IMG/VR virus record: IMGVR_UViG_3300037882_003154
Coordinates: 62,001-126,000 of that record
Source of the DNA: a virus
Direction: 5' to 3' (one strand)
DNA length: 64,000 nucleotides
Shown here one piece after another: positions 1 to 64,000 of the stretch. The stretch's first letter is position 1. Each line of letters opens with the position of its first letter. The notes under the pieces are model-generated. The model was not told where the DNA came from. It did not search any database and worked only from the letters and a program-made list of their open reading frames with translations. Both the position numbers and the translations under genes were made by a program.

Positions 1-430
1 GGTCTTCAAAATGGAATTCTTCTTCTTTTACCGGATGGTCATAGGGCGGATATCCGGTAGTGCTAGATAGATAAACAAACGCTTTGACTTGTGCTTTATG
101 GGCGGCAGCCAAGAGGTTGTAATTCATCTTGATATTTGGACCAACAAGATTAAGGATGTTTTCAGCCTGTGCTCCAGCACCATAGCTCTTGCCAGCACAA
201 TGGAATACATAGTCTATTCCTCTACAGATGTAATCTACATCATAGTTTACTTCAAGATTTGCTCTCATTAAAGAATATGGCTTCAAATCCCCATCATATT
301 CTTTGGGTATGGTATTATTAAACACTGCATAAACTCTAGCATTTTCTTTAATAAGTCTTTGCACGAAGTTAGAACCGATCATACCAGCAGAGCCAGTAAC
401 CAAGCATTTTGTGTTTTTGAAAATACTCAT
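1..430 (-). CDS. NAD-dependent epimerase/dehydratase (SDR), N-terminal part
   Basis: Only the first 143 residues lie in the window; the rest continues past the left edge. The translation from the ATG at 430 starts with a Rossmann nucleotide-binding motif (VTGSAGMIGS), followed by an acidic beta-strand end and a DYVFHCAG segment. These are hallmarks of extended short-chain dehydrogenases acting on nucleotide sugars. The ATG overlaps the TAA of the upstream SDR gene by one base (TAATG), so the two are translationally coupled. It probably makes or interconverts a nucleotide-sugar for the glycosyltransferases in this cluster. The catalytic YxxxK is outside the window, so the exact reaction cannot be assigned. 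Confidence 0.85.
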   Translation of the reverse strand, partial: MSIFKNTKCLVTGSAGMIGSNFVQRLIKENARVYAVFNNTIPKEYDGDLKPYSLMRANLEVNYDVDYICRGIDYVFHCAGKSYGAGAQAENILNLVGPNIKMNYNLLAAAHKAQVKAFVYLSSTTGYPPYDHPVKEEEFHFED

Positions 431-1383
431 TATTGTTCTTGCCTCAAGTGGTCTAAAAGAAACATAATTGACTCATCTAAGGTATAGTTTGGATACCATC
501 CTGTTTGGTTAATAAATTTAGTGCAATCGGGTATCTGATAAGATATATCTACTGGTCGTAATAGTGACTTATCTTCTTCGGTAATAATATTGGCTTTAGT
601 ATATGTTTTTAGTAGCTCTAGAAATTCACCAATAGATATAGTATTATCCCCACCTATATTATATATCTGACCAACATGACATTTTTGTGATGCCACCCAG
701 TAAGAGGACATCGCATCACGAACATCTATCAGTGTTCTTACAGGCTTAAGATTGCCATGCTTCAAAACCCTTGCATTGCTCCGCTCAATATCTATAATTT
801 GCTTAGCAAAAGCGGTAGCGAATATGTCTTTTCTACGGGGGTTTATATAGCTAAACATCCTTGTTGTTATAACTTTGAAACCATAAGAGTGAAAATAAGC
901 TAAGCCGATTTTTTCTTGTGTTAGTTTAGATACAGCATATATGTTCTGGGGCTCTACCGGATGGGTCTCTGATATTGGGCACTCATCTTTGGAAGCAGCC
1001 CTGTATACCTCTGAGGTCATACAGTTCTGTATTATTGGATCTATACCAACCATCCTAATTGCTTCAAATAGGTTGATTGTATTATTTGTGTTATTTTGCA
1101 ATACGGCTATAGGATTAGAAAAACATACCTTAACATTCGCATGAGCTGCGAGATGAAAAACATAGTCTGGTTTTACATCTTTTATTGTGTGATATGTAGC
1201 GCTTAGATCATTAAGATCGCACTCATGTAATACCACATCGTCTTTAATCTCTCTTAAATTGTGTGCCGTTGCTGTACTATGCCAACGACTCACACCATGT
1301 ACCTCTACATTGGTGTGTGACAGTAGATATTCGGCTAAATAAGAAGCCCCCGATCCAGTAATTCCTGTTATTAAGGCTTTCAT
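430..1383 (-). CDS. GDP-mannose 4,6-dehydratase-like SDR
   Basis: Extended SDR of 317 aa. The N-terminus (ALITGITGSGASYLAEYLL) closely matches the dinucleotide-binding loop of GDP-mannose 4,6-dehydratase. NAAHANV-like and YAVSK (YxxxK) segments supply the catalytic part, and the C-terminal RTLIDVRDAM resembles the substrate-binding region of Gmd/Rmd enzymes. The family converts GDP-mannose to GDP-4-keto-6-deoxymannose or reduces that product. Starts with ATG after a GGGAG ribosome site, one base downstream of the radical SAM gene. It most likely supplies a deoxysugar precursor to the neighbouring glycosyltransferases. Whether it is the dehydratase or the reductase is uncertain. Confidence 0.85.
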   Translation of the reverse strand: MKALITGITGSGASYLAEYLLSHTNVEVHGVSRWHSTATAHNLREIKDDVVLHECDLNDLSATYHTIKDVKPDYVFHLAAHANVKVCFSNPIAVLQNNTNNTINLFEAIRMVGIDPIIQNCMTSEVYRAASKDECPISETHPVEPQNIYAVSKLTQEKIGLAYFHSYGFKVITTRMFSYINPRRKDIFATAFAKQIIDIERSNARVLKHGNLKPVRTLIDVRDAMSSYWVASQKCHVGQIYNIGGDNTISIGEFLELLKTYTKANIITEEDKSLLRPVDISYQIPDCTKFINQTGWYPNYTLDESIMFLLDHLRQEQ

Positions 1384-1384
1384 C

Positions 1385-2956
1385 CTAATCTCCCAATATC
1401 TTTCTTTTAAGTTTAATCTTAGACATATCTTTTATGTTATTTACAGCTACTATACCAAATTTCTTCTCTACCAAAGATAAATATTCCGGTCCATTAAAAT
1501 AGATTTGCCATGCATCATCTCGAAACCTTAATATTTCTTCTGCTGTTAGTGTATCTGTTGGTAATGGCAGTGTATCATAAGACAAAAATGACCATCCAGC
1601 ATAGTTTTGTGGCAACTTATATTTTTTTTGTATAGCCTCATAATACAGGGGGCTTCCTGGCAAAGCCTGAGCAGCATACGCATTGTATGATTCGGTGTTG
1701 AGCTCTATGGCTAAATCTAAGGTTTGTTGCATTGTCTCCTTGGTATCACCGGGGAGCCCATATATATAATTTCCAATAACATTTAGGTCATGCCCCTTAA
1801 TCTTTTGCACTACATCTCTAATATTCACATCTTTAAAAGAGCCCTTAGATACTTCCTGTCTTATCGCTTGATTACCAGCCTCAATACCCAGGGCAAGCCA
1901 ATGAATACCGGCTTTTTTGAACATATCTAGATATTTTTCTCTAATTGTATCGCATCTACTATAAACCCAAATATTTAAGTCACCACCATATCCTCTTTCT
2001 ATTATTTTGTTCAGTATGGGTTCAAAGTGATATTTATTAAAGAAAAATAGTTCATCTGCTATTCTAAGGGTCCTGACACCCATCCCATATAATCTGTCTA
2101 TTTGTTTGATTACATGATCTGGACTCCAATATCGCATTAGATTACTATTTGCGGAATGTATGCCATCACTAGAATCGGTTCTATTGATTAGATTAATTAT
2201 ACAAAAAGAGCACTTAAAATTACATCCCAGTGTAGTATATATGGAAGCGAATGGTGTGGTTTTATTGAAATCATAGTCGCCATGCCAGATATGAGCCCTA
2301 TACATATCTAGTGGCTTGTTTTTATATGGCAGCAAGTCCCATGCATAATCTGGGATCTCTTCATCTAATTTATCAGATGGTATTATTGATCCTGTGCCAT
2401 TGTTCATGTGGTGGTGAGACCACCTAAGACATTCATTGCCCTTATATGTATTTGTATATTCTTTATATCCAAGACCTGGTATTCTATGTAAATCTGTCTT
2501 GAAATCAGTAGACAACAGACAACACAGAGCCCTAACACCCTCATTAATACATACAAAATCTACATATTTGAGACCAAGAACTTCATTTGGCAATGCACTG
2601 GCGTGACTACCAATAAAACAAATTGGGTAGTTTGGGCTATTTAGTCTTACAAATTCGGCTAGTCTAGTAGCCCCAACCATTGATGTTGTACCAGAATTTG
2701 GGTTCTGTCCATATACGACAAAACAAACAAGTCTGGGATTGACATCTTCTATTCTTTTTAGGGCTGCTTCATCATCTAGCTGTTCGGCATCGGCATCCAA
2801 AATATTACAGCCGAAGCCCATCCTTTTACATGCAGAAGCTAATAATAGAGCCCAGGTTGGAGGTTCAGTTGCTGTAAATTTATCACTAAGCCCCTGGTAA
2901 ATTACATTAGCCGCCCCAGGGTTTATGAAAAGTACATCTACTTGTCTATCTGACAT
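1385..2956 (-). CDS. B12-binding-type radical SAM protein
   Basis: 523 aa. Residues 1-150 look like the cobalamin-binding-like Rossmann domain seen at the N-terminus of class B radical SAM enzymes (DVLFINPG, then ILDADAEQL, then CFIGSHAS). The radical SAM core follows, with the 4Fe-4S motif CNFKCSFC (Cys245, Cys249, Cys252) and later GLPGDTKET. The family performs methylations and other radical reactions on unactivated carbons. I do not see the classic DxHxxG cobalamin ligand, so B12 use is not assured. Overlaps the upstream gene by 19 bp. Given its neighbours, it may methylate or remodel a sugar or lipid head group. The substrate is unknown. Confidence 0.85.
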   Translation of the reverse strand: MSDRQVDVLFINPGAANVIYQGLSDKFTATEPPTWALLLASACKRMGFGCNILDADAEQLDDEAALKRIEDVNPRLVCFVVYGQNPNSGTTSMVGATRLAEFVRLNSPNYPICFIGSHASALPNEVLGLKYVDFVCINEGVRALCCLLSTDFKTDLHRIPGLGYKEYTNTYKGNECLRWSHHHMNNGTGSIIPSDKLDEEIPDYAWDLLPYKNKPLDMYRAHIWHGDYDFNKTTPFASIYTTLGCNFKCSFCIINLINRTDSSDGIHSANSNLMRYWSPDHVIKQIDRLYGMGVRTLRIADELFFFNKYHFEPILNKIIERGYGGDLNIWVYSRCDTIREKYLDMFKKAGIHWLALGIEAGNQAIRQEVSKGSFKDVNIRDVVQKIKGHDLNVIGNYIYGLPGDTKETMQQTLDLAIELNTESYNAYAAQALPGSPLYYEAIQKKYKLPQNYAGWSFLSYDTLPLPTDTLTAEEILRFRDDAWQIYFNGPEYLSLVEKKFGIVAVNNIKDMSKIKLKRKILGD

Positions 2957-3927
2957 AATAGATCTTTCATCCTGGTAATATAAGAGTGTTTTTCTATAAA
3001 GTCTTTATGAACCTGTTCTTTGAGAATTAAATCAGAAGAATGGCTGATTTTTTCATCCAAAGGCATATCTATATCGGAAACTAGGGCGTCATATCCGATT
3101 AAAAGTTCACTTTCAAATAAATCATAAATAGCACTATTGACTTCGGTTACTGGAACCCTGCCAGCCCCAAGTATTTTGAATATTCTCTCATTAATTTCAA
3201 AATCGTATTCTGCATATGGGTGCAATATATTCAGATTAACTTTAGATGATACAAAAAGGTCTAACAAATTATTATCATTAATATATCCACAATAACATGG
3301 CAAAGACCATTCTTTATCACCAAATATCTTTATATTATAGTTTTTATGATACTCTTTAAATATCTCGAATATCTTATTCAACTTAACCATTTTGTTGGGA
3401 TGATATCCACCTACATAAGATATGTCACACTCATAGTTTTTATTGAAAGTGGCTTTAGTATATGTTAAGGAGTCAAAGGCTAGTGGACAACTCAATACTA
3501 CGAACCCCTTTGTATTCCACCCAGAGTGTGTGCCGATTATGTCTGTTCCCATATTTTTAGATACTAAGAACAGTGGATTTTTAAGTTCATCCTTACATCT
3601 ATTCAGATTTTTTTTCTGATTATCGGTAGCCAATAAGTATGTGTGTTCTGGTTTTATTCTTAGATCTGTTATATTATCATCTATATATAATCCGGGCTCG
3701 GTTACGATTATTATATGTGGGCTATTAAGCAAACACTTAAATACCGCCTTTGTTAGATGATCTGGATCGACAATCAATATGTCTGGTTTAAATTCATCAA
3801 ACATGTCAAATGCCGGTTTTTGTTCTTCTGACCAAAACACAACATTATGACCAAAATATAATAGGGCTTTATACCATCCAGATCTGTGCCCTGGAATTCC
3901 GCCCCTAAATGTCATTAGTATCTTCAT
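2938..3927 (-). CDS. CgeB-like glycosyltransferase
   Basis: 329 aa. The fold cues are those of GT-B glycosyltransferases of the CgeB / DUF3880 type: an N-terminal Rossmann half (MKILMTFRGG; DILIVDPDHL), then DISYVGGYHPNK, and near residue 250 the donor-binding segment INERIFKILGAGRVPVTE, equivalent to the NxRxFE...CGG stretch in CgeB proteins. It overlaps both neighbours (19 bp and 4 bp), so it is part of one operon. Predicted to transfer a sugar onto a phage or host glycan. Donor and acceptor are unknown. Confidence 0.7.
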   Translation of the reverse strand: MKILMTFRGGIPGHRSGWYKALLYFGHNVVFWSEEQKPAFDMFDEFKPDILIVDPDHLTKAVFKCLLNSPHIIIVTEPGLYIDDNITDLRIKPEHTYLLATDNQKKNLNRCKDELKNPLFLVSKNMGTDIIGTHSGWNTKGFVVLSCPLAFDSLTYTKATFNKNYECDISYVGGYHPNKMVKLNKIFEIFKEYHKNYNIKIFGDKEWSLPCYCGYINDNNLLDLFVSSKVNLNILHPYAEYDFEINERIFKILGAGRVPVTEVNSAIYDLFESELLIGYDALVSDIDMPLDEKISHSSDLILKEQVHKDFIEKHSYITRMKDLLCQIDK

Positions 3928-4682
3928 ATTTTTTCTAAGTCTTTAATACCATCTATTTCTAGTACAAACCCATGATTATTTTTTTTTGTTATAAGCTTTC
4001 CACCATTATCAATAATATAGTTGAGAGCCTCAAACATACAGGACGTTCTATTTTCTTTATTATATACATACTTTCTCAGATTATAAAGCTCTGCGCCCGT
4101 GAAAAACCCAACCTGTCCCCATTTTTTGACAAGATTATATGCGAACAAAGTGGCTAGGTTGTCATCATATGAATTAAGCCCTATTTCTTGTGGTCTAAAA
4201 TGATCCGTGTCATAGATTATATTAGATGTTTGGGCATACAGATCAGAGATATATTCATTATTGAATAACAGATCGCCCATGATTAGAATAACACATGGGT
4301 TTAGAGATACCCTCAAACACATAGCCAGCGTTCTGACTTGACTGGTACTCTCATATTCCATATTTTCGACAAACATTATGTTCTGTGGTAGAGAGTCAAT
4401 TACTTTATCAGCCTGAAATCCCAGCCCATATATGATATTGGCATTTGGATAGCATTCTCTGATGATTCTGACTTGCCTTTGACCTAGCTTTTCATTTTTA
4501 ATATCTAATAAAGACCTAGGACCACAATTGGTCATTTTGCCAGCACCAGCAGCCAATACAATAATGTCAAGGTTATTGTTTGGATTGACCGACCACTTTC
4601 TTTTTATTACAGAGGTAAACCTATTGAGTTTTGCCACCCTGCCTCGCGTTTGCTTTGTTGATAATGTGCTGCAACACAGCAT
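3924..4682 (-). CDS. Sugar-phosphate nucleotidyltransferase-like
   Basis: 252 aa. Near residue 40 it has the nucleotidyltransferase signature IVLAAGAGKM...PRSLLDI (family LAAGxGxR...PKxLL), then NMEYESTSQVRTL and MGDLLFNN, where the Asp fits the metal-binding position. The family activates sugars or choline by forming NDP- or CMP-linked donors (LicC/GlmU-N type). The ATG at 4682 overlaps the upstream glycosyltransferase by 62 bp; a GTG at 4637 would reduce this to 17 bp and fits this genome's style, so the true start is uncertain. Role: making an activated donor for the cluster. Confidence 0.75.
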   Translation of the reverse strand: MLCCSTLSTKQTRGRVAKLNRFTSVIKRKWSVNPNNNLDIIVLAAGAGKMTNCGPRSLLDIKNEKLGQRQVRIIRECYPNANIIYGLGFQADKVIDSLPQNIMFVENMEYESTSQVRTLAMCLRVSLNPCVILIMGDLLFNNEYISDLYAQTSNIIYDTDHFRPQEIGLNSYDDNLATLFAYNLVKKWGQVGFFTGAELYNLRKYVYNKENRTSCMFEALNYIIDNGGKLITKKNNHGFVLEIDGIKDLEKI

Positions 4683-5409
4683 TTGGGTTGTGTTGTGGCT
4701 TTTGCAAAATACCAGTATTTTTTATGGAAATCTTACATAGCGTCTCTGGAATGTGTATCAAGATAGATTGTTCGGCAGCTCTCAATAACAGATCATAGTT
4801 TTCAAACATTGGGAGACCAGTATCGAAGATCCCTATCTTATTTAATATCATAGAACTAATAAAAAACGACACATGCCCATAATATGTATTATATATGTTG
4901 TGTATATTAAAGGACCTTAGATATTGTTCAAATTCAACCCCACCAATATTTATGATATGATCTGAATATACAGCCCCAATCACACTTGGATTGTCTATAA
5001 ATTCTATAACACTCTTGCTGACTTTGCCATCTAGATAGATATCATCGGCATCCAAAAAGCCAAAAATGTTGGCTATTGAGCTCAATGATTGTATGCCTAT
5101 GTTTTTTGCATAGCATTGGCTACTATGCTTGTGCAGTCGAACTCCGTTGACGTGTACATTGTTCTTAATGCCAGCGAACACTTCGTTTTGGCTATCGTCC
5201 ATATGTGATTCATAGTCTTTAACATAGCCCTTTATATTATCCCAACTACTATCCTCGGAGCAGTCATCAACTACCATGATATATTTGTTGGGATAGTCCT
5301 GAGACACGGCACTGTCTATGGCATTCAGAACACTGTCCGCCATATTATAGTTGGGTACTATTATTCCAACTGCTGGCAAGTTTATGTTTTTTGTAGTATC
5401 TGCGCCCAT
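4621..5409 (-). CDS. GT2-family (GT-A) glycosyltransferase
   Basis: 262 aa. Canonical GT2 features: VGIIVPNYNMADSVLNAI at residues 14-31, the MVVDDCSEDSSWD nucleotide-binding strand, and FGFLDADDIY, in which DADD is the DxD metal site. The family transfers sugars from UDP-, GDP- or dTDP-donors. It has 28 bp overlap with the upstream gene and 62 bp with the downstream one, which points to coupled translation. Part of the surface-glycan cluster; specificity cannot be read from sequence. Confidence 0.9.
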   Translation of the reverse strand: MGADTTKNINLPAVGIIVPNYNMADSVLNAIDSAVSQDYPNKYIMVVDDCSEDSSWDNIKGYVKDYESHMDDSQNEVFAGIKNNVHVNGVRLHKHSSQCYAKNIGIQSLSSIANIFGFLDADDIYLDGKVSKSVIEFIDNPSVIGAVYSDHIINIGGVEFEQYLRSFNIHNIYNTYYGHVSFFISSMILNKIGIFDTGLPMFENYDLLLRAAEQSILIHIPETLCKISIKNTGILQKPQHNPNAVLQHIINKANARQGGKTQ

Positions 5410-6260
5410 GTTCTTGTGTATCCTGTTCCTATATCATTATCTAATATCTTTTTAAGGTGAGAAACTATTGTGTCTTCTTTAGACTGCATATAAAACCAAC
5501 TATGCAGGCTTTTATTGACAACCAAACCATGATTTCCATCTTTAGGAAATATAGCCAATAACTGCACCATCTCTTTGTTTACTATATCGTTTATGTGTTC
5601 AATGAAATCTTGGTGTACTAGATTATCATCAACAAACCACACATAATATTGGCTAGATTTTAGGGATTTGTGCTTAACCATCCTTTGTATACTTCGATCG
5701 GTGGTCTCATCTTCAACAAGAGACTCTAATATCCAGGGTATATTTTCAAGATTCATGCCCTTTAGTTTCATCAATATTGATGACACATCACACTTAGTAA
5801 TTATGACAATGGATTGTGGTTTAATATAAGGTGTTGTTCGTCCTTGATAGATAATATTATCAAGAGCCCTCTCTATTTTAGATGGGTCAGATAGTTCTAG
5901 GATAGCAGACCACCTTATATTTGTAGCATCCCTTACTAGCTCATATTTGTCTTTGTCCTGATTAGCTAGAGCCCAGTCTTTATCCCTAAACCATTTGCAA
6001 TGCCTGTTTATTTTGAAACTTAAGGTTTCTTGAACAAAGTCTACTGTGGCTCCTGCTCTAATGAAATCATCTAGCTTGCCCAAATAACAGCCGGTTTGTA
6101 GTTTTGGGTCAATGTCTATTTGTTTGAATATACAATCTTCACAAAAAGCTTGTATGTGCCAATTACTTTTCCACTCTTCAGCCGAATCTAATATTAATTT
6201 GTGGGCATCTTGCTTATATATATCTTCTGGGTGTTTGTGTACAATAATTTCTTCGGGCAT
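5382..6260 (-). CDS. Unknown protein with Cys-rich N-terminus, glycan cluster
   Basis: 292 aa, family not recognised. Residues about 40-90 contain CEDCIF, then a Cys in TGCYLG and a Cys in RHCKWF, a four-Cys pattern that could hold zinc or an Fe-S cluster. The C-terminal half alternates strands and helices (SIVIITKCD; YYVWFVDDNL; MVQLLAIF) in a way compatible with a GT-A-like fold, with VDDN at the position where a DxD would sit. I infer an accessory glycosyltransferase from this and from the flanking genes, but that is weak. Confidence 0.6.
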   Translation of the reverse strand: MPEEIIVHKHPEDIYKQDAHKLILDSAEEWKSNWHIQAFCEDCIFKQIDIDPKLQTGCYLGKLDDFIRAGATVDFVQETLSFKINRHCKWFRDKDWALANQDKDKYELVRDATNIRWSAILELSDPSKIERALDNIIYQGRTTPYIKPQSIVIITKCDVSSILMKLKGMNLENIPWILESLVEDETTDRSIQRMVKHKSLKSSQYYVWFVDDNLVHQDFIEHINDIVNKEMVQLLAIFPKDGNHGLVVNKSLHSWFYMQSKEDTIVSHLKKILDNDIGTGYTRTWAQILQKT

Positions 6261-6273
6261 GATTATGGTCTTT

Positions 6274-6750
6274 TTAGTGTCTCTGTGAAACTACGATATA
6301 AGTGTCATCGAGCATAATGGGTTCTATGATTTTGAGCCCCTTAGATTGTAAAAAACCACAAATGTCAGTGATACAAGAGCTGTTCTTGCGGAAGTTGATG
6401 GGATTTGTTTGGTCTCCACGAAGCAATACATTTCCTTGTTGCACGGTGATTTTGTGTTGATATATTTTCCTACAAATATTATATAGGTCAACCCCACCAA
6501 CTTTTAGTATGCCACCATGACGCAACTTTTTAATCCAATTGTTGAGGGCTTTTTCTATCTGTGGCTGTGACATATAGTCTATTATATCTAGGGCTCTTAT
6601 CTCTGTAGCTTCGGCGTCTTCACAAATAGTGTCAAGGTTAATAAAATCCGAAAATGTAGTCTTGACCCCACCAACTACCACTGGAAACATAGATAGGTTG
6701 TGGTAGTCTGAAGAGAAATTTGCTTCGTTACGAATAAGGTTGATTTTCAT
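6274..6750 (-). CDS. SAM-dependent methyltransferase-like protein
   Basis: 158 aa from the ATG at 6750, which follows the upstream stop by five bases; a longer frame to 6831 would overlap the upstream gene. It resembles the C-terminal half of class I methyltransferases: EIRALDIIDYMSQPQIEKAL followed by WIKKLRHGGILKVGG, like the HxLEH...ALxEWxRVLKPGG region of type-11 enzymes. The N-terminal SAM-binding GxGxG motif is missing and replaced by a short strand. It may be a degenerate or compact methyltransferase common in phage glycan clusters. Confidence 0.6.
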   Translation of the reverse strand: MKINLIRNEANFSSDYHNLSMFPVVVGGVKTTFSDFINLDTICEDAEATEIRALDIIDYMSQPQIEKALNNWIKKLRHGGILKVGGVDLYNICRKIYQHKITVQQGNVLLRGDQTNPINFRKNSSCITDICGFLQSKGLKIIEPIMLDDTYIVVSQRH

Positions 6751-6755
6751 ATTAA

Positions 6756-7781
6756 TTAGCCTGTATATACCGTGTTCGCTGCTTGATAGAATAATTTGTT
6801 CCAAGTTTCTAGATATTGTTCTAGACCACATTTACTTATAACTGTTTCTCTAGCCCTTTTGCCCATTTCATCACACAGCTTCGGGCTGTCTAGCAATTGC
6901 TTGAGCCTTCTTCGCATTGTACTTTCATCATTGGTTACAAATGCATCATATTCGTCTGTAAAAAATTCTGGAATAGCACAAGTTGCTGTGGTTACTATAC
7001 CAGCCCCACAAGCTGCCGCTTCTAACAATGCACAAGGGATTGGTGAAATTAACGATGTATTAACAAATACTTGGCAGGCTCTATAGTGATTAACAAGTTC
7101 ATCTAATGATTTTGCCGCCTCAGAAAGACCGGGAGTAGCCCCCATTGGTTTAACTGGAAGACCTTGGGTTATTCTCTTCCAAAGATTGAATCCGCAAGGC
7201 TGATCCCTATTTATCCAATCATTAACAACAGCCCCAATGGTCTTGATTTTTGGGATGTTTTCGTCTGGGCAAAATAGTTCTGTGTCTACAGTATGTGGTA
7301 TAACTATAGAATTTGATTCGTCCCACCCCCATTGTTTTCTACTCCAGTCTGTGATAAAAACATTTATATCACCACTAAATGATCTTAGTTGTTGCCTCAT
7401 TATTGGAGACCAAGTATCGTATGGGGCTGTGTGTTCAGCTTGTATAATGTTTAAATGATATATTTTTTGTAGCTGCTTAAAAAACTGATATTGACCAAAT
7501 CTATTTTCTGACAATATAAGGTCAAAGCCTACATCTTTGGGTATTTGGTCGTTACCAAGATTTCTGTCTAGAAGTACAAAGTTGGCTGGTAGTGGGGCAT
7601 ACTCAGAATTCCATCCCTTGAAATTTTCTGTTTGTACCAAATAGAAATTGTGACCAGTCTTAGCATATTGACTCTGAACCCTTTCATGGACCGGACTACA
7701 GAGCACATTTAATTTATCCTTAGGTTTTCTAGTAGCCTGCCGTAATACCGATCTCATGCCATTAATTTGCATTGGTAGCAT
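6756..7781 (-). CDS. GT4-family (GT-B) glycosyltransferase
   Basis: 341 aa. The C-terminal Rossmann half carries the retaining GT-B signature: VFVNTSLISPIPCALLEAAACGAGIVTTATCAIPEF, followed by a typical RLKQLLDSPKLCDEMGKRARE helix. The acceptor half (residues 25-180) is less conserved. Starts: ATG at 7781 (20 bp overlap with the upstream gene) or ATG at 7757 just after its stop; the second gives 333 aa and is equally plausible. Transfers a sugar in the surface-glycan pathway; specificity unknown. Confidence 0.88.
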   Translation of the reverse strand: MLPMQINGMRSVLRQATRKPKDKLNVLCSPVHERVQSQYAKTGHNFYLVQTENFKGWNSEYAPLPANFVLLDRNLGNDQIPKDVGFDLILSENRFGQYQFFKQLQKIYHLNIIQAEHTAPYDTWSPIMRQQLRSFSGDINVFITDWSRKQWGWDESNSIVIPHTVDTELFCPDENIPKIKTIGAVVNDWINRDQPCGFNLWKRITQGLPVKPMGATPGLSEAAKSLDELVNHYRACQVFVNTSLISPIPCALLEAAACGAGIVTTATCAIPEFFTDEYDAFVTNDESTMRRRLKQLLDSPKLCDEMGKRARETVISKCGLEQYLETWNKLFYQAANTVYTG

Positions 7782-8913
7782 CCTCTAATAAGAGATTCTT
7801 AATGCGTTCACCAACAACCTTCTTATTAAACTTCTCAAATATATTCTTGACACATCTTTCTGTCTTTTGTTCTCTTAGCTTTTTGTTCTCAAAAGCCTCT
7901 CTCATGGCTCTACGCAAGGCACCAACACTAACCTCATACCAATTTTCATCAGCCCTATACATATCAGGAAGTTCTACATTTATAGCCCCAAAGCATGGTT
8001 CTGAACTACCAGCAACAAGCCAAGCTGTATCGTCATTTAAATAATCCATCATACCACCACATTTACTAGCGATAATTGCCTTGCCCATTGCTGCTGATTC
8101 AGCACATGGTATGCACCACCCCTCTCCTCTAGAAGCATTAACAAAGCAATCACAGGCATTATACAAAGAATACAGGGTTTCATCATCTAATTTATCGGTA
8201 ACGATGTATTCTCTATGATATCCACCTGCTGATTGATATAGTTTTAAACCATCTTTAACTTGATTACAATAATCCGCACATCTTTTTGCAGTTTCTTGCA
8301 CAGAGACGCCAGGAATATTCACCTTAAATAAGAGCCCCACCCTTTCTTGTGGATGAAACTCAGAATGAAAAGCCTTAACAATAGCCCCTAGGTTCTTCCT
8401 TCTGTTAAATTCGCCCACAAAATAAAACATAAACATACCATCTGCCCCAATTGGTAGTTTATTATATGATCTTTGAAACTTTTCGGTATCTATGGCATGA
8501 CCAACATAATACACTGGTTTATGTATTTGTTGATTGTGATGGTGTTTTTCTGTTAGAATCTGGTATTGAAAACTGTTAGTAGCCCAAATCTCATCCATTA
8601 GATTAAGATGGGTATGCCAATTCGGTCCATGAACACTGTCTGTCTCAGACTCGAACATTGCTATATTTTTCTTAAAGCCACCATGATATTGCATAAAATG
8701 GGGCAAAGTATATTGGATTACTACATCACAATCACTACTATTCCTCTGTTCTAGTTCAAGGATCCTTTCCGGTAATTTTGATGAAGCATCATTAAACCTA
8801 ACAGGTCTAATTACCAAATCAATACCAACAGAATCCATAGCCTCTATGTAGGATAAGGCTGCTGATGAATAGCCGGTTCCATCTCTGTAATTAGATATAA
8901 AGAGGACTTTCAT
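7762..8913 (-). CDS. GT4-family (GT-B) glycosyltransferase
   Basis: 383 aa. Clear GT-B C-terminal motif FVNASRGEGWCIPCAESAAMGKAIIASKCGG, in which the second Glu is the usual nucleotide-sugar contact; the N-terminus KVLFISNYRDGTGYSSAALSYI is the acceptor-side glycine loop. I place the start at the ATG at 8913, two bases after the upstream stop, rather than the TTG at 8922. It is one of at least four GT-B enzymes in the first 11 kb. Confidence 0.9.
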   Translation of the reverse strand: MKVLFISNYRDGTGYSSAALSYIEAMDSVGIDLVIRPVRFNDASSKLPERILELEQRNSSDCDVVIQYTLPHFMQYHGGFKKNIAMFESETDSVHGPNWHTHLNLMDEIWATNSFQYQILTEKHHHNQQIHKPVYYVGHAIDTEKFQRSYNKLPIGADGMFMFYFVGEFNRRKNLGAIVKAFHSEFHPQERVGLLFKVNIPGVSVQETAKRCADYCNQVKDGLKLYQSAGGYHREYIVTDKLDDETLYSLYNACDCFVNASRGEGWCIPCAESAAMGKAIIASKCGGMMDYLNDDTAWLVAGSSEPCFGAINVELPDMYRADENWYEVSVGALRRAMREAFENKKLREQKTERCVKNIFEKFNKKVVGERIKNLLLEDATNAN

Positions 8914-8914
8914 A

Positions 8915-9121
8915 TTACTCAAAATTAACCGCCCTTGGATCTATCTCTCTGATTACCCTATTATTTCTTTCGTTTTCAAGCTGTAGTCTAATTATGTCAT
9001 TCTTTGCTTTCAGATCAAAAATCTGTTTGGACAAAAAAGTAATTAAACATGTCTGTAGTATAAAACACAAAGAAATAACAATCACTTGGACTTTAAACAT
9101 CCCACAGTTCACCCCGTTCAT
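8915..9121 (-). CDS. Small membrane protein with coiled coil
   Basis: 68 aa from the ATG at 9121, after the stop of the upstream gene (9138). One hydrophobic segment at about residues 9-30 (VQVIVISLCFILQTCLITFL) is followed by a charged heptad-like helix. This is a single-pass protein, perhaps type II, with a short coiled coil. Function unknown. A spanin or membrane anchor is possible, but the location inside a glycosyltransferase operon does not favour it. Confidence 0.6.
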   Translation of the reverse strand: MNGVNCGMFKVQVIVISLCFILQTCLITFLSKQIFDLKAKNDIIRLQLENERNNRVIREIDPRAVNFE

Positions 9122-9137
9122 TATTGGTGTTCGTTGC

Positions 9138-10877
9138 TTATGTTCCACACAAAAACTCCTTATGATTTTCAATATTACTATCTGGTTTAGCATGAGTAAT
9201 ATAATAGGGCTTTTCTCTATTCTCTATACCACATCTTACCTTTTCCCAATTATTGATATTATTTCTCATATCAAATAACTGTTGCAACATATTATTAAGC
9301 TGGAAAGGCTCTGGTGTTGGACGAATTCCCACCATCGAAAAATCATTAATATACATATTGCCGCCATTAACTATTTTGCCACCATATGTAAGGCTCTTAA
9401 CAAGATTAAGCGCAAAATATGTATTGAGCTTTTCTGGCATTCCCAGGACATTCACAATAGCCCAATCAACCATCTGAGACATGGATATATTAGATGGATA
9501 TGTTGTGACAGGATTGTGTAATTTTGGTGGTGATTTCCAGGTTAATCTCCAATCAATGGGCTCCACACTATCAAAATATGCCATCCATTTTTTCGTTGTC
9601 TCTTCCCAATTAAAATGTTTCTCAACACACTTTCTGGTATCAAATCCACGCTTTTTTCTTAATGACTCCGGCAATGAGAAAAATTTGATGAGTATATCTA
9701 CTATTGAATCTGGGTCTGGCTTAGCCCTATGTGTATGTGTTGTTACATCTCTTGATTTAGACAAAAGCTCTATTGGATATGCCTTGCATTTATTTATAAA
9801 GTCAATAGTACCAGAATAGTTAGTAACAGCCAGTGGTATGCCACACGAAGCCGCTTCTACACAAGGGATGCCAAACCCCTCTGAAGAAACTGGCTGAACA
9901 TATAAGTCCATCAAATTATATATAACGCCTAGCTGTTCAGGACTAATGCCATGTTGTGTATTAGGCAACGTGGCTCCTGGCTGACCACAGTGAGGACAGA
10001 ACACCCTACTATCAGCCCATAATTCCACAAATATATTGTGGCAATTTCTGCACAAATAGGTAAATAATACCTTGTGCATTATATTTTCTTCTTGTAGAAT
10101 TAGTGGTAGGTTCCACCCAAGATCTGGATAAGAAGTATGACAATATAGATAGGTTCTTTGCCCCAAATCTTTATTGCTTTTTTCACAATAATCAAGGAAT
10201 TTTCTAAAAGCCTGAAATAGGTCGGGAAACAGTTTGCGAGCCTGGTTTCGCATCACAGTTCCAACAATATTGATATTTTTACCAAACCCAAATTTTGCTT
10301 TGAGACCCTGTTTATCAAGTATTGGATTAAAGGTCTTAAAATCACCACCTGGAGGATTGGCTGATAATATTTTGAGAGACCCGCCGGTTTGGTTTTCTAG
10401 TAGACACTTAGCCCATTCAGTATATGTAAAGAGACAGTCCGCCTCCATCATTTGACCTATCCAGTCGGTGGCTTGTGGCTCACCATCGACGGTTGGCATA
10501 TAGGCTATTTTATAGAGTGGTCTAAATGGAGAAGAAAACAGATGGGTGCAATACCAAGAATCGCTGATATCAAATACTATATCTGGTTTAAAGTCAAGTA
10601 CAACATCTTCATATCTCCATCCACCAAATTGTGCAAATCCATCTGCATTGTGTTGTGCTATACCGGCTTGGTCATTGGGTTCAGGTGCATTAGGATAGAC
10701 TCGCCAAGGTATAGAATAAGTTCTTTGGTCTGCCAGTGTACAGTATGAGGCGTGTTCCGCAATACAAAATTTATTGGTAGCATAGAGCCTATCCAATAGA
10801 TTTTTGTAATACACAGCATAACCACTAGACAAAAAAGTAGCTTCGCTTCTAGCCAACAGCCTTAATTTTCTAGTCAC
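9138..10877 (-). CDS. GT-B glycosyltransferase with inserted zinc ribbon
   Basis: 579 aa from a GTG at 10877 (8 bp overlap with the sigma-factor gene). The N-terminal half fits a GT-B acceptor domain and the C-terminal half has SSEGFGIPCVEAASCGIPLA (residues 331-350). Between them, residues 276-297 form a Cys4 zinc ribbon (CRNCH...FCPHCG; Cys276, 279, 294, 297) lying directly before the GT-B donor motif. After residue 440 there is a further ~140 residue extension of unknown role. Zinc-ribbon insertion in a GT-B enzyme is unusual and may bind an acceptor or partner protein. Confidence 0.85.
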   Translation of the reverse strand: MTRKLRLLARSEATFLSSGYAVYYKNLLDRLYATNKFCIAEHASYCTLADQRTYSIPWRVYPNAPEPNDQAGIAQHNADGFAQFGGWRYEDVVLDFKPDIVFDISDSWYCTHLFSSPFRPLYKIAYMPTVDGEPQATDWIGQMMEADCLFTYTEWAKCLLENQTGGSLKILSANPPGGDFKTFNPILDKQGLKAKFGFGKNINIVGTVMRNQARKLFPDLFQAFRKFLDYCEKSNKDLGQRTYLYCHTSYPDLGWNLPLILQEENIMHKVLFTYLCRNCHNIFVELWADSRVFCPHCGQPGATLPNTQHGISPEQLGVIYNLMDLYVQPVSSEGFGIPCVEAASCGIPLAVTNYSGTIDFINKCKAYPIELLSKSRDVTTHTHRAKPDPDSIVDILIKFFSLPESLRKKRGFDTRKCVEKHFNWEETTKKWMAYFDSVEPIDWRLTWKSPPKLHNPVTTYPSNISMSQMVDWAIVNVLGMPEKLNTYFALNLVKSLTYGGKIVNGGNMYINDFSMVGIRPTPEPFQLNNMLQQLFDMRNNINNWEKVRCGIENREKPYYITHAKPDSNIENHKEFLCGT

Positions 10878-11349
10878 CAGCCACCCTGTTCCTTTTGATG
10901 ATATACTTTTTGGCTTTATTATATACAGACTTTACAGTATTTATAGATTTATTTGTGCATTCGGCTATGTCCCTGAAGGACATATTCATCATCCTGTATA
11001 ACAATATATTATATTCTTCTGGGGATAGTTTTGGCAAATATTCTGATAAATTTTCTGTCTTTTTATCAAAAAAAATATTAATATCAGCTATATTAACAAA
11101 CCCCATCCTATAATGCTTGTTCTTTTTTTGCTCTTTTATGATTTCTTGAAGAATGCAAATCCAAGCGATAGTAGACAACTCACCCCTAGTTGGATCATGT
11201 CTCCTAATTGCCTTTAGGAGCCCAATACAACCAGCCTGGAAGTAGTCATCTACATCGCTTAGACTATTATGCTTAGCAGTGAACTTTTTTACATGCTTAA
11301 AGACCAGACCTAGATTTTCAACTAGGATCTGGTCTTCTTTTTTGTTCAT
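10870..11349 (-). CDS. Small sigma-70-like factor
   Basis: 159 aa. Residues 30-75 match sigma region 2 (DDYFQAGCIGLLKAIRRHDPTRG followed by STIAWICILQEI), and residues 105-150 form a sigma region 4 helix-turn-helix (LSPEEYNILL...FRDIAECTNKSINTVKSVYNKAKKYI). Region 3 is missing or very short, as in many phage and ECF-type factors. It is likely to direct host RNA polymerase to phage promoters. A second, divergent sigma-like gene lies at 46883-47485, so the two may govern different time classes. Confidence 0.85.
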   Translation of the reverse strand: MNKKEDQILVENLGLVFKHVKKFTAKHNSLSDVDDYFQAGCIGLLKAIRRHDPTRGELSTIAWICILQEIIKEQKKNKHYRMGFVNIADINIFFDKKTENLSEYLPKLSPEEYNILLYRMMNMSFRDIAECTNKSINTVKSVYNKAKKYIIKRNRVAGD

Positions 11350-11366
11350 GCAGCAACCCCGTTCGC

Positions 11367-11765
11367 TTAAAATGGTGAGTCTTCTTCGGCACTGCTATTA
11401 TCACTACCCACCGTGTCTTCACTATCAGGCTTGGGAACACCACCTTTTCCATCATTGATAAAGGTAAAGTCGTTGACCTTAAATTTAAGCTTGCTTCTTT
11501 TGCTGCCATCCTTTGCAACCCAGTTGTCCTGAACCACGGCAGCCATAACAGATAGTTGCCTGCCCTTGACACAATACTTGGCGATTAATTCTGCTCGTGG
11601 TCCCCAAGCATCCATATCAAGGAAGATGGTCTCTTTTTCACCACTCTTGTTTTTAAACCCACTATGAATAGCCAACCCGAAGCTACAAACTGGCGTCTTT
11701 AGTTCACCAACATATTTAAGTTCTGGGTCTCTTGTTAAATTACCTACGAAAACACAATTGTTCAT
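11367..11765 (-). CDS. ssb: Single-stranded DNA-binding protein
   Basis: 132 aa with the bacterial SSB OB-fold: MNNCVFVGNLTRDPELKY, then FLDMDAWGPRAELIAKYCVKGRQLSVMA. A Ser/Asp-rich linker leads to an acidic tip ending EEDSPF, close to the DDDIPF tail that recruits replication partners. It coats single-stranded DNA at the fork. Sits just downstream of the split polymerase genes. Start ATG with AAGAG about ten bases upstream. Confidence 0.93.
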   Translation of the reverse strand: MNNCVFVGNLTRDPELKYVGELKTPVCSFGLAIHSGFKNKSGEKETIFLDMDAWGPRAELIAKYCVKGRQLSVMAAVVQDNWVAKDGSKRSKLKFKVNDFTFINDGKGGVPKPDSEDTVGSDNSSAEEDSPF

Positions 11766-11790
11766 GTTAATTACTCTTTTTTGTGGTTAG

Positions 11791-12387
11791 TTACTTCATT
11801 ATTTCAATAAAACGCTTTGGATCTGATAGAACTTGTTTTATCCTATCATATCCCTCTACGACATTTAACTTTTGGGCTAATTTATCTGTGCTCTCATTTA
11901 GACCATTTTTAGATACCTCCAGTAATACATTTTGAAGTGACGCTTGTTTGGTGTTGTTCGATTTGTCTAATTCAAGCTGACAAAAATCTAGTATAGATTG
12001 GGCTCCACTAGATATTGTTAGTAAATCACCGCGTGTCGATATAAGTTTAACTAAGTGAAAACTGTATTTTACCAGTAGTATTAAGGATGCCATGTTGATA
12101 TATAAGAAGTATCCACATGCATATATTGGAATATCATGGTGAGATTTTCTAGATATATCATTATTATAAGTGGTCTCTTGTACTATCGAACACATGTTGT
12201 CTTGGAATAATAGTGTGTTTACCACACATATCTTGTTGGTTAGATGTGGTACAAATAGTGTTATGTGTTCATATTTGCTCTTTTTAGTTCTGGTATTTGT
12301 TTCTTCGTTTAGACTATACAGCTTAATGATACTACATGTGTAGTCATTGTCTTCTAATATCTTAATAATCTCAGATTTAAATTTCAT
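11791..12387 (-). CDS. Unknown protein in replication operon
   Basis: 198 aa, not recognised. The ATG overlaps the stop of the polymerase C-terminal gene by one base (TAATG), so it is probably translated with it. The N-terminal half is beta-rich with several Cys; residues about 110-125 are hydrophobic (FLYINMASLILLVKYSFHLV) but end in a basic residue, more like a buried helix than a clear membrane span. The C-terminus is helical and charged. Function unknown; position suggests a replication accessory protein. Confidence 0.65.
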   Translation of the reverse strand: MKFKSEIIKILEDNDYTCSIIKLYSLNEETNTRTKKSKYEHITLFVPHLTNKICVVNTLLFQDNMCSIVQETTYNNDISRKSHHDIPIYACGYFLYINMASLILLVKYSFHLVKLISTRGDLLTISSGAQSILDFCQLELDKSNNTKQASLQNVLLEVSKNGLNESTDKLAQKLNVVEGYDRIKQVLSDPKRFIEIMK

Positions 12388-15017
12388 TATATCTGTATAA
12401 CTTCCATTATGGTGAGTTTATTATTAAAATTAGTTCTATTTCCAACCACAATTACCGAATTGTTTTCTACTAGTAGATCACCATATTGGGCTATTTTATC
12501 CCCAAACATTGTAGCCCCATCAACCATACCAGTCTCATCAAAAAAATTAATAAACAACATTTTTTGTCCGGTATTTTTGCCAGCCCTTATTTCATATTCT
12601 GACACCCTGGATATCTGACAGGCTATAGCAATTTGTTGTGTTCCTATGCCATTATTATAGTCTGCACAGGTTGAATTGGCAATAGAAATATCTTTTGAGT
12701 TTAGTTCCGACACCGAAACCGCTATTCCCAAAAGTTTTTCTTCATCGTTTGCCATAGAAACAATTGTGTCTTCCATAGAATAGGGTGGGCTCTCTAGGGA
12801 CTTTATTATATCATTGACAATAACTTGTCTATTTTTATTTTTGGATTTAGTATTATGCAATGCATCCAAGAGCCCCTGGTACTTATCACAATTAGTAATA
12901 ATACTGGTCTGTTCGCCATTACTTAGTTCTTGCCATTTTGAATATTCATAACACATTAGGGTCCTGGTCATATTAAATGGAAGAGATCCACACTTAATCA
13001 TATTCTCTATGCCAGTCTTATTAACATTTGTCGCTACTAAGCACAGGAACTCCAACCAAGACAGTTGTGTTATGTTTTTGCCAGTATTTGATATGGCTTC
13101 TCGTAATTTTGATATAACAGAATCACCGACACCCCTAATATCTCTAAGCCCAAACCTTATACACCCATTATGTATATGGAAGTCAGATTCCATAGTTATG
13201 ATAGATGGTGGTAATACCTTTATACTAAATCTTTTACAGTCGTCTATGAGCTCTTTTTTCTCTTTTTTGGGATCGAGTCTTTCTTTGGCATATTTTAGAT
13301 AAGTTTTAAAGAATTCCAGTGGATAGTTAGCTTTATAATATGCTGTGTAGTATCCTATATGGGCGTACGCCACACTGTGCGACAGGTTAAACGAGTATCT
13401 TTGGCTTCTCTTTATATTATCCCATATTGCCCTGGCACTATCATCATCAACAACGCCATGACTCTTGCACTTATCTATAAAAGTTGTCTCGATTTCCGCC
13501 ATAAGTTTTGGGAGCTTCTTGCCAATACTGTTGTGTATGACCATCCCATTGGCGATAATCCAGTGTATTTGTTCTCTTGGTCTGCTTCTATCTAAATTGT
13601 CTACTGTAAAATCATAGACATTTTGTTTACCAAACTTTGGTCTGATTTCTTTGACAGCGCCGTGGTCGATATCTCTTTGTTTTTTGGTATTTGATAATAG
13701 ATCGCCTATATTAGATATCATTTCCTCTGACATATATTGAGATAAAATAGGATCCTTGCTTATCTTGTATATAGATGCCACATCATCGAATATCATCCTA
13801 TATTGCTGGCTTTCTTTGGCTTTTTTACACACAATTTTTGTGTATATATTCTGTATGCTCAAAAGGAGCTGCATTTGTTTTGCTAATTTTTTGGACTTAA
13901 AGATAATATATACACTATTTTTTATTGCATGTCTTTGTAAACCACAAGATAATATAAACCCCAGAGCCCTATTAATGGTGGCGATATCAGCCCCAAGAAT
14001 AAATCTGGGTAGATATTTTTTCGTAGCCGACTTTGCACAGTCTTGCAAGAGTGGTGCTAGCCTTTGTCTTTCTGCATATCCTATCCTTAGCTGATTTTTG
14101 TTATAGAATGTGGGCTTTTTCCCAAAGACCCTCAGATACAAGTCTGAGTATTCACTTAGTATGTGTTCACTACAGTGTGAAAAAAAGCTCTTGTCTTTCG
14201 CCCCTTTACCAAAATAATAACCAGAATATACTATCGCCCCCACTAATGTGTATAGATCTTGGGTCTTTTCTGTATCGGTCAATGCTGTATTATATATATG
14301 GGTTTGATCACCACCCTCAATAATATTCTGTATGTTTAATATTGAATTATACAAAGAGTCTTTAGACTTTATGAATCCACCCTTTGTTATTGAGTAAATT
14401 TTATGATTATGTGTACAGGCGATTGACATTCCATTATTTAATACTATCTCGTGTACTTCTTTTTTATCACTTAGCCATATATCATATATTTGTACCCAGA
14501 CGAACTCTTTCATATTAGGGTGTATTGATAGAAACGAATCATTCTTATATTCAGCTTCTAAGATCTCTTTTATTGTGATCCACCCCCTAGTCTTAGACAA
14601 AAACATAGTGTCGTCAGTAACGCATTTTCTAAGAGTCTCTGATTCAGCAAGAGTGAACCCGGCTATATCCCTGGATATTTGAATAGCCTGTTCCTGAAAA
14701 ACCAAAATGCCCTGTGTCTTTTTCAAGATGGGCTCTAGTGCGGGGTGCACATATTCTACCGGTTTTTCTCCATTTTTTCTCATACAATACACATCTGTAA
14801 GAGACTTATTATCTAACTTAGACTCTAAGCAGCCGGGTCTTATAATAGATATAATATCAGACAGTTCTTCGATAGATCTTGGTTTGGCTTTTTTACAATA
14901 CCTAGATCCCAACCAATTTTCTAGCTGAAAAACACCTTTGGTATGTCCCTCACATATCATATCCCATGTTTTTGTGTCATCTAGTGGGACCGACATTAGT
15001 TTTTCGGTACTATTCAT
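12387..15017 (-). CDS. dnaE: DNA polymerase III alpha subunit, C-terminal half, with intein
   Basis: 876 aa from the ATG at 15017; a frame start at 15077 would lie inside the exonuclease gene. Residues 1-131 match DnaE just after its third catalytic Asp (VPLDDTKTWDM, GVFQLENWLGSRY, IISIIRPGCL). An intein occupies residues 132-496 and sits within the conserved LRK/IGKK site. DnaE then resumes (IGKKLPKLM; RYSFNLSHSVAYAHIGY; HhH GLRDIRGVG; a C-terminal OB-fold). After splicing the protein would be 511 aa. The three catalytic Asp residues are on the separate gene at 17342-19252, so both products must assemble to form an active polymerase. Confidence 0.92.
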   Translation of the reverse strand: MNSTEKLMSVPLDDTKTWDMICEGHTKGVFQLENWLGSRYCKKAKPRSIEELSDIISIIRPGCLESKLDNKSLTDVYCMRKNGEKPVEYVHPALEPILKKTQGILVFQEQAIQISRDIAGFTLAESETLRKCVTDDTMFLSKTRGWITIKEILEAEYKNDSFLSIHPNMKEFVWVQIYDIWLSDKKEVHEIVLNNGMSIACTHNHKIYSITKGGFIKSKDSLYNSILNIQNIIEGGDQTHIYNTALTDTEKTQDLYTLVGAIVYSGYYFGKGAKDKSFFSHCSEHILSEYSDLYLRVFGKKPTFYNKNQLRIGYAERQRLAPLLQDCAKSATKKYLPRFILGADIATINRALGFILSCGLQRHAIKNSVYIIFKSKKLAKQMQLLLSIQNIYTKIVCKKAKESQQYRMIFDDVASIYKISKDPILSQYMSEEMISNIGDLLSNTKKQRDIDHGAVKEIRPKFGKQNVYDFTVDNLDRSRPREQIHWIIANGMVIHNSIGKKLPKLMAEIETTFIDKCKSHGVVDDDSARAIWDNIKRSQRYSFNLSHSVAYAHIGYYTAYYKANYPLEFFKTYLKYAKERLDPKKEKKELIDDCKRFSIKVLPPSIITMESDFHIHNGCIRFGLRDIRGVGDSVISKLREAISNTGKNITQLSWLEFLCLVATNVNKTGIENMIKCGSLPFNMTRTLMCYEYSKWQELSNGEQTSIITNCDKYQGLLDALHNTKSKNKNRQVIVNDIIKSLESPPYSMEDTIVSMANDEEKLLGIAVSVSELNSKDISIANSTCADYNNGIGTQQIAIACQISRVSEYEIRAGKNTGQKMLFINFFDETGMVDGATMFGDKIAQYGDLLVENNSVIVVGNRTNFNNKLTIMEVIQI
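13530..14624 (-). mobile_element. DnaE intein with eroded LAGLIDADG endonuclease
   Basis: 365 residues inside the polymerase gene. Block A begins CVTDDTMFL (Cys1). Block B is CTHNHKIYS with the TxxH pair. Blocks F/G are VYDFTVDNLDRS...WIIANGMVIHN, ending His-Asn followed by Ser+1, so all splicing residues are present. The middle has two LAGLIDADG-like helices, LVGAIVYSGYYFG and ALGFILSCGL, in which the expected catalytic acidic residues are Ser and Cys. This suggests an inactive homing endonuclease but an intact splicing domain. Removal restores the uninterrupted LRK-SIGKK extein. Confidence 0.9.
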
Positions 15018-15024
15018 TGTATTA

Positions 15025-15696
15025 TTATGATACAAGTGTGTCTGGGGTTTCTTCGTCATTACCAAAAGCCCCCGCAAATTTAGCAGCCTTGGATTTTTTT
15101 CTTTGCCACTCTAAAAATCTAACAGCAATGGCTTTGGTATCTAGCACATCTTGTAGCGCTTCGTGTGCTTTGCCGCCCGCATCTATACCAAAAAACTTTC
15201 TTAGATAATCTAGGTTGTATCTGTAGGGTTCTTTGAGGCTCTCAAATGAAAACCACATCATTTGCATTGTATCTATGTGATATGGGCTGAATAGTGTTGG
15301 TCTATTAGTTTTATCTACCGGACCAAACTCTAAGCAAAGTCTATCAAAAATGATCTTGTCAAACCCTATGATATTATGACCACATAGTATGGGACGGTCC
15401 CAAGTAGATTTGCCTTTAGAGAATTTATCTACAAATTTTACAAAATCAGACCACACTTCGGATATAGACGGGGCTTTTTCTAGCTGTTCTATGGTCTTTT
15501 TATTAACATCTAGGGCTTGCTGCTCTACTGTGGCAAAGTCGGTTGGTCTGATAAGAGAATAGAATCTAGATTCTTTTTCTTCTTGTAGAGTTCTGCTGTC
15601 TAATACTATGGCGGCAAGCTCTACTGGCTGACATGTGTAGGGGTTTGCTGATGATGTTTCAAAATCAGCCACTAATATTTTGTTAAAATTAATCAT
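15025..15696 (-). CDS. DnaQ-like 3'-5' exonuclease (DEDDh)
   Basis: 223 aa. ExoI motif DFETS (Asp11, Glu13), ExoII GHNIIGFD (Asp113) and ExoIII KAHEALQD (His178, Asp183) are all present, which is the complete DEDDh set. The family proofreads for polymerase III (epsilon subunit) or acts as a free exonuclease. It lies directly upstream of the polymerase C-terminal half, with seven bases between its stop and the polymerase ATG, which fits a proofreading role. Start ATG overlaps the upstream stop by one base. Confidence 0.92.
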   Translation of the reverse strand: MINFNKILVADFETSSANPYTCQPVELAAIVLDSRTLQEEKESRFYSLIRPTDFATVEQQALDVNKKTIEQLEKAPSISEVWSDFVKFVDKFSKGKSTWDRPILCGHNIIGFDKIIFDRLCLEFGPVDKTNRPTLFSPYHIDTMQMMWFSFESLKEPYRYNLDYLRKFFGIDAGGKAHEALQDVLDTKAIAVRFLEWQRKKSKAAKFAGAFGNDEETPDTLVS

Positions 15697-16124
15697 TACA
15701 ATTTTTCCTCTATAATATCGGCTATTTCCTGGAACGATTTGCCTTCGTCATTTAACATTGATAGTGTTATATGTCCATCTGCACCACCACCTATGATGAT
15801 ATCAAGTCCACCAAATACTTTAGTTCCAGACACACCTGATTGTTTAAATAGTGTGTCCTTAGATATACCAGCCCACTGAACCACAGATTCTGGCAAAAAC
15901 TCATCTTTGCCATCAAAATAACACACTGTGTCAGCTAATTGGTCTGTGTAAAGTGATATGTGCGATTCTTCTACAAATTTTTCACAGACACCTTCTTTAG
16001 CAGCCCTATCAGCCAGTACACCTAAGCAGCAATATCTGTTGTTCTTGGTCAGAGCGCCTTCACACTGTTGATACTTGCCACTTCTAAGATCTTCCAACCA
16101 CCATGATTTAACTTGTGGATTCAT
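15696..16124 (-). CDS. Conserved phage protein (CCLGVL family), copy 1
   Basis: 142 aa, function unknown. The motif pattern W..DLRSGKYQQ, RYCCLGVLADRA, LPESVVQWAG and LSMLNDEGKSFQEIADIIEE recurs in the gene at 58756-59139 (ALRSKKYKQ, YCPLGVLCHLA, LPTSVLKWAG, LNDNRNLKLATIANVIE). The two are therefore paralogs. Similar short proteins are common in phages and bacteria but I know of no assigned role. Overlaps MazG upstream by 17 bp. Confidence 0.75.
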   Translation of the reverse strand: MNPQVKSWWLEDLRSGKYQQCEGALTKNNRYCCLGVLADRAAKEGVCEKFVEESHISLYTDQLADTVCYFDGKDEFLPESVVQWAGISKDTLFKQSGVSGTKVFGGLDIIIGGGADGHITLSMLNDEGKSFQEIADIIEEKL

Positions 16125-16467
16125 TTTCTAATGCCAACCTTTCTTTTTCCAAATTTCTGTTAATAGCTAGACTGGTATCGAATTTTTCTGGGTATCTAGC
16201 CCTTAGTTTGTCAATATTCCTTCGTTGCACTTCTTCAAACGAAACATTCATGGCATCGCACAAAATGGCTAAATACCAGAATATATCACCGGCTTCTTCG
16301 ATCAGATTGTGCCAATCAAGAGGTTTGTTATAAAACATTTCCCTCTTTTTAGCATCTAATAGTTCACCAGCCTCTGTTGCTAAACCAAGAGCAGCATGTA
16401 ATATCCTGTCGGGATTTAATGTTGATTCGGTTCTTGTAGCTAATTTTATATATTCTTGATTGTTCAT
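16108..16467 (-). CDS. MazG-like nucleotide pyrophosphohydrolase
   Basis: 119 aa, the usual size of phage MazG-like proteins. The helical signature EAGELLDAKKREMF followed by NLIEEAGDIFWYLAILCD supplies the acidic Mg-binding residues (ExxE and ExxD). The family hydrolyses NTPs or dNTPs to monophosphates, and phage versions may adjust ppGpp or dNTP pools. Four-base overlap with the cytosine methyltransferase gene. Confident on family, not on substrate. Confidence 0.85.
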   Translation of the reverse strand: MNNQEYIKLATRTESTLNPDRILHAALGLATEAGELLDAKKREMFYNKPLDWHNLIEEAGDIFWYLAILCDAMNVSFEEVQRRNIDKLRARYPEKFDTSLAINRNLEKERLALENESTS

Positions 16468-17345
16468 TTTGCCCCATTCATTTTAATATAACTGAATATG
16501 TGTGCTATTACATCAACACTCCAGCCATTGCCAATCGCTATCCTTCGTTGAGCATCCGAGATAATGGACGTATAGTTATCTGGTAGTTGTTGTAACCTTT
16601 CTAGTTCTATACAGTTCAAATTGCCTATCTTGCCATTATCAAATAATAGCTTGATTTTCCCACTGCAATTAGATAGTATTGTGCGAAACTTACCATCTAA
16701 AAGACAATATCTTTGGTCTTCCCAATAGTTATTCCCACAACCATCCTTTTTTGTATATTCATAATATAGCGGCTTTTTTTTTGTTGATGCTATAACATCC
16801 GTGTCTAGCCATTTTCTTTTATCACTTCTGTCGTCGGTTATTATATCTCTGACCACTATATTTTTGTCTTTTGGTTGTTCAATCCCAGAAACATTGGTCC
16901 AATATAATCTTCTTCTGTGTTGTGCCGATACTAAAGCAGAGTTTATTTCTATTGGCTGTACACCCATGTAGTCCGATATTATATCAGACCACTCTTTTTT
17001 CATAACAACATTTTCTAACAGAAAATATCTTGGCGATATCTCTTGTAGAAGACGAATATATTCAAAAAATAATTTACCGCTAGTACCATCCATACCCTGT
17101 TTTTTACCACTACTACTGAATGATACACAGGGGCTTCCACCAATTAATAGGTCTGTCTTGGGCAAATTAACAGCAGAAATAGCCGATATATCACCAAGCT
17201 GTATCGTGTGTGGGAAATGATATTGGGTTACTTTTATAGCATGTTTATTAATTTCTGATGCATAATAATTATCATATCTTATATTAGCTCTGTGCAATGC
17301 AAGTTGACCACAACTAATACCATCAAATAAAGATAGAACATTCAT
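16464..17345 (-). CDS. C5-cytosine DNA methyltransferase
   Basis: 293 aa. Motif I LSLFDGISCGQLAL, motif IV GGSPCVSFSSSG with catalytic Cys73, motif VI FLLENV, motif VIII SAQHRRRLYW and motif X GNGWSVDVIAHIF are all in order, so the enzyme looks complete. It would methylate cytosine in a short target on phage DNA. No cognate restriction endonuclease is seen next to it. Probable role: protection from host restriction. ATGA overlap with the polymerase N-terminal gene. Confidence 0.93.
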   Translation of the reverse strand: MNVLSLFDGISCGQLALHRANIRYDNYYASEINKHAIKVTQYHFPHTIQLGDISAISAVNLPKTDLLIGGSPCVSFSSSGKKQGMDGTSGKLFFEYIRLLQEISPRYFLLENVVMKKEWSDIISDYMGVQPIEINSALVSAQHRRRLYWTNVSGIEQPKDKNIVVRDIITDDRSDKRKWLDTDVIASTKKKPLYYEYTKKDGCGNNYWEDQRYCLLDGKFRTILSNCSGKIKLLFDNGKIGNLNCIELERLQQLPDNYTSIISDAQRRIAIGNGWSVDVIAHIFSYIKMNGAK

Positions 17346-19252
17346 GGCGATACATTTCTTTGTATTTCAGCTAACTTAGATAATGCCGAAAGCCCAAGGC
17401 AATCTAATTTAAGAATTCCAAGACTTTCTGCATCTCTCATGTCTATGTATATTATTTGTCTATCACTGCTCTTATCATGCCCCATCGGAACTATATCTAC
17501 TAATGGGACCGGAGAAACAAATAGGGCTGATGCATGTTTAGACATAGCCTTAATTGTCCCCTCAAGTCTTATTGCCTGTTTGAAATATCTAGCATATTTA
17601 CCAACTATAGCACCACCCTCATCTATAGAGCACCACTCTGATAGCTCCTTTTGGTTATTTTGCAATGACCATAGAATTATACTGGGATCTTCACCATCTT
17701 CTTTCATCTCCTGTAGTTCGTCGGCAATGGCTGCTTCATCGGGAATGTGTTCGGTAATTTTATTCATTTCTTCAAAGCCACAAATGTCGTGGGCTCTTAA
17801 TACATCTTTAAGAGCCCCTCTGCCTTTGAACTTTGAAAACGTACATATTTGTGCTACTTGTTCTATTCCATATTTATGTTCTATGTACTCTATTACTTTG
17901 TGACGATCATCTATTGGGAAGTCTGAATCAATGTCTGGCAGGTCTATTTTCTTCTTGTCAAGTCTTGCAGGATTAATGAATCTTTCAAAGATTAAGCCAT
18001 ATTTTATTGGGTCTATCTCAGTAATGTTCATTAAGTAGCACATCAAAGAGCCAGCACAGCTACCACGAGAAGGTCCCACAAGTATGCCATGATTTTTAGC
18101 CCAGTTGATATAATCTTGAACAATCAAAAAGTAATCAGACAAACCATAAGGAGATATTACCCCAATTTCGTATTTAATTCTGTCTACATACTTTTGCTGT
18201 TCTTCTTGAGCAATGCATCCAATGATTTTTTTTCTCCATCCATCTCTGCATAAGTGTGTTAAATATTCATTGGAATCCTTGTGTTCTTTTGGTATGCCAA
18301 ATTTTGGTAAGAAAGGAGTATTACTTAATGAGTATGTCTCACACTTTTCTGCTATTTCTAATGTATGAGATATCTCTTCAAGAGTATTATTGGCTAACAT
18401 CTCTTGTGGTGATGGGATATGATAATTGTTAGATTTAAAAAACCCACTAAGTCCAAATTCTTCATCATTATCCAGAGCCCTCTGTATCTTCTTAAAATTG
18501 GTCTTTAACATCGTACATAACAAAACCCTTTGATCTTGAGCATCTTCTTGTCTACAATAGTGGGCATCTGCTGTAGATACACAAGGTATATTGTTTTTTT
18601 TGCCAATTTTTCTGAGACAGTCGGCTATTACATTTTGAACAGGAAGATTTTCCCTGTCTATTAACTGTATTTCTAAGTAAAAATTTTCTTTACCAAATAT
18701 TTCTATGTGTTTTTGGGCTAGTTCCAGGGCTTTGTCATACCAATCGGGGACAAGTAATTGTTCGGCTTCTTTGGTGGTATTAGCCCTATAAGACAGTTTT
18801 GGATCTGCAAATAATATATTAGCCATTTGTGACCCAGGATGACCACTGAAACACAATAGATTGCCCATAAATCCACTAAATTGTTCTAGCTGTAATCTGG
18901 GCTTATAGTAAAAGTTTTCCTTTAGATTAGAAAATGAAACAGCCTTAATAAGACTTTGCCAGCCCATCTTATTCTTAGCAAGAACGACCAAGTGTGCTAG
19001 CTGTCTATTTTTTTGGGTCTTAATAGATGGGTGATCATTAGACAGATAAAATTCACACCCTAATATGGGTTTTTTATTGGCTTCTAAGAACAGTTTATTA
19101 AAAGCAAATGCCTCTGATACAGTACCATGATCTGTAATGGCACATCCCGGCAAACCAATTTCAGTTATCCTATTTAGGATGTCCTTAGGCTTGCTAACAC
19201 CATCTAGTACAGATGCGTGGCTGTGGGTATGAAGACTAAAATAAGTGCTCAT
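17342..19252 (-). CDS. dnaE: DNA polymerase III alpha subunit, N-terminal half
   Basis: 636 aa. The PHP domain opens at residue 8 (HTHSHASVLDG; ITDHGTVSEAFAF; STADAHYC). The polymerase core has GPSRGSCAGSL, PDIDSDF (Asp440, Asp442) and ILKLDCLGLSAL (Asp617), matching the three catalytic aspartates of E. coli DnaE. It then stops at a natural boundary about 20 residues past the third Asp. The fingers, HhH and OB parts are on the gene at 12387-15017, five genes away in total order. No split-intein sequence is visible at either break, so assembly must be non-covalent. Confidence 0.93.
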   Translation of the reverse strand: MSTYFSLHTHSHASVLDGVSKPKDILNRITEIGLPGCAITDHGTVSEAFAFNKLFLEANKKPILGCEFYLSNDHPSIKTQKNRQLAHLVVLAKNKMGWQSLIKAVSFSNLKENFYYKPRLQLEQFSGFMGNLLCFSGHPGSQMANILFADPKLSYRANTTKEAEQLLVPDWYDKALELAQKHIEIFGKENFYLEIQLIDRENLPVQNVIADCLRKIGKKNNIPCVSTADAHYCRQEDAQDQRVLLCTMLKTNFKKIQRALDNDEEFGLSGFFKSNNYHIPSPQEMLANNTLEEISHTLEIAEKCETYSLSNTPFLPKFGIPKEHKDSNEYLTHLCRDGWRKKIIGCIAQEEQQKYVDRIKYEIGVISPYGLSDYFLIVQDYINWAKNHGILVGPSRGSCAGSLMCYLMNITEIDPIKYGLIFERFINPARLDKKKIDLPDIDSDFPIDDRHKVIEYIEHKYGIEQVAQICTFSKFKGRGALKDVLRAHDICGFEEMNKITEHIPDEAAIADELQEMKEDGEDPSIILWSLQNNQKELSEWCSIDEGGAIVGKYARYFKQAIRLEGTIKAMSKHASALFVSPVPLVDIVPMGHDKSSDRQIIYIDMRDAESLGILKLDCLGLSALSKLAEIQRNVSP

Positions 19253-20253
19253 TGACTAACCCTACCGCCACCATCAGAATATTCGGCAATTTTAAATCCA
19301 GCCTGTGTGTGATTTTTCATCACGGTATCAATGCCATATAATTGTATTTCATCTTTGAAGAAATCACAATAAGACTTGTCTTTTGTATATGGCTTGGAAT
19401 ATTGACAGAAGTTTTTACATTTCCATGTCAAATTAACATGGGGCTTTTCTACATTCCTTATAGCCAATATTCTATTCTTAATCAGCTCTTCACATCTTGG
19501 TATATCTCTTTTAGTAAATGGCAGAGTATAAACACCACCATGATTAGAAAAAAATATGCTCACAATTATATGTTTATATTGTGGAAACACTTTACATGCA
19601 GCCCAATAATACATCATTAGTTGTGGATCTGAACACAATTCATTAAATCCCTTAACTTTTGGTATTATTGGCGAAAAGTCTTGGGGCTTGCCGGTTTTTA
19701 GATCTACTAATTCTATTGTGTCTTTGTTAAGAATGGATATGTGATCTAGGGTTCCCTTGACAGCAAAATTGCCCTTAATCACTCCATTTGGAGATCCCTG
19801 TTGATACTCAGCCCACTTTTCCTTTATCTCTATATCAAACTTGAATTCGGGCTCTAGTATATTCCTTAATAATGGATTGAACATTCCACTTTTATATTCT
19901 AATAACTTATATGCCCATGTACAACACTGCTTTTTGTCTTTTTCTGTTAATGTAATATGTGGGGTGTTTTCTTTATAGAAATTAAATGCCAGTTCATTTA
20001 TAGCCTCTATATTACTGGGATCAAAATCTTGGGTTACAAAAGATCCCAGGGAATCATCAACAAATGTTTTGGCTTTGTCTTGTGTAGCTTTTTTATATCT
20101 GGCTAATATTTCATAAAATTTATGTACCACATTTCCTTTTGCTGCTGCCACCCCAGCCAAAGACTTAAACCCCAGAACATAAGTAAGGAAATACCTGTGT
20201 TGACAAAATGAAAAGTCATTATATGAAGAAGATCTTAGGTATGTAATGAGCAA
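19249..20253 (-). CDS. RecB/Cas4-like PD-(D/E)XK nuclease with Fe-S cluster
   Basis: 334 aa. Nuclease core: KGNVVHKFYE (His), GTLDHISI (Asp) and ELVDLKTGKP (Asp-x-Lys). One Cys at residue 17 (FSFCQHRYF) pairs with three near the C-terminus (WKCKNFCQ...YCDFF), the four-Cys arrangement of AddB/Cas4 Fe-S clusters. The family resects or trims DNA ends in recombination. Start is a TTG at 20253; the frame is open a further 14 codons with no better start. ATGA overlap with the downstream polymerase gene. Confidence 0.85.
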   Translation of the reverse strand: MLITYLRSSSYNDFSFCQHRYFLTYVLGFKSLAGVAAAKGNVVHKFYEILARYKKATQDKAKTFVDDSLGSFVTQDFDPSNIEAINELAFNFYKENTPHITLTEKDKKQCCTWAYKLLEYKSGMFNPLLRNILEPEFKFDIEIKEKWAEYQQGSPNGVIKGNFAVKGTLDHISILNKDTIELVDLKTGKPQDFSPIIPKVKGFNELCSDPQLMMYYWAACKVFPQYKHIIVSIFFSNHGGVYTLPFTKRDIPRCEELIKNRILAIRNVEKPHVNLTWKCKNFCQYSKPYTKDKSYCDFFKDEIQLYGIDTVMKNHTQAGFKIAEYSDGGGRVSQ

Positions 20254-20292
20254 TGGTGGTGTTCCTGGGATTTGAGGAGTGGACGCCCAATA

Positions 20293-21066
20293 TTAGTTTT
20301 CAATAAAATTATAGTTGATGTATCCCCAGTCTATTAGTTTCTTATGTAGCACAGCATGGCAGCCTTCTAGTGATATATCTTGGTTTTCTAAAATGAAATC
20401 AAAATTAGCCCAATCATATTTATCGGCATCTAATGCCACTTCGGATGCATCTGTGTCTTCTTCTACTTTTCTGGTAAGCCTAATAACTTTGCCACCAGCG
20501 GTCTGAATAGCCTTTACTTCATTGGGAAATCTAACATCGGCAATTACAGCCAATCTTGATTCTTCTTTCTCAATTTTTGTTAATGTATTTTCTATCCATA
20601 TATCATTATGAAAAGCCCTCATAACATCAGTGCCAACAAACTGCATAACCTGACGGGCAGTCATATATTCGCCTTCACGAATATGACCTGGTGGATATTT
20701 ATACTTAGTTATAGAATTCTTATCATCATTGTCGCCATATACCTGTTTCCATTCTAGCCCCAAAACCCCCATACACAAATCCTTTTTTAATGAATCAGCG
20801 AACGAATAGGGCTTAATATGCTGGAACACATTGGTTTCTAACCAGTCATTGAGCCCTATATCATTAGACTGGAATTCCAGAAACATGTTTGTGGTTTCAC
20901 CATTCTCTTCTTTTTTATCGGTATTTACAATCAATCTTCCATCATTGCTTATGTGGAAATATCTAATTATACCAATGTGCAACATTTCAGAACCACAAAG
21001 AAAATTACTAGCAGATGTTTTCCCAGCTTGTTTTTTTCCCGATATTCCTAAAATTTTTGTAAGCAT
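20293..21066 (-). CDS. Deoxynucleoside monophosphate kinase
   Basis: 257 aa. N-terminal P-loop ISGKKQAGKTSASNFL at residues 8-23, then YSFADSLKKDLC, the ARQVMQFVGTDVMR stretch, and VIADVRFPNEVKAI. This order matches phage dNMP kinases (T4 gp1-like), which phosphorylate dTMP, dGMP and modified dCMP to the diphosphate. Works with RNR, ThyX and dCMP deaminase elsewhere in the window. The region from 70 to 100 is slightly longer than usual. Confidence 0.88.
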   Translation of the reverse strand: MLTKILGISGKKQAGKTSASNFLCGSEMLHIGIIRYFHISNDGRLIVNTDKKEENGETTNMFLEFQSNDIGLNDWLETNVFQHIKPYSFADSLKKDLCMGVLGLEWKQVYGDNDDKNSITKYKYPPGHIREGEYMTARQVMQFVGTDVMRAFHNDIWIENTLTKIEKEESRLAVIADVRFPNEVKAIQTAGGKVIRLTRKVEEDTDASEVALDADKYDWANFDFILENQDISLEGCHAVLHKKLIDWGYINYNFIEN

Positions 21067-21093
21067 ATTGTTCCTTTGTTATTATAATTAAAA

Positions 21094-21369
21094 CTAGTCT
21101 ACGTATTTAGAATCAACAAATTTGGTTGGGATGGTAATTGCGTGCCTTGTTCCCTTAGCATGTATATCATCACAGTGTTCGCATGACTCACAATTTATAT
21201 GTCCAAAAAAATAATATTTGTCTTGGTATTTGTAAATGTGTCTTATGCTGTGTATGGGGCTATTCCAGTTGTCACAGGCTTGGATGCACTCATCTAGTGT
21301 ATTAAAAGCTTCGGCATCAGGAGGTGGTATATTGTTGTGCCGATTGAAGTCTAGCATTTGCTGTCTCAT
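21094..21369 (-). CDS. Unknown small protein with CxxCxxC zinc-type motif
   Basis: 91 aa from the ATG at 21369. That ATG lies inside the 3' end of the upstream methyltransferase (in its EYYE codons), overlapping by 53 bp; a second ATG at 21357 is also possible. The C-terminal half has HINCESCEHCDDIH, a likely metal site. Otherwise unrecognised. The same start arrangement is seen at the 3' end of the next methyltransferase upstream. Confidence 0.6.
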   Translation of the reverse strand: MRQQMLDFNRHNNIPPPDAEAFNTLDECIQACDNWNSPIHSIRHIYKYQDKYYFFGHINCESCEHCDDIHAKGTRHAITIPTKFVDSKYVD

Positions 21370-22102
21370 AATATTCTCGGTTATTTTCTGACAAAATAAA
21401 TCTTCGGCTTGTTTCTTTACAAGCAATGCCGGTCGATCCAGAACCGGCAAATGGATCTAAGACAATATCATTTTCTTCACTACAAAGTTTTATTAGCCAT
21501 GATATAAATTCTGATGATTTGGGTGTTGGATGTTGTATTTTTTTTGCTGGGTTCTCAGTTGAGTAAGGGTAACTATCACCAAACCAACATGCAGGAAATC
21601 TTGTTTTGAATTCTGCCGTTGGCTTTCTTCCCTTATTTGGCACTGTACCAGCCCTTTTATTTCTCATTAACTCTGTGTTCTGAAAATGAAACCGTCCTTT
21701 GTGTGCAAACAACAACCAGTCGGCATTACTTTGAAAAGAACCATATAGATCATGTGTTCCAGATGCTCTTTTTTGTACAATAAGTGGTTCTCTCATTTTA
21801 AAACCAGCAGCCCGAATCTCTTGAAAATGTTGCGGATATGTACTCCAGCCAGTATAAATAAATATGCATGAATTATCTTTAAGGACTCTATAAAATTCTC
21901 TAGCTATCTGTAAATATGAAAAAGGTTTTTCATCACCATCTATTATATCAAATTTTTGATGGGTATATAGGTTTTGGTATTTGATACCATAGGGTGGATC
22001 AGTAATAACTAATGATACTGAATTATCTGGTATTTTTTTAATTAGATCGTAGCAACAATCAAAATGTATTTTATCAACTAAGTCTTGTGGTGGCAATATC
22101 AT
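21317..22102 (-). CDS. Beta-class DNA methyltransferase (N6-A or N4-C)
   Basis: 261 aa from the ATG at 22102; the alternative at 22123 is a TTG. Motif IV ITDPPYGIKYQ comes first and motif I LDPFAGSGSTGIACKE last, the beta-class order. C-terminal SENNREYYETANARL is the usual SAM-side helix. It would methylate adenine N6 or cytosine N4 in a duplex target. Tandem with another beta-class enzyme immediately upstream. Confidence 0.9.
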   Translation of the reverse strand: MILPPQDLVDKIHFDCCYDLIKKIPDNSVSLVITDPPYGIKYQNLYTHQKFDIIDGDEKPFSYLQIAREFYRVLKDNSCIFIYTGWSTYPQHFQEIRAAGFKMREPLIVQKRASGTHDLYGSFQSNADWLLFAHKGRFHFQNTELMRNKRAGTVPNKGRKPTAEFKTRFPACWFGDSYPYSTENPAKKIQHPTPKSSEFISWLIKLCSEENDIVLDPFAGSGSTGIACKETSRRFILSENNREYYETANARLQSAQQYTTS

Positions 22103-22781
22103 AATATTCTCTGTTATTCTCAACCCCTATATATCTGCGATTAGTATTTTTGGCTGCAATTATCGTAGAACCAACGCCCATGCAATTATCTAATACCACA
22201 TCGTTTTCATTTGTATATGTTCTAATTAGATATTCACACAAAGCAACAGGTTTTTGTGTTGGATGTAATTTTTGTTTATCATAATCAATGTCTATGATTG
22301 ATAGCGGATATCTTTCACCATTGTTTTCTGTAATCACAGACTCTTGTTTATTATAATTATTGCTACCTCTACCACTCTTACATTTGTATGGTTTTCCTAT
22401 TGTCTTTTGTGGATTATATGTGGGTTGATCTCGGTAGAATATCAGGACTTGTTCATGATTCCGTAATGGCTGTTTTTTCGCATTCAGATGACCAGTCCCC
22501 TGTGATTTTTTCCACACCCATTCATATTTATACCCATCAATATTTGACATTATTAAGCGGGCGGCAAAACCACCAGTGGCATTAAGGGCGATACAGCCAT
22601 TGTCTTTGATGATTCTAAAATATTCAGACCACAGCTTATTTAAATTTAATGGAGTGTCCCACTTGTTATTAGTTATTCCATAGGGCAAATCGCATAGAAT
22701 GAAATCAACACTCCTATCTTCAATTTTTGGAAAAATGTTAAAGCAGTCATCACAAAATATTTGATTAATCAGATTTTCCAT
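22074..22781 (-). CDS. Beta-class DNA methyltransferase (N6-A or N4-C)
   Basis: 235 aa. Motif IV is LCDLPYGITNNKWD (DLPY variant), followed by KLHPTQKPVALCEYLI and motif I LDNCMGVGSTIIAAKNT near the C-terminus, again beta-class. It shares only motif-level similarity with its downstream neighbour, so the two likely recognise different sequences. Overlaps the primase by 13 bp and the next methyltransferase by 29 bp. Role: DNA protection or marking. Confidence 0.9.
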   Translation of the reverse strand: MENLINQIFCDDCFNIFPKIEDRSVDFILCDLPYGITNNKWDTPLNLNKLWSEYFRIIKDNGCIALNATGGFAARLIMSNIDGYKYEWVWKKSQGTGHLNAKKQPLRNHEQVLIFYRDQPTYNPQKTIGKPYKCKSGRGSNNYNKQESVITENNGERYPLSIIDIDYDKQKLHPTQKPVALCEYLIRTYTNENDVVLDNCMGVGSTIIAAKNTNRRYIGVENNREYYDIATTRLS

Positions 22782-23809
22782 CTTTTAATGTTATCTTGTA
22801 TTGTTAAACTATCCATATCCCCTATATCTTCAAAATTATTATAATGTACGTCAAGAACATGCACATTAAACAATTTTCCCAACTGTTTTTTGATAAAATT
22901 AGATGCTCTTTCACCAGCCTCACCAGGGTCCATAGCCAAATATACATTGTTGACCTGTGAGCACTCTAAGAGTATTTGCTGTGCATCTGTGAGTGCTGTT
23001 CCAAAAATAGCTATAACATTTTTTTGACCTTCCTGAATCAGCTTAAGGGCATTTCCAACAGATTCCACTATTATTATATTCTGGGCTTCTTGACATTGCC
23101 ACCAATTAAACAGGCAATTTTTAGGATTGAAACTTGGGCTATGCAGCCACTTCGATACTCCCTTTGTGTGAAAATCGTCTAAGACTGTTCTTCCAGTACA
23201 GCCCAATAAATACTGGTGTTGATTATCATAGATGGGCACTACCGCTCTATACCTCATCAGCTTTTGTTTATTAGTACAAACACCAATATCATACTGATCT
23301 AAAATTTCTTTGCTATATCCCTTATTTAAATAAAATTGGGCTGGGATTACTAGCTTGTCTCGTACCTGCTGTCTAGTAATATATCCTTTGCCCTGAACAT
23401 TCCTCTTGTTGAATACAGCCAATCTTTTATTAGCTTTGTGCTGTTCTATTTTTTCTTTATCTACTTTAATATTTTTGGTATCTATATTATAGAGATCAAT
23501 AATATAATCAATAGCCTGCCGCCAGCCACAATCCCTTACCCCTTTGACTAGACCAAATGGACTAGCACCATGAGTTTTGTGACATCTATTAGAGAAGCAG
23601 ACCCACTTACAATAGTCATATTCATCATTGCCTAAATACATCCTCCACGATGTAGGATTGCTGCCATTGTGGGCTGGACATTTTCCGATTAAATATCTAT
23701 CACTGTTCCTGTAATTGATACCCAGTTGATCTACCAACAATTCTATCTGTGGAGATATAATTGCTGCTATTCTTTCTAAAACCGGCTGATTTGAATATAG
23801 ATTGTGCAT
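22769..23809 (-). CDS. DnaG-type DNA primase
   Basis: 346 aa. The N-terminal zinc-binding domain has CPAH at residues 44-47 and a later Cys pair within CKWVCFSNRCH. A central RNA-polymerase-like region contains GCTGRTV. The Toprim domain has IIIVESVGNAL (catalytic Glu) and YLAMDPGEAGE (DxD-type). There is no C-terminal helicase-binding domain, so it is shorter than bacterial DnaG (~600 aa). Makes RNA primers at the fork; lies directly downstream of the helicase. Confidence 0.9.
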   Translation of the reverse strand: MHNLYSNQPVLERIAAIISPQIELLVDQLGINYRNSDRYLIGKCPAHNGSNPTSWRMYLGNDEYDYCKWVCFSNRCHKTHGASPFGLVKGVRDCGWRQAIDYIIDLYNIDTKNIKVDKEKIEQHKANKRLAVFNKRNVQGKGYITRQQVRDKLVIPAQFYLNKGYSKEILDQYDIGVCTNKQKLMRYRAVVPIYDNQHQYLLGCTGRTVLDDFHTKGVSKWLHSPSFNPKNCLFNWWQCQEAQNIIIVESVGNALKLIQEGQKNVIAIFGTALTDAQQILLECSQVNNVYLAMDPGEAGERASNFIKKQLGKLFNVHVLDVHYNNFEDIGDMDSLTIQDNIKRWKI

Positions 23810-23815
23810 TTGGCA

Positions 23816-25258
23816 TTAAAAGGTTTCCCCGATCAAATTTTCAACACTCTCTTGGAAACCACTATTATCCGTATTGTCTGTATTTAAGCACACCTCTGTA
23901 ATTCTATTGTATTGTCCGTCCATTTGCATACAGACATATTCGTTTTGATCTAATCCACCACCATGTCTACCTAATACGAATACCATTTTTCTATTACCCT
24001 TTGTTATACCGTCTTGGGCTATTTCTTCATCGCTCTTATGTTTGAATATACAGAAGTGTGAGCATATCCAGGCTTGCCTGTCACTGCCCGAAACAACATC
24101 AGAGCTCTCTTTATTGATCCCATCTCTATTCAGTTGTATAAAGGATAAACATGGCACCGAATGTGTAACACAAAAATTATGAAGCGATCCTATTTGAAAC
24201 CCCAAAAGCTGATATTCTTGTAGGGTTCGGGTCATGTCGTCCGTATTAGCCAATTTAAGATAATCATATAATATTAAACAATCTTTGGTAATACCATTTT
24301 CATCCTTGCCTACGATTTTCAGTAGCCATCGCCTAGCAATGGCTAAGATTTCTTCTATGGGCTTGCCAACAGCGGAGACATGATAATAGGGTATTTTAGA
24401 AAGTTTTTTTGCGGCACCCTTTACTGATTTAAGTTTGTTTTCATCTTTACCAAACTTACCGGTCTCAATAGTATATATATCTACATTAGACAGGTTAGCT
24501 AGAGCCCTATGTCTTTGGTCTGATACAACCATTTCAGTATCAAGAAAAAGCACGGGAATATTAAGTTTTTCACTAACATATAGGGCTACATTATTTGCTA
24601 GTGTGCTTTTGCCAGCTTTTGTACGAGCCCCAATCAAACCCACTGTACCCCTTCTAATGCCACCACCTATCATGGAGTCGTATAGTGGATAGCCAGTTGA
24701 AACACCTATGTTTTCTTTTGGGTTATCTTTTAGGTGGTCAATATACTCTCCAATATTATTGCCCATCATTACTGGGTCTGATGTGTCAGTAGAGCTTAGA
24801 TTATCTGAAAACTCAAATATGGGCTTTTCTGCTATGTTGATAATACTAGTCAGAGGCTCATCACCAGTTATCTGACAAAGTTCGGCAATAGATAGCTGTA
24901 ATTTGTCCCTATATCCCCTTGCTATTTCTAATTTCCTGATCTTGATAGCTATTTTTCTTATGTTTTCTCTAGCAATTGGGCGATTATATAAGCTCCTGAT
25001 GTATTTTTGCTCTTCTATATCATCCAGTATGTTGTCGAGTTTTAGGCTTTTACCAGCAGACTCTATTAAAGAATAATCTATTTTGGCATTAGGATCATTG
25101 GCATAGATATATTGAATAATTTCCCACAAAACCCTATTAGATTTTGTTGTAAATGTCTCATTAGTTATTAAGTCTAATATATCATAATAAATATCGCTAT
25201 TATTTTGTAAAATTCCAGCTATTACCGATCTCTCGGATGCAATGTCTACTAATTCCAC
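23816..25258 (-). CDS. DnaB-type replicative helicase
   Basis: 480 aa. N-terminal helical domain (ASERSVIAGILQNN), then a RecA-fold: Walker A GARTKAGKST near residue 200, VLFLDTEM, and CLILYDYLKL as the Walker B strand, ending with a VLGRHGGG segment. It would unwind the duplex at the fork as a hexamer. Start is GTG at 25258 with an AGAGG site upstream. The primase gene follows six bases later, the normal helicase-primase pairing. Confidence 0.92.
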   Translation of the reverse strand: MELVDIASERSVIAGILQNNSDIYYDILDLITNETFTTKSNRVLWEIIQYIYANDPNAKIDYSLIESAGKSLKLDNILDDIEEQKYIRSLYNRPIARENIRKIAIKIRKLEIARGYRDKLQLSIAELCQITGDEPLTSIINIAEKPIFEFSDNLSSTDTSDPVMMGNNIGEYIDHLKDNPKENIGVSTGYPLYDSMIGGGIRRGTVGLIGARTKAGKSTLANNVALYVSEKLNIPVLFLDTEMVVSDQRHRALANLSNVDIYTIETGKFGKDENKLKSVKGAAKKLSKIPYYHVSAVGKPIEEILAIARRWLLKIVGKDENGITKDCLILYDYLKLANTDDMTRTLQEYQLLGFQIGSLHNFCVTHSVPCLSFIQLNRDGINKESSDVVSGSDRQAWICSHFCIFKHKSDEEIAQDGITKGNRKMVFVLGRHGGGLDQNEYVCMQMDGQYNRITEVCLNTDNTDNSGFQESVENLIGETF

Positions 25259-25277
25259 AGTAACCTCTGTGTTAATA

Positions 25278-25832
25278 TCATCTTTGCATTATACACTTGT
25301 CACATCTAATAAGTGGTATAGTATTGCCAAAAGTCCTAATGGTTCTACTATCAACCTCTCTGATGCTGTCACAAGATGGACACTGCACCTTGATCATTTG
25401 TTTTTCTTGCTTGTCTCTAACACTAATGTTTCTAGACCCTTTTCCGCCTTCACCTTTTGAAATAGCTAGCTGTGTTTTAATGGTGTCCTCTTTGTACTCG
25501 ATACCATCATCAACAAATGTATTGTTCCTAGGTTTAACTTCAAATGGTACAAGCTTGCATGGCTTTGATTGGTTATTTGGGTCGGCGCCAACCGTGGTTC
25601 TTTTGTTGGATGTGTTGCCATTCTTTTTGATAGGCATCAAATATGTTGATGGATCATCTCTGTGTGCCGCCGTCTTTGCTACCACCTCTGTTTGTTCTGG
25701 TGTTGCTATAACCAATGGTTGTTCAACCCTGGGCTTTCTACCCCTTTTCTTTGGTACGGTCGCTGGCTCTTGCTCTTTAAGGGCTGCTTGCAATATACCA
25801 ATAGCTAGTTCTAATTCTTTTTTAGTCGGCAC
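25278..25832 (-). CDS. Unknown DNA-binding-like protein (AT-hook, zinc ribbon)
   Basis: 184 aa from a GTG at 25832 with AAAGGA upstream. Residues 27-34 KKRGRKPR form an AT-hook-like basic motif. The C-terminus has CPSCDSIREV...IRCDKC, a Cys4 zinc ribbon. The middle is low in hydrophobic residues and probably disordered. These features suggest nucleic-acid binding. It sits upstream of the helicase, so a replication or transcription accessory role is possible but unproven. Confidence 0.65.
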   Translation of the reverse strand: MPTKKELELAIGILQAALKEQEPATVPKKRGRKPRVEQPLVIATPEQTEVVAKTAAHRDDPSTYLMPIKKNGNTSNKRTTVGADPNNQSKPCKLVPFEVKPRNNTFVDDGIEYKEDTIKTQLAISKGEGGKGSRNISVRDKQEKQMIKVQCPSCDSIREVDSRTIRTFGNTIPLIRCDKCIMQR

Positions 25833-26307
25833 CTTTGTTTCCTTTCAGATATTGTAAACCAGTGATGGTTTTTGCTAATGATGATAGCCTTTGTGACATA
25901 GAGTATAATATGTCTGCTCTGTTTTGAGCCATAATCCTTATTTTCTCTAGTTTTTGTGTAAAAACATTATCTTTTATAGCCTGCTGGCTTCTTTCTTCAT
26001 AGCTATATCCCTTGTAATTTTGGATTTTATCGGCTAGGGTTTGAGATATTAAAGACTTAGCCCATTTAGCCCTTGTGTTTTCCTTATTATATGCCAATTG
26101 CACAAAATATGCTCTTTGTTCAATCAAATATGCTGCTTCTCCACATTCATTAGGAGTAAGAGCCTTAATTTGAGAGGCTGTCATACTTATGTATCCATCA
26201 GCTTCATTGTTCTTTGATATCTGTAATATACCCTTGGTATTACAATATTCTAACAAAATACTATCGAGTTTGTCAGATAGCTCTTCCGCCGACATTTGTT
26301 CGGACAT
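25822..26307 (-). CDS. Unknown helical phage protein
   Basis: 161 aa, largely alpha-helical and charged, no motif recognised. The distinctive stretch is QRAYFVQLAYNKENTRAKWAKSLI. Lies between a nuclease-like gene and a zinc-ribbon protein in the recombination-replication operon and overlaps the latter by 11 bp. Its neighbourhood suggests a recombination or assembly accessory, but nothing in the sequence proves this. Confidence 0.65.
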   Translation of the reverse strand: MSEQMSAEELSDKLDSILLEYCNTKGILQISKNNEADGYISMTASQIKALTPNECGEAAYLIEQRAYFVQLAYNKENTRAKWAKSLISQTLADKIQNYKGYSYEERSQQAIKDNVFTQKLEKIRIMAQNRADILYSMSQRLSSLAKTITGLQYLKGNKGAD

Positions 26308-26329
26308 TGAACACCACTATTTGAGAAAA

Positions 26330-26722
26330 TTAAATCTTGATAGCCCATTCATTCTTTCCTTCTTTGTATGAAAAGATGATTAGCCTGATATTATTGTTCA
26401 GAAACCACTCCGCTTTATCTTTGTCTCTTTTTTGGGATTCTGCAAACCCAACCCTGTTTATATGAAAGAATGGCACATATTCATAATGTTGTATTCCATG
26501 TGCTTCTACGGCTAGTTTTTGGAAAGGAATAAAGAAATCAACCGTCAGTCTTGTTCCTGGCAATGGAACTTCTTCTAGTATTTGAAGTGTTGGAAATCGC
26601 TCTTTTAAAAAATCTCTAATACTAAGATGTAATTCACTTCTGGGTCTAGTTTCTAATCCATCTGTTGTGTGACGAGTAAGATTCCACTTATGAATATTTC
26701 CATTAAGATCTACGACCCTCAT
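26330..26722 (-). CDS. PD-(D/E)XK-like endonuclease
   Basis: 130 aa. Conserved pattern RSELHLSIRDFLKERFP, then LTVDFFIPFQKLAVEAHGIQHYEY and QKRDKDKAEWFLNNNIRL. The E, VD and VEAHG-x-QHY elements resemble the DUF559/Vsr-type restriction-endonuclease fold, with D and E as metal ligands. Its start overlaps the RecA-like gene stop by one base, so it is co-translated with it. It may act as a junction or nicking nuclease in recombination. Confidence 0.7.
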   Translation of the reverse strand: MRVVDLNGNIHKWNLTRHTTDGLETRPRSELHLSIRDFLKERFPTLQILEEVPLPGTRLTVDFFIPFQKLAVEAHGIQHYEYVPFFHINRVGFAESQKRDKDKAEWFLNNNIRLIIFSYKEGKNEWAIKI

Positions 26723-27765
26723 TATGTTCCCGTTATCTTGTGGATTTGTTCTTTGATTCTGGCAAGTAGCTTTGGGTCCTCATTCATAGATGTCCACAGA
26801 TTATCTGTGCCCTGAAATTTTTCTTCACCAAAATAATACCAAGCCCCCTTTTTATCTATAATACCAAAGCCTATGGCTTGAGCTATATATTCTCTGATGT
26901 TATCGAACCCCATACCATACCTTAGATAGCTAGATATAGTGGTCCCAGGAACACATCCAAGTGGTGAGAATAACACCGTCCAATTGATTATCTGACCTAT
27001 TCTAGTTTCGTTTTGACCACTACCAACTTTATAGGGCTCTATGCTCTTAACCCTCATTTTGAGGTCAGACTGATACTGTATTTTATTGCCACCATCTTCA
27101 AGTAGTGGCTGACCATAACCAGATGTATTAGCCATTAGGTGCTGTATGGCTATTACAGTAATATCATTGATAGGCACTACATTGGCTAATTTGCGACAAA
27201 ATTGAGCGATCAACTTAGGACCAGAAGCCCTGGTTTGGCTATCCATATCGCCTATGAGCTCTTTTTCTGCACACAATGCTGAAAGACTATCAATAATTAA
27301 TATGGACCCTGGGCATGTGTGACATATCTTTTCGGCAATAGACAGAAATTTTTCAGCAGACAGTATATTGCCCTTTTCTGACTTGATTACCGTCATTCTA
27401 TTGGTATCAATGCCCACTATACCAGATAGATTGATAGACTTGAGCCTGCCCTCAACATCAATATAATAAGAGTGTCTTTTGGTGTCTTTATTATATTCGT
27501 TCTTTTGTGATGCTGCAATTATGGATAGGGCTAGTGTGGTCTTTCCCGTCTTGGGTAGCCCAGAAATTAAGCTCCATGTTCCACTCAGGATTCCACCATT
27601 TAATCCAAGGTCAATAGATGGTGATATCTTAAATAATGTAGACTTAGTATTTAATAGAGTCGTGCCATCTTTACAGATATTACCATACTGTTCTTCTATA
27701 TCTTTAATTAGTTTAGAGTGGGTTGTATCTACTTCGTCTTCGGTCGTCGTTGTTTTCTTGCTCAT
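26722..27765 (-). CDS. RecA-like recombinase
   Basis: 347 aa. RecA/UvsX-type ATPase core: ISGLPKTGKTTLALSII (Walker A), HSYYIDVEGRL, SILIIDSLSALCAEKE (Walker B) and VIAIQHLMANTSGYG resembling the L2/Q-loop region. A C-terminal extension follows (GTTISSYLRYGMGFDNI...). It would form filaments on SSB-coated DNA for strand exchange and replication restart. The phylogenetic subtype (UvsX, Sak4 or RecA) cannot be decided by eye. Confidence 0.88.
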   Translation of the reverse strand: MSKKTTTTEDEVDTTHSKLIKDIEEQYGNICKDGTTLLNTKSTLFKISPSIDLGLNGGILSGTWSLISGLPKTGKTTLALSIIAASQKNEYNKDTKRHSYYIDVEGRLKSINLSGIVGIDTNRMTVIKSEKGNILSAEKFLSIAEKICHTCPGSILIIDSLSALCAEKELIGDMDSQTRASGPKLIAQFCRKLANVVPINDITVIAIQHLMANTSGYGQPLLEDGGNKIQYQSDLKMRVKSIEPYKVGSGQNETRIGQIINWTVLFSPLGCVPGTTISSYLRYGMGFDNIREYIAQAIGFGIIDKKGAWYYFGEEKFQGTDNLWTSMNEDPKLLARIKEQIHKITGT

Positions 27766-27766
27766 T

Positions 27767-28198
27767 TTATGATAACAGTGATCTCGGGCTTTTGCCCTTG
27801 GTGAATGTTTTTCTGGGGCTCTCTATTGTCAACTTTTTGTTGATTTCTTTTATTTCCGTTTCTAATTTTTGTTTTTTGACTATTAGGCTTTCTTGTTCAA
27901 TGATATCTTTAACCCAAGGGGGTCTCAAAGAAATAATTTTGGGATTTTCCCTTAAAACCCTTATTATAAGGTATTCGGGATAGGTTGTCAATAGGTCATT
28001 GATGGTTTTTATTTCAGCCCTAAAATATTTACCCCAGTAGGGTATCTCCCAAAATTTTATTGGCAAATCCTTTTTTTGCTTACGGGCGGCGTTTTCACAG
28101 ACAAATTCACATATGTATTGGGCTGCTGTAACAAAAACATTGGGCGAATATCTACTAGGAAATTTGCTGTTGTTCGTTGGAAGCTTTGGCACTATCAT
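27767..28198 (-). CDS. Unknown protein upstream of RecA-like gene
   Basis: 143 aa. The N-terminal half contains FPSRYSPNVFVTAAQYICEFVCENAARK and a YWGKYFRAEI stretch; the C-terminus (residues 100-130) is a charged coiled coil. Family not identified. The gene ends one base before the RecA-like start, so it may be a loader or partner of the recombinase. That is inference from position only. Confidence 0.65.
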   Translation of the reverse strand: MIVPKLPTNNSKFPSRYSPNVFVTAAQYICEFVCENAARKQKKDLPIKFWEIPYWGKYFRAEIKTINDLLTTYPEYLIIRVLRENPKIISLRPPWVKDIIEQESLIVKKQKLETEIKEINKKLTIESPRKTFTKGKSPRSLLS

Positions 28199-28494
28199 TC
28201 TCCTTGTCTTTGTTGGACGATCTCTTCCGAACTCATATACAAAGATAATATTTGGTGTTTGTGTCTAATAGTTGATATATGTTTCATGTGATTACATATA
28301 TACTTCGTCTGATCGGTAATAAAAAAGGTGTGTACATATTGCTTGTGCGTGTCCATAGTTATATAATAATATATACACATATGTTCTTTTGAGAATGGCA
28401 GTGGCTCAAACAACACCACATTTATATTACCATAACACTTATAATAAAATTCTTGTCCGATTGGTATTTGTAGCTTAAATATTGGGTTGTTCAT
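28195..28494 (-). CDS. Unknown small protein
   Basis: 99 aa, beta-rich N-terminus (FKLQIPIGQEFYYKCYGNINVVLFEPL) with many His and Tyr; no recognised family. ATGA overlap with the next gene. Nothing more can be said from sequence. Confidence 0.6.
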   Translation of the reverse strand: MNNPIFKLQIPIGQEFYYKCYGNINVVLFEPLPFSKEHMCIYYYITMDTHKQYVHTFFITDQTKYICNHMKHISTIRHKHQILSLYMSSEEIVQQRQGE

Positions 28495-28519
28495 AAATAT
28501 TAGCTTATAATTTTTAGTT

Positions 28520-29344
28520 TCAGTTGTTATTTAAAAGAACATTAGACCAAATTTTTTCTATTCTTTTTGATTTATCACTTTTCTCATATCCACCAAGATT
28601 TTCTTCAAATTCTTTGGTATACCAACCAGACAGGTGGGTTTCATACAAGTTATTTGGATATCCAGATATAATAACCTTGCCTTTTATATTGACAATAAGG
28701 TCTAATAGTTCTATATGGTCTTTGGTTGACATCTCATCACTATATGCCTTTTGCGATCTTGTGTCTAATGTATATGGTGGATCTAAATAAAACAGTGTTG
28801 TTTCGGTATCATATCTAGAAATAACATCTAGGGCTTTTTTATTCTCTATTTGTACTAGCAATAGTCTTTCAGCAAATTCTGGCAGCCCCTCTATTCCACT
28901 TAGCCATCTCGATGTGTTTTGTGATATACCCCTCCTGGTATTTGATGTGACATATGACCAATTGCTGATATTACAGTTGGTTGCAGAGCTAGATCTAACT
29001 TGTCGAGCCCTCACAAAAAACAGTCTAGCCATCTCTATATCACTTAATTTACTGGTATCTTCTGTAGAATCTCCAAATTCTTCTCTACTATATGGTGTTA
29101 ATGATAATAGTTTAATAATCTCTTCCGTATTATTTCTCAAAACCCTAAAAAAATTAACAACATCACCATAGACATCATTATAGACTTCAACTTGGCTAAT
29201 GGGCTTATTAAATAAAACAGCCCCAGAACCTCCAAATGGCTCTACATATGCTATGTGCTCAATGTTGTTAATAATTGGCAATAGCCACTTGAGCCTTGAA
29301 CACTTACCACCATACCAGGGAAATGGTACTTTATATTTGCTCAT
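28520..29344 (-). CDS. dam: Dam-type N6-adenine DNA methyltransferase (D12)
   Basis: 274 aa. Alpha-class order: motif I PFPWYGGKCSRLKWLLP and YVEPFGGSGAVLFNKP at the N-terminus, EVYNDVYGDVVNFFRVLR as motif II, and LFYLDPPYTLDTR as motif IV. This matches the D12 class that includes Dam and phage T4 Dam. It would methylate adenine, often in GATC. Whether GATC is the target cannot be read here. It is the fourth DNA methyltransferase in the window. Confidence 0.93.
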   Translation of the reverse strand: MSKYKVPFPWYGGKCSRLKWLLPIINNIEHIAYVEPFGGSGAVLFNKPISQVEVYNDVYGDVVNFFRVLRNNTEEIIKLLSLTPYSREEFGDSTEDTSKLSDIEMARLFFVRARQVRSSSATNCNISNWSYVTSNTRRGISQNTSRWLSGIEGLPEFAERLLLVQIENKKALDVISRYDTETTLFYLDPPYTLDTRSQKAYSDEMSTKDHIELLDLIVNIKGKVIISGYPNNLYETHLSGWYTKEFEENLGGYEKSDKSKRIEKIWSNVLLNNN

Positions 29345-29720
29345 TTTTTGTAGCCCTAATTAGTAGATGCTGATACTGTGATGGGTCTTTAACATTACTG
29401 TCTACAACAATCAACTCAGGAACTCGCCACGTATCTATATACAAAGATCCATTAATTAGCCTACCAACATTAAATCCACCGAAGATATTATCAGTAAACA
29501 AAACCCCAGACATAGTTTGGGCTATATAATAGGCTTCTGCTTGTTGAATTCGTTCTATATGAGATCGAAACTGTAATTCAATCCAACTAATAGTAAGATC
29601 GTTTGCATCACAGTATTCTTTTAGATTTAACCAAGATTTAGTATCATTGGTTTGGAAAGCACATTGATTATTAGATAGCTGAGATACCCAGGTGAGTTCT
29701 TCAAAAACCCTAGTAAACAT
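29331..29720 (-). CDS. Unknown protein
   Basis: 129 aa, unrecognised. The C-terminal part has regular strands (FGGFNVGRLINGSLYIDTWRVPELIVVDS). Overlaps Dam downstream by 14 bp. No signal peptide or membrane segment visible. Confidence 0.6.
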   Translation of the reverse strand: MFTRVFEELTWVSQLSNNQCAFQTNDTKSWLNLKEYCDANDLTISWIELQFRSHIERIQQAEAYYIAQTMSGVLFTDNIFGGFNVGRLINGSLYIDTWRVPELIVVDSNVKDPSQYQHLLIRATKNEQI

Positions 29721-29723
29721 TAA

Positions 29724-30092
29724 TTACTTCTTGTTCTTATTCATAATAAAGTCTGGATTAAAGCTGCTTTTAGGACGCCTCTTTTTGTGTTCGTCATTAT
29801 GTTGAGAGCCTGTCTCTGTCATCATGCTCACAACGCCCTTTGAAGGATTATTAGGATCTATCTGGTGTGTTACTGTGGTTTTGGCTAACAGTGGTGGTCT
29901 TGGAGTGGGTGGTGTAGGGGCGGCGACTTGCACATCGCCATCACCACCATTGGCTAGTATAACTTTTATCACATCTTTTAATGTAACACTATACTTGGTA
30001 TACTTATTCAGTTCTTGGTATATTTTTGCTGGTGTTTTGTGTCGATAGTTATTAAGGATGTATTCCATAACAAATTTATTGAGCTTAGCCAT
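29724..30092 (-). CDS. Unknown protein with HTH-like N-terminus
   Basis: 122 aa. Residues 1-48 form helices with a possible helix-turn-helix (MEYILNNYRHKTPAKIYQELN...TLKDVIKVIL). A Pro/Thr-rich linker (APTPPTPRPPLL) and a basic, probably disordered tail follow. It could bind DNA, but this is a guess from shape. Overlaps upstream gene by 8 bp. Confidence 0.6.
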   Translation of the reverse strand: MAKLNKFVMEYILNNYRHKTPAKIYQELNKYTKYSVTLKDVIKVILANGGDGDVQVAAPTPPTPRPPLLAKTTVTHQIDPNNPSKGVVSMMTETGSQHNDEHKKRRPKSSFNPDFIMNKNKK

Positions 30093-30453
30093 CTAATGAA
30101 AGCCTTTCTGCACTTGATAAAAATCTATTGTTTCTTGTTGACAAATAGTTTAAATATGTTTCAAAACACTGTTCTGAAACCTTTACAAATTCATTGCTAC
30201 CTCTGTCTTGGTGATTGTGTCTGTGGAACACTGCATCAAATGGATCATACAATCTATGGTTTGCATTTAGCTTAACATAAAAATATACACTATTGTTATG
30301 ATGGTTGATTATGGTTTTGGCGAAGTGTGTCTGTTTGTCATCTTTGACTATTATTAGTGGTGTTTCGGGCTGACCATATGTATATCGTAATATGGTTATG
30401 TCTTGTTTTTGATCAAACTTAGATGCTACGGCTTCTATTTCTTTATCAATCAT
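30085..30453 (-). CDS. Unknown protein
   Basis: 122 aa. Contains strands ITILRYTYGQPETPLIIVKDD and FYVKLNANHRLYDPFDAVFHRHNHQ; no known motif. Cytoplasmic by appearance. Part of a run of five small unknown genes between Dam and the zinc-ribbon genes. Confidence 0.6.
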   Translation of the reverse strand: MIDKEIEAVASKFDQKQDITILRYTYGQPETPLIIVKDDKQTHFAKTIINHHNNSVYFYVKLNANHRLYDPFDAVFHRHNHQDRGSNEFVKVSEQCFETYLNYLSTRNNRFLSSAERLSLDG

Positions 30454-30469
30454 TGAATTAAATACCCCC

Positions 30470-30943
30470 TCAGCTCTTTAATATTTCATCTATGTGTTCT
30501 AGTGACCAGACACAAATACCAACATTTTTCACATGTTTTCTCACATCGTGGTATAGTTTGATGACATCATCGTGAATTTCGGGGGGCTTGACTGGAGAAG
30601 AATTAGGATATGTCTTAAGATATTTATCAAAATAGTGTATCCTAACATAGATGCCCCTCTTATTTCTAGCCACATGAAAGTCTAATGTATTAAGTTCATT
30701 TGTTGTCAGGTATCTACCATGATAAAAATTGGTTTCAGAAACCCTGTTCTTATGAAATATTTCACAAATCTTATCATTAACATCTGGTTTAGGGTATTCT
30801 TCTAAAATTGGTGATTGTGCTAAATGTGTATTATATATCATGTAAAAGATACCACGCTCATGTCGCCTTTTCTCTGAATTACGAGATATACCCCAAAGCG
30901 GCACTGTGAATATGTATTTTGTAAAATCTCTTCTGGTTGGCAT
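30470..30943 (-). CDS. Unknown protein
   Basis: 157 aa, rich in His, Tyr and basic residues; motifs such as GRYLTTNELNTLDFHVARNKRG are not familiar. No membrane segment. Its N-terminus (MPTRRDFTKYIFTVPLWGIS) is only moderately hydrophobic and not a convincing signal peptide. Confidence 0.6.
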   Translation of the reverse strand: MPTRRDFTKYIFTVPLWGISRNSEKRRHERGIFYMIYNTHLAQSPILEEYPKPDVNDKICEIFHKNRVSETNFYHGRYLTTNELNTLDFHVARNKRGIYVRIHYFDKYLKTYPNSSPVKPPEIHDDVIKLYHDVRKHVKNVGICVWSLEHIDEILKS

Positions 30944-30955
30944 AAATTTCTCTTG

Positions 30956-31261
30956 TTAAGATATTGACCCAGTTAAAAATATAAACTTGTTGTTGTGTAC
31001 CATGTCTATGTCTACCAATCGTACTTTTGGTGGATCACATTCGCTATATTTGAATAGACCATCAATTTTAATTTCAAAACTGTGGTCCCCACACAAGCCA
31101 CATCTGCCCTGTAATGTTATGGGCTCGTCTATGATATCTTCACCGGTCTGAATAACATCTACTAAGTCTGTTCCACACTTAGAACATTTCAGGGTTATTT
31201 TATTTTCTAATACCTTTTTTTCTATGTCTGGTGCAGACTGATTATGTATGCCCTGTATCAT
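30956..31261 (-). CDS. Zinc-ribbon protein
   Basis: 101 aa. Residues 25-62 contain CSKCGTDLVDV and RCGLCGDHSF, a four-Cys zinc ribbon. The rest is beta-rich. Such small ribbons often bind nucleic acid or a partner protein. ATGA overlap with the downstream end of the HAD gene, so the two are co-translated. Confidence 0.65.
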   Translation of the reverse strand: MIQGIHNQSAPDIEKKVLENKITLKCSKCGTDLVDVIQTGEDIIDEPITLQGRCGLCGDHSFEIKIDGLFKYSECDPPKVRLVDIDMVHNNKFIFLTGSIS

Positions 31262-31692
31262 ATATTGGCTACCTTAACTTCTAGTTCATCAATTTCGGTA
31301 ATTGGCATATTATACTTATCTCTTGTATTAATCTTCTGTAGGGCTGGTACAAAGTTATTAACCCAGTCTTGTTCGCCCTCAGTAGAATCTACTTTAACAG
31401 CCCTATCATCTACATAAATGTCAGCTACGATTTTGCCCATACATATTTCGTGATATTTTATGCCATTTTTATATAACCAGTCTTTGAGTTCATCGAATCC
31501 CCTATTATACATCTTGTGTATATTGCCCTTTTCTCTATCACCATATCTTGCTGTGTGTAGAATGATGTAATATCCATCATCATAAGCCTTATTAATATGT
31601 TTTTTGGCATATTCATAGGCAATAGCTTCTTTATAGTTACCCCTAGTTGGGCTGGCTATTACACTGTCTACATCAAACAAGATTTTTTTCAT
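31258..31692 (-). CDS. HAD-superfamily phosphatase
   Basis: 144 aa from the ATG at 31692, which has a good AGGGG site seven bases upstream; the longer frame to 31734 is less likely. Motif I is ILFDVDSVIAS (Asp-x-Asp), motif II HTARYGD, and motif IV ADIYVDDRA. This is a compact HAD hydrolase without a large cap. It may dephosphorylate a nucleotide or sugar phosphate. No specific substrate evidence. Confidence 0.8.
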   Translation of the reverse strand: MKKILFDVDSVIASPTRGNYKEAIAYEYAKKHINKAYDDGYYIILHTARYGDREKGNIHKMYNRGFDELKDWLYKNGIKYHEICMGKIVADIYVDDRAVKVDSTEGEQDWVNNFVPALQKINTRDKYNMPITEIDELEVKVANI

Positions 31693-31738
31693 TATTACAC
31701 CCCTTTGTTTTACATCGTGTCGATGATTGTTCACTTAT

Positions 31739-32080
31739 TTAGGGCATTTTACCAGTTTCAATGTACTTTTCTTTTTGTTCTGTGTTTAGTTTGCCCAGCT
31801 TATTAAGCTTTTGTCTTTTGGCTTTTCTTTTTGGGTCTTCTATGGGCGGCAATGTACTTCTGGCATTTTCCAGCTCATATTTGCCCATCTTTTGTGTGTT
31901 TCTATCTGCTTGATGTCCTAGCGTTTTGGGCTCACCAATAATAGCAGCATAAACACTATATACTCTATACAGTTTGTGGGCTTTGCATTGTGGGCACTTT
32001 TTCTTGGGCTTGTCGTGATACCCTTGTTTTATTTCAAATTCAAAAGAACAGAAATCACACTTATACTGGTACGTTGGCAT
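31739..32080 (-). CDS. FmdB-family zinc-ribbon protein
   Basis: 113 aa. Starts MPTYQYKCDFCSFEFE with the partner KKCPQCKAHKLYRVYS, the FmdB-type ribbon found in many bacteria and phages. A basic, helical tail follows (KRKAKRQKLNKLGKL). Possible transcription-associated role; unproven. Overlaps the upstream small gene by 20 bp. Confidence 0.78.
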   Translation of the reverse strand: MPTYQYKCDFCSFEFEIKQGYHDKPKKKCPQCKAHKLYRVYSVYAAIIGEPKTLGHQADRNTQKMGKYELENARSTLPPIEDPKRKAKRQKLNKLGKLNTEQKEKYIETGKMP

Positions 32081-32279
32081 CTAATTCAACTCTGTCACCC
32101 ACAAAATATGTTACCAGTTTAGAATTACAAGTCAGCAGTGGCTTGTATGATGAATTGCCCAATATTTGTAGGTTGATATTACACTCATCATTTTCACTAT
32201 TATATAACCCCAATACCCTAGCCTGTAATGTCACCACATCACCAATTACCAGATTACAACCGTTCATATCATGTGGCAT
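32061..32279 (-). CDS. Unknown small beta-rich protein
   Basis: 72 aa. Short strands (NLVIGDVVTLQARVLGLY, KLVTYFVGDRVELD) suggest a small beta-barrel. The ATG at 32279 lies one base after the PhoH stop; an ATG at 32267 is an alternative. Family not recognised. Confidence 0.6.
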   Translation of the reverse strand: MPHDMNGCNLVIGDVVTLQARVLGLYNSENDECNINLQILGNSSYKPLLTCNSKLVTYFVGDRVELDANVPV

Positions 32280-32280
32280 A

Positions 32281-32961
32281 TTATTTTTCTAACCTTTCTA
32301 AAATGGTGGATATAAGACTATTCCTTATTATATCCTTATAATCGAATTCAAAAATTCCAATATCATCAACATTTTTTAGTTTTGCCAAAATTTCTTGAAA
32401 AGCCCCGGATTCATATTTAGATAAATCGCTTTGATTTATATCCCCATTAATTATCATTTTAGAGTCTTTGCCAATTCTCGTCAGGACCATTTTTAATTGT
32501 CCAAAAGTACAATTCTGTGCTTCATCAACAATAACGAAAGAATTATGAAAATTTCTTCCACGAGCATAGGCGAACGGAAGTGTCTCTAGGGATTTTTCAT
32601 TGGTCCACTGTACTATTTCGGTATATGAGGCGAACTTCTTAACTTCTGCTAGCACAGGAGCCATATAAGGCGATAGCTTCTCTTCATAACTACCTGGGAG
32701 GAAACCCAGGCTTTCACCAGACTCTACCACTGGTCTCATAATAATTATATTATCAACTATCTTGGCAACAAGATAATGTACAGCCAACCAAGCGCTAATT
32801 GATGTTTTACCAACCCCACTAGGACCATTGATCAGTGTTATCTGATTTTTAATGATAGTATCTATAAGAGACTTTTGGGCTGGGTTCTTGGGAACAAGCC
32901 TATTTCGTTCGGGCTTACTAGTCTCTTCTTTTTGTGCTTTGGTTTGCCTTTTTCTAGTCAT
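32281..32961 (-). CDS. phoH: PhoH-like ATPase
   Basis: 226 aa. Walker A NGPSGVGKTSISAWLAVHYL, then IIIMRPVVESGESLGFLPGSYEEK, FAYARGRNF and VIVDEAQNCTFGQLKMVLTR (Walker B plus sensor) match PhoH proteins, which resemble an RNA helicase core. PhoH is frequent in phages. Its role there is debated and may involve RNA or phosphate stress. Full length for the phage type. Confidence 0.9.
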   Translation of the reverse strand: MTRKRQTKAQKEETSKPERNRLVPKNPAQKSLIDTIIKNQITLINGPSGVGKTSISAWLAVHYLVAKIVDNIIIMRPVVESGESLGFLPGSYEEKLSPYMAPVLAEVKKFASYTEIVQWTNEKSLETLPFAYARGRNFHNSFVIVDEAQNCTFGQLKMVLTRIGKDSKMIINGDINQSDLSKYESGAFQEILAKLKNVDDIGIFEFDYKDIIRNSLISTILERLEK

Positions 32962-32990
32962 ATATCTTTGATGATGGTTCTGTATTAAAA

Positions 32991-33992
32991 TTATAAATCG
33001 TCCACTAAAGCCGACGCACTTCTATAAGATCTTTCTTTTCTCTCAAAAAATGCCCCCATGCTTAATCCATCTACCACCTCAGATAGCCAGGGAAATGGAT
33101 TTTTATTATTAGGAAATCTATATTCAAGACCAATAGATTCTAGTCTTCTATTTCCAATATATTGTACATATTCTAAGAACATTTCGCTGGTTAGTCCCAG
33201 AACTCCAATCGGAAGTGTTTCTTGGGCGTACTCTATTTCTAGCTCAACAGCATCTTTAATGTGTTGTGTAATAGCATCTTTAAAGTCTTTGGTCCATATT
33301 CCAGGATAATCATTTTTTATTGCATCAATAAGATAAACACCAAATTGTATATGTAGTGTTTCATCCCTAAGTATAAACCTGATTTGGTCAGAACACCCCT
33401 GCATTTTATTCTGGCGCCCAAGAGCCAATACCATAGCAAAGGAAGAAAAGAAGAAAATGCCCTCACATATAATATAGTATGTTATGACATTTCGTAAGAA
33501 GTCTTGTCGATGTGATGGATCTTGTATATCAAAGTCTCTGTCTATAGCTGATATGGCTGCTTCTAAAAAATTATTCTTTCTTTTTATAGATTTTATGTTT
33601 TTATATGCTTTGCTCACTTCTTCTAATGGTAAAGACAGGGCTTCGGTACATACCAAAACGGTCTCAGAATGTAGGCTTTCTTCAAAAGCCTGTCTGAGAA
33701 TGTACAATCTACAAGAGGGCTCAGCAACATACTTGAATATGTTTAAGAGCAGATTTTGACCAACCAGTCCCTCACTATTACTAAAAAAGCCCAAAACCCT
33801 CTTAATTAACAGTTTTTCATCGTCGGTAAGAGCACTACTATTCCACTGTTTGATGTCCTCTGACATAGATACTTCAGAGGCGACCCAATTATTCTGGATG
33901 GCTTTTTTCCATAAATCATATGAAAACCTGCTTCGCATTTCAGTCAATTGCAAAGCCCCAAATCCCTTGGTGTCTAATATTTTCTTTGACAT
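32991..33992 (-). CDS. nrdB: Class I ribonucleotide reductase small subunit, variant lacking the Tyr radical site
   Basis: 333 aa. Metal-ligand pattern: Glu74 (FFSNSEGLV, where most have Asp), Glu105 and His108 (EESLH), a Glu in CEGIFF, and Glu/His in RDETLHIQF. The Tyr that normally sits four residues after the first His is Val112. The Asp-to-Glu ligand swap plus lost Tyr recalls class Ic enzymes, which use a Mn/Fe or similar cofactor instead of a tyrosyl radical. Makes dNTPs with NrdA. Separated from nrdA by a small membrane gene. Confidence 0.9.
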   Translation of the reverse strand: MSKKILDTKGFGALQLTEMRSRFSYDLWKKAIQNNWVASEVSMSEDIKQWNSSALTDDEKLLIKRVLGFFSNSEGLVGQNLLLNIFKYVAEPSCRLYILRQAFEESLHSETVLVCTEALSLPLEEVSKAYKNIKSIKRKNNFLEAAISAIDRDFDIQDPSHRQDFLRNVITYYIICEGIFFFSSFAMVLALGRQNKMQGCSDQIRFILRDETLHIQFGVYLIDAIKNDYPGIWTKDFKDAITQHIKDAVELEIEYAQETLPIGVLGLTSEMFLEYVQYIGNRRLESIGLEYRFPNNKNPFPWLSEVVDGLSMGAFFERKERSYRSASALVDDL

Positions 33993-33994
33993 GT

Positions 33995-34159
33995 TTAATA
34001 TTTATCTGTTGGGCTCAAATTATGTATTATTGTAAGTTCGCACAACACAATCACAAGAGTAATAATAATAAAGGTGATAAGAGCAACCACTATACTAAAA
34101 ATCACACACGATATGTCATCATGCTTATTGATGAAGTTTTTTATTTTTTTTACTGACAT
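33995..34159 (-). CDS. 54-aa single-pass membrane protein between nrdA and nrdB
   Basis: Reading the minus strand from the ATG at 34159 gives 54 residues ending in TAA at 33995, three bases from the nrdB start. It overlaps the 3' end of nrdA by ten bases. It has a lysine-rich N-terminus (MSVKKIKNF), one strongly hydrophobic stretch of about 24 residues (ISCVIFSIVVALITFIII...) and a short polar tail ending PTDKY. It fills a gap that would otherwise be the longest in the RNR operon. Function unknown; small membrane proteins here could modulate or localise. Confidence 0.65.
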   Translation of the reverse strand: MSVKKIKNFINKHDDISCVIFSIVVALITFIIITLVIVLCELTIIHNLSPTDKY

Positions 34160-36585
34160 GATTCACACCCAGGGTCATTGATGCTACAAAATGCTGGCAA
34201 CTTATTGAGCTCTTGGGAAACCGGAATATTAACTGTTGATTTTTCTACTCTGGATGCCACAGTATTTCTAAGATAATATGTGGTTTTAAGTCCACTGTCA
34301 TAACAATACATATACATATCAGACAGTTCTTTCAAAGAACTGCCCTTATTATATAAGTTCATACTGATGCCAGTGTCAATCCATTGTTGTCTAGCCTTGG
34401 TGGCATCTATTAACTTAAACATATTCCTATCAAAGGCTGTCTTGTATTTATCTTTATATTTTTGTGGTATGTTTTCTAATCTATTAATATCACCATCTAC
34501 AGCCTTAATAGCTTCTGACAAAGCGGGCGACCAAAGCCCCTCCTTTTTCATATCATTAACAAAATGCTCATTAATAATATAAAAATTACCAGACTTATTT
34601 TCATATACAAACAAAACACTATAATTGGGCTCTATTGATTGTTCGACCCCACAAATATAGCTTATGGTTGCTGTGGGCTGAATACAATTAACCTGACAAT
34701 TTCTAATACCATTGGTAGCTATTATTTGCCTAGCGGTTTCCCATCTATGCTTGCCAAAGGAAAAATGATGAATTTCATCTTTAATACCAACCTCAAATGG
34801 AAGTTTGCCATTGCTCCATTCGCTATTGGGATAGTTTTCATAACACCCACGTTCTTTTGCCAGAGCCCCAGAAGCACAAATAGAAGAAAAGGCTATATTT
34901 TCGGCTATCTCACTAGCCAATCTGATTCCATCATCCGAGTCATAGACTATATCTAACATATGGCAGACATCATGGAACCCCATAACGCCAAGCCCTATTG
35001 GACGATTAGCAAGATTAGATTTTTTACCCTCTTGTGTTGGGTAATAATTGATGTCTATAGCATTATCCAGGGCTCTTATGGCTAGTTGTATAGAGTGATC
35101 TAAGATTCCCCACCTAATTGGATTAGCGGCGTCCCCCCTGTTTACAAACTGTGTTAAGTTTATAGCCAACAAATTACAATTAAAGCTTTCACCATACCCA
35201 ATCTTTGCGCCCTCTGGATTATACTGTGACACATGTGTATGTCCCAAAATTTCGGTACATAAATTACTAGATCGAACAATGCCACAGTGCTTATTCATAT
35301 ATCTAGCATTAGATGGGTCTTTAAAAGTAATCCAAGGATATCCATTTTCAAAGAGGTTTTTGAGTATCTTTTTCCACAGATCTTTTGCCTTAATAATCCT
35401 GTGTCTTATCTCATTTTTATTGGCTAGTAATATGTATTTGTTATATTCTTCATTAAACTTTTCACCATATGTTTCATTTAAAGACCCAGTTTCACTTGGG
35501 CAAAACATATACCAGTCTTCGTCTTTTTTTATCTTTTCAAAAAAGATATCTGGGCACCAAGCAGCTAGATTAAGATCGTGTGTTCTTCGTCTCTCTTCTC
35601 CAGTTGTCTTTCTTAAATCACAAAACTCTTCAAAATCTAAGTGCCAGGGCGACAGATAAATGCACATAGCTCCGGGTCTTTTGCCAGCCTGATCTACCGC
35701 AACCATAGTATCATTGTATATTTTTAACCAAGGAACTATACCAGAGCTACTACCATTAGTGCCCTTAATATGAGATCCAGTAGCCCTAACACTAGAAAAA
35801 TCAACACCAAGCCCATAAGAATACTTGCTTTTACGAGCTTCCTGGTGCAGGGTTTCAAATATAGAGTCTATGGAGTCGCCCACCGTTACTAGATCACATG
35901 AACTTAATTGTGAGTGCCTTGTGCCAGAATTGAATAATGTAGGTGTTGCTGGCATGAAATATAGCTGACTTATGGCATGGTATATCTCAATAGCGACTTT
36001 TTCTTTTTCTTTTTCATTATAACACAACCCCATAGCCACTCTCATAAAGAAAGCTTGAGGGGTTTCCATTCGAGCCCCATTATATTGTATTAAATACCTA
36101 TCATACAGTATTTGGGCGCCGTGGTACTTCAGTAGATTGTCCCTAGAAGGCTCTAGGACTCGATTTATGACCTTCAGATTGAAGTCTAGGAGTCTAGAGT
36201 CAAGTATGTTATTTTTTATTAAAAGCTTTAAATTAGAAATAAATGACTTGTGATATTGTAATCTAAAAACATCAGAGTCTGCTCCCTCATCAAAAACCTC
36301 TTTATACAGAGAATTTAGAAGCAGTTTGGCGGCTACATAGCTATAATTTGGGTCTTTCTCTATCTTAGAGCGAGCCGTTAGCACCAACTCCCTGTGTATA
36401 TCCTTTGTGGATATTTTATCAAAAAGATTTAGGTGGGCATCTAAGACTATTTCAGAAGCCGACACATCTGCAATACCGACACAAGCCCTTGACACAACCG
36501 CATTGATTTTGTCTACATTCAATTTTTCCAGTTTACCACTGCGTTTTTTGACTGATATTGGCTTTGCTTCTTGCTTTTGTGACAT
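34150..36585 (-). CDS. nrdA: Class I ribonucleotide reductase large subunit
   Basis: 811 aa. ATP-cone at residues 8-98 (VKKRSGKLEKLNVDKINAVV). The catalytic set is present: Cys230 (SSCDLV), Asn441-Cys443-Glu445 (NLCTEI) and Cys470 (FNCNLLAINL). The C-terminus ends PGCESCQ, the redox CxxC tail. The order and spacing match class I enzymes. Reduces NDPs to dNDPs with NrdB. The atypical small subunit suggests an unusual radical initiation. Confidence 0.94.
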   Translation of the reverse strand: MSQKQEAKPISVKKRSGKLEKLNVDKINAVVSRACVGIADVSASEIVLDAHLNLFDKISTKDIHRELVLTARSKIEKDPNYSYVAAKLLLNSLYKEVFDEGADSDVFRLQYHKSFISNLKLLIKNNILDSRLLDFNLKVINRVLEPSRDNLLKYHGAQILYDRYLIQYNGARMETPQAFFMRVAMGLCYNEKEKEKVAIEIYHAISQLYFMPATPTLFNSGTRHSQLSSCDLVTVGDSIDSIFETLHQEARKSKYSYGLGVDFSSVRATGSHIKGTNGSSSGIVPWLKIYNDTMVAVDQAGKRPGAMCIYLSPWHLDFEEFCDLRKTTGEERRRTHDLNLAAWCPDIFFEKIKKDEDWYMFCPSETGSLNETYGEKFNEEYNKYILLANKNEIRHRIIKAKDLWKKILKNLFENGYPWITFKDPSNARYMNKHCGIVRSSNLCTEILGHTHVSQYNPEGAKIGYGESFNCNLLAINLTQFVNRGDAANPIRWGILDHSIQLAIRALDNAIDINYYPTQEGKKSNLANRPIGLGVMGFHDVCHMLDIVYDSDDGIRLASEIAENIAFSSICASGALAKERGCYENYPNSEWSNGKLPFEVGIKDEIHHFSFGKHRWETARQIIATNGIRNCQVNCIQPTATISYICGVEQSIEPNYSVLFVYENKSGNFYIINEHFVNDMKKEGLWSPALSEAIKAVDGDINRLENIPQKYKDKYKTAFDRNMFKLIDATKARQQWIDTGISMNLYNKGSSLKELSDMYMYCYDSGLKTTYYLRNTVASRVEKSTVNIPVSQELNKLPAFCSINDPGCESCQ

Positions 36586-36603
36586 CTGTTTTTTTATTAA
36601 TGA

Positions 36604-37170
36604 TTATTTTTGATAATTAATTTCATTGCCCCACACATCCCATCCAGCCGTTATTTGTCGAGCAAATAATTCTATACGTGGGATATCACCACATAACTCA
36701 ACTATTTTTTCTTTAACTATATCGGGTTTTTTAGAATGTCTTTCTTTTGGAGATATAACAACACTAGATACTTTGTTGCTAACTTTAATCAACCGCCCTT
36801 TGACACCAATTAAACACACTTCACAGTTGCTTTTAGTATATGAGCCAATACCAAAAAAGGGACCACCATTATTTTTATTGGTCTTAATCCAACTAAATCC
36901 TAGTGTTTTATACGTAAATCCCCACGCTTTGATCGTTTCAAAAGCCAGTGGAAGGTTTGGAAAAGTACCCCATAGAAATAACATACAGTTTGTGTCGGCA
37001 ATACTGTTGACTGGCAGTGATTTAATGTCATCTATAGACATTGTATTGTAATGAGACAGAGCCCCACCACATATTCTTTTGTGCTTATTACGCTTATCTT
37101 TATATGCCCAAGGTGGATCGGCGTAAATAATACTATATTTTTTCTGTGGCAGCGGGTACATTTGTGTCAT
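36604..37170 (-). CDS. MT-A70-family N6-adenine methyltransferase
   Basis: 188 aa from the ATG at 37170 (an ATG at 37161 is equally possible). Contains YADPPWAYKDK (DPPW), HYNTMSIDDIKSLPV, LFLWGTFPNLPLAFETIKAWGF and ERHSKKPDIVKEKI, all MT-A70/Ime4 family signatures. Methylates adenine N6 in DNA or RNA; phage members are usually DNA enzymes. The upstream reading frame extends to 37287, but that part overlaps another gene. Fifth nucleic-acid methyltransferase in the window. Confidence 0.88.
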   Translation of the reverse strand: MTQMYPLPQKKYSIIYADPPWAYKDKRNKHKRICGGALSHYNTMSIDDIKSLPVNSIADTNCMLFLWGTFPNLPLAFETIKAWGFTYKTLGFSWIKTNKNNGGPFFGIGSYTKSNCEVCLIGVKGRLIKVSNKVSSVVISPKERHSKKPDIVKEKIVELCGDIPRIELFARQITAGWDVWGNEINYQK

Positions 37171-37432
37171 CTGTTTGTGGTTCCGGCTCACCATATGATG
37201 CAAAACCATCGGTTTGTACCAAATTGTCATCCTTGATCCCCTTCTTCTTCTTGTCTTTGCCTTGTGATGGCTGCTTTTTCTTAGCAAAAGACGGTCTCAT
37301 TCTCTGATACCATGACCATCCTTCAAATGCATTTTTGAAGGACTTTTCTATTCTTCTAATGCTACCATCTTTGGTGGTTTGATTTAAGACAATCTCTAAC
37401 CAACATTCATTATTATATTGTTCTATTGGCAT
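37133..37432 (-). CDS. Unknown basic protein
   Basis: 99 aa from the ATG at 37432, one base after the upstream stop. The N-terminus has NECWLEIVLNQTTKDGSIRRIEKSF, the middle is very basic (AKKKQPSQGKDKKKKG) and the tail is acidic and likely disordered. No family recognised. Overlaps the MT-A70 gene by 38 bp. Confidence 0.6.
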   Translation of the reverse strand: MPIEQYNNECWLEIVLNQTTKDGSIRRIEKSFKNAFEGWSWYQRMRPSFAKKKQPSQGKDKKKKGIKDDNLVQTDGFASYGEPEPQTDDTNVPAATEKI

Positions 37433-37433
37433 T

Positions 37434-37760
37434 TTACTCCTCTTCAAATCCGTTGCCAGCTATGATACCATTCCATTCGCTGCTCTCATATTTATCGACA
37501 GCCATTTCTAAATCCTCATATAAGTCCACAAGATGGGTGTCATTATAAGACACTAATTTATCACTGATATTATGCAATATACTGCGGATTACATCCTGGT
37601 ATTCAGAGTCTTTAAGTAGTTTATCGACTTTGTGTTGTAGAGCACTCACTTTAGATCTCCTTATTTTTGTAGGCATACTAATCGCAAACTTTTTTTGACA
37701 AATCGCTTCAAGAAGAGAGGCAAAGCCATATACAAGGGTATCATTCGATGATATTTTCAT
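37434..37760 (-). CDS. Unknown helical protein
   Basis: 108 aa, mostly helical and charged (KVSALQHKVDKLLKDSEYQDVIRSIL). No motif recognised. ATGA overlap with the dCMP deaminase stop suggests co-translation. Confidence 0.6.
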   Translation of the reverse strand: MKISSNDTLVYGFASLLEAICQKKFAISMPTKIRRSKVSALQHKVDKLLKDSEYQDVIRSILHNISDKLVSYNDTHLVDLYEDLEMAVDKYESSEWNGIIAGNGFEEE

Positions 37761-38269
37761 AGCCGTATAGTTATACCAGGAATATCATGTTTCTGTATAG
37801 CGAATGATTGTTCATATATGTTTGTTGACATAAATAATTCCGCAATCTTCTCTCTATTTTCCTTATCATATTCTACTTTTGGCTTTGACCATTCACAATA
37901 ATGAATGTTCTTAATACCACATTGCCACATTGCCTTTATACATTCACTACATGAATATCCACTAACATATGCTATGGCGTCCTTTAATGGGGCAGTAGTA
38001 TTATATATTGCATTGGCTTCGGCATGGACCATATATGGGTATTTTTCTGGTCCATAGTTTGGTAGATTACTATCATCGACACCAGCAGGAAATCCGTTGT
38101 ATCCCACAGATATTATTTTATGATCTCGAACGAAAACACACCCACATTTAGTTCGTGCATCTGGAGAACGTACACTTGCTAGAATTGCAAATGACAGAAA
38201 ATACTCATCCCAAGATGGTATATCAATATTACGATGAATACTCTCGATTGATTGGGATGGTTGTTGCAT
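37757..38269 (-). CDS. dCMP deaminase
   Basis: 170 aa. Zinc motif HAEAN (His82, Glu84) and CSEC (Cys107, Cys110) with the phage/dCMP-deaminase context DARTKCGCVFV, SVGYNGFPAGVDD. Converts dCMP to dUMP to feed ThyX (45602-46522). Length matches phage T4-type enzymes roughly. It overlaps the small basic gene upstream by about 41 bp. Confidence 0.92.
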   Translation of the reverse strand: MQQPSQSIESIHRNIDIPSWDEYFLSFAILASVRSPDARTKCGCVFVRDHKIISVGYNGFPAGVDDSNLPNYGPEKYPYMVHAEANAIYNTTAPLKDAIAYVSGYSCSECIKAMWQCGIKNIHYCEWSKPKVEYDKENREKIAELFMSTNIYEQSFAIQKHDIPGITIRL

Positions 38270-38384
38270 TTTTAGTTTCGGTTTCGATGATATTAGAACG
38301 TTTTTGCTGTCTCATCTTCCTGTTCTGACGACTAGCAAATATCTTCTTTTTATTACGATTAACCCCACGGAAAGTCCTACCCAT
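38229..38384 (-). CDS. 51-aa basic protein
   Basis: An ATG at 38384 directly follows the TAG of the upstream gene (38385-38387). It opens a 51-codon frame to TAA at 38229, starting MGRTFRGVNRNKKKIFASR and very rich in Arg/Lys/Gln. It covers the 115-base gap and overlaps the start of dCMP deaminase. Short, basic proteins beginning MGRT are common in phages, though I cannot name the family. Likely nucleic-acid binding. Confidence 0.55.
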   Translation of the reverse strand: MGRTFRGVNRNKKKIFASRQNRKMRQQKRSNIIETETKNATTIPINREYSS

Positions 38385-38606
38385 CTATGCTGACTTTTCC
38401 ATGATATTAGTGAACATCTTCTTGTAGTTTCTTATAACACAATCACAATAGTCTAATTGTGTTTGTGGTTCACCATATTTAGAATAATCAATAGGGGCTG
38501 GTTGAATCATTCTATAGCCCCGCCCATGACATTTTCTACATGTAGCTTTGGCATATGCATTGGCTTTGCCTAGCATATCATTAATTTGACTATTTTCCAC
38601 TTGCAT
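38385..38606 (-). CDS. Small zinc-finger-like protein
   Basis: 73 aa. Contains ATCRKCHGRGYRMIQ (CxxCxGxG, DnaJ-like half finger) and a second Cys pair in LDYCDCVIRNY. Could bind one zinc. TAATG overlap with the upstream gene and directly abutting the next one. Function unknown. Confidence 0.65.
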   Translation of the reverse strand: MQVENSQINDMLGKANAYAKATCRKCHGRGYRMIQPAPIDYSKYGEPQTQLDYCDCVIRNYKKMFTNIMEKSA

Positions 38607-38971
38607 TAGCCAGCATCATCCAATAGTGATTGGATTTCCTCTGGTGTGCTATTAGCTGCAACACTCAATACAGCATTCACAAGCCCACTTGCATTTTTAG
38701 CAAAAGCCCTTGGGGACATATCGCCATTATCTACAAGACTTCTGCGTAGATTAAGCCTCACACCTATTCTTTGGATTAGTGTTGGATTAGCAGCATCGGC
38801 TGCAACAGTAGCCGAGTCAGCCTTGCACTTTTGTAGGGCTTGGATCAAAGGAACTAGAGCCTCTGCAATTAAGATAATAATTGAGGGATCAAATGCGAAT
38901 TCTTTATCGCTTGGATGGTTGCTTTGTAGTTTAGCAACAACTTTTTCAGCAAATGCTTGTACTTGGTTCAT
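38606..38971 (-). CDS. Unknown helical protein
   Basis: 121 aa, predominantly helical with short hydrophobic segments (SIIILIAEALVPLIQALQKC), Ala-rich. Not recognised. No signal peptide. It precedes or follows the exported-protein module, but no link is visible in its sequence. Confidence 0.6.
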   Translation of the reverse strand: MNQVQAFAEKVVAKLQSNHPSDKEFAFDPSIIILIAEALVPLIQALQKCKADSATVAADAANPTLIQRIGVRLNLRRSLVDNGDMSPRAFAKNASGLVNAVLSVAANSTPEEIQSLLDDAG

Positions 38972-38994
38972 TGTGTATTGACTTTCTTTGTATA

Positions 38995-39387
38995 TTAGTG
39001 GTGTGAAACTCTTAGGGTACGAATATTGCGTTGTTTTACCACCACTCTTTGTACATTTCGTACCCGAACACTTTGGAAGAGATTCTGTACAGAATTTCGT
39101 AGATTTTGTAGCAATGGTTCTCGTACTACAACCTTTTGGACTACTTGTCTTTGAACATGTCGAACTTCTTGAACTACAAACTGTGGAGCCAAAGCTAGCT
39201 TACGCACAACATTAAATCGCACAGTGTTGAAATGTGGTGATAATACCACTCTCTGCACAACAAAATTGTCATGTGATACACATAGGTTTCTTACGCGTTC
39301 AATGCGTAGATTATCGCAAGATTTTACCACAGACCCAAAGGATAAAAATGAGGCGACCAAGGCACCAATCAAAAAACGTCTAATCAT
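38995..39387 (-). CDS. Secreted Val/Gln/Arg-rich protein
   Basis: 130 aa. N-terminal signal peptide (MIRRFLIGALVASFLSFGSVV) and then a low-complexity body dominated by Val, Arg and Gln in VQ/VV/VR repeats (VRHVQRQVVQKVVV...VRNVQRVVVKQR). Good ribosome site AAGGGG. Such VV-Q/R-rich exported proteins occur in planctomycetes, from memory, which hints at the host. It shares the short segment CVSHDNFVV with the cytochrome-like protein downstream (FVSHNDFIF). Confidence 0.7.
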   Translation of the reverse strand: MIRRFLIGALVASFLSFGSVVKSCDNLRIERVRNLCVSHDNFVVQRVVLSPHFNTVRFNVVRKLALAPQFVVQEVRHVQRQVVQKVVVREPLLQNLRNSVQNLFQSVRVRNVQRVVVKQRNIRTLRVSHH

Positions 39388-39423
39388 AGCATTCCCCTTT
39401 TCTCTTATAGTTACTTTGTATGC

Positions 39424-40050
39424 TTACTTTAGCTTAGCCCAATCTTTCAATATAATTACATCTTCATCTGACAAAGGATCCCCACCCTTTGGCATTTTTT
39501 GTTCAAAAGCCTGAATAAAAATATCAAACTTTTGTTCTCGATTCAGTTGAGACAGCTTGTTATCTTTAATGATCTCAAGTCCACCATTTATTGTATCCCC
39601 CGAATGGCATTTTGCACAGTTCTTTTTTAATATTTCAAGGGATTTTAATTTTAATTTATCTGTTGGTGTTTCTGGGCTGGCTGGCTCTACTGGTTCAGTA
39701 TCATCTGGTGATGGATTATCTACTGGTGGTGGAGCATCTGGTTTTGTTGGCAAGGATAGTTTAGAAATCAGTTTGGCGACTATTTTCTCTGATAATTTTT
39801 CTAAATCATCGTCATCAATAGATAGTTCTGCTGAATCTTTAACCCTATAATAATATTCGAGCCCAAGGTCTGTTACTGGTACCTCAAATATAAAATCATT
39901 GTGTGATACAAATCGTCTATCAAAATTCCTACTAATGAACCTAACATTGCTCCGAGCTATGTTGAGCCCAATGTCACACTGATTGTCACCAGCATTAGCA
40001 AAGTTACAAGCGAACGATAAGATTGTGGCTAAGAATATTTTTTTAAACAT
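39424..40050 (-). CDS. Exported c-type cytochrome-like protein
   Basis: 208 aa. Signal peptide MFKKIFLATILSFACNFANA (cleavage after Ala20). Residues 21-100 form an unidentified domain, then a Pro/Asp-rich linker (100-130). The C-terminal 75 residues are a cytochrome c domain with heme motif CAKCH (145-149) and a candidate axial Met186 in KMPKGG. The domain end, LSDEDVIILKDW, is the usual cytochrome c helix. It would bind one heme covalently after export by the host Ccm/Ccs system. Phage-encoded c-type cytochromes are rarely described. Strong AGGGGG ribosome site. Confidence 0.85.
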   Translation of the reverse strand: MFKKIFLATILSFACNFANAGDNQCDIGLNIARSNVRFISRNFDRRFVSHNDFIFEVPVTDLGLEYYYRVKDSAELSIDDDDLEKLSEKIVAKLISKLSLPTKPDAPPPVDNPSPDDTEPVEPASPETPTDKLKLKSLEILKKNCAKCHSGDTINGGLEIIKDNKLSQLNREQKFDIFIQAFEQKMPKGGDPLSDEDVIILKDWAKLK

Positions 40051-40063
40051 TGAATGCCCCCTG

Positions 40064-41713
40064 CTACTTGTTTATCCAATCAAAGTCTTGTTCTTTAATT
40101 GTAATCTTGAGACCATTGGCTACAAAAACATAGAGACCCTCAGAATTCTTATTTGGGCTCTCTAAGGTAATTATATCACCGATTTGTAGTTCTGCAATTA
40201 CACTTTCTTGTTTTGTAATCTTAAGATGTTTTTTAATCCTAACTGATAGTGGATTGACATCTTGTGTTTCTGTCTTGGATGTTGGTGGAGCCCTTTCTAT
40301 TCTATGTATTAGCAACATAGCTTGAGCAAATATGCCACTATCTAGATCTTCCCACACATCTCTATTTATTGATTTTTCTGTTTTTACTAGAGCCCCAAGT
40401 CTACCACTAATAGTTGGTGTACATTTGGTCTTAAAATCATCAACAGACAGCCCACATTCATATGCGGCATGAGAGATAGATAGAGATCTTTCATACCACT
40501 TAAGGATCTCTTGGTATAGTTTGGCATTCTCTAAACCACTTAGCCCATTAATAGACTGTACAGCCCCATTAAATATCTCTTTATCAGCCGCAAACAACTT
40601 GCCCATAGGGCTCAGATAGAACCTTTCTACAGCAATTTGATATTCTTTGTTATATGTTAACAACTCTACACCAGATTTTAAATGTTCGCTTAGAGCATTG
40701 ATGGGAATATTGATAGCGTCTGCATGGCATATAACACAAGATCTAGCGGTTCTAACCCGTATATCTTTAGTGTCCGTTCTATCCCAAACCACCGTTGGAT
40801 CACCAAATTCGACACGTTTATTCTTACCATCATATAGAAAATACACCTGGAGACCTAGTTTGTTGGTAGTAAACGTCTCACCTGCATCTCTGTCATTACG
40901 AGATAAGCCGGTTGGGTCTAGATTTTCGATATAGTCTTGGGCTCCTTCCGATGTTTTAACATCTGAAGTTTCGTAATAATAACCGAGCTCTGTTCTTGTT
41001 CTTGATATTTGTCTATTATTCCTAGACACCCCAGACGACCCTTTGTCTACTAATATCCCTTTTTCTATAGCCAGTCCCTCTATTTTCTTAACATCTACAC
41101 CCCAGGCAGCCCTAAACTCTTCTAGTGTTTTTGGCACACCGGTTTTAGCATATAGTAATTCATAGTATAGTGGTGGCAATTCCCTATCAACTTGTTTTGT
41201 TACATCACTAGTATGAATGATAAACCAATCGGCTCTTACTATTGCATTTCCAGCCAGAGCCCTTAGTAATTCATAATTTTGATATTTTATCCAAGGCTCT
41301 CTAAAATATGGCTCATGTATACTGACTTTTTCCCAGGCTTCTGGGGTCCAGCCGTAATCTCGTATATCAATCCACCAGAGATCATTGTCGCCCTCTACTT
41401 TTCTAGCCTTTTGTACAATATTCTCATAGCTTAAACTATGCATCCAAAAGTTAAGAGTTTTAATTATACCATCTTTAACTTTTATATTTTCTTGTCTATT
41501 AATATTTTCATTAGTGATAACAATAGTATCTTCTACTGGAATATTGTACACAGAAAAAAATCTGATGTAAGGTCGCAAATCTGTCGATATAGTAACTAGA
41601 AATTCACTTGCAGCCTCAACTTCTGATTGTGGGCTGTTTATTTTGGCTTCTTGCCCAATAGAAATTCCAGTGAGGCAAAAAACAATTGCCAAACTAAAGA
41701 TGAGCCTAAACAC
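40064..41713 (-). CDS. Large exported protein with heme-c motif
   Basis: 549 aa from a GTG at 41713 with AAAAAGG upstream; the start is supported by the signal peptide that follows (MFRLIFSLAIVFCLTGISIGQ). One CxxCH at 326-330 (SCVICHAD). The N-terminal half has DLRPYIRFFSVYNIPVED, LNFWMHSLSY and LWWIDIRDYGWTPEAWE, segments I associate with a planctomycete family of exported cytochrome-like proteins. The downstream gene (39424) is another cytochrome-like protein, so the two may form an electron-transfer or heme-binding pair. Confidence 0.8.
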   Translation of the reverse strand: MFRLIFSLAIVFCLTGISIGQEAKINSPQSEVEAASEFLVTISTDLRPYIRFFSVYNIPVEDTIVITNENINRQENIKVKDGIIKTLNFWMHSLSYENIVQKARKVEGDNDLWWIDIRDYGWTPEAWEKVSIHEPYFREPWIKYQNYELLRALAGNAIVRADWFIIHTSDVTKQVDRELPPLYYELLYAKTGVPKTLEEFRAAWGVDVKKIEGLAIEKGILVDKGSSGVSRNNRQISRTRTELGYYYETSDVKTSEGAQDYIENLDPTGLSRNDRDAGETFTTNKLGLQVYFLYDGKNKRVEFGDPTVVWDRTDTKDIRVRTARSCVICHADAINIPINALSEHLKSGVELLTYNKEYQIAVERFYLSPMGKLFAADKEIFNGAVQSINGLSGLENAKLYQEILKWYERSLSISHAAYECGLSVDDFKTKCTPTISGRLGALVKTEKSINRDVWEDLDSGIFAQAMLLIHRIERAPPTSKTETQDVNPLSVRIKKHLKITKQESVIAELQIGDIITLESPNKNSEGLYVFVANGLKITIKEQDFDWINK

Positions 41714-41726
41714 ATTGAGCCTTTTT

Positions 41727-42638
41727 CTAGATTTTCACTACCCTATATCCAGGGATTGTAATAGATTCCACTGAACCGACTATCTTTATTATAGTCTCAT
41801 GGGATGGATTTGGTGTGGGGTTTGGGGTTGGTGGGGTTGGAGTTGGGGTTGGGGTTGGTGGCGGATTGATCGGTGGCACATTTTGTGGTTGACCATATAA
41901 TCTCTGGAGCCTTGGTATATCATCATTTTCCTGTGGCTTATCTACATTGGGATTATAGTATGGTGCTAGAAGTGCCGATTGTATTTTGGAATGGTTTAAT
42001 CCAAGATTATGACCAACCTCATGGCAATGAACGTTCCTGAGCAATATGCCCCTCTTGTTCTTGTTATCAATCCATGTCTCAGCCAAATCTAATGTTAGCG
42101 TTAGTTTGCCAGTAAAGCTAGGTGAATTGGGCAAATATGCATAAGCTAATACGTTCCCAGGAGTACCAAGCTCTTCACTAGCAGCCCTACTAGTTAAGAT
42201 CACAAGATTTGCATTATCAGAAAAAACCTCTCTAAATTTAATGCCACAAACAGCAGATATAGAGTCATAAGACCGTCTATATATGTCCCTCTGTTCTTGT
42301 TTTGTTAATCCATCAACCCATTCAGCAATATAATAGCTCAGTTCTTTAAGAGCCCATTTATTAACAGATGTAGCAGGTGTATTAGGACCTCTGCGCCAGA
42401 AAAACTCAGGAACATCTGGGTGGGCGCATCTAGGATAGTTCATAGCCCTAAATGTCTTGAGACCGACACCATTTTCAACTATATTGGCATTATATTGAAA
42501 TTCTTTAATAGCCAAAGACACTTCGTCATCCGTGGCATCATCTGGTAATCTATAGTAGTGTTTCAGATATGATAGAACATATAATAGATTGTCTTTGGCT
42601 TTGGTTAGATCAGCCTCTAAAAAGTGTTCTAGTCCCAC
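41727..42638 (-). CDS. Matrixin-type (M10) metalloprotease with cysteine switch
   Basis: 303 aa from a GTG at 42638. Residues 15-65 resemble a peptidoglycan-binding-1/MMP propeptide helix bundle. PRCAHPD at 69-75 matches the MMP cysteine-switch PRCGxPD, which keeps the zymogen inactive. The catalytic domain has HEVGHNLGLNH (206-216), with Glu207 as base. The Met-turn position appears to be Leu (SALLAPYY). A Pro/Thr-rich tail (residues 255-280) and a short C-terminal strand follow. No signal peptide is evident. It could degrade host envelope proteins during lysis or entry. Confidence 0.82.
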   Translation of the reverse strand: MGLEHFLEADLTKAKDNLLYVLSYLKHYYRLPDDATDDEVSLAIKEFQYNANIVENGVGLKTFRAMNYPRCAHPDVPEFFWRRGPNTPATSVNKWALKELSYYIAEWVDGLTKQEQRDIYRRSYDSISAVCGIKFREVFSDNANLVILTSRAASEELGTPGNVLAYAYLPNSPSFTGKLTLTLDLAETWIDNKNKRGILLRNVHCHEVGHNLGLNHSKIQSALLAPYYNPNVDKPQENDDIPRLQRLYGQPQNVPPINPPPTPTPTPTPPTPNPTPNPSHETIIKIVGSVESITIPGYRVVKI

Positions 42639-42647
42639 AATTACCGC

Positions 42648-42911
42648 CTACGGATTAGAAAACAGCTGCTTAAAAAACATAAACATCAGTGTTATAAATG
42701 GGGCTATTAGACCAGCTAAAAATCCCACAACACCAGCCTTAACCTTCAAGCCGTTTATATCTAAGGCTATCGGTTGTAATTTTGCTTCTAGGTCTCTGAA
42801 TCTAGTGTCTAGCTTCACGTCTAGATTCGAGAATCTTTCCGCCAGATCTTCAAGTGCATTCAGGACGAACTTTTTGTTCTCAACCCAATCGCCGTTTTCA
42901 ATATTTGGCAT
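42648..42911 (-). CDS. Holin-like membrane protein with coiled coil
   Basis: 87 aa. Residues 10-50 form an amphipathic coiled coil, followed by one hydrophobic segment (VVGFLAGLIAPFITLMFMFF) near the C-terminus. This shape recalls XhlA-type or other holin/endolysin-partner proteins. It lies ten bases upstream of the matrixin gene, suggesting the pair could form a lysis unit. A virion anchor is the alternative. Confidence 0.6.
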   Translation of the reverse strand: MPNIENGDWVENKKFVLNALEDLAERFSNLDVKLDTRFRDLEAKLQPIALDINGLKVKAGVVGFLAGLIAPFITLMFMFFKQLFSNP

Positions 42912-42933
42912 TATTTAGCCCCCAAATTAGTGA

Positions 42934-43584
42934 CTAAGCCAAAGTACGAGCCGGATAATCCTTAAGTGTTGGTATCAATGCCGGTTCTTTGATTACAAAT
43001 TCGCCAGGGACCCCAATGGTCGGTGAAGCAGCATCATCAGGACCCACACCATTCCCAATACCTATGGCATTGGCAGTAAAATAGTTCTTGTTACTATATG
43101 TCAAAACAAGTCTTGAACTGTGTCTACCGGCACTATTTTGTAATGAGAATGTATAAAGATGGCTTGTTCGGATCACAACCACCTTATTAACTCTACGACG
43201 ATTGCCAAAATCAGCAGCACCACTGTTCATAAGTGTATTGGGCAATCCCGCTAGGGTGTCGGACTGTCGTATAATAACATATTTGCCCTTGGTCATAGAG
43301 GCAAAAACGCCGCTATTAAGCACCTTAAATGTTGAAGAACGAGTTGTGGTTACGGTAGCCCCATCGCCAGAAAGTAGATCTGCAATTTGATCCGCAGTCA
43401 TCGGATTGGTAACTTTACTACCATAAAATCCATGAACAGCAAGATTGGTATAACTAACATGTTTTGTAATTGGGCTGTTTGAGGCGATATTGCCAGCAAA
43501 AGCCATAGCCCCACCATTATTACGAAATGCATTTGCTGAGATTACTTTACTAATACCAGTTCTGCTGTTTGAAACAATAGCCAT
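42934..43584 (-). CDS. Probable structural protein
   Basis: 216 aa, Ser/Thr/Gly/Asn-rich with beta-strand character and no charged clusters (ISKVISANAFRNNGGAMAFAGN), typical of virion decoration or tail proteins, but not recognised. Starts with ATG and an AGAGG site; 64 bases upstream are non-coding and contain a GGTGTATTT motif shared with two other gene starts. This may be a strongly expressed late gene. Confidence 0.55.
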   Translation of the reverse strand: MAIVSNSRTGISKVISANAFRNNGGAMAFAGNIASNSPITKHVSYTNLAVHGFYGSKVTNPMTADQIADLLSGDGATVTTTRSSTFKVLNSGVFASMTKGKYVIIRQSDTLAGLPNTLMNSGAADFGNRRRVNKVVVIRTSHLYTFSLQNSAGRHSSRLVLTYSNKNYFTANAIGIGNGVGPDDAASPTIGVPGEFVIKEPALIPTLKDYPARTLA

Positions 43585-43626
43585 ATTGTATACCTCTTTA
43601 CATACTTTTGCGTGATTACTCTATTC

Positions 43627-43644
43627 AATAAATACACCACCGGG
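43627..43644 (-). promoter_or_regulatory. Candidate late-type promoter element upstream of structural gene
   Basis: On the minus strand the sequence reads CCCGGTGGTGTATTTATT, about 43 bases upstream of the ATG at 43584. A near-identical block lies upstream of the plus-strand fibre gene (51488-51505). Shared sequence and position suggest a promoter recognised by one of the phage sigma factors, but there is no experimental support. Confidence 0.3.
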
Positions 43645-43648
43645 GCTT

Positions 43649-44293
43649 TTACAAGATATTTTCTGCTTGTTTAGAGTAGTTGAATCTAGCTCCATAAATA
43701 CCGGCGCTACGTAGCAATGGAAGGTGTCTCTTATTTAAAAGTTGGCTATAACAAATTGTGTTAATGCCTATTTTTTGAACAGCCTCACATGCTATTATAT
43801 TCTCATTTGGGTCATCTGCAAACACACCCGAAGAACTAATGATGGTTGTTATACCGGTCTTTTGCCTAATTAATGAGCAGATGGCAACAAAGTCTTGAAT
43901 GCTGAATAGTTTATAGTCTACAATGAATCTGATCTCTATTTTGTTTGTATGGGCTAGTGTGCTACAGGTATTTAGATCATTAAAAAAATTTTTCTTATCA
44001 TTATTTGTTAGATAAGTGTGGTTTATCACAACATCAACAATATCACAGTTTTGTTTAGTAGACTCTAAAATAGCATGTAATTTTAAAGGAATGCTATCAT
44101 TTCCATATGGATAGTTAATTAGACTACCAAATTTAGTAAGAGTTTCAACTTCTTTTAAATATGGTCGGGCTTTAAAGGCATATCCAACTGGTACACAAAA
44201 AGAATCAAAAGAATGCGATGTGGCTAAGTGTGCAGCCTCAACAATCTCTTTGTAGTTAATGTGGTGTGAAACACAGCAAATTTCTAAAATCAT
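43649..44293 (-). CDS. DeoC-like protein lacking catalytic lysine
   Basis: 214 aa with the TIM-barrel order of deoxyribose-phosphate aldolase: GSLINYPYG (family GFPxG), IVDVVINHTYL (IDMVINxGAL), IRFIVDYKLFSIQDF (KVILETGLL...), and TTIISSSGVF where DeoC has FxKTSTGF. The Schiff-base Lys aligns with Ile152, and the second Lys (VKASGG) is also absent; only the Asp of DxVIN (Asp87) remains. It therefore may bind a nucleotide-sugar-like ligand without aldolase activity, or perform a different reaction. The alignment is by eye. Confidence 0.65.
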   Translation of the reverse strand: MILEICCVSHHINYKEIVEAAHLATSHSFDSFCVPVGYAFKARPYLKEVETLTKFGSLINYPYGNDSIPLKLHAILESTKQNCDIVDVVINHTYLTNNDKKNFFNDLNTCSTLAHTNKIEIRFIVDYKLFSIQDFVAICSLIRQKTGITTIISSSGVFADDPNENIIACEAVQKIGINTICYSQLLNKRHLPLLRSAGIYGARFNYSKQAENIL

Positions 44294-44304
44294 AGTGTAC
44301 CTCT

Positions 44305-44320
44305 AAAAGAAATACACCCC
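44305..44320 (-). promoter_or_regulatory. GGGGTGTATTTCTTTT element upstream of DeoC-like gene
   Basis: Minus-strand GGGGTGTATTT about 25 bases before the ATG at 44293, overlapping the stop of the ClpP-like gene. It matches the central part of the two candidate promoter blocks at 43627 and 51488. An AGAGG ribosome site lies between it and the ATG. Function unproven. Confidence 0.25.
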
Positions 44321-44892
44321 TAGTTGGTGTCTTGTGTTGTGTCAATATGCTTGATATCTTTTTCTAGTCTATAGTCCCAGTAACCATCTACAACACCATA
44401 TTTTATAGCCTCTTTGCTAGTCAACCACCAGCCCTTATTAATTCTGCCCAAAAAGTCTTGTTTTTTCTTGGTTGTATGACATCCACAGGCTTTGCAAACT
44501 AGAGAATTAATTTCATCAGATCTTTTTTCTAGGTGCTCGCTCATTATTTTTACATTGCCAGCACGATCTTCATTAGTGGCATAAGACATCGGATGTACCA
44601 TAATAGTTGAGTTTCTAGTACAATATCTATGACCATGACTGCCCAACACTAATATATCAGCAGCCCCAGAACAAGCCAAAGAATAACAAATGGTATGAAC
44701 GGTTATACCTATGGATTGTAGCCCTAGCATTTCATCTATAATAGCACAAGCGGCATCAAAGCTACCACCATCTGAACATATGTAAATATATATGTCCTCG
44801 ACGCCAATGTCAATAAGCCTACGAATCTTCCTGATTACCTTTAAAGACAATCTGACACTTATATTATGAAATAGATATATGCGTGGATCCAT
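44320..44892 (-). CDS. ClpP-like protease
   Basis: 190 aa. The ClpP core is present: VEDIYIYICSDGGSFDAA (handle region), SLACSGAADILVLGS with Ser75 as nucleophile and STIMVHPMS with His100. The Asp of the triad (in ERDRFLSA of E. coli) aligns with Gly (INKGWWLTSKEA). A CKACGC Cys-rich insertion near residue 133 is unusual. Phage ClpP-like proteins often act as head-maturation proteases. No portal gene is in the window to support that here. Confidence 0.78.
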   Translation of the reverse strand: MDPRIYLFHNISVRLSLKVIRKIRRLIDIGVEDIYIYICSDGGSFDAACAIIDEMLGLQSIGITVHTICYSLACSGAADILVLGSHGHRYCTRNSTIMVHPMSYATNEDRAGNVKIMSEHLEKRSDEINSLVCKACGCHTTKKKQDFLGRINKGWWLTSKEAIKYGVVDGYWDYRLEKDIKHIDTTQDTN

Positions 44893-44911
44893 AGGACCTT
44901 CAAAAACAGAA

Positions 44912-45601
44912 CTAGTCTAGGTAGCTGGTAAGAGATCCCCCTACATTTTGTTGTGATTCTTTTAATACTTCCATATAATGCTGAAATTCTGGTGTGTCTT
45001 CTTCTGATACAACCACCTTTTTTTTACCATTGGGCAATATGTATTCAGCCCAATACTTAGATTTTATGGTTATTGGTTGGTTTTCTGATACAATACTCGA
45101 AGCATAAATCTCTTCTTCGATCTTTGTGCTCTCAAAAAATTTATTAATATCTTCTCGTATCTTTCTGGTTGGGTCAAATGTAGAATCGGGATTTTTGCTA
45201 TCTTCGTCATGGTCTGGTGATGACAGAAATGCTTTGCCAAAACCAATCAGAAATCTATATCTAGTTAATATTCTTAGGATTTCTACACCAGTAAATCTAT
45301 TTAGGGCATTTGTGATATCGGCATTGAGATTAAAATTAGTGTGACCTATCCAAATTTGAAATGACTTGCCTATGTCTGTTTTGGGATTAAATGGAATAGG
45401 CGAGCCATGTGCAACCATCATCTTGGGCTCTACATCTGGGTCTTCTATGTCGTATGATTGATTAATTAATTGTAAGTTACCCTGATTATCTCTGAAAGTA
45501 TCGCCCTCAGATAAAAATGACATCATAGCCTTAAAATCTTTAATGGGAAATACTGATGGGTTTTCCCACTTTTCCCAAATAATTCTGCGTTTTTCTGACA
45601 T
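44912..45601 (-). CDS. Unknown protein
   Basis: 229 aa. Charged, no membrane segment. Motifs such as FQIWIGHTNFNLNADITNALNRFTGVEILRILTRYRFLIGFGKAF could belong to a conserved phage family, but I cannot name it. The ATG lies one base after the ThyX stop region, so it is probably coexpressed. Confidence 0.6.
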   Translation of the reverse strand: MSEKRRIIWEKWENPSVFPIKDFKAMMSFLSEGDTFRDNQGNLQLINQSYDIEDPDVEPKMMVAHGSPIPFNPKTDIGKSFQIWIGHTNFNLNADITNALNRFTGVEILRILTRYRFLIGFGKAFLSSPDHDEDSKNPDSTFDPTRKIREDINKFFESTKIEEEIYASSIVSENQPITIKSKYWAEYILPNGKKKVVVSEEDTPEFQHYMEVLKESQQNVGGSLTSYLD

Positions 45602-46522
45602 TTATTCGCCTTTCTGAGACTCAAAAAATGATGGCTCTTTAGCTGTAGACATATCTAAATCAAATGATTGGGGATCTGGTACAGAAAGCTTATGCCAAAA
45701 CTCGTCAAATTCCCGACTGGACATTCCAATTTCTTGACTAATCTTAACTAGAGATTCATTATTTTTGTTTATGGTTGCATATTGTTCATCTTCTTTATAT
45801 ACTGATATTCTTTGCTGTAACACCCTGTCTAGTCTAGTAAAATTAACAGCCTGAAAACTGTAATCATACCAAGCCTCAAAAGCCAGCGGGCAAACCGCTT
45901 TGACTATGCCAGCCATAGTATTGGCATATTGACGTATCTCATACTGAGCATGGCTATCACATCTGAGCTTTAAATAATGGAATAGATTATGCAAATCTAT
46001 CTTCCAATAGAAGTATGTATATGTATTAAGAGGCAAGTGCATTCTGGCTATTTCACGAGCAACACCACCCTTGATACATTGATTATACAGATTAAAAGCA
46101 AATTCACTATTACCTTCTATTTGTGATTTAATCCAGCCACTTTGTACAATGTCTAATTCGTCATTAGATCTACCCTGTTTATTATTTGTTGACTGAAGAT
46201 TTAGTTTGTAATCTTCGTACATTAACTCTGGTACTTCACTATAACGTGAACTGAACTCGTTTGTTGACGACATTCTGTGCCTGATGTGTTGTCTATGACA
46301 ATGTATCGGCATAGACATATGAAATCTTAGAGTAACCATCTCATATGGAGTGGTATGTTTGTGTCTCATCAAATATCTAAGTAAATTTCTAGTATCGGAC
46401 ACCTTCCTTGTGCCTTTACCATAGCTTACTCTGGCTGATTCTTCTATGGTACTATCATCGCCCATAATTTCTTTTAGGGCTACAAATCCATAATCTAGGA
46501 CAGGAAAATATTTATCTAACAC
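45602..46522 (-). CDS. thyX: Flavin-dependent thymidylate synthase
   Basis: 306 aa from a GTG at 46522 with AAGGA seven bases upstream. The ThyX signature RHRMSSTNEFSSRYS is at residues 81-95, with supporting HxxxxxE and FxxxRCDSHAQYEIR segments. Makes dTMP from dUMP using FAD and methylene-folate, and pairs with dCMP deaminase and dNMP kinase in this window. Somewhat longer than the usual 220-260 aa. Confidence 0.95.
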   Translation of the reverse strand: MLDKYFPVLDYGFVALKEIMGDDSTIEESARVSYGKGTRKVSDTRNLLRYLMRHKHTTPYEMVTLRFHMSMPIHCHRQHIRHRMSSTNEFSSRYSEVPELMYEDYKLNLQSTNNKQGRSNDELDIVQSGWIKSQIEGNSEFAFNLYNQCIKGGVAREIARMHLPLNTYTYFYWKIDLHNLFHYLKLRCDSHAQYEIRQYANTMAGIVKAVCPLAFEAWYDYSFQAVNFTRLDRVLQQRISVYKEDEQYATINKNNESLVKISQEIGMSSREFDEFWHKLSVPDPQSFDLDMSTAKEPSFFESQKGE

Positions 46523-46536
46523 GAAGCGAATCCTTA

Positions 46537-46902
46537 TTAATGATTTTCAAAATCAAAAGATAGTGGTGTAATTACAGGGCTTTCGTCTTCTGGTTCATCT
46601 AAAGACTGCCATATAGTCATAGCATGTTCTAAAAACTCTGATAGTTCTGGTTTTTCTTTTGTGGTTTGTTGTATTATTTCTTTGGTAACTTGTGTCAGAT
46701 CGCCCGAATGTATACCAGACAAAAGAGACCCCAACTGGTTAGAATACTTTATAAAATCAGCATCATTTTTGATAGCCGGTATATTTATGTATACTTCTAG
46801 TCCTTCCTCTTCATCGAACCCATATTGAATTGATATATTTTTTGGAACAAATTTTTTGGGGGCTCTAGTGATCGCCCTCTTCCTATTTGTTTTTTTTATC
46901 AT
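46537..46902 (-). CDS. Unknown protein
   Basis: 121 aa from the ATG at 46902; the longer frame to 46947 is mostly inside the sigma-factor gene. N-terminus is basic (MIKKTNRKRAITRAPKKF), the body is helical and acidic at the end. Unrecognised. Overlaps the sigma-like gene by about 20 bp. Confidence 0.6.
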   Translation of the reverse strand: MIKKTNRKRAITRAPKKFVPKNISIQYGFDEEEGLEVYINIPAIKNDADFIKYSNQLGSLLSGIHSGDLTQVTKEIIQQTTKEKPELSEFLEHAMTIWQSLDEPEDESPVITPLSFDFENH

Positions 46903-47485
46903 ATTTTTGCATTTTCTTAAGAGCCCTATTGATTGTAATACGAACACCCTCCCTAGACATTTTAGTATGGGACCTGGATATTTCTAGTCTATTCTTGCCC
47001 ATTAAATAGAAGAGCTCAATGAATGACCTTTCATTTTCGGTCAGCCCAGAGTTATCCATCAGGTGTTTAATGTGCTCTGCATCATTAATATTTTTCCGCT
47101 CATCATCAACCCAACTATTATCTTCTGACACTTGTAACTTTGGGCAATTTTGCTTACGTTTAGCAATTCGGTACATATCTAAGATTGCATAGTATGCATA
47201 CAAGGATCGTTGGGTTGATAGAGAATTTTCCTTGCTTGGATCCCAAGACATATCAGCCAACATAATATAGTGTGCAACATGAGATATAGCATCTTCGTTA
47301 TACAGCATATTTATGCACGCCGTTCTCCTTTTAATCTTATCAACCTTAGAAAAATAAGATATAAATTTTTTGGCTTGTGTTAAATATTCAGGCAATGATT
47401 GCAGATTAACATTATTATTATTTATAATCTTGTTTCTTTTGATATCTTTGATACAAAAAAAATTATTCTTAGTCGTCTTTCTCAT
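46883..47485 (-). CDS. Second sigma-like factor
   Basis: 200 aa. A region-2-like helix set (YNEDAISHVAHYIMLADMSWDP...YAYYAILDMYRIAKRK) and a region-4 helix-turn-helix (LTENERSFIELFYLMGKNRLEISRSHTKMSREGVRITINRALKKM) place it in the sigma-70 family as a divergent member. The N-terminal 50 residues are basic. Different in sequence from the sigma at 10870-11349. Likely redirects host RNA polymerase for a class of phage promoters. Confidence 0.7.
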   Translation of the reverse strand: MRKTTKNNFFCIKDIKRNKIINNNNVNLQSLPEYLTQAKKFISYFSKVDKIKRRTACINMLYNEDAISHVAHYIMLADMSWDPSKENSLSTQRSLYAYYAILDMYRIAKRKQNCPKLQVSEDNSWVDDERKNINDAEHIKHLMDNSGLTENERSFIELFYLMGKNRLEISRSHTKMSREGVRITINRALKKMQKYDKKNK

Positions 47486-47708
47486 CTATTTCTACCCAAG
47501 GAATTTTTAGTTCTGTTCTAGATTGTATATACTTGATGACCACTAAAGCATTAGCAATAGCGGTACCAAGTCCGGTAACTATCTTTGTCACACTGTCTAC
47601 GACCACCCCCTGGTCCTGTGCTGTGATTATGCCAAGCAATACTAAAAAACCAATTAGCTGTGTAAGTAAAACGGTCCAAAATTCGGTAGTTCTAATTCCT
47701 GGTTTCAT
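47469..47708 (-). CDS. Holin-like two-segment membrane protein
   Basis: 79 aa. Two hydrophobic segments: FWTVLLTQLIGFLVLLGII (residues 10-28) and VTKIVTGLGTAIANALVVIKY (residues 40-60). A short charged C-terminus follows (EIDEKDD). This resembles small phage holins or membrane accessory proteins often found near lysis or tail genes. I cannot decide between these. Confidence 0.55.
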   Translation of the reverse strand: MKPGIRTTEFWTVLLTQLIGFLVLLGIITAQDQGVVVDSVTKIVTGLGTAIANALVVIKYIQSRTELKIPWVEIDEKDD

Positions 47709-47720
47709 AAATGATCCTTT

Positions 47721-48887
47721 TTAAAAGAGTGAAGAAATAAGTTGGTCGGCTGTGTTTTCCCAAGAAAACCTTTTAGATGTTTCAAGGGCTCTTTGAGAGA
47801 TTGTTTGATTGACTGACTTGCTGATGTCTGAATGAATGTGTTTCATACAGGTGATAATATCATTTTTTTGTTTTGGACCGATATGAGCCCAATTGCCCTG
47901 ATTAAAGAAAAACTTTCCATCATAGGCTGGTTCAACCTCATCTATATCAATAAGATAGCAGTTTTCTTCTGTACAAAATTCTGTGTGACCACTATAATTA
48001 GTAGCTATTACTAATTTGCCCATAGCCATAGCTTCCAAACATGGTAAATCCCATCCCTCAGCCTTACTAATAGATAATACACAATCTACCTGTGACATTA
48101 CCTGGGCTATTTCTACTTGGGTTTGGAATCTAGGTAATATTTTGATTTTTGAGCCCAGTTCAGAATTTTTGTAAAGTGATAACCACTCTTGCATTTCTTC
48201 TTGTGTTACGAAAAAAGAGTGTGGTGTAAGCCAGAGTTCAACGGAATCATTCTCGTTAAACGCATCTGCGAATATCTCATGTATTATATCGTGAGACTTG
48301 CGAATTTCGAGCTTGCCCGGCAAATAAAATACTGTTTTTACATTTGGGTCTCTAAAATTTGTGCTAGGCTCTGGTCGAATATTTTCATTGAAGATATCAC
48401 GATCAACACCAAGTGGTATTATGTGATAGTTATTTACATCAATTTCTTTACAGTTGTTCAATACATCGGCAGCCCACCGACTACAAACAAATATTTGGTG
48501 GAGCCCATTTAAACTGTTAATTTCATGTGGTGCAAACTTATCTAGTTCAAATATAGGAAACCCCACTCTCCTACCATACCCTACAGATTCATGTAGTAAG
48601 TGCTGATGAAATATTCTTAGTGTTGGAGCCCTACGATCATAGTTACATTTGTTCTGTATGGTTGGTACTAGATATTGTTCAACCAATTGATTTATATAGT
48701 TGGGATCTTTGGATATATGTGACATATGCCATTCTATTGTCCTTTGTTTATCGTTGATGTTTGGTATATCTATTGGAAATAGTGACACATTAACACCATT
48801 ATCTACTAATGCCCTAAGAATATTCCATCCGACAAGCCCATAGGACAATGGGTTTATTGGAGCCATTAAATTTAGATTCAGGTTCAT
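47721..48887 (-). CDS. GT4-family (GT-B) glycosyltransferase
   Basis: 388 aa. N-terminal glycine loop LMAPINPLSYGLVGWNILRAL and C-terminal SISKAEGWDLPCLEAMAMGKLVIATNYSGHTEF, the retaining GT-B signature. It is separated from the main glycan cluster by 37 kb but has the same architecture. Possibly glycosylates virion proteins, since it lies near a possible holin and the fibre gene. Confidence 0.9.
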   Translation of the reverse strand: MNLNLNLMAPINPLSYGLVGWNILRALVDNGVNVSLFPIDIPNINDKQRTIEWHMSHISKDPNYINQLVEQYLVPTIQNKCNYDRRAPTLRIFHQHLLHESVGYGRRVGFPIFELDKFAPHEINSLNGLHQIFVCSRWAADVLNNCKEIDVNNYHIIPLGVDRDIFNENIRPEPSTNFRDPNVKTVFYLPGKLEIRKSHDIIHEIFADAFNENDSVELWLTPHSFFVTQEEMQEWLSLYKNSELGSKIKILPRFQTQVEIAQVMSQVDCVLSISKAEGWDLPCLEAMAMGKLVIATNYSGHTEFCTEENCYLIDIDEVEPAYDGKFFFNQGNWAHIGPKQKNDIITCMKHIHSDISKSVNQTISQRALETSKRFSWENTADQLISSLF

Positions 48888-48900
48888 TGTTGAAGCAATC

Positions 48901-49140
48901 TTATTTATTTTCCAAACGTATTCTGAATAGATTGACTTGTGATTCTAGTATACCGATCTGGTCTTGTAGATCGAGTATTGTTTTTGCCGCCTCTAACAAG
49001 GCTTGCTTTTTTATCATATTGGCTGTGATAACTGTTGAAGACTGACCACAAGGACCATCATATTCTTTTGCATGAGCCCTAAGCTGCAATATAATGTCTC
49101 CACCAGCCCTCAACTTATCTAAATATTTTTCACTACTCAT
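48901..49140 (-). CDS. Unknown small coiled-coil protein
   Basis: 79 aa, with a C-terminal helix of leucine/valine heptads (AAKTILDLQDQIGILESQVNLFRIRLE). No membrane segment or known motif. Confidence 0.6.
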   Translation of the reverse strand: MSSEKYLDKLRAGGDIILQLRAHAKEYDGPCGQSSTVITANMIKKQALLEAAKTILDLQDQIGILESQVNLFRIRLENK

Positions 49141-49147
49141 TCTGGCA

Positions 49148-49450
49148 CTAAAGTGTTACTATCTCATTGTGGAATGTTTCTTGAACATTCTGTTCAATAA
49201 CAAAGTGGGCTATTCTAATCAAAACCTCTATTGGCACCCCATTTATTTGCTTGGGGACTCCCCTAAGTTGGTGGACAAACTGGTTGGGAAATTTAATCGT
49301 ACAGGGCTTTAGTTCATCAGTTGTAATAATTGGCTGATATTTTACTGTAATATCACCAACAAACTGTCTTTGGTTGTCAACATCCCACTGTATTTGGGCT
49401 ACTTCTCTAATACTAGCAAACCTGGCTTGTCTTTTACTAGGTTCTGACAT
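49148..49450 (-). CDS. Unknown protein
   Basis: 100 aa, with regular strands and an amphipathic C-terminal helix (VPIEVLIRIAHFVIEQNVQETF). Not recognised. Overlaps the protease gene by 14 bp. Confidence 0.6.
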   Translation of the reverse strand: MSEPSKRQARFASIREVAQIQWDVDNQRQFVGDITVKYQPIITTDELKPCTIKFPNQFVHQLRGVPKQINGVPIEVLIRIAHFVIEQNVQETFHNEIVTL

Positions 49451-50333
49451 TCAGTATTTCTGCAAGCTTTTTCTTATTATAATTGAACAGAAAAGGAAAT
49501 TCCTTGGTTGCACTCTCATCTGGTAGATAATTAGCCCCAGTATCATCTACGACCATTTTAGCACGCTTGTTTTTGTCTGGAACACCAACAGATGGGTCTA
49601 TGAGCCATTCCACATCATGTTTCTTACACCACTTCTTAATCCTGGTCATCGGTACGGTTAAATTAAACATTTCACCAGCACCACGAACCAACATACCAGT
49701 ATATTTGCCGTCTGTGGTAAAAACACCACCACCCGACGATCCTGGGAAAGCCCCAACAGCCACCTGACAATATGGCTTATTATCAATGAGTCTACCATTT
49801 TGGCTAACAATACCCTTGGTCAATGAATTGTGACCATCGAGCCCCAAGAAAGACCCTACGTGGTATAGGTCCGTACCAATAACCGGGTCCGAATCTGATA
49901 GATTAAACTCTACTGTTCCTTGTATTAAATTGCTCTTATATACCTCTAGTATGGCAATATCATCGCCAGTTAAATGATCACTAAATTTAATGATCTTGGC
50001 ATCAAAGAACATCTGACCAACCCTACGTCCATCTTCTTGTATTTCCTTGACTATTTTTGCATCATTAAACTCTACACGATCAACAACAATGCCGGTGGTC
50101 GAATCTACACCCTTATTGGTATATCTAAGGCTTCTGACAACATGTCCTGCGGTTAGAATAAATTGTCGATTAGTCCCATCTACATTACGGGTTACAACAA
50201 CCCCGGAGCCAGAACCAGCACTAGTTACCACCGTCACACTAACATTCTGTAGACCACTAATTACAGTGTCTTGGGCTATTGCTGTTGATACGAATAGCAT
50301 AAGTGAAAACATGATGCTTACAATACTTTTCAT
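49437..50333 (-). CDS. Secreted trypsin-like serine protease
   Basis: 298 aa from the ATG at 50333, which has AAAGGA eight bases upstream; a longer frame to 50360 is less likely. Signal peptide MKSIVSIMFSLMLFVSTAIAQ. The S1 triad is visible: His in ILTAGHVV, Asp in TGDDIAILEV and Ser in GAFPGSSGGGVF. No PDZ domain follows. It should be exported to the host periplasm or surface, an uncommon feature for a phage protein outside lysis. Substrate unknown. Confidence 0.88.
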   Translation of the reverse strand: MKSIVSIMFSLMLFVSTAIAQDTVISGLQNVSVTVVTSAGSGSGVVVTRNVDGTNRQFILTAGHVVRSLRYTNKGVDSTTGIVVDRVEFNDAKIVKEIQEDGRRVGQMFFDAKIIKFSDHLTGDDIAILEVYKSNLIQGTVEFNLSDSDPVIGTDLYHVGSFLGLDGHNSLTKGIVSQNGRLIDNKPYCQVAVGAFPGSSGGGVFTTDGKYTGMLVRGAGEMFNLTVPMTRIKKWCKKHDVEWLIDPSVGVPDKNKRAKMVVDDTGANYLPDESATKEFPFLFNYNKKKLAEILNVRT

Positions 50334-50346
50334 TTTAAATCCTTTC

Positions 50347-51186
50347 TTAGAGAAATACATTAACCAAATTACAATAAAATTGCTCTGGGTCTATACACTG
50401 TAGACCTGACATTTGACCATCATTAACTTCTACTAGAATCCAATCATCTGAATCTTCTTTTTGGGCTATATCCAAAACAAAAAATGGCACATGCTCACTA
50501 ATTATATTCGCTATTTTATTGACAAAATCAAGACCCGCTGCGGTCATCTGAGCCCTATTTATTGTATCCTCTTCGGCGATTTCCCAATAGTATCCATAGT
50601 CTATAATTTTATTTTTATAAAAGAAAAATCGCCATTCATTAGAAAATCTCATGCCACCCACACCAACTTCTAGTGTTTTCAGTGGTACAAACTCTCTAAA
50701 TATGACACCCTGTTGGGCTATATTGTCATCAGACATTAACTCCGAGGCAATTAAAAGGGCTTCTTTTCTATCACGGGCAAACATCTTTGTAGCCCATTGG
50801 TTCTTTTTGGAGTTTGTCTTGCCTTTAACAACAAATGGACCATCGTGGTCACATTGGCTCAGGTCATGGAACCAAGTTTGTGGTGTGTGCTCTATAACAT
50901 CATTGTACCATAAAAAGTCTGCTATATATTTGTGTTGTTTTGGGCTGTTTATTAACTCGTGTCTGAAAAACCCCAGATCATAATTCACTTCCTGGTAATA
51001 TGGAAGCACAGAATATCTGCCTAAAACACCTTGATATCTGGTGGTAGTGATCGCAATATTTAACTTAGGAAAATCTAGCTGGCAGCGAGAGGTTATACAA
51101 TCAAAATATTTGCTGGCAATGTTAAATTCTTCCTCATTCCATTTATTTTTACGAAAAAGAATTTTTGGGAAGATATGATTTAACAT
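50347..51186 (-). CDS. ATP-grasp-fold protein (DUF4343-like)
   Basis: 279 aa. Ligand-binding segments FVVKGKTNSKKNQWATKMFA, VIFREFVPLKTLEVG, NEWRFFFYKNKIIDYGYYW and WILVEVNDGQMSGL follow the ATP-grasp order (Lys, Glu-type loop, metal-binding Glu/Asn near the C-terminus). The family joins carboxylates to amines using ATP. A peptide or amino-acid ligation role is possible. It sits directly upstream of the secreted protease. Confidence 0.7.
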   Translation of the reverse strand: MLNHIFPKILFRKNKWNEEEFNIASKYFDCITSRCQLDFPKLNIAITTTRYQGVLGRYSVLPYYQEVNYDLGFFRHELINSPKQHKYIADFLWYNDVIEHTPQTWFHDLSQCDHDGPFVVKGKTNSKKNQWATKMFARDRKEALLIASELMSDDNIAQQGVIFREFVPLKTLEVGVGGMRFSNEWRFFFYKNKIIDYGYYWEIAEEDTINRAQMTAAGLDFVNKIANIISEHVPFFVLDIAQKEDSDDWILVEVNDGQMSGLQCIDPEQFYCNLVNVFL

Positions 51187-51260
51187 TTTATGATCTCTGC
51201 GGTCATATTATATTCTATTTCCTAGGACCATTAATGTCAACCCCCAAATTTCTGGATTTT

Positions 51261-51473
51261 TTAATTAGACAAAAGATTTTCGGATATAATATCGTTTTTA
51301 GATATCCAAACATCCATATTAAAGGGTGGGTCCTTATAATAAGGTGTGAAATCTACTAAATAGTGTTTTTCTGTCATTTCTTTGACATACCCATACCATG
51401 TGCCAAGGAAATATAGATTACATAAAACCTTGATGTTCTTGGGCTTATCGAAAATTTGCTGTTTATTCGGCAT
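51261..51473 (-). CDS. Unknown small protein
   Basis: 70 aa. First minus-strand gene after the divergent fibre promoter region. Contains CNLYFLGTWYGYVKEM and DVWISKNDI; unrecognised. Confidence 0.55.
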   Translation of the reverse strand: MPNKQQIFDKPKNIKVLCNLYFLGTWYGYVKEMTEKHYLVDFTPYYKDPPFNMDVWISKNDIISENLLSN

Positions 51474-51483
51474 TTTTGATGTC

Positions 51484-51498
51484 TACACCGGGGGTGTA
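51484..51498. promoter_or_regulatory. Palindrome in the divergent intergenic region
   Basis: TACACC-GGG-GGTGTA is an exact 6-bp inverted repeat with a 3-base loop, followed on the plus strand by TTTTATT. It lies between the only plus-strand gene and its divergent neighbour and is embedded in the candidate promoter block. It could be an operator or hairpin. A terminator is less likely, as no plus-strand gene ends here. Confidence 0.35.
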
Positions 51499-51505
51499 TT
51501 TTATT
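51488..51505 (+). promoter_or_regulatory. Candidate promoter element upstream of the fibre gene
   Basis: CCGGGGGTGTATTTTATT on the plus strand, about 45 bases before the ATG at 51550. It matches the minus-strand block upstream of the structural gene at 43584 (CCCGGTGGTGTATTTATT) in 15 of 18 positions if one gap is allowed. No Shine-Dalgarno sequence is visible before the ATG, only TTTATTAAAA. Confidence 0.3.
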
Positions 51506-51549
51506 ATATGTAACTACTTCTTAGTTAATTATATATTGGTTTATTAAAA

Positions 51550-54500
51550 ATGGCAGTAAAATTTTTCAAATCAGACCAAACCTTGGATACTGCGGCTAAT
51601 GCTGTAATTACCACATCATTTTCCGATAAATCTACCCTAAGCTGGTCTTTTTTCTTAAAATCACTACAAGACGTGAGCGGGTCTACTAGTAATTTTCTTG
51701 GTGGTCAATTCTCTCGATTTTTCTTTATGAATCGACCAGTAACAACCTCACCAAATGTAAGGTTTACTGTTGTTACATCCGGTAGTAATACAAATAGTAG
51801 TAGTTTTTATGTTAGCACTGGGGTTTGGACCCATTTTGCTGCAACCCAAACACCAGGAGCCCAATACTTTTATGTAAATGGGCAGTTATTAAATTCAGGA
51901 AGCAATCCCAATAAAATGGCGTTTGTTTCTGCTAGTACCGCTATTGGATTTAATAGACAGAGCGCTAGTAGTGGTCATATGATATTTGATGATTTCTCTA
52001 TATTTTCGGGTATAGTGTTGTCGCAATCACAGGTTAAATCATTAAGAAACAGAACAATTTTGCCAACAGACGTGTCTTTGTCTGGCAATTTAATGTATTA
52101 CTACACATTTGATAATCCAACCGGTGGCGTTATAGTTGCCGGAGCCCCCGGATTAACCAATGGTGGGTTCTTGGGATCTAATGCAGATCTTACTGCCGTG
52201 AGTGGTCAACCAGAATGGGTACAAGAGACCGGTGTGTTTGTGTTCAATCTTCAGCCAAGAAGTATTGAAACAGGGAAAAGCGGCAAAACTATTATAATGA
52301 CATTTCAGGATATGAATGGAAATACCCAAGACATTAATAATGCAGATCCAACCCAAAGACCCACAATATCAATCAATGGCGGTGGTAATATTACGTTACA
52401 TAGTGGAATATTGCCGGGCGGTGGAGGAACCGTAGACCTTGTAGGTGGAGATGGCTATTATATTGTATATCCTGTCACGGGCGTAGTAATACAATCTAGT
52501 GATGTAGTCAAATTGAGTACAGCAGACGAAGGATATTGGTCACGCATTGATGGTCTTGGTGGTACAGACATTGTTGTTTCGGGCTCTGTAAATAATTATG
52601 TTGGAATGGAATTGTATAATTATGCTGGATTTAGTCCCACAGGATTAAAGATTGGTCTCAATTCTAATTTTTCTCTATATTACGAAGAGCCCCTATTCCT
52701 AGCTGATATTAGCAGGGGTGGATTTAGTGCATTAACAAAAACATCAAGACCTAGAAATATATCATCAACAAGCGACGACGCTCTTGTATTTCATACAATG
52801 GATAATGACTATTGGGGCAGAAGACCCCATATGCCTAGTGGCAATGCCACAATTACATATTATGGCAGTGGAACATTTGATACTGCAACAATTACCTCTA
52901 CCGGAAGCCCCAATTTTGCTGTTAGAAATATAAATCCGACAGGCTCAACCAATATATTCTTTAATACAGTGTCACTTCCTATTAGTGGTGTTGAGATATA
53001 TCCAAGTGGGCACTATGGTCAAATATTTAATCCAAGACTGATACAAATATTAAGAGACACCAAGTGCGCCGTATATCGTACTATGAATGCCAACCAGATT
53101 AATTCTAGTAGAATTGCTAGTTTTTCTGAGTGGGGAGACTCAGCAGACCAGACACTGGGGTTTGGTTTTAGAACACAGGTACCATTACTAAACATTACTT
53201 CCTTTGTTAATGTTAGCAGCCTATTGCAAGCCAATAGAATTTTCATGCACATATTCACTTCAGGTGATCATGGTCTAGTTAATGGTCAAGTAATATCAAT
53301 GACAGGGGCTCTGACTATAGCTATAACAGGATCGGCTACCACAACCACAACATTTCCGACCACTCTGACACCGGTGGTTATGGTGACAAGCCCCAGTAGT
53401 TTATTAATTCAAAGATTTAAGTCAGATGGCGGTCATGTGTCTGGGGTACAATTTTTCAATAATACAGTATATTGTCAAAGAGAAAATATATATAGACCAT
53501 CGTTATTTGCCAAATTGGTTAATGAAGTTCCTGGCTGTGATTTAATGTACTGTATGCCACACGCAATGGATGAAAGTGGCATGTCTCTGACAATGCATGA
53601 ACTTTGCCAAAATATTAATACTGATAAAAAGATATATCTTGAGCTCAGTAATGAGACATGGAATCCTGGTGACGCTTTCCAACAATATGGATATTTCTAT
53701 AATGAGGGTCATTTAAATCCAATGTTTGTTACTCCATCTGCTTATGGCGTGACAGTAAATACTACATATATACCATTAACAAGCGGTGTAACAGCGACAG
53801 GTCAAACCAGAGTTAATCTAGCATATGCCGAAAAAGCTGGAAGACTGCATACAATAGCCAGTGGTGTTATGGCACAATATGGTTTGGCACATAATCTAGT
53901 AAGAGTGTTTGGCGGCAGAAACAATATCATTGAGGACGGAGAAAGGGTCCTAGAGTGGGCGAGGGCTAGAGGATATCAGATAGATGCTATCGCAACAGCC
54001 CCATATTATGACAATAGAACCGACGATTTATATGCAAACAACTTCATAGGGCTGGACTCAGAACAGGTCCAAGATACCCTATATGCAGCCCTTAAATTTG
54101 CGGGTAATAGGCATCAACAGATAGTGAATTATAGAAATCTGGCTAGGACTTTTGGGGCTCGTAATATCTGCTATGAGGGTGGTACTGCTGGATTAGCTGT
54201 TGGTAGCTCAACTATAGTTAGTGGGATTTTTACCCTAACAGATGTTGTATCTATTAAAGCTGGCAGACACCCTAGGCTGGCTGATAGCTATTTTTATATG
54301 CTTAAGCACTTAGCTGAAAATGGCTATGATCTATTTTGTCATTATAATATAGGTCATTCACTGGCTACTGAACCAGATAATCATTGGGGCATGTTCCAAT
54401 ATTATACACAGCCAATAGGAAGGGGCGATGGTAGTGATGGACTAAGAGATAGTAGAATAGATCTACAAGATATACAACATCATGTATCACATCTTGGATA

Positions 54501-54837
54501 TGCTATGTCGGGATGGAATGATGGGTCCAATTATCAATACAGAAAATTTATATTGGTTCCATCGGGATCCCAAGCAAATGTAAATAATAAACTAGAAATT
54601 ATGGGATTTGGACCCAATAATTTTACTATTGGGGTTCTGCCGACAGGACAGCCCAATTCTAATCCTGCTACTTATTATGTGGCTGACATATCTATGAATG
54701 ATATACAGTGGGGCGGTACACTCAGACCATTCCTGATTACATTTGCTAGTGGATATATAGAAAGCAGTACGTCGGGCGTTACTGTACAAAATAGATTGGG
54801 GCAGTTTTTGAGTGGACAGGGATTGAAGCTGAAATAA
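51550..54837 (+). CDS. Tail-fibre/depolymerase-like protein: LamG plus glycoside hydrolase
   Basis: 1095 aa, the only plus-strand gene. Residues 1-190 form a LamG/concanavalin-A-like domain (KSTLSWSFFLKS, WTHFAATQTPGAQYFYVNGQLL). A central beta-rich region follows (about 220-480). Residues 480-960 look like a TIM-barrel glycoside hydrolase: YLELSNETWN with Glu702 as likely acid/base and CYEGG with Glu876 as candidate nucleophile, separated by IDAIATAPYYD. A beta-sandwich tail ends at 1095. Signals such as SNExW are common in clan-A hydrolases. It would bind and cut a host surface polysaccharide. Converges with the following minus gene. Confidence 0.85.
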   Translation: MAVKFFKSDQTLDTAANAVITTSFSDKSTLSWSFFLKSLQDVSGSTSNFLGGQFSRFFFMNRPVTTSPNVRFTVVTSGSNTNSSSFYVSTGVWTHFAATQTPGAQYFYVNGQLLNSGSNPNKMAFVSASTAIGFNRQSASSGHMIFDDFSIFSGIVLSQSQVKSLRNRTILPTDVSLSGNLMYYYTFDNPTGGVIVAGAPGLTNGGFLGSNADLTAVSGQPEWVQETGVFVFNLQPRSIETGKSGKTIIMTFQDMNGNTQDINNADPTQRPTISINGGGNITLHSGILPGGGGTVDLVGGDGYYIVYPVTGVVIQSSDVVKLSTADEGYWSRIDGLGGTDIVVSGSVNNYVGMELYNYAGFSPTGLKIGLNSNFSLYYEEPLFLADISRGGFSALTKTSRPRNISSTSDDALVFHTMDNDYWGRRPHMPSGNATITYYGSGTFDTATITSTGSPNFAVRNINPTGSTNIFFNTVSLPISGVEIYPSGHYGQIFNPRLIQILRDTKCAVYRTMNANQINSSRIASFSEWGDSADQTLGFGFRTQVPLLNITSFVNVSSLLQANRIFMHIFTSGDHGLVNGQVISMTGALTIAITGSATTTTTFPTTLTPVVMVTSPSSLLIQRFKSDGGHVSGVQFFNNTVYCQRENIYRPSLFAKLVNEVPGCDLMYCMPHAMDESGMSLTMHELCQNINTDKKIYLELSNETWNPGDAFQQYGYFYNEGHLNPMFVTPSAYGVTVNTTYIPLTSGVTATGQTRVNLAYAEKAGRLHTIASGVMAQYGLAHNLVRVFGGRNNIIEDGERVLEWARARGYQIDAIATAPYYDNRTDDLYANNFIGLDSEQVQDTLYAALKFAGNRHQQIVNYRNLARTFGARNICYEGGTAGLAVGSSTIVSGIFTLTDVVSIKAGRHPRLADSYFYMLKHLAENGYDLFCHYNIGHSLATEPDNHWGMFQYYTQPIGRGDGSDGLRDSRIDLQDIQHHVSHLGYAMSGWNDGSNYQYRKFILVPSGSQANVNNKLEIMGFGPNNFTIGVLPTGQPNSNPATYYVADISMNDIQWGGTLRPFLITFASGYIESSTSGVTVQNRLGQFLSGQGLKLK

Positions 54838-54846
54838 AAAAAAACA

Positions 54847-55128
54847 CTACAGTCTTTCTGGTTTCAGATATACAACCTCTTTTCTGCTACCACTTGAATT
54901 TTCATATTGTATGTATGCGTTATATGTTCTACCATCCATCCACGCGGCAGTGTGTATATATTCTACATCGTCGTCTAGGTCAAACTCAATATAATCTTTA
55001 GAAAAATTGTCTGAAATTGGGTAACAATCTCGGCTTGTAAGACCCCATCCATCACTGACTTCTATGACCACCTTGCCAGACATTCTTTTGGATTTTGGTG
55101 GTAGTATCTTAGCCCTGTATTTTATCAT
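54847..55128 (-). CDS. Unknown small beta-rich protein
   Basis: 93 aa from the ATG at 55128; other starts (55137, 55149) would lengthen the overlap with the upstream gene. Strands such as GKVVIEVSDGWGL and EYIHTAAWMDGRTYNAYIQYE suggest a small beta-barrel. Its stop is ten bases from that of the convergent fibre gene. No function assigned. Confidence 0.6.
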   Translation of the reverse strand: MIKYRAKILPPKSKRMSGKVVIEVSDGWGLTSRDCYPISDNFSKDYIEFDLDDDVEYIHTAAWMDGRTYNAYIQYENSSGSRKEVVYLKPERL

Positions 55129-55447
55129 AATCAACATACTGCTTTCCACCGGTCCTTAACCAGTGTCTGATGTGTTTTTTAGTTGGTTGAATCGGACCGT
55201 CTATATCACCATCTTTATAAGCAATAATAACATTTTCAATCTTGGTTTTAAGAGATTCTGCCTCTGATAATTTTTCCAGTGGTAGTTTAGACTTATGATT
55301 AACCGTGAATCTATATTCCAGACTACCAAAACGAGTTGTGACTATAGCTAGGCTACTTGGATATATATTGTATGTTTTGCCCCCATGAATAACTACCGAT
55401 AATTTTTCACGGTTTTTTCGATAGTTTACAAAAGATATATGAGCCAT
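55109..55447 (-). CDS. Unknown protein
   Basis: 112 aa, basic N-terminus (HISFVNYRKNREKLSVVIHG) and helical C-terminus with HIRHWLRTGGKQYV. Not recognised. Starts three bases after the stop of the frameshifted zinc-ribbon gene, suggesting close coupling. Confidence 0.6.
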   Translation of the reverse strand: MAHISFVNYRKNREKLSVVIHGGKTYNIYPSSLAIVTTRFGSLEYRFTVNHKSKLPLEKLSEAESLKTKIENVIIAYKDGDIDGPIQPTKKHIRHWLRTGGKQYVDYDKIQG

Positions 55448-55450
55448 GTG

Positions 55451-55713
55451 CTAGGGCTTTTCTAAAGGGTGTGGCGTATATGCAACATCAACAGAACCAC
55501 CGTGACACCAAGACTGTGCATATCCACATCTGTCGCACACCCAACCACTTTTTGTAGGAGTTAATACTTCTCTACAAGATGCGTTACCACAGGTATATGG
55601 ATGAAATATGCCAGATGACCGATAGTGTCTTAGGGCTGCAATGTGCTCTTCAGACCACTCGATTTTTTTTTAGTATCTAGTATATCTGTGGGCGGTGTGT
55701 CTTTTGGGTTCAT
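55451..55713 (-). CDS. Zinc-ribbon protein requiring a -1 frameshift at A9
   Basis: The ATG at 55713 overlaps the TGA of the upstream gene (ATGA) and opens MNPKDTPPTDILDTKKK. The frame then runs through nine adenines (55663-55671) and, unshifted, stops after 27 codons. Read one base back, it continues IEWSEEHIAALRHY... with a clear Cys4 ribbon (CGNASC, CDRCG) to the TAG at 55451-55453, giving 87 aa. In that frame a stop lies just upstream of the A-run and no start codon is available. Either programmed slippage or a homopolymer error could explain this. The ribbon coding itself looks genuine. Confidence 0.6.
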
Positions 55714-56066
55714 AATATTTCTAAATCTTCTTCTGGATTGCTTACATAATAATACAAGTGACACTGTAAAACATACTGTGTTGACAGAAAATCTCTTATT
55801 TGATCACCATTTAGTATTCCTTCTACCATGCCAATGTTAAATCCAGCCACAAACTCCTCAAAAGAAGTGTTCCTGGATGGTGAGTTGAGTCTAATATCAT
55901 ATACTGGATGATCAATCCAGTCAGGATACTCTCTAAACCAAGGCGCCTTATTATTGCCATTTGTAATAAAAACTGTTAGTCCATCATGTATGCCCACAAC
56001 TCTACCCGTCTGTGGTGGACCTAACTTCTTGGTTACAACAATATCGCCTAGATTAAATCTGGTCAT
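55710..56066 (-). CDS. Unknown protein with SH3/KOW-like N-terminus
   Basis: 118 aa. N-terminus FNLGDIVVTKKLGPPQTGRVVGIHDGLTVFI looks like a small SH3-type barrel. The C-terminal half is helical. Family not known. It is followed by the A9 zinc-ribbon gene with an ATGA overlap. Confidence 0.65.
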   Translation of the reverse strand: MTRFNLGDIVVTKKLGPPQTGRVVGIHDGLTVFITNGNNKAPWFREYPDWIDHPVYDIRLNSPSRNTSFEEFVAGFNIGMVEGILNGDQIRDFLSTQYVLQCHLYYYVSNPEEDLEIL

Positions 56067-56070
56067 GTTA

Positions 56071-56574
56071 TTACTCTTTCTTACTAACTAATGGCTCATT
56101 TTTGTTAGGCGCAATATCATATACATCATTGGTATGTTTGTTTTTGGGCACTATCTCTTTATTAGTAGACTGATATCCGAACTGCGCAATTGCCATGTGA
56201 TATCCATCACTATAATTCTTCCAGTCCAGTGTTTTACAGGCATCTCGCCATCCTGCCTGATAGTCTCCGCCCCAATCGCCACAGCTACGAATAATAGCGT
56301 CCCTATATCCATCATCATAGCTTGGGCAATTGTCTTTTTCTCTTATTTCCTGCTCTAGTATACGTGTTTCGGATTCAAATAATGTAATAGAGAACTCTAG
56401 TCTGGCATTTGCCTGATCCAACAAATGATTTTGGTATAGTGTATATATGCACACCAGTATAGGTAGCACAACCAAAAGCTTGTAGTGTTTGAAAATTTTG
56501 TTGGTGATTGCGCTCATCATAACTAGTGTGTAGTGTTTGAAAATTTTCTGTTTGTGGAAGATTGCAGTCATCAT
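56071..56574 (-). CDS. Membrane-anchored protein with coiled coil
   Basis: 167 aa from the ATG at 56574; an alternative ATG at 56520 lies in a second copy of the start region. The predicted TM is KLLVVLPILVCIYTLY (residues 32-47), then a coiled coil (ARLEFSITLFESETRILEQEIREKD) and repeats of a DGYRDAI/GYQAGWRDACKT/DGYHMAIAQ type. The start region is duplicated in tandem at DNA level. Function unknown; perhaps an envelope-associated spanin or anchor. Confidence 0.55.
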   Translation of the reverse strand: MMTAIFHKQKIFKHYTLVMMSAITNKIFKHYKLLVVLPILVCIYTLYQNHLLDQANARLEFSITLFESETRILEQEIREKDNCPSYDDGYRDAIIRSCGDWGGDYQAGWRDACKTLDWKNYSDGYHMAIAQFGYQSTNKEIVPKNKHTNDVYDIAPNKNEPLVSKKE

Positions 56575-56582
56575 AATTAGTG
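56481..56582. repeat. Tandem duplication at a gene start
   Basis: Two consecutive imperfect units, 56481-56528 and 56529-56582, each opening with TGTAGTGTTTGAAAATTTT and closing with TCATCATAA(C/T)TAGTG; a third partial copy starts at 56582. The unit carries the start codon and N-terminal codons of the minus-strand gene, so that protein has two possible starts and a repeated IFKHY peptide. Confidence 0.75.
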
Positions 56583-56624
56583 TGTAGTGCCAGAGTGTGA
56601 AGAAAAAACTGAGGGGGTTTGTCT

Positions 56625-57698
56625 TTATATTACGGTACCGGTAAACCCAGGATCAACCAGAACATTTCTAAATCCCAGAGCTTGTGCTATATCAGCCCTA
56701 AGATCTGGGTCTTTTGGCAGTATCTTTAGGTATTTGGTGATTTCCTCCATTCCATATTCAAGTGAGTGTTGTGGAAAAAGGTAGGGTGATATCTTTTGTG
56801 AAGACACAACATAATTTCTTTGGTCTGGGTCCTTGTCATTTGATATGTTTACTGGTATGCCACCTAGGTACATAGAAATTTTAGTTACTAGTTCAAGCTT
56901 AGAACAATTGATTGAATCATTACCCAAATTATAGACTTCATTAGTTGGTATGGGCGACATTGTATATAAATGTGCAAAGCTATTCCTTTCGTCTCTAGTG
57001 AGCAATGATGCAAAGACCACGGCTACATCTTGAACATGGATAAAATTTCTCTTGGCATCTGGCTCAAATATGTTGATTTCATTATTAAAGTAACCCCTGT
57101 ACACTAGGTCATTGACTAAAAGATCGAACCTCATTCTTGGGGCGATCCCAAATAATGTTGCCAATCTAAATATCACCCAGTTTTTGGCATTTTTAATAAT
57201 TGTTTCTTCGGCTTTTAATTTTGTTTCACCATATGAAGATAGGGGTTTGAGTGGGGTTTCTTCCGTACACACCCCATCTGTATTACCATATCCACTGTTC
57301 GTATTAGGATATACTATTAGTGGTGGATTTGGTAAATCTGATAGACCCTTTACCAACCAATCTATGGTTTCAAAATTAACTCTATTGACAAATTCCGTGC
57401 CATAAATACTATCATAGACATTACAGACGGGCATACCAACAAGAGCATGTAATAAACAGACCGTACATGGATACCCATTGGTTTGTTTGGCTTCATTGAT
57501 TATTTCTTGACACGACTCAGGAGAAAAAATATCTAGCCTTTTGACCCTAACATTGTCTCCAAAGCCAAGTGGCACATGGTATTGATCATAAGTGAATGAA
57601 TCAAACACTACTATATCATCTGAATCACCAAACCCCAATATCTCAATAAGTTTTGAACCAAGATAACCACAACCACCTGTAATAATTATTTTTCTCAT
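56625..57698 (-). CDS. NAD-dependent epimerase/dehydratase (SDR)
   Basis: 357 aa. Rossmann motif IIITGGCGYLGSKLIEIL at residues 4-21 and SSYGETKLKAEE (YxxxK) around residue 156, then RRNFIHVQDVAVVF-type substrate-side motifs. The extended SDR family acts on UDP- or GDP-sugars. It lies apart from the main sugar cluster but near an RmlC-like epimerase (61495). ATGA overlap with the upstream gene. Confidence 0.85.
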   Translation of the reverse strand: MRKIIITGGCGYLGSKLIEILGFGDSDDIVVFDSFTYDQYHVPLGFGDNVRVKRLDIFSPESCQEIINEAKQTNGYPCTVCLLHALVGMPVCNVYDSIYGTEFVNRVNFETIDWLVKGLSDLPNPPLIVYPNTNSGYGNTDGVCTEETPLKPLSSYGETKLKAEETIIKNAKNWVIFRLATLFGIAPRMRFDLLVNDLVYRGYFNNEINIFEPDAKRNFIHVQDVAVVFASLLTRDERNSFAHLYTMSPIPTNEVYNLGNDSINCSKLELVTKISMYLGGIPVNISNDKDPDQRNYVVSSQKISPYLFPQHSLEYGMEEITKYLKILPKDPDLRADIAQALGFRNVLVDPGFTGTVI

Positions 57699-58243
57699 GT
57701 GTTCTGTATGCCACTAAGGTGCGGGACATCAAAATAATACTCAAAAAATCTATGGGCTCTTTCGGAATTAAATAAGAATTGTTCTACCTCTTGTATACTA
57801 GAAAAGAAATATTGATGATTTAGACAACCAAAAAGCCAGTGGGGCAGATTGTACTTTTCTTTTTCATACCAAATAACAACTGGAATTTTGTTGCGAGCCG
57901 CTGTAAAAATCTCATCATATGTTCCGCAAGCCCTATACTCTTCGGTAAGTCGGGCTATTAAGAAATCTGATTTTAAAACAGCATCTATGTCCATTTTCCT
58001 AATATGAGACATGATATAGGATACACGATCAAATTCGCCATCTTTCAATAAGCCATGTCTATTTTGTACATCTTCATGGCTCTCTATGTATTCTTTGAAA
58101 GAGTCAGTTGTGGGGTCTAGGGATTTAGCCCCAACAGCCCACAATATTTGTGATACAGCCCTTCTCCATAGTGTAGCACCATCTTCGGTACAAGAATCTA
58201 TGGCGCCGGCTAAATATGCCGATTTACTTAAGAGCGGGTTCAT
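57695..58243 (-). CDS. Nucleoside 2-deoxyribosyltransferase-like protein
   Basis: 182 aa. YLAGAIDSCTEDGATLWRRAV, a DPTTD segment, and SDFLIARLTEEYRACGTYDEIFTAARNKIPVVIWYE match the nucleoside deoxyribosyltransferase fold (YLAGxI...D...D...GT..E). The catalytic Glu fits EIFTAARNK. It could exchange bases on deoxynucleosides or hydrolyse them. Works logically with the DeoC-like and dNTP genes, though this is inference. Confidence 0.72.
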   Translation of the reverse strand: MNPLLSKSAYLAGAIDSCTEDGATLWRRAVSQILWAVGAKSLDPTTDSFKEYIESHEDVQNRHGLLKDGEFDRVSYIMSHIRKMDIDAVLKSDFLIARLTEEYRACGTYDEIFTAARNKIPVVIWYEKEKYNLPHWLFGCLNHQYFFSSIQEVEQFLFNSERAHRFFEYYFDVPHLSGIQNT

Positions 58244-58248
58244 AGTGT

Positions 58249-58566
58249 TTAGGGTATATCTTGCTTTGTGTCTTGGTAAAAAATCGACAAGTCCCCATTG
58301 TTCATTTTACAATCGTCTTCATAGCCGGACACAAGCCTTCGATATATTTCTTGCTTTACACATTCTAAAACACCCAGCATAGCATTATAGTGTTGATATC
58401 TAAATTTCTGGACCGACCACACACCTTTGTCAGCCAGGAGAGAGGATATTATGTAATTAAATATGCCCTCTATATTATCCGAGTTTGATATGTTCGCTAT
58501 ATCCTCAGACAGTTTTTTTATACTTTTATCCAGACCGTCTCTAAGATCTTGTTTTATATAGGGCAC
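58249..58566 (-). CDS. DUF6899-type phage protein
   Basis: 105 aa from a GTG at 58566. It starts MPYIKQDLRDGLDK and continues IFNYIISSLL, YNAMLGVLECVKQEIYRRLVSGYEDDCKMNNGD, which is the conserved MPYIKQ...GxLExxKxEFYRR...PYEDxK..NGD pattern I know from short phage/bacterial proteins annotated as DUF6899. Function unknown. Confidence 0.78.
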   Translation of the reverse strand: MPYIKQDLRDGLDKSIKKLSEDIANISNSDNIEGIFNYIISSLLADKGVWSVQKFRYQHYNAMLGVLECVKQEIYRRLVSGYEDDCKMNNGDLSIFYQDTKQDIP

Positions 58567-58570
58567 TTAA

Positions 58571-58759
58571 TTACCCGTGCAGATCTGATAAGATTGTTTT
58601 AGACTCTTGTTCTTTTTGTATATCACGGGCTGACTTTCCATCAAAAAAACCCCTATAATAGTCTGCAAAATACTGTGGAAGATTAAATTTATCAGGTGGG
58701 TGTGGATGGCTATTAGTTTTTCCGGCATTATAGCCATCCAGATAATAGTCTCTTTTCAT
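58571..58759 (-). CDS. Unknown short protein
   Basis: 62 aa, Tyr/Asp/Lys-rich, no recognisable domain; contains GYNAGKTNSH and YYRGFFDGKSARDIQ. ATGA overlap with the downstream gene. Confidence 0.55.
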   Translation of the reverse strand: MKRDYYLDGYNAGKTNSHPHPPDKFNLPQYFADYYRGFFDGKSARDIQKEQESKTILSDLHG

Positions 58760-59139
58760 AAATATCTCTCGATTACATTGGCTATTGTAGCAAGCTTTAG
58801 GTTACGATTGTCATTTAGTGTCGCAATATCTGTTATGTTGCCATTTTTAAATTTAATTTGCACGTATTCATCTTCATTATTAAGACCAGCCCATTTTAAG
58901 ACACTTGTTGGCAAGAGTGTTGAAGTCTGATCATATAAAAAGTATTTAAGTGTACCCATAAAGATATAGGGTTCTTCTTTACATACGCCACGCAATGATG
59001 CTAGATGGCATAAAACACCCAGTGGACAATATAATCGTTGTTTTGTAGCCCGATCAAATGCACACAAGCTATATGTGCCCTGCTTATATTTTTTGCTTCT
59101 AAGAGCTCTGGTCCACATTTTTTGTACAGTCTTATTCAT
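58756..59139 (-). CDS. Conserved phage protein (CCLGVL family), copy 2
   Basis: 127 aa from the ATG at 59139, which overlaps the upstream gene by 8 bp. Paralog of the gene at 15696-16124: ALRSKKYKQ, YCPLGVLCHLA, LPTSVLKWAGLN and LNDNRNLKLATIANVIE match the same blocks in the same order. The two differ in the middle, so the duplication is old. Function unknown. Confidence 0.72.
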   Translation of the reverse strand: MNKTVQKMWTRALRSKKYKQGTYSLCAFDRATKQRLYCPLGVLCHLASLRGVCKEEPYIFMGTLKYFLYDQTSTLLPTSVLKWAGLNNEDEYVQIKFKNGNITDIATLNDNRNLKLATIANVIERYL

Positions 59140-59545
59140 CTTCCACCATAAAAAGTTCTGGATCTTCATTCAGATACATAATAAAACTTGGGCACTTTCT
59201 ATCGGTTTCTCCTCTATATGAGCTGCAATTGCTACTACTAATAAATGATATTGGCAAAAAGTTTTCAATCTCTCTAGCTGCAACCCTAGCTTCGATTTGA
59301 TATTCTTCTAATGGCAGCACTTCTTTATTATTTTTGTCATAAACAGCTATATACACCATATTTGTATCATAGTTGTTATCATTATATTCTGAATGCATAC
59401 AAAACATTATCTTGTCAGCTACATTTGGTGGATAATATTTAGTAACAAATTCATTTATTTGTGAATATCCATAATCATCTTTTTTGATCTTATTACAGTT
59501 AAAGATCATGTCTTTTTCTTTTTTAGTCAATTTCCTAATTTTCAT
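59132..59545 (-). CDS. Unknown protein
   Basis: 137 aa from the ATG at 59545; the open frame to 59596 would overlap the upstream gene. Contains KYYPPNVADKIMFCMHSE and EYQIEARVAAREIENFLP. Acidic C-terminus. Family not recognised. Confidence 0.6.
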   Translation of the reverse strand: MKIRKLTKKEKDMIFNCNKIKKDDYGYSQINEFVTKYYPPNVADKIMFCMHSEYNDNNYDTNMVYIAVYDKNNKEVLPLEEYQIEARVAAREIENFLPISFISSSNCSSYRGETDRKCPSFIMYLNEDPELFMVEDE

Positions 59546-59555
59546 TTTATTTTGC

Positions 59556-60140
59556 CTACGATAATATGGGTGGGTTTGAATACATATTAAAGACACTGGA
59601 CAGAAAATTAAATGTAAACATATATGTTCTGGGGTCTGTCCGGTGAGAGTTGCCGGCTATATTTATGATTTTATAATTATTGACTGTTATCCAACTACAA
59701 CAATAATATGCTGGAATAATCTTGCCAAAATTTTTGTCTATTTCTTCATCTATATCTTGGTCATGTGCCTTTACATAATTTACTTGATCTGAGCCGACCC
59801 TATATTCACGCCAATTTTTAGGCAAACCGAAGTTTACATCAAAATAGGGTTTATTGTGTTTTTTAATGTATTTAAGAGTACATTTCTCCCCAGCACTGTG
59901 CTCTTTGAAAAAACACCTAATAGTAGCATCACTATCTCTTACATTGGCTTCGGTTCTGGCATTATAATTATACTCTTCGTGTTCTTGCATATTATATAAC
60001 TGAGCGAATTCTGGATGTGATCCGTCTTGTGCGGTCCAACCTTTGGGCATCCAGCCCCCAGTATTATAACCAAATTTTTTTGCGGCGTCAAGCCCGGCGC
60101 GATCTGCCCCTGTTTGACCACCAGAAATTATTTTTAACAT
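59556..60140 (-). CDS. SLOG-superfamily protein (putative molybdenum-carrier type)
   Basis: 194 aa. N-terminus ISGGQTGADRAGLDAAKKFGYNTGGWMPKGW is the nucleotide-binding loop of the YpsA/putative molybdenum-carrier branch of the SLOG superfamily, followed by RTEANVRDSDATIRCF and GEKCTLKYIKKHNKPYFDV. Despite the name, molybdenum binding is not established. SLOG proteins bind nucleotides or nucleotide-like ligands. It may take part in nucleotide handling or defence evasion. Confidence 0.8.
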   Translation of the reverse strand: MLKIISGGQTGADRAGLDAAKKFGYNTGGWMPKGWTAQDGSHPEFAQLYNMQEHEEYNYNARTEANVRDSDATIRCFFKEHSAGEKCTLKYIKKHNKPYFDVNFGLPKNWREYRVGSDQVNYVKAHDQDIDEEIDKNFGKIIPAYYCCSWITVNNYKIINIAGNSHRTDPRTYMFTFNFLSSVFNMYSNPPILS

Positions 60141-60403
60141 TTTTCTGCCTTGTACAATTTTCCGACTTCTATTGCAGCACTAGCTATTTGATAACAAGCT
60201 TCGGCAACTGTCTGTGTGACAGATTCTAATTCACATCCAGACTGTGATACACAATTCCAAACGGTTGGTAATAGTTGACCGACATAGTAATCCAACAGAC
60301 TCATACCAGGACTGCCTGGATGAATGAATTTTTCACCATTTACCGGGTTGGTATGAATCATCGCTTCTCTTGGAAAAGCTAGTCCGTCATCATATTTTGA
60401 CAT
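60134..60403 (-). CDS. Conserved phage protein (SLLDYYVGQ type)
   Basis: 89 aa. GMSLLDYYVGQLLP followed by VAEACYQIASAAIEVGKLYKAEK resembles a widespread short phage family (often GMTLRDYFA...). I cannot give a function. Its stop overlaps the following SLOG gene start by 7 bases. Confidence 0.65.
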   Translation of the reverse strand: MSKYDDGLAFPREAMIHTNPVNGEKFIHPGSPGMSLLDYYVGQLLPTVWNCVSQSGCELESVTQTVAEACYQIASAAIEVGKLYKAEKC

Positions 60404-60513
60404 TGTATTCCTATTATGTGTTAGATCCTGATAGAAGTGCCGAGCCCAAGTTTTAAACGAACTTTAGTAGTAGACAGTTATCACACAAATCAATCTCGCA
60501 CTTTCTACTGCCA

Positions 60514-61023
60514 CTATACAACCCTCATTATCTTTTCTTTAGCAGCAGCCCTGGCAACATCCATATTCCATGTCCCATCCTGTATACAAAGTATTAGACT
60601 TTGAATCTGCCCAAATATCCTGTTTATAACAGGAATCAAATCTGCTTGATTAGTATCAATAGCCGTGTGTATCAAGTGTTTTACATTTCGGTTATCAAGA
60701 TAGAAATCTTGGTTGGGTACAAAGAGCAGTTGGGCTTCTGGGTCAATCGCCAGTATTCTTTCTATGCTAGACACGTTGCTGTGCGTACCATCTACTACAA
60801 TATCCACGCCACGAGCATGAAGAGCTCTAAGCATAGTGTGTTTTATAGCTGAAATGAATTGTTCAGCATAATCATTATACCTACTGTTTGTGAGGGCTTT
60901 TCGGATATCATCACCACAAACAACGGCTGTATTGGGTTTGCTGAGAAATTGAGCATTCACCAAGGTTGTTTTGCCTGAACGTGGAGCGCCAACAAGTATT
61001 GTAATCATAAGGGGCTTAATCAC
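60514..61023 (-). CDS. P-loop kinase-like protein
   Basis: 169 aa from a GTG at 61023 (GTGA overlap with the upstream stop); an ATG at 61008 would give 164 aa. Walker A ITILVGAPRSGKTTLVN, then VCGDDIRKALTNSRYNDYAEQF, IVVDGTHSN and QLLFVPNQDF. This is the polynucleotide-kinase/AAA-33 type P-loop fold. It may phosphorylate a polynucleotide or small metabolite. A 110-base stretch before the next gene (60404-60513) shows no coding or clear signal. Confidence 0.75.
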   Translation of the reverse strand: MIKPLMITILVGAPRSGKTTLVNAQFLSKPNTAVVCGDDIRKALTNSRYNDYAEQFISAIKHTMLRALHARGVDIVVDGTHSNVSSIERILAIDPEAQLLFVPNQDFYLDNRNVKHLIHTAIDTNQADLIPVINRIFGQIQSLILCIQDGTWNMDVARAAAKEKIMRVV

Positions 61024-61493
61024 TCTTCTCTGGTGTCTGGCATCGGATCTTGTCTATTACCATCAAGAAATACCTCGGTTTTATTGTTTGGTATTGTATC
61101 AAGAACCACTTTCCGTTTATCAACCTGAAACCTCATAGCCTTTTGTGCAGAGCGTGGTGGTTCACCACGACCATTATTCATCCAGTCAGCGAATTCAATT
61201 CTTTCTAAAAAGTCTTGGGCTGTTGGGATAAATCCACCATAATCCATCATACAGTGATCTTCGGCGATTTGTCTAACACTATACCGCTCGTTGTCACTAT
61301 TAGTACGATAGTTACCGAATATTCTTTCGACAACATTGCATATAAACCAGTGATTATGTGTAAGGGTCCTGTGCCTATTGTCTGGCAAAGCCACTTTAGA
61401 CGAATCCATCAGTTCGTGGATTGGCAAATAATCTTCAACAGAACCCCCATATCTTCGGACACTATCTTGTGCATGAACCAGTGACTTGGGCAT
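61020..61493 (-). CDS. DUF6915-type phage protein
   Basis: 157 aa from the ATG at 61493. MPKSLVHAQDSVRRYGGSVEDYLPIHELMDSSK, then HRTLTHNHWFICNVVERIFG and VRQIAEDHCMMDYGGFIPTAQDFLERI match the DUF6915 layout (MPKALVHAxSSVRRFGG...HH.xxI...xxRxVGExHVxEDLGxIPT). The longer open frame to 61610 overlaps the RmlC-like gene. Function unknown; common in phages. Confidence 0.78.
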   Translation of the reverse strand: MPKSLVHAQDSVRRYGGSVEDYLPIHELMDSSKVALPDNRHRTLTHNHWFICNVVERIFGNYRTNSDNERYSVRQIAEDHCMMDYGGFIPTAQDFLERIEFADWMNNGRGEPPRSAQKAMRFQVDKRKVVLDTIPNNKTEVFLDGNRQDPMPDTREE

Positions 61494-61494
61494 A

Positions 61495-62109
61495 TTATTC
61501 CTTTGTTTCCCATTGTTTTTTAGTAAATTTTTCCGCCACTTCCAAAAAAGAACTGCCGTTTTCATCTCGGTCTGAAAGTATCGGAGATGTATGATATCTA
61601 AGGATATCAATATGTGGGTCTTTATATGATATTGTATACTGGTTTTCTGACCAATATTGGTCCCATTTATATTCTATAATACATGGAAATCCATAGTGGC
61701 AATAATGACCATTTGCATATGATGCAGGAACCCACGCTTGTGTTAATTGGATATTGTCATCATATATTGGTCTATATTGCTGTAATGTTCCAAAGTCTTT
61801 AGCAGATGGGTCCAGATTGATGACATAAAACCAAAATGTCCCACGAATAAATGTAATGAGCTTGTTGGTAATAAAATCGGTATGCATCCCCCTAAATACT
61901 CCGGGCAATGATATAGATAGTCTAGACTCGACAAAATTGGCTTGGTGTGGAAAGCTACTATGACGATAGATAGAAGCTACCGATCCTCTATTGTCCCGAT
62001 ATGTTGGAGATTTCCATATCTGAAATTCATTTGCTTTTTGTGGGTCAAATGCGACCTGTCCTATATCATATGTATTGCAATAGATGTGATTTCGGTGTGT
62101 TATGTCCAC
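61495..62109 (-). CDS. rmlC: dTDP-4-dehydrorhamnose 3,5-epimerase-like
   Basis: 204 aa from a GTG at 62109. Cupin-type: GSVASIYRHSSFPHQANFVESRLSISLPGVFRGMHTD resembles the GVLRGLHYQ catalytic loop; then LITFIRGTFWFYVINLDP and WVPASYANGHYCHYGFPCII. The family isomerises dTDP-4-keto-6-deoxy-glucose to the rhamnose precursor. With the SDRs in the window, a deoxysugar pathway is plausible. The usual catalytic Tyr is not clearly placed, so confidence is moderate. Confidence 0.75.
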   Translation of the reverse strand: MDITHRNHIYCNTYDIGQVAFDPQKANEFQIWKSPTYRDNRGSVASIYRHSSFPHQANFVESRLSISLPGVFRGMHTDFITNKLITFIRGTFWFYVINLDPSAKDFGTLQQYRPIYDDNIQLTQAWVPASYANGHYCHYGFPCIIEYKWDQYWSENQYTISYKDPHIDILRYHTSPILSDRDENGSSFLEVAEKFTKKQWETKE

Positions 62110-62663
62110 ATTATTTTCCTTAGCTGAATGATTTCACAAGCCCTATCTGACATTTCCTGCCCGAATTCCTCTTTAACTCGTCGGTATTCTTTGTGGTCTC
62201 TTTTCTTAGATAGGTTAGATAATATTTTGTTTACTTCTTTTTCTTTTTGCTCTAATTTCTTAACCCAATGATAGAGATATATCAGTCTATGATGTGATAC
62301 CGGATCTTCTTGATCATCTGGGCTAGAATATTCATAGGGCTGTTCTTTTTCAAAAAAATCTACCAATATCTGAAATACAGCCTCTACTACAGTGTCATCT
62401 TTGTCCATATAGGACGATGGCATCCTTTGGATTTTTACAACATTAAACTTATAGAACAATCTACAGATCAGCCGATAATATAATTGAGATGGTTGATAAT
62501 CATATGGGATATCCCAAAATCCACCAAATATAATTTCTAAACTAGTACGAAACACACCACTAATGCCAAACACATATTCCAAAGCCCTAATCCAAACCCA
62601 TTTTTTTCTTGGATTAAACAGCATGGGTTTGCTGTCCGGGGATGAAACACATCTTATATTCAT
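62100..62663 (-). CDS. Unknown protein, tandem paralog A
   Basis: 187 aa. The block LYYRLICRLFYKFNVVKIQR, then VEAVFQILVDFFEKEQP and CEIIQLRKIMW is repeated closely in the next gene upstream (62665-63231). Helical and charged, with an acidic middle. The tandem duplication implies selection or dosage. Function unknown. Confidence 0.7.
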   Translation of the reverse strand: MNIRCVSSPDSKPMLFNPRKKWVWIRALEYVFGISGVFRTSLEIIFGGFWDIPYDYQPSQLYYRLICRLFYKFNVVKIQRMPSSYMDKDDTVVEAVFQILVDFFEKEQPYEYSSPDDQEDPVSHHRLIYLYHWVKKLEQKEKEVNKILSNLSKKRDHKEYRRVKEEFGQEMSDRACEIIQLRKIMWT

Positions 62664-62664
62664 G

Positions 62665-63231
62665 TTACAGCCACAATAGATTTCTGAGACTTAGAATTTC
62701 TATAGCCCTTTGTGTCTTTTCTTCTTCTAAATTGTCTTCAATATCCACCACTTTTTTAAATACAGTGTGTTCTTCTTCATTGCGCATATCACCATCCCAC
62801 ACATTGGCTATTGCCAAAGGGTATGTCTTAAAATATTCGTCTTGCAGTCGTTCAATGTCGGCTTCTTTATTGGGCAGATCTTTAAGCCAGGCATATATTT
62901 CCTTTACCTTATCCCATTTGTCTTTGTGATCAGCCCATTGTGTATCTATGATTTCTAGTGGTCTTTCTTTCTCTATAAAGTCAATAAAAATTTGGAAGAT
63001 GGCTTCTGGCAATAATTCTGTGGGGTCATTCCAAGTTGGTGATAGCCTTCTTATCTTTACAACATTATATTGATAATATAGCCTACATATCAACCAATAA
63101 TACATGTCATGTGGTCTGTATTTGCCTTTGGCAAGATGGCGAAAAGGAAAAAAGATTGTCCTTAGTGATTTGTAGACAATACCACCGCTGCCAAAGACAT
63201 CACCAAATATATGTAATGGATTCATCATCAT
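62665..63231 (-). CDS. Unknown protein, tandem paralog B
   Basis: 188 aa, directly adjacent to its paralog (one base between stop and start). Shared blocks: MYYWLICRLYYQYNVVKIRR, PEAIFQIFIDFIEKERP and AIEILSLRNLLWL. The N-terminus differs (PLHIFGDVFGSGGIV) and begins with three ATG codons. Function unknown. Confidence 0.7.
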   Translation of the reverse strand: MMMNPLHIFGDVFGSGGIVYKSLRTIFFPFRHLAKGKYRPHDMYYWLICRLYYQYNVVKIRRLSPTWNDPTELLPEAIFQIFIDFIEKERPLEIIDTQWADHKDKWDKVKEIYAWLKDLPNKEADIERLQDEYFKTYPLAIANVWDGDMRNEEEHTVFKKVVDIEDNLEEEKTQRAIEILSLRNLLWL

Positions 63232-63233
63232 TG

Positions 63234-63650
63234 TTAATATGGCTGAGGGTTTTTGCCCAAAATATAATTGATAATAGCCTTGCCCATCTTGGTTATTCTA
63301 TCAACTCTAAGGTTGGTGGTATTATCATTGTAGTATTTTTCAACAATTTGTGATTCTTTTTTATCTAGTGGCATATCACACTGTATTTTGGCAAAGACAT
63401 AGAGTATTGGCGCCATCTCAATCAACCTAGCATCTGGATGATCTATGCCACAAATTACATCATTGTCATCTAGTAACAATTTTTCTGATGGCTGCATTAT
63501 ACAAGAACTGCTACGAAATCTTGGCTGTGCATTCTGCATACCCCATCGAATAAAATCCATCACTATTAGTCTGCCGCCAGATACTGTGCCAAGATATACT
63601 TGTTTTGATTTTTTATATCCAAACCATCTCCAAAAATCAATACTTAGCAT
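63234..63650 (-). CDS. Unknown protein
   Basis: 138 aa. Contains VYLGTVSGGRLIVMDFIRWGMQ and PDARLIEMAPILYVFAKIQCDMPL. Not recognised; cytoplasmic by appearance. One base separates it from the next upstream gene. Confidence 0.6.
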   Translation of the reverse strand: MLSIDFWRWFGYKKSKQVYLGTVSGGRLIVMDFIRWGMQNAQPRFRSSSCIMQPSEKLLLDDNDVICGIDHPDARLIEMAPILYVFAKIQCDMPLDKKESQIVEKYYNDNTTNLRVDRITKMGKAIINYILGKNPQPY

Positions 63651-64000
63651 TTACTTATCTCCAATAGATAAAGCCAGCTTTTTTGCTCTAGCGACTTCAA
63701 TAGCCCCACAATATATTGATGTCTTTTCTGATTCTGGGTACTTGCTCAATTCTATTCTATCCCAAAATTCAGAAATAAAATCTTCATCATTAAGTAAAAA
63801 TCTACACTTAACCAGATCTTTTAAAAATTCATCTGTGTAGTATGGATGGTCGTAAAAATCACACAAAAACAACTTTTCACCCTCTTGGTAGTATAATACC
63901 CTACAGTAGGCGGTTATCTCTGGCGTTCTAAGAGGAAACATTTCTTCTATTTTGAGCTTACCAAGCAGTTCTTTGGGAATGGGATCACAAAGGAATATGT
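63651..64000 (-). CDS. Unknown protein, C-terminal part
   Basis: The frame is open from the right edge through a Met at 63941 to the stop at 63651; residues before that Met (IFLCDPIPKELLGKLKIEE) read as coding, so the start is outside the window. The visible 116 residues include EITAYCRVLYYQEGEKLFLCDFYDHPYYTD and KYPESEKTSIYCGAIEVARA. Not recognised. Confidence 0.6.
   Translation of the reverse strand, partial: IFLCDPIPKELLGKLKIEEMFPLRTPEITAYCRVLYYQEGEKLFLCDFYDHPYYTDEFLKDLVKCRFLLNDEDFISEFWDRIELSKYPESEKTSIYCGAIEVARAKKLALSIGDK

Follow-up and report, generated by a model that had tools for sequence, protein, structure and literature searches.

The genes P3, P2 and P1, found beside a protease gene in a 64,000-nt window of viral DNA, form a small gene set common to very different phages of planctomycete-type bacteria. 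Judged by sequence comparison, the block may be a conserved, probably late, envelope-directed lysis-like cassette by which tailed phages leave hosts of the Planctomycetota type, which we put forward tentatively as the best explanation.

Layout of the block and its recurrence in phages

The window covers positions 62,001-126,000 of the 133-kb virus record IMGVR_UViG_3300037882_003154. All four genes P1-P4 lie on the minus strand at the coordinates given below. Together with a small upstream gene they constitute one tight operon with intergenic gaps of ~9-36 nt (42648 down to 38995).

38606..38971, minus strand: small hydrophobic/amphipathic protein, possible cassette member by operon position
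38995..39387, minus strand: P1, exported, low-complexity, Val-rich (22% Val)
39424..40050, minus strand: P2, exported protein of predicted class I c-type cytochrome type, CAKCH at residues 145-149, candidate axial Met186, low-complexity N-terminal half
40064..41713, minus strand: P3, 549 aa, exported, CVICH; hallmark gene of the module
41727..42638, minus strand: P4, matrixin-like pro-metalloprotease with MMP-type propeptide and cysteine switch, without signal peptide
42648..42911, minus strand: small coiled-coil-like protein with C-terminal transmembrane (TM) segment, holin/XhlA-like candidate by shape only

An earlier note on this DNA had assigned signal peptides to P1, P2 and P3, and N-terminal hydrophobic signals are indeed present in all three (hydropathy scan for P2 and P3, inspection for P1). 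The ORFs of the window contain four CxxCH motifs where 0.18 are predicted from composition, and two of the four fall in the adjacent exported proteins P2 and P3. The neighbours of the block in the window are nucleotide-metabolism genes, not structural ones, and the record also encodes a terminase and a tape measure protein. No Rfam families were found between 36 and 46 kb in the window.

The same note had taken the block to be phage-encoded, with misassembly as the competing explanation, and had proposed a search for it in other phage contigs. Using the two-sequence alignment A1 we found related viral contigs, and the block recurs in 14 virus records in addition to that of the window. The order P3-P2-P1, with all three products exported, is kept in 15/15 records (19-595 kb). 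Misassembly is excluded because independent contigs share the block. Moreover P3 occurs in a prophage, phage P3 forms one clade apart from all cellular P3 (100/100), GC content is even across the block and phage-type genes flank it on both sides. Attachment of host genes to a phage contig by misassembly or contamination thus retains practically no probability. When viral contigs were scanned with P2, P3 or P4 singly nothing was returned, the back-translated patterns being too specific, and tblastn searches of a phage collection gave no match for P2 or P4. Neither the family searches nor the literature searches turned up a widespread phage block of exported c-type cytochromes.

The prophage (L101) lies in a Planctomycetota genome and shows the order TM-coiled-coil protein, small hydrophobic protein, subtilase, P3, ParB-like, TerS, TerL, portal and capsid; its contig also carries PSCyt1/PSCyt2/PSD1. 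P3 is present there without P2, so P2 seems dispensable. In three virus records (L013, L020 and L023) the block comes after tail- or fibre-like genes, as seen by inspection; its distance from TerL in the other contigs mostly gave little information. Based on this one prophage, the phages that carry the block presumably infect Planctomycetota-type hosts. The block marks a phage lineage of such hosts, and both the phages and the lysis of these bacteria have hardly been studied.

Proteins encoded by the block

The earlier note had described P2 as cytochrome-like with CAKCH and a candidate axial Met at residue 186. Both are borne out by the family, as C145, C148, H149, M186 and P187 are invariant in 14/14 aligned proteins. 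P2 alone matches Pfam Cytochrome_CBB3 just under the cutoff (E=1.2e-5, 26 bits, cutoff 27), while 13 of the 14 family members match it, and the family profile retrieves bc1 cytochrome c, cyt c6 and CcoP from the PDB, starting at E=2e-9. The model of full-length P2 (pTM 0.43) displays helices round the CxxCH domain, with Foldseek E above 1. These profiles place P2 among the class I c-type cytochromes, with predicted heme binding. It shares with the known members (cyt c6, CcoP, the cytochrome c subunit of bc1; Cytochrome_CBB3) the CxxCH and, after ~37 residues, the Met-Pro axial ligand, but differs in being phage-encoded, in its low-complexity exported N-terminal half and in adjoining P3 and a protease. 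A planctomycete PSCyt-type assignment, suggested as a check in the earlier note, does not hold for the window P2. Although PSCyt1/PSCyt2 cytochromes likewise have a small CxxCH domain with MPP, the window P2 has no Pfam match to PSCyt1 (PF07635) and no PSCyt2 or PSD1 partner; PSCyt1 is weakly matched by only 2/14 P2 proteins.

P3 was described earlier as a large exported protein with CVICH. The motif is located at residues 326-330, and C326, C329 and H330 are invariant in 21 relatives, as are Y136, D162, F164, Y183, L187, V229, R234, D251, D276 and E279. No Met or further His is invariant across these 21 relatives as a sixth ligand. P3 has no Pfam, NCBIfam or PHROG match, and its AF2 model (pLDDT 79.8, pTM 0.79) gave no usable fold match in PDB or BFVD using Foldseek. 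P3 is hence a new protein family with a confidently modelled but unmatched predicted fold. The earlier note had made its claim depend on the CxxCH motifs lying in a heme-binding fold: for P2 the profile places it in a cytochrome, whereas in P3 the CxxCH sits at a helix of this unmatched fold. P3 is likely to bind heme.

P4 fits the metalloprotease with a cysteine switch that had been noticed directly upstream. It matches Pfam Peptidase_M10 with 86.8 bits (cutoff 24, E=1.8e-24) and the human MMP-1 proenzyme with 4e-19 in phmmer, across propeptide and catalytic domain. The zinc motif HExxHxxGxxH is present as HEVGHNLGLNH, and the cysteine switch reads PRCAHPD, opposite PRCGVPD of MMP-1 and MMP-3 in the alignment. 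P4 has Leu at the Met-turn position (ALLAP where MMP-1 has ALMYP), and we call it matrixin-like because this methionine is missing. A signal peptide is absent, and the open frame permits only ~3 more codons upstream. Compared with matrix metalloproteinases and karilysin (MEROPS M10), P4 is alike in the propeptide with cysteine switch and the zinc motif, but differs in the Met-turn, the missing signal peptide and its location in a phage operon, where papain-like or S8 proteases can take its place. A protease precedes P3 in 10/15 virus records and in the prophage; its class varies between matrixin (M10), papain-like (C1-like) and subtilase (S8), and every protease recognised upstream of P3 lacks a signal peptide. 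The records without a recognised protease are L018, where the contig ends, L019, L021, L023 and L024.

The Val content of P1 exceeds that of 99.7% of 290 background ORFs. A low-complexity exported, P1-like protein, not always Val-rich, is located downstream of P2 in 15/15 virus records. A P1 profile run against 99 Planctomycetota and 100 Pseudomonadota genomes gave no match, a weak test with a low-complexity query. The tail of the prophage P3 resembles P1 in composition only, BLAST against P1 being negative. As P1 and the N-terminal half of P2 are low-complexity Val/Tyr/Gln-rich exported sequence, as expected of structural surface proteins, and three proteins are exported, P1-P3 could coat or alter the host surface while the protease trims surface proteins, such that other phages are blocked. 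This surface remodelling or superinfection exclusion leaves the invariant heme-ligand residues and the leaderless protease unexplained, and we consider it quite improbable.

The 42648..42911 protein has no family match, and no holin family is matched among the small TM proteins nearby; TM and coiled-coil proteins like it occur near the block in other loci. The 38606..38971 protein has no significant Pfam, NCBIfam or PHROG match. Small hydrophobic proteins adjoin the protease or P3 in L002, L013, L015, L018, L020 and the prophage, a likeness by type and not by homology.

Cellular relatives of P3

We found 42 cellular P3 homologues, which all form one clade apart from phage P3 (support 100/100). 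In every cellular P3 not cut by a contig end a CxxCH cytochrome-type domain is fused N-terminally, and nearly all of these domains are hit by the P2 profile; one cellular P3 protein matches PSCyt1. Caspase-domain (C14) genes were found near cellular P3 in 8/8 neighbourhoods tested with Pfam (Pseudomonadota, Planctomycetota and Verrucomicrobiota), all chosen by eye for their caspase-like look. A first regular expression for caspases had missed many, and Pfam confirmed the eight; in several cellular P3 loci no caspase was recognised. The gene immediately before the fused cytochrome-P3 gene in alphaproteobacteria encodes a Ferric_reduct/FAD/NAD flavocytochrome (by Pfam for L027 and L035, by the same ORF shape in others). 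Thus the cellular proteins, e.g. WP_227705619.1 from Neorhizobium, resemble the phage block in P3 domain, P2-like cytochrome domain and a peptidase gene nearby, but differ by fusion in one protein, the C14 neighbour, the alphaproteobacterial flavocytochrome partner and their separate clade. Since cells fuse the two domains close to a caspase-domain gene, P2 and P3 are probably the separated parts of a single redox unit acting near a peptidase. In its own right the cellular counterpart is a bacterial redox-peptidase system still to be characterised.

The flavocytochrome neighbour indicates that the cytochrome-P3 unit probably acts in electron transfer. P2 also resembles respiratory cytochromes (bc1 cytochrome c, CcoP, cyt c6), and P2-P3 might accordingly carry electrons or act as an oxidoreductase in the periplasm, and thereby change or keep up the respiration of the host or its handling of peroxide during infection, with the protease maturing or recycling envelope proteins. 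However, respiration needs neither the exported low-complexity P1, which is always present, nor the protease, which usually is. No flavocytochrome was recognised in the phage of the window, the prophage keeps protease-P3 but drops P2, and phage P3 forms one old lineage, which is not what repeated pick-up of host genes would leave. An auxiliary metabolic module is therefore conceivable but unlikely.

The caspase-domain neighbours, the contrast of fused cellular and split phage genes and a planctomycete P3 cytochrome (L062) that seems, from its sequence, to be fused to a Ser/Thr kinase-like region would all fit a cytochrome/caspase-type pathway of bacterial stress or death of which phages have their own version: cells would keep the fused form near exported caspase-domain peptidases, and the split phage copy with another peptidase would trigger, short-circuit or decoy the pathway. 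Yet few genomes of the putative hosts have a cellular P3 (12/392 Planctomycetota genomes, one being the prophage), and the tested loci were those picked by eye, several others being without recognised caspase. We judge this reading improbable. Improbable too, if more far-reaching, is that planctomycete phages carry, in split form, an ancient cytochrome c-P3 redox unit that bacteria keep near caspase-type peptidases, with other proteases in place of the caspase, and use the pair of cytochrome and protease as exit machinery; if true, bacteria and viruses would here have a counterpart to the cytochrome c-caspase link of eukaryotic cell death.

Possible role at the host envelope

Canonical holin-dependent endolysins have no signal peptide, and in phage lambda the lysis genes precede the terminase. 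Several observations lead us to the lysis-like reading. P3 and P2 are separate genes in phages, whereas cellular P3 is fused to a P2-like domain (Rosetta stone), and a peptidase is linked to P3 both in phages and in cells. The layout is lysis-like, as protease-P3 lies just upstream of the terminase genes in the prophage; the recognised proteases are leaderless like those endolysins; and a search of the 92 other proteins of the record brought up no ordinary endolysin family. Among the three functions proposed in the earlier note, lysis of a protein-rich envelope fits best, with altered respiration as a possible alternative.

Cys-rich YTV proteins, present in the walls of Planctomycetales (PMC8567305), are a plausible target of the protease. 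After export, the host would attach heme c to P2 and probably also to P3, and both may come together in a redox unit, either periplasmic or wall-associated; P1 may anchor to the wall or disturb it. At the end of infection the small membrane protein would let the protease out to cut the protein-rich wall, and the P2-P3 pair may modify the wall or gate the protease. Overall this would be a lysis cassette with a protease as wall enzyme and cytochromes as accessory proteins, the role assigned to the hemes being our conjecture.

Against lysis, there is no obvious need for a cytochrome in it, P2 is dispensable in the prophage, 5/15 virus records have no recognised protease, the window block stands beside nucleotide-metabolism and not structural genes, and the holin-like proteins are so by shape only. 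Moreover planctomycetes do have peptidoglycan, according to PMC4432640, so a protease alone may not suffice, and the tape measure protein of the record contains a lysin-like stretch.

With phage holin-endolysin-spanin cassettes the block shares the leaderless enzyme, the small TM proteins nearby, the place upstream of the terminase (prophage) or after tail-like genes, and an enzyme class that is swapped while its place is kept. In contrast, its enzyme is a protease rather than a peptidoglycan hydrolase, and the exported cytochromes are without counterpart there. The block gives a direct way into how phages leave cells with protein-rich walls.

Gene order and protein identities

The virus record is 133,464 bases long, with the window at 62001-126000, and encodes a terminase and a tape-measure protein. 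Four genes follow each other on the minus strand in the order P4-P3-P2-P1, with intergenic gaps of 13-36 nt and even GC across the block:

41727-42638, minus strand: matrixin-like protease gene (P4)
40064-41713, minus strand: CxxCH protein gene (P3)
39424-40050, minus strand: cytochrome-type gene (P2)
38995-39387, minus strand: low-complexity protein gene (P1)

Signal-type N-termini are present on P1, P2 and P3, as the earlier note had claimed for three consecutive proteins. The cysteine-switch metalloprotease it placed directly upstream is likewise found: P4 matches Pfam M10 (E=1.8e-24) and carries an MMP-type propeptide, the cysteine switch PRCAHPD and the zinc motif HEVGHNLGLNH, with Leu at the Met-turn position. 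P4 is matrixin-like; no signal peptide was found at its N-terminus. P1 is exported, of low complexity and 22% Val.

All window ORFs together contain four CxxCH motifs, compared with 0.18 predicted from composition, and two of the four fall in P2 and P3. P2 matches Cytochrome_CBB3 just below the cutoff, a family matched by 13/14 P2 family members; CxxCH and Met186-Pro187 are invariant in the P2 family. That P2 belongs to the cytochromes c is supported by its family profile, which recovers solved members (bc1 cytochrome c, CcoP, cytochrome c6) from E=2e-9.

P3 is a candidate heme-c protein. The AlphaFold2 model is good (pLDDT 79.8, pTM 0.79) and helix 324-329 contains the first part of CxxCH, but no similar fold was found in PDB or BFVD. 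Searches of Pfam, PHROGs and NCBIfam gave zero matches for P3, and its profile hints at cbb3 oxidase subunit II around CxxCH (E=0.6).

The block in other phages

The earlier note had suggested looking for the block in other phage contigs, and P3 relatives are indeed present in LR756511 (595 kb) and 13 IMG/VR contigs. In all of these a P2-type CxxCH...MP protein comes after P3, and exported low-complexity P1-like proteins come next; L024 has other genes in between, and in L015 P1 extends past the contig end. The P1 proteins share position, export and low complexity with no clear alignment, and some are Tyr- or Gln-rich instead of Val-rich. A protease gene often precedes P3, and its class varies between loci.

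Proteases upstream of P3 in the window and other virus loci
M10: window, L014, L016, L020, L022
Papain-like: L002, L012, L015, L017 (weak Pfam support in L015, sequence motifs in the others)
Subtilase-like: L013
None recognised: L018 (contig end), L019, L021, L023, L024

Sister pairs in the P3 tree differ in their protease, namely the window (M10) and L012 (papain-like) as well as L013 (S8) and L014 (M10). Hence the protease class has changed at least twice at a conserved position. Text searches of open-licence papers turned up no account of a cytochrome-protease cassette in phages, an absence that is weak evidence. In L013, L020 and L023 tail- or fibre-like genes, read from sequence with no profile, precede the block. 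An exported protein of ~250 aa (31-67% identity) is encoded near the block upstream of P3 in L002, L015, L017, L019 and L024, mostly larger phages; the L019 and L024 copies have no Pfam match.

Cellular relatives of P3

Cellular P3 is found in Rhodobacteraceae, Neorhizobium, Planctomycetota, Verrucomicrobiota, Nannocystis and a Poribacterium, and forms a clade separate from phage P3 (100/100). Here a CxxCH domain lies N-terminal in the same polypeptide and is recognised by the P2 profile in nearly all cases; the sole protein lacking it is cut by a contig end. This fusion is good evidence that P2 and P3 function together.

Exported Peptidase_C14 proteins are encoded near cellular P3 in 8/8 neighbourhoods tested, which were picked for their caspase-like look. 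Together with the phage proteases this indicates that a peptidase near the cytochrome and P3 is common to cells and phages, with a different class. In alphaproteobacteria a Ferric_reduct flavocytochrome gene adjoins the cellular P3 gene. The cellular loci with fused cytochrome c-P3 and exported caspase-domain (C14) proteins (L025-L036, L039, L011), including the Ferric_reduct/NOX-like flavocytochrome of the alphaproteobacteria, look like an uncharacterised redox-peptidase system. In a planctomycete genome (L062, L077) the N-terminal part of the cytochrome c-P3 protein resembles a Ser/Thr protein kinase.

Prophage position and putative function

Unfused, phage-clade P3 occurs in 1/392 Planctomycetota genomes, in a prophage that links the module to this phylum; its 134 kb contig carries PSCyt1/PSCyt2/PSD1 genes further along. 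The order at 3.8-15.8 kb is small TM-coiled-coil protein, small hydrophobic protein, subtilase (E=1.2e-58), P3, ParB-like, TerS, TerL, portal and capsid. Protease and P3 thereby sit at the place of the lysis genes of lambda. P2 is absent from this module, and the prophage P3 ends in a Val/Gln-rich tail that is P1-like by composition; either a fusion of P3 with P1 or a deletion in frame would account for tail and loss.

No recognised protease of the block carries a signal peptide, whereas P1-P3 do. Such absence is expected for holin-released lysins. No ordinary endolysin family was found by Pfam among 92 other proteins of the possibly incomplete record, a set with known enzymes and very large proteins left out; the tape measure protein contains a lysin-like stretch. 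Planctomycetales walls contain Cys-rich YTV proteins (PMC8567305). Based on the leaderless proteases, the lack of an ordinary endolysin family and these walls, we favour an envelope-attack or lysis cassette. P1-P3 would be exported via Sec, the protease would cleave the protein-rich host wall, and a P2-P3 redox pair may condition wall or protease, the heme step being what we infer. The rival readings are an AMG altering host respiration, engagement of a host cytochrome-peptidase pathway by the phage, and surface remodelling.

Further genes were observed in the record. At the end of the P1-P4 operon (38385-38606, minus strand) lies a gene for a 73-aa protein; its CRKCHGRGYR is probably not a heme c site but a zinc-binding motif of DnaJ type. 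A second exported protease, with signal peptide and Trypsin_2 domain (E=1e-15), is encoded at 49437-50360 (minus strand), 7 kb upstream of P4 on the same strand. The phage also carries genes of the RNA-repair type, for an RNA ligase and RlaP, along with two R2K ATP-grasp families. Lastly, a long series of glycosyltransferase-, epimerase- and nucleotidyltransferase-like genes, as read from sequence, occupies about 1-10000 and 56625-57698 and extends beyond the window; this phage seemingly carries a large glycan gene set.
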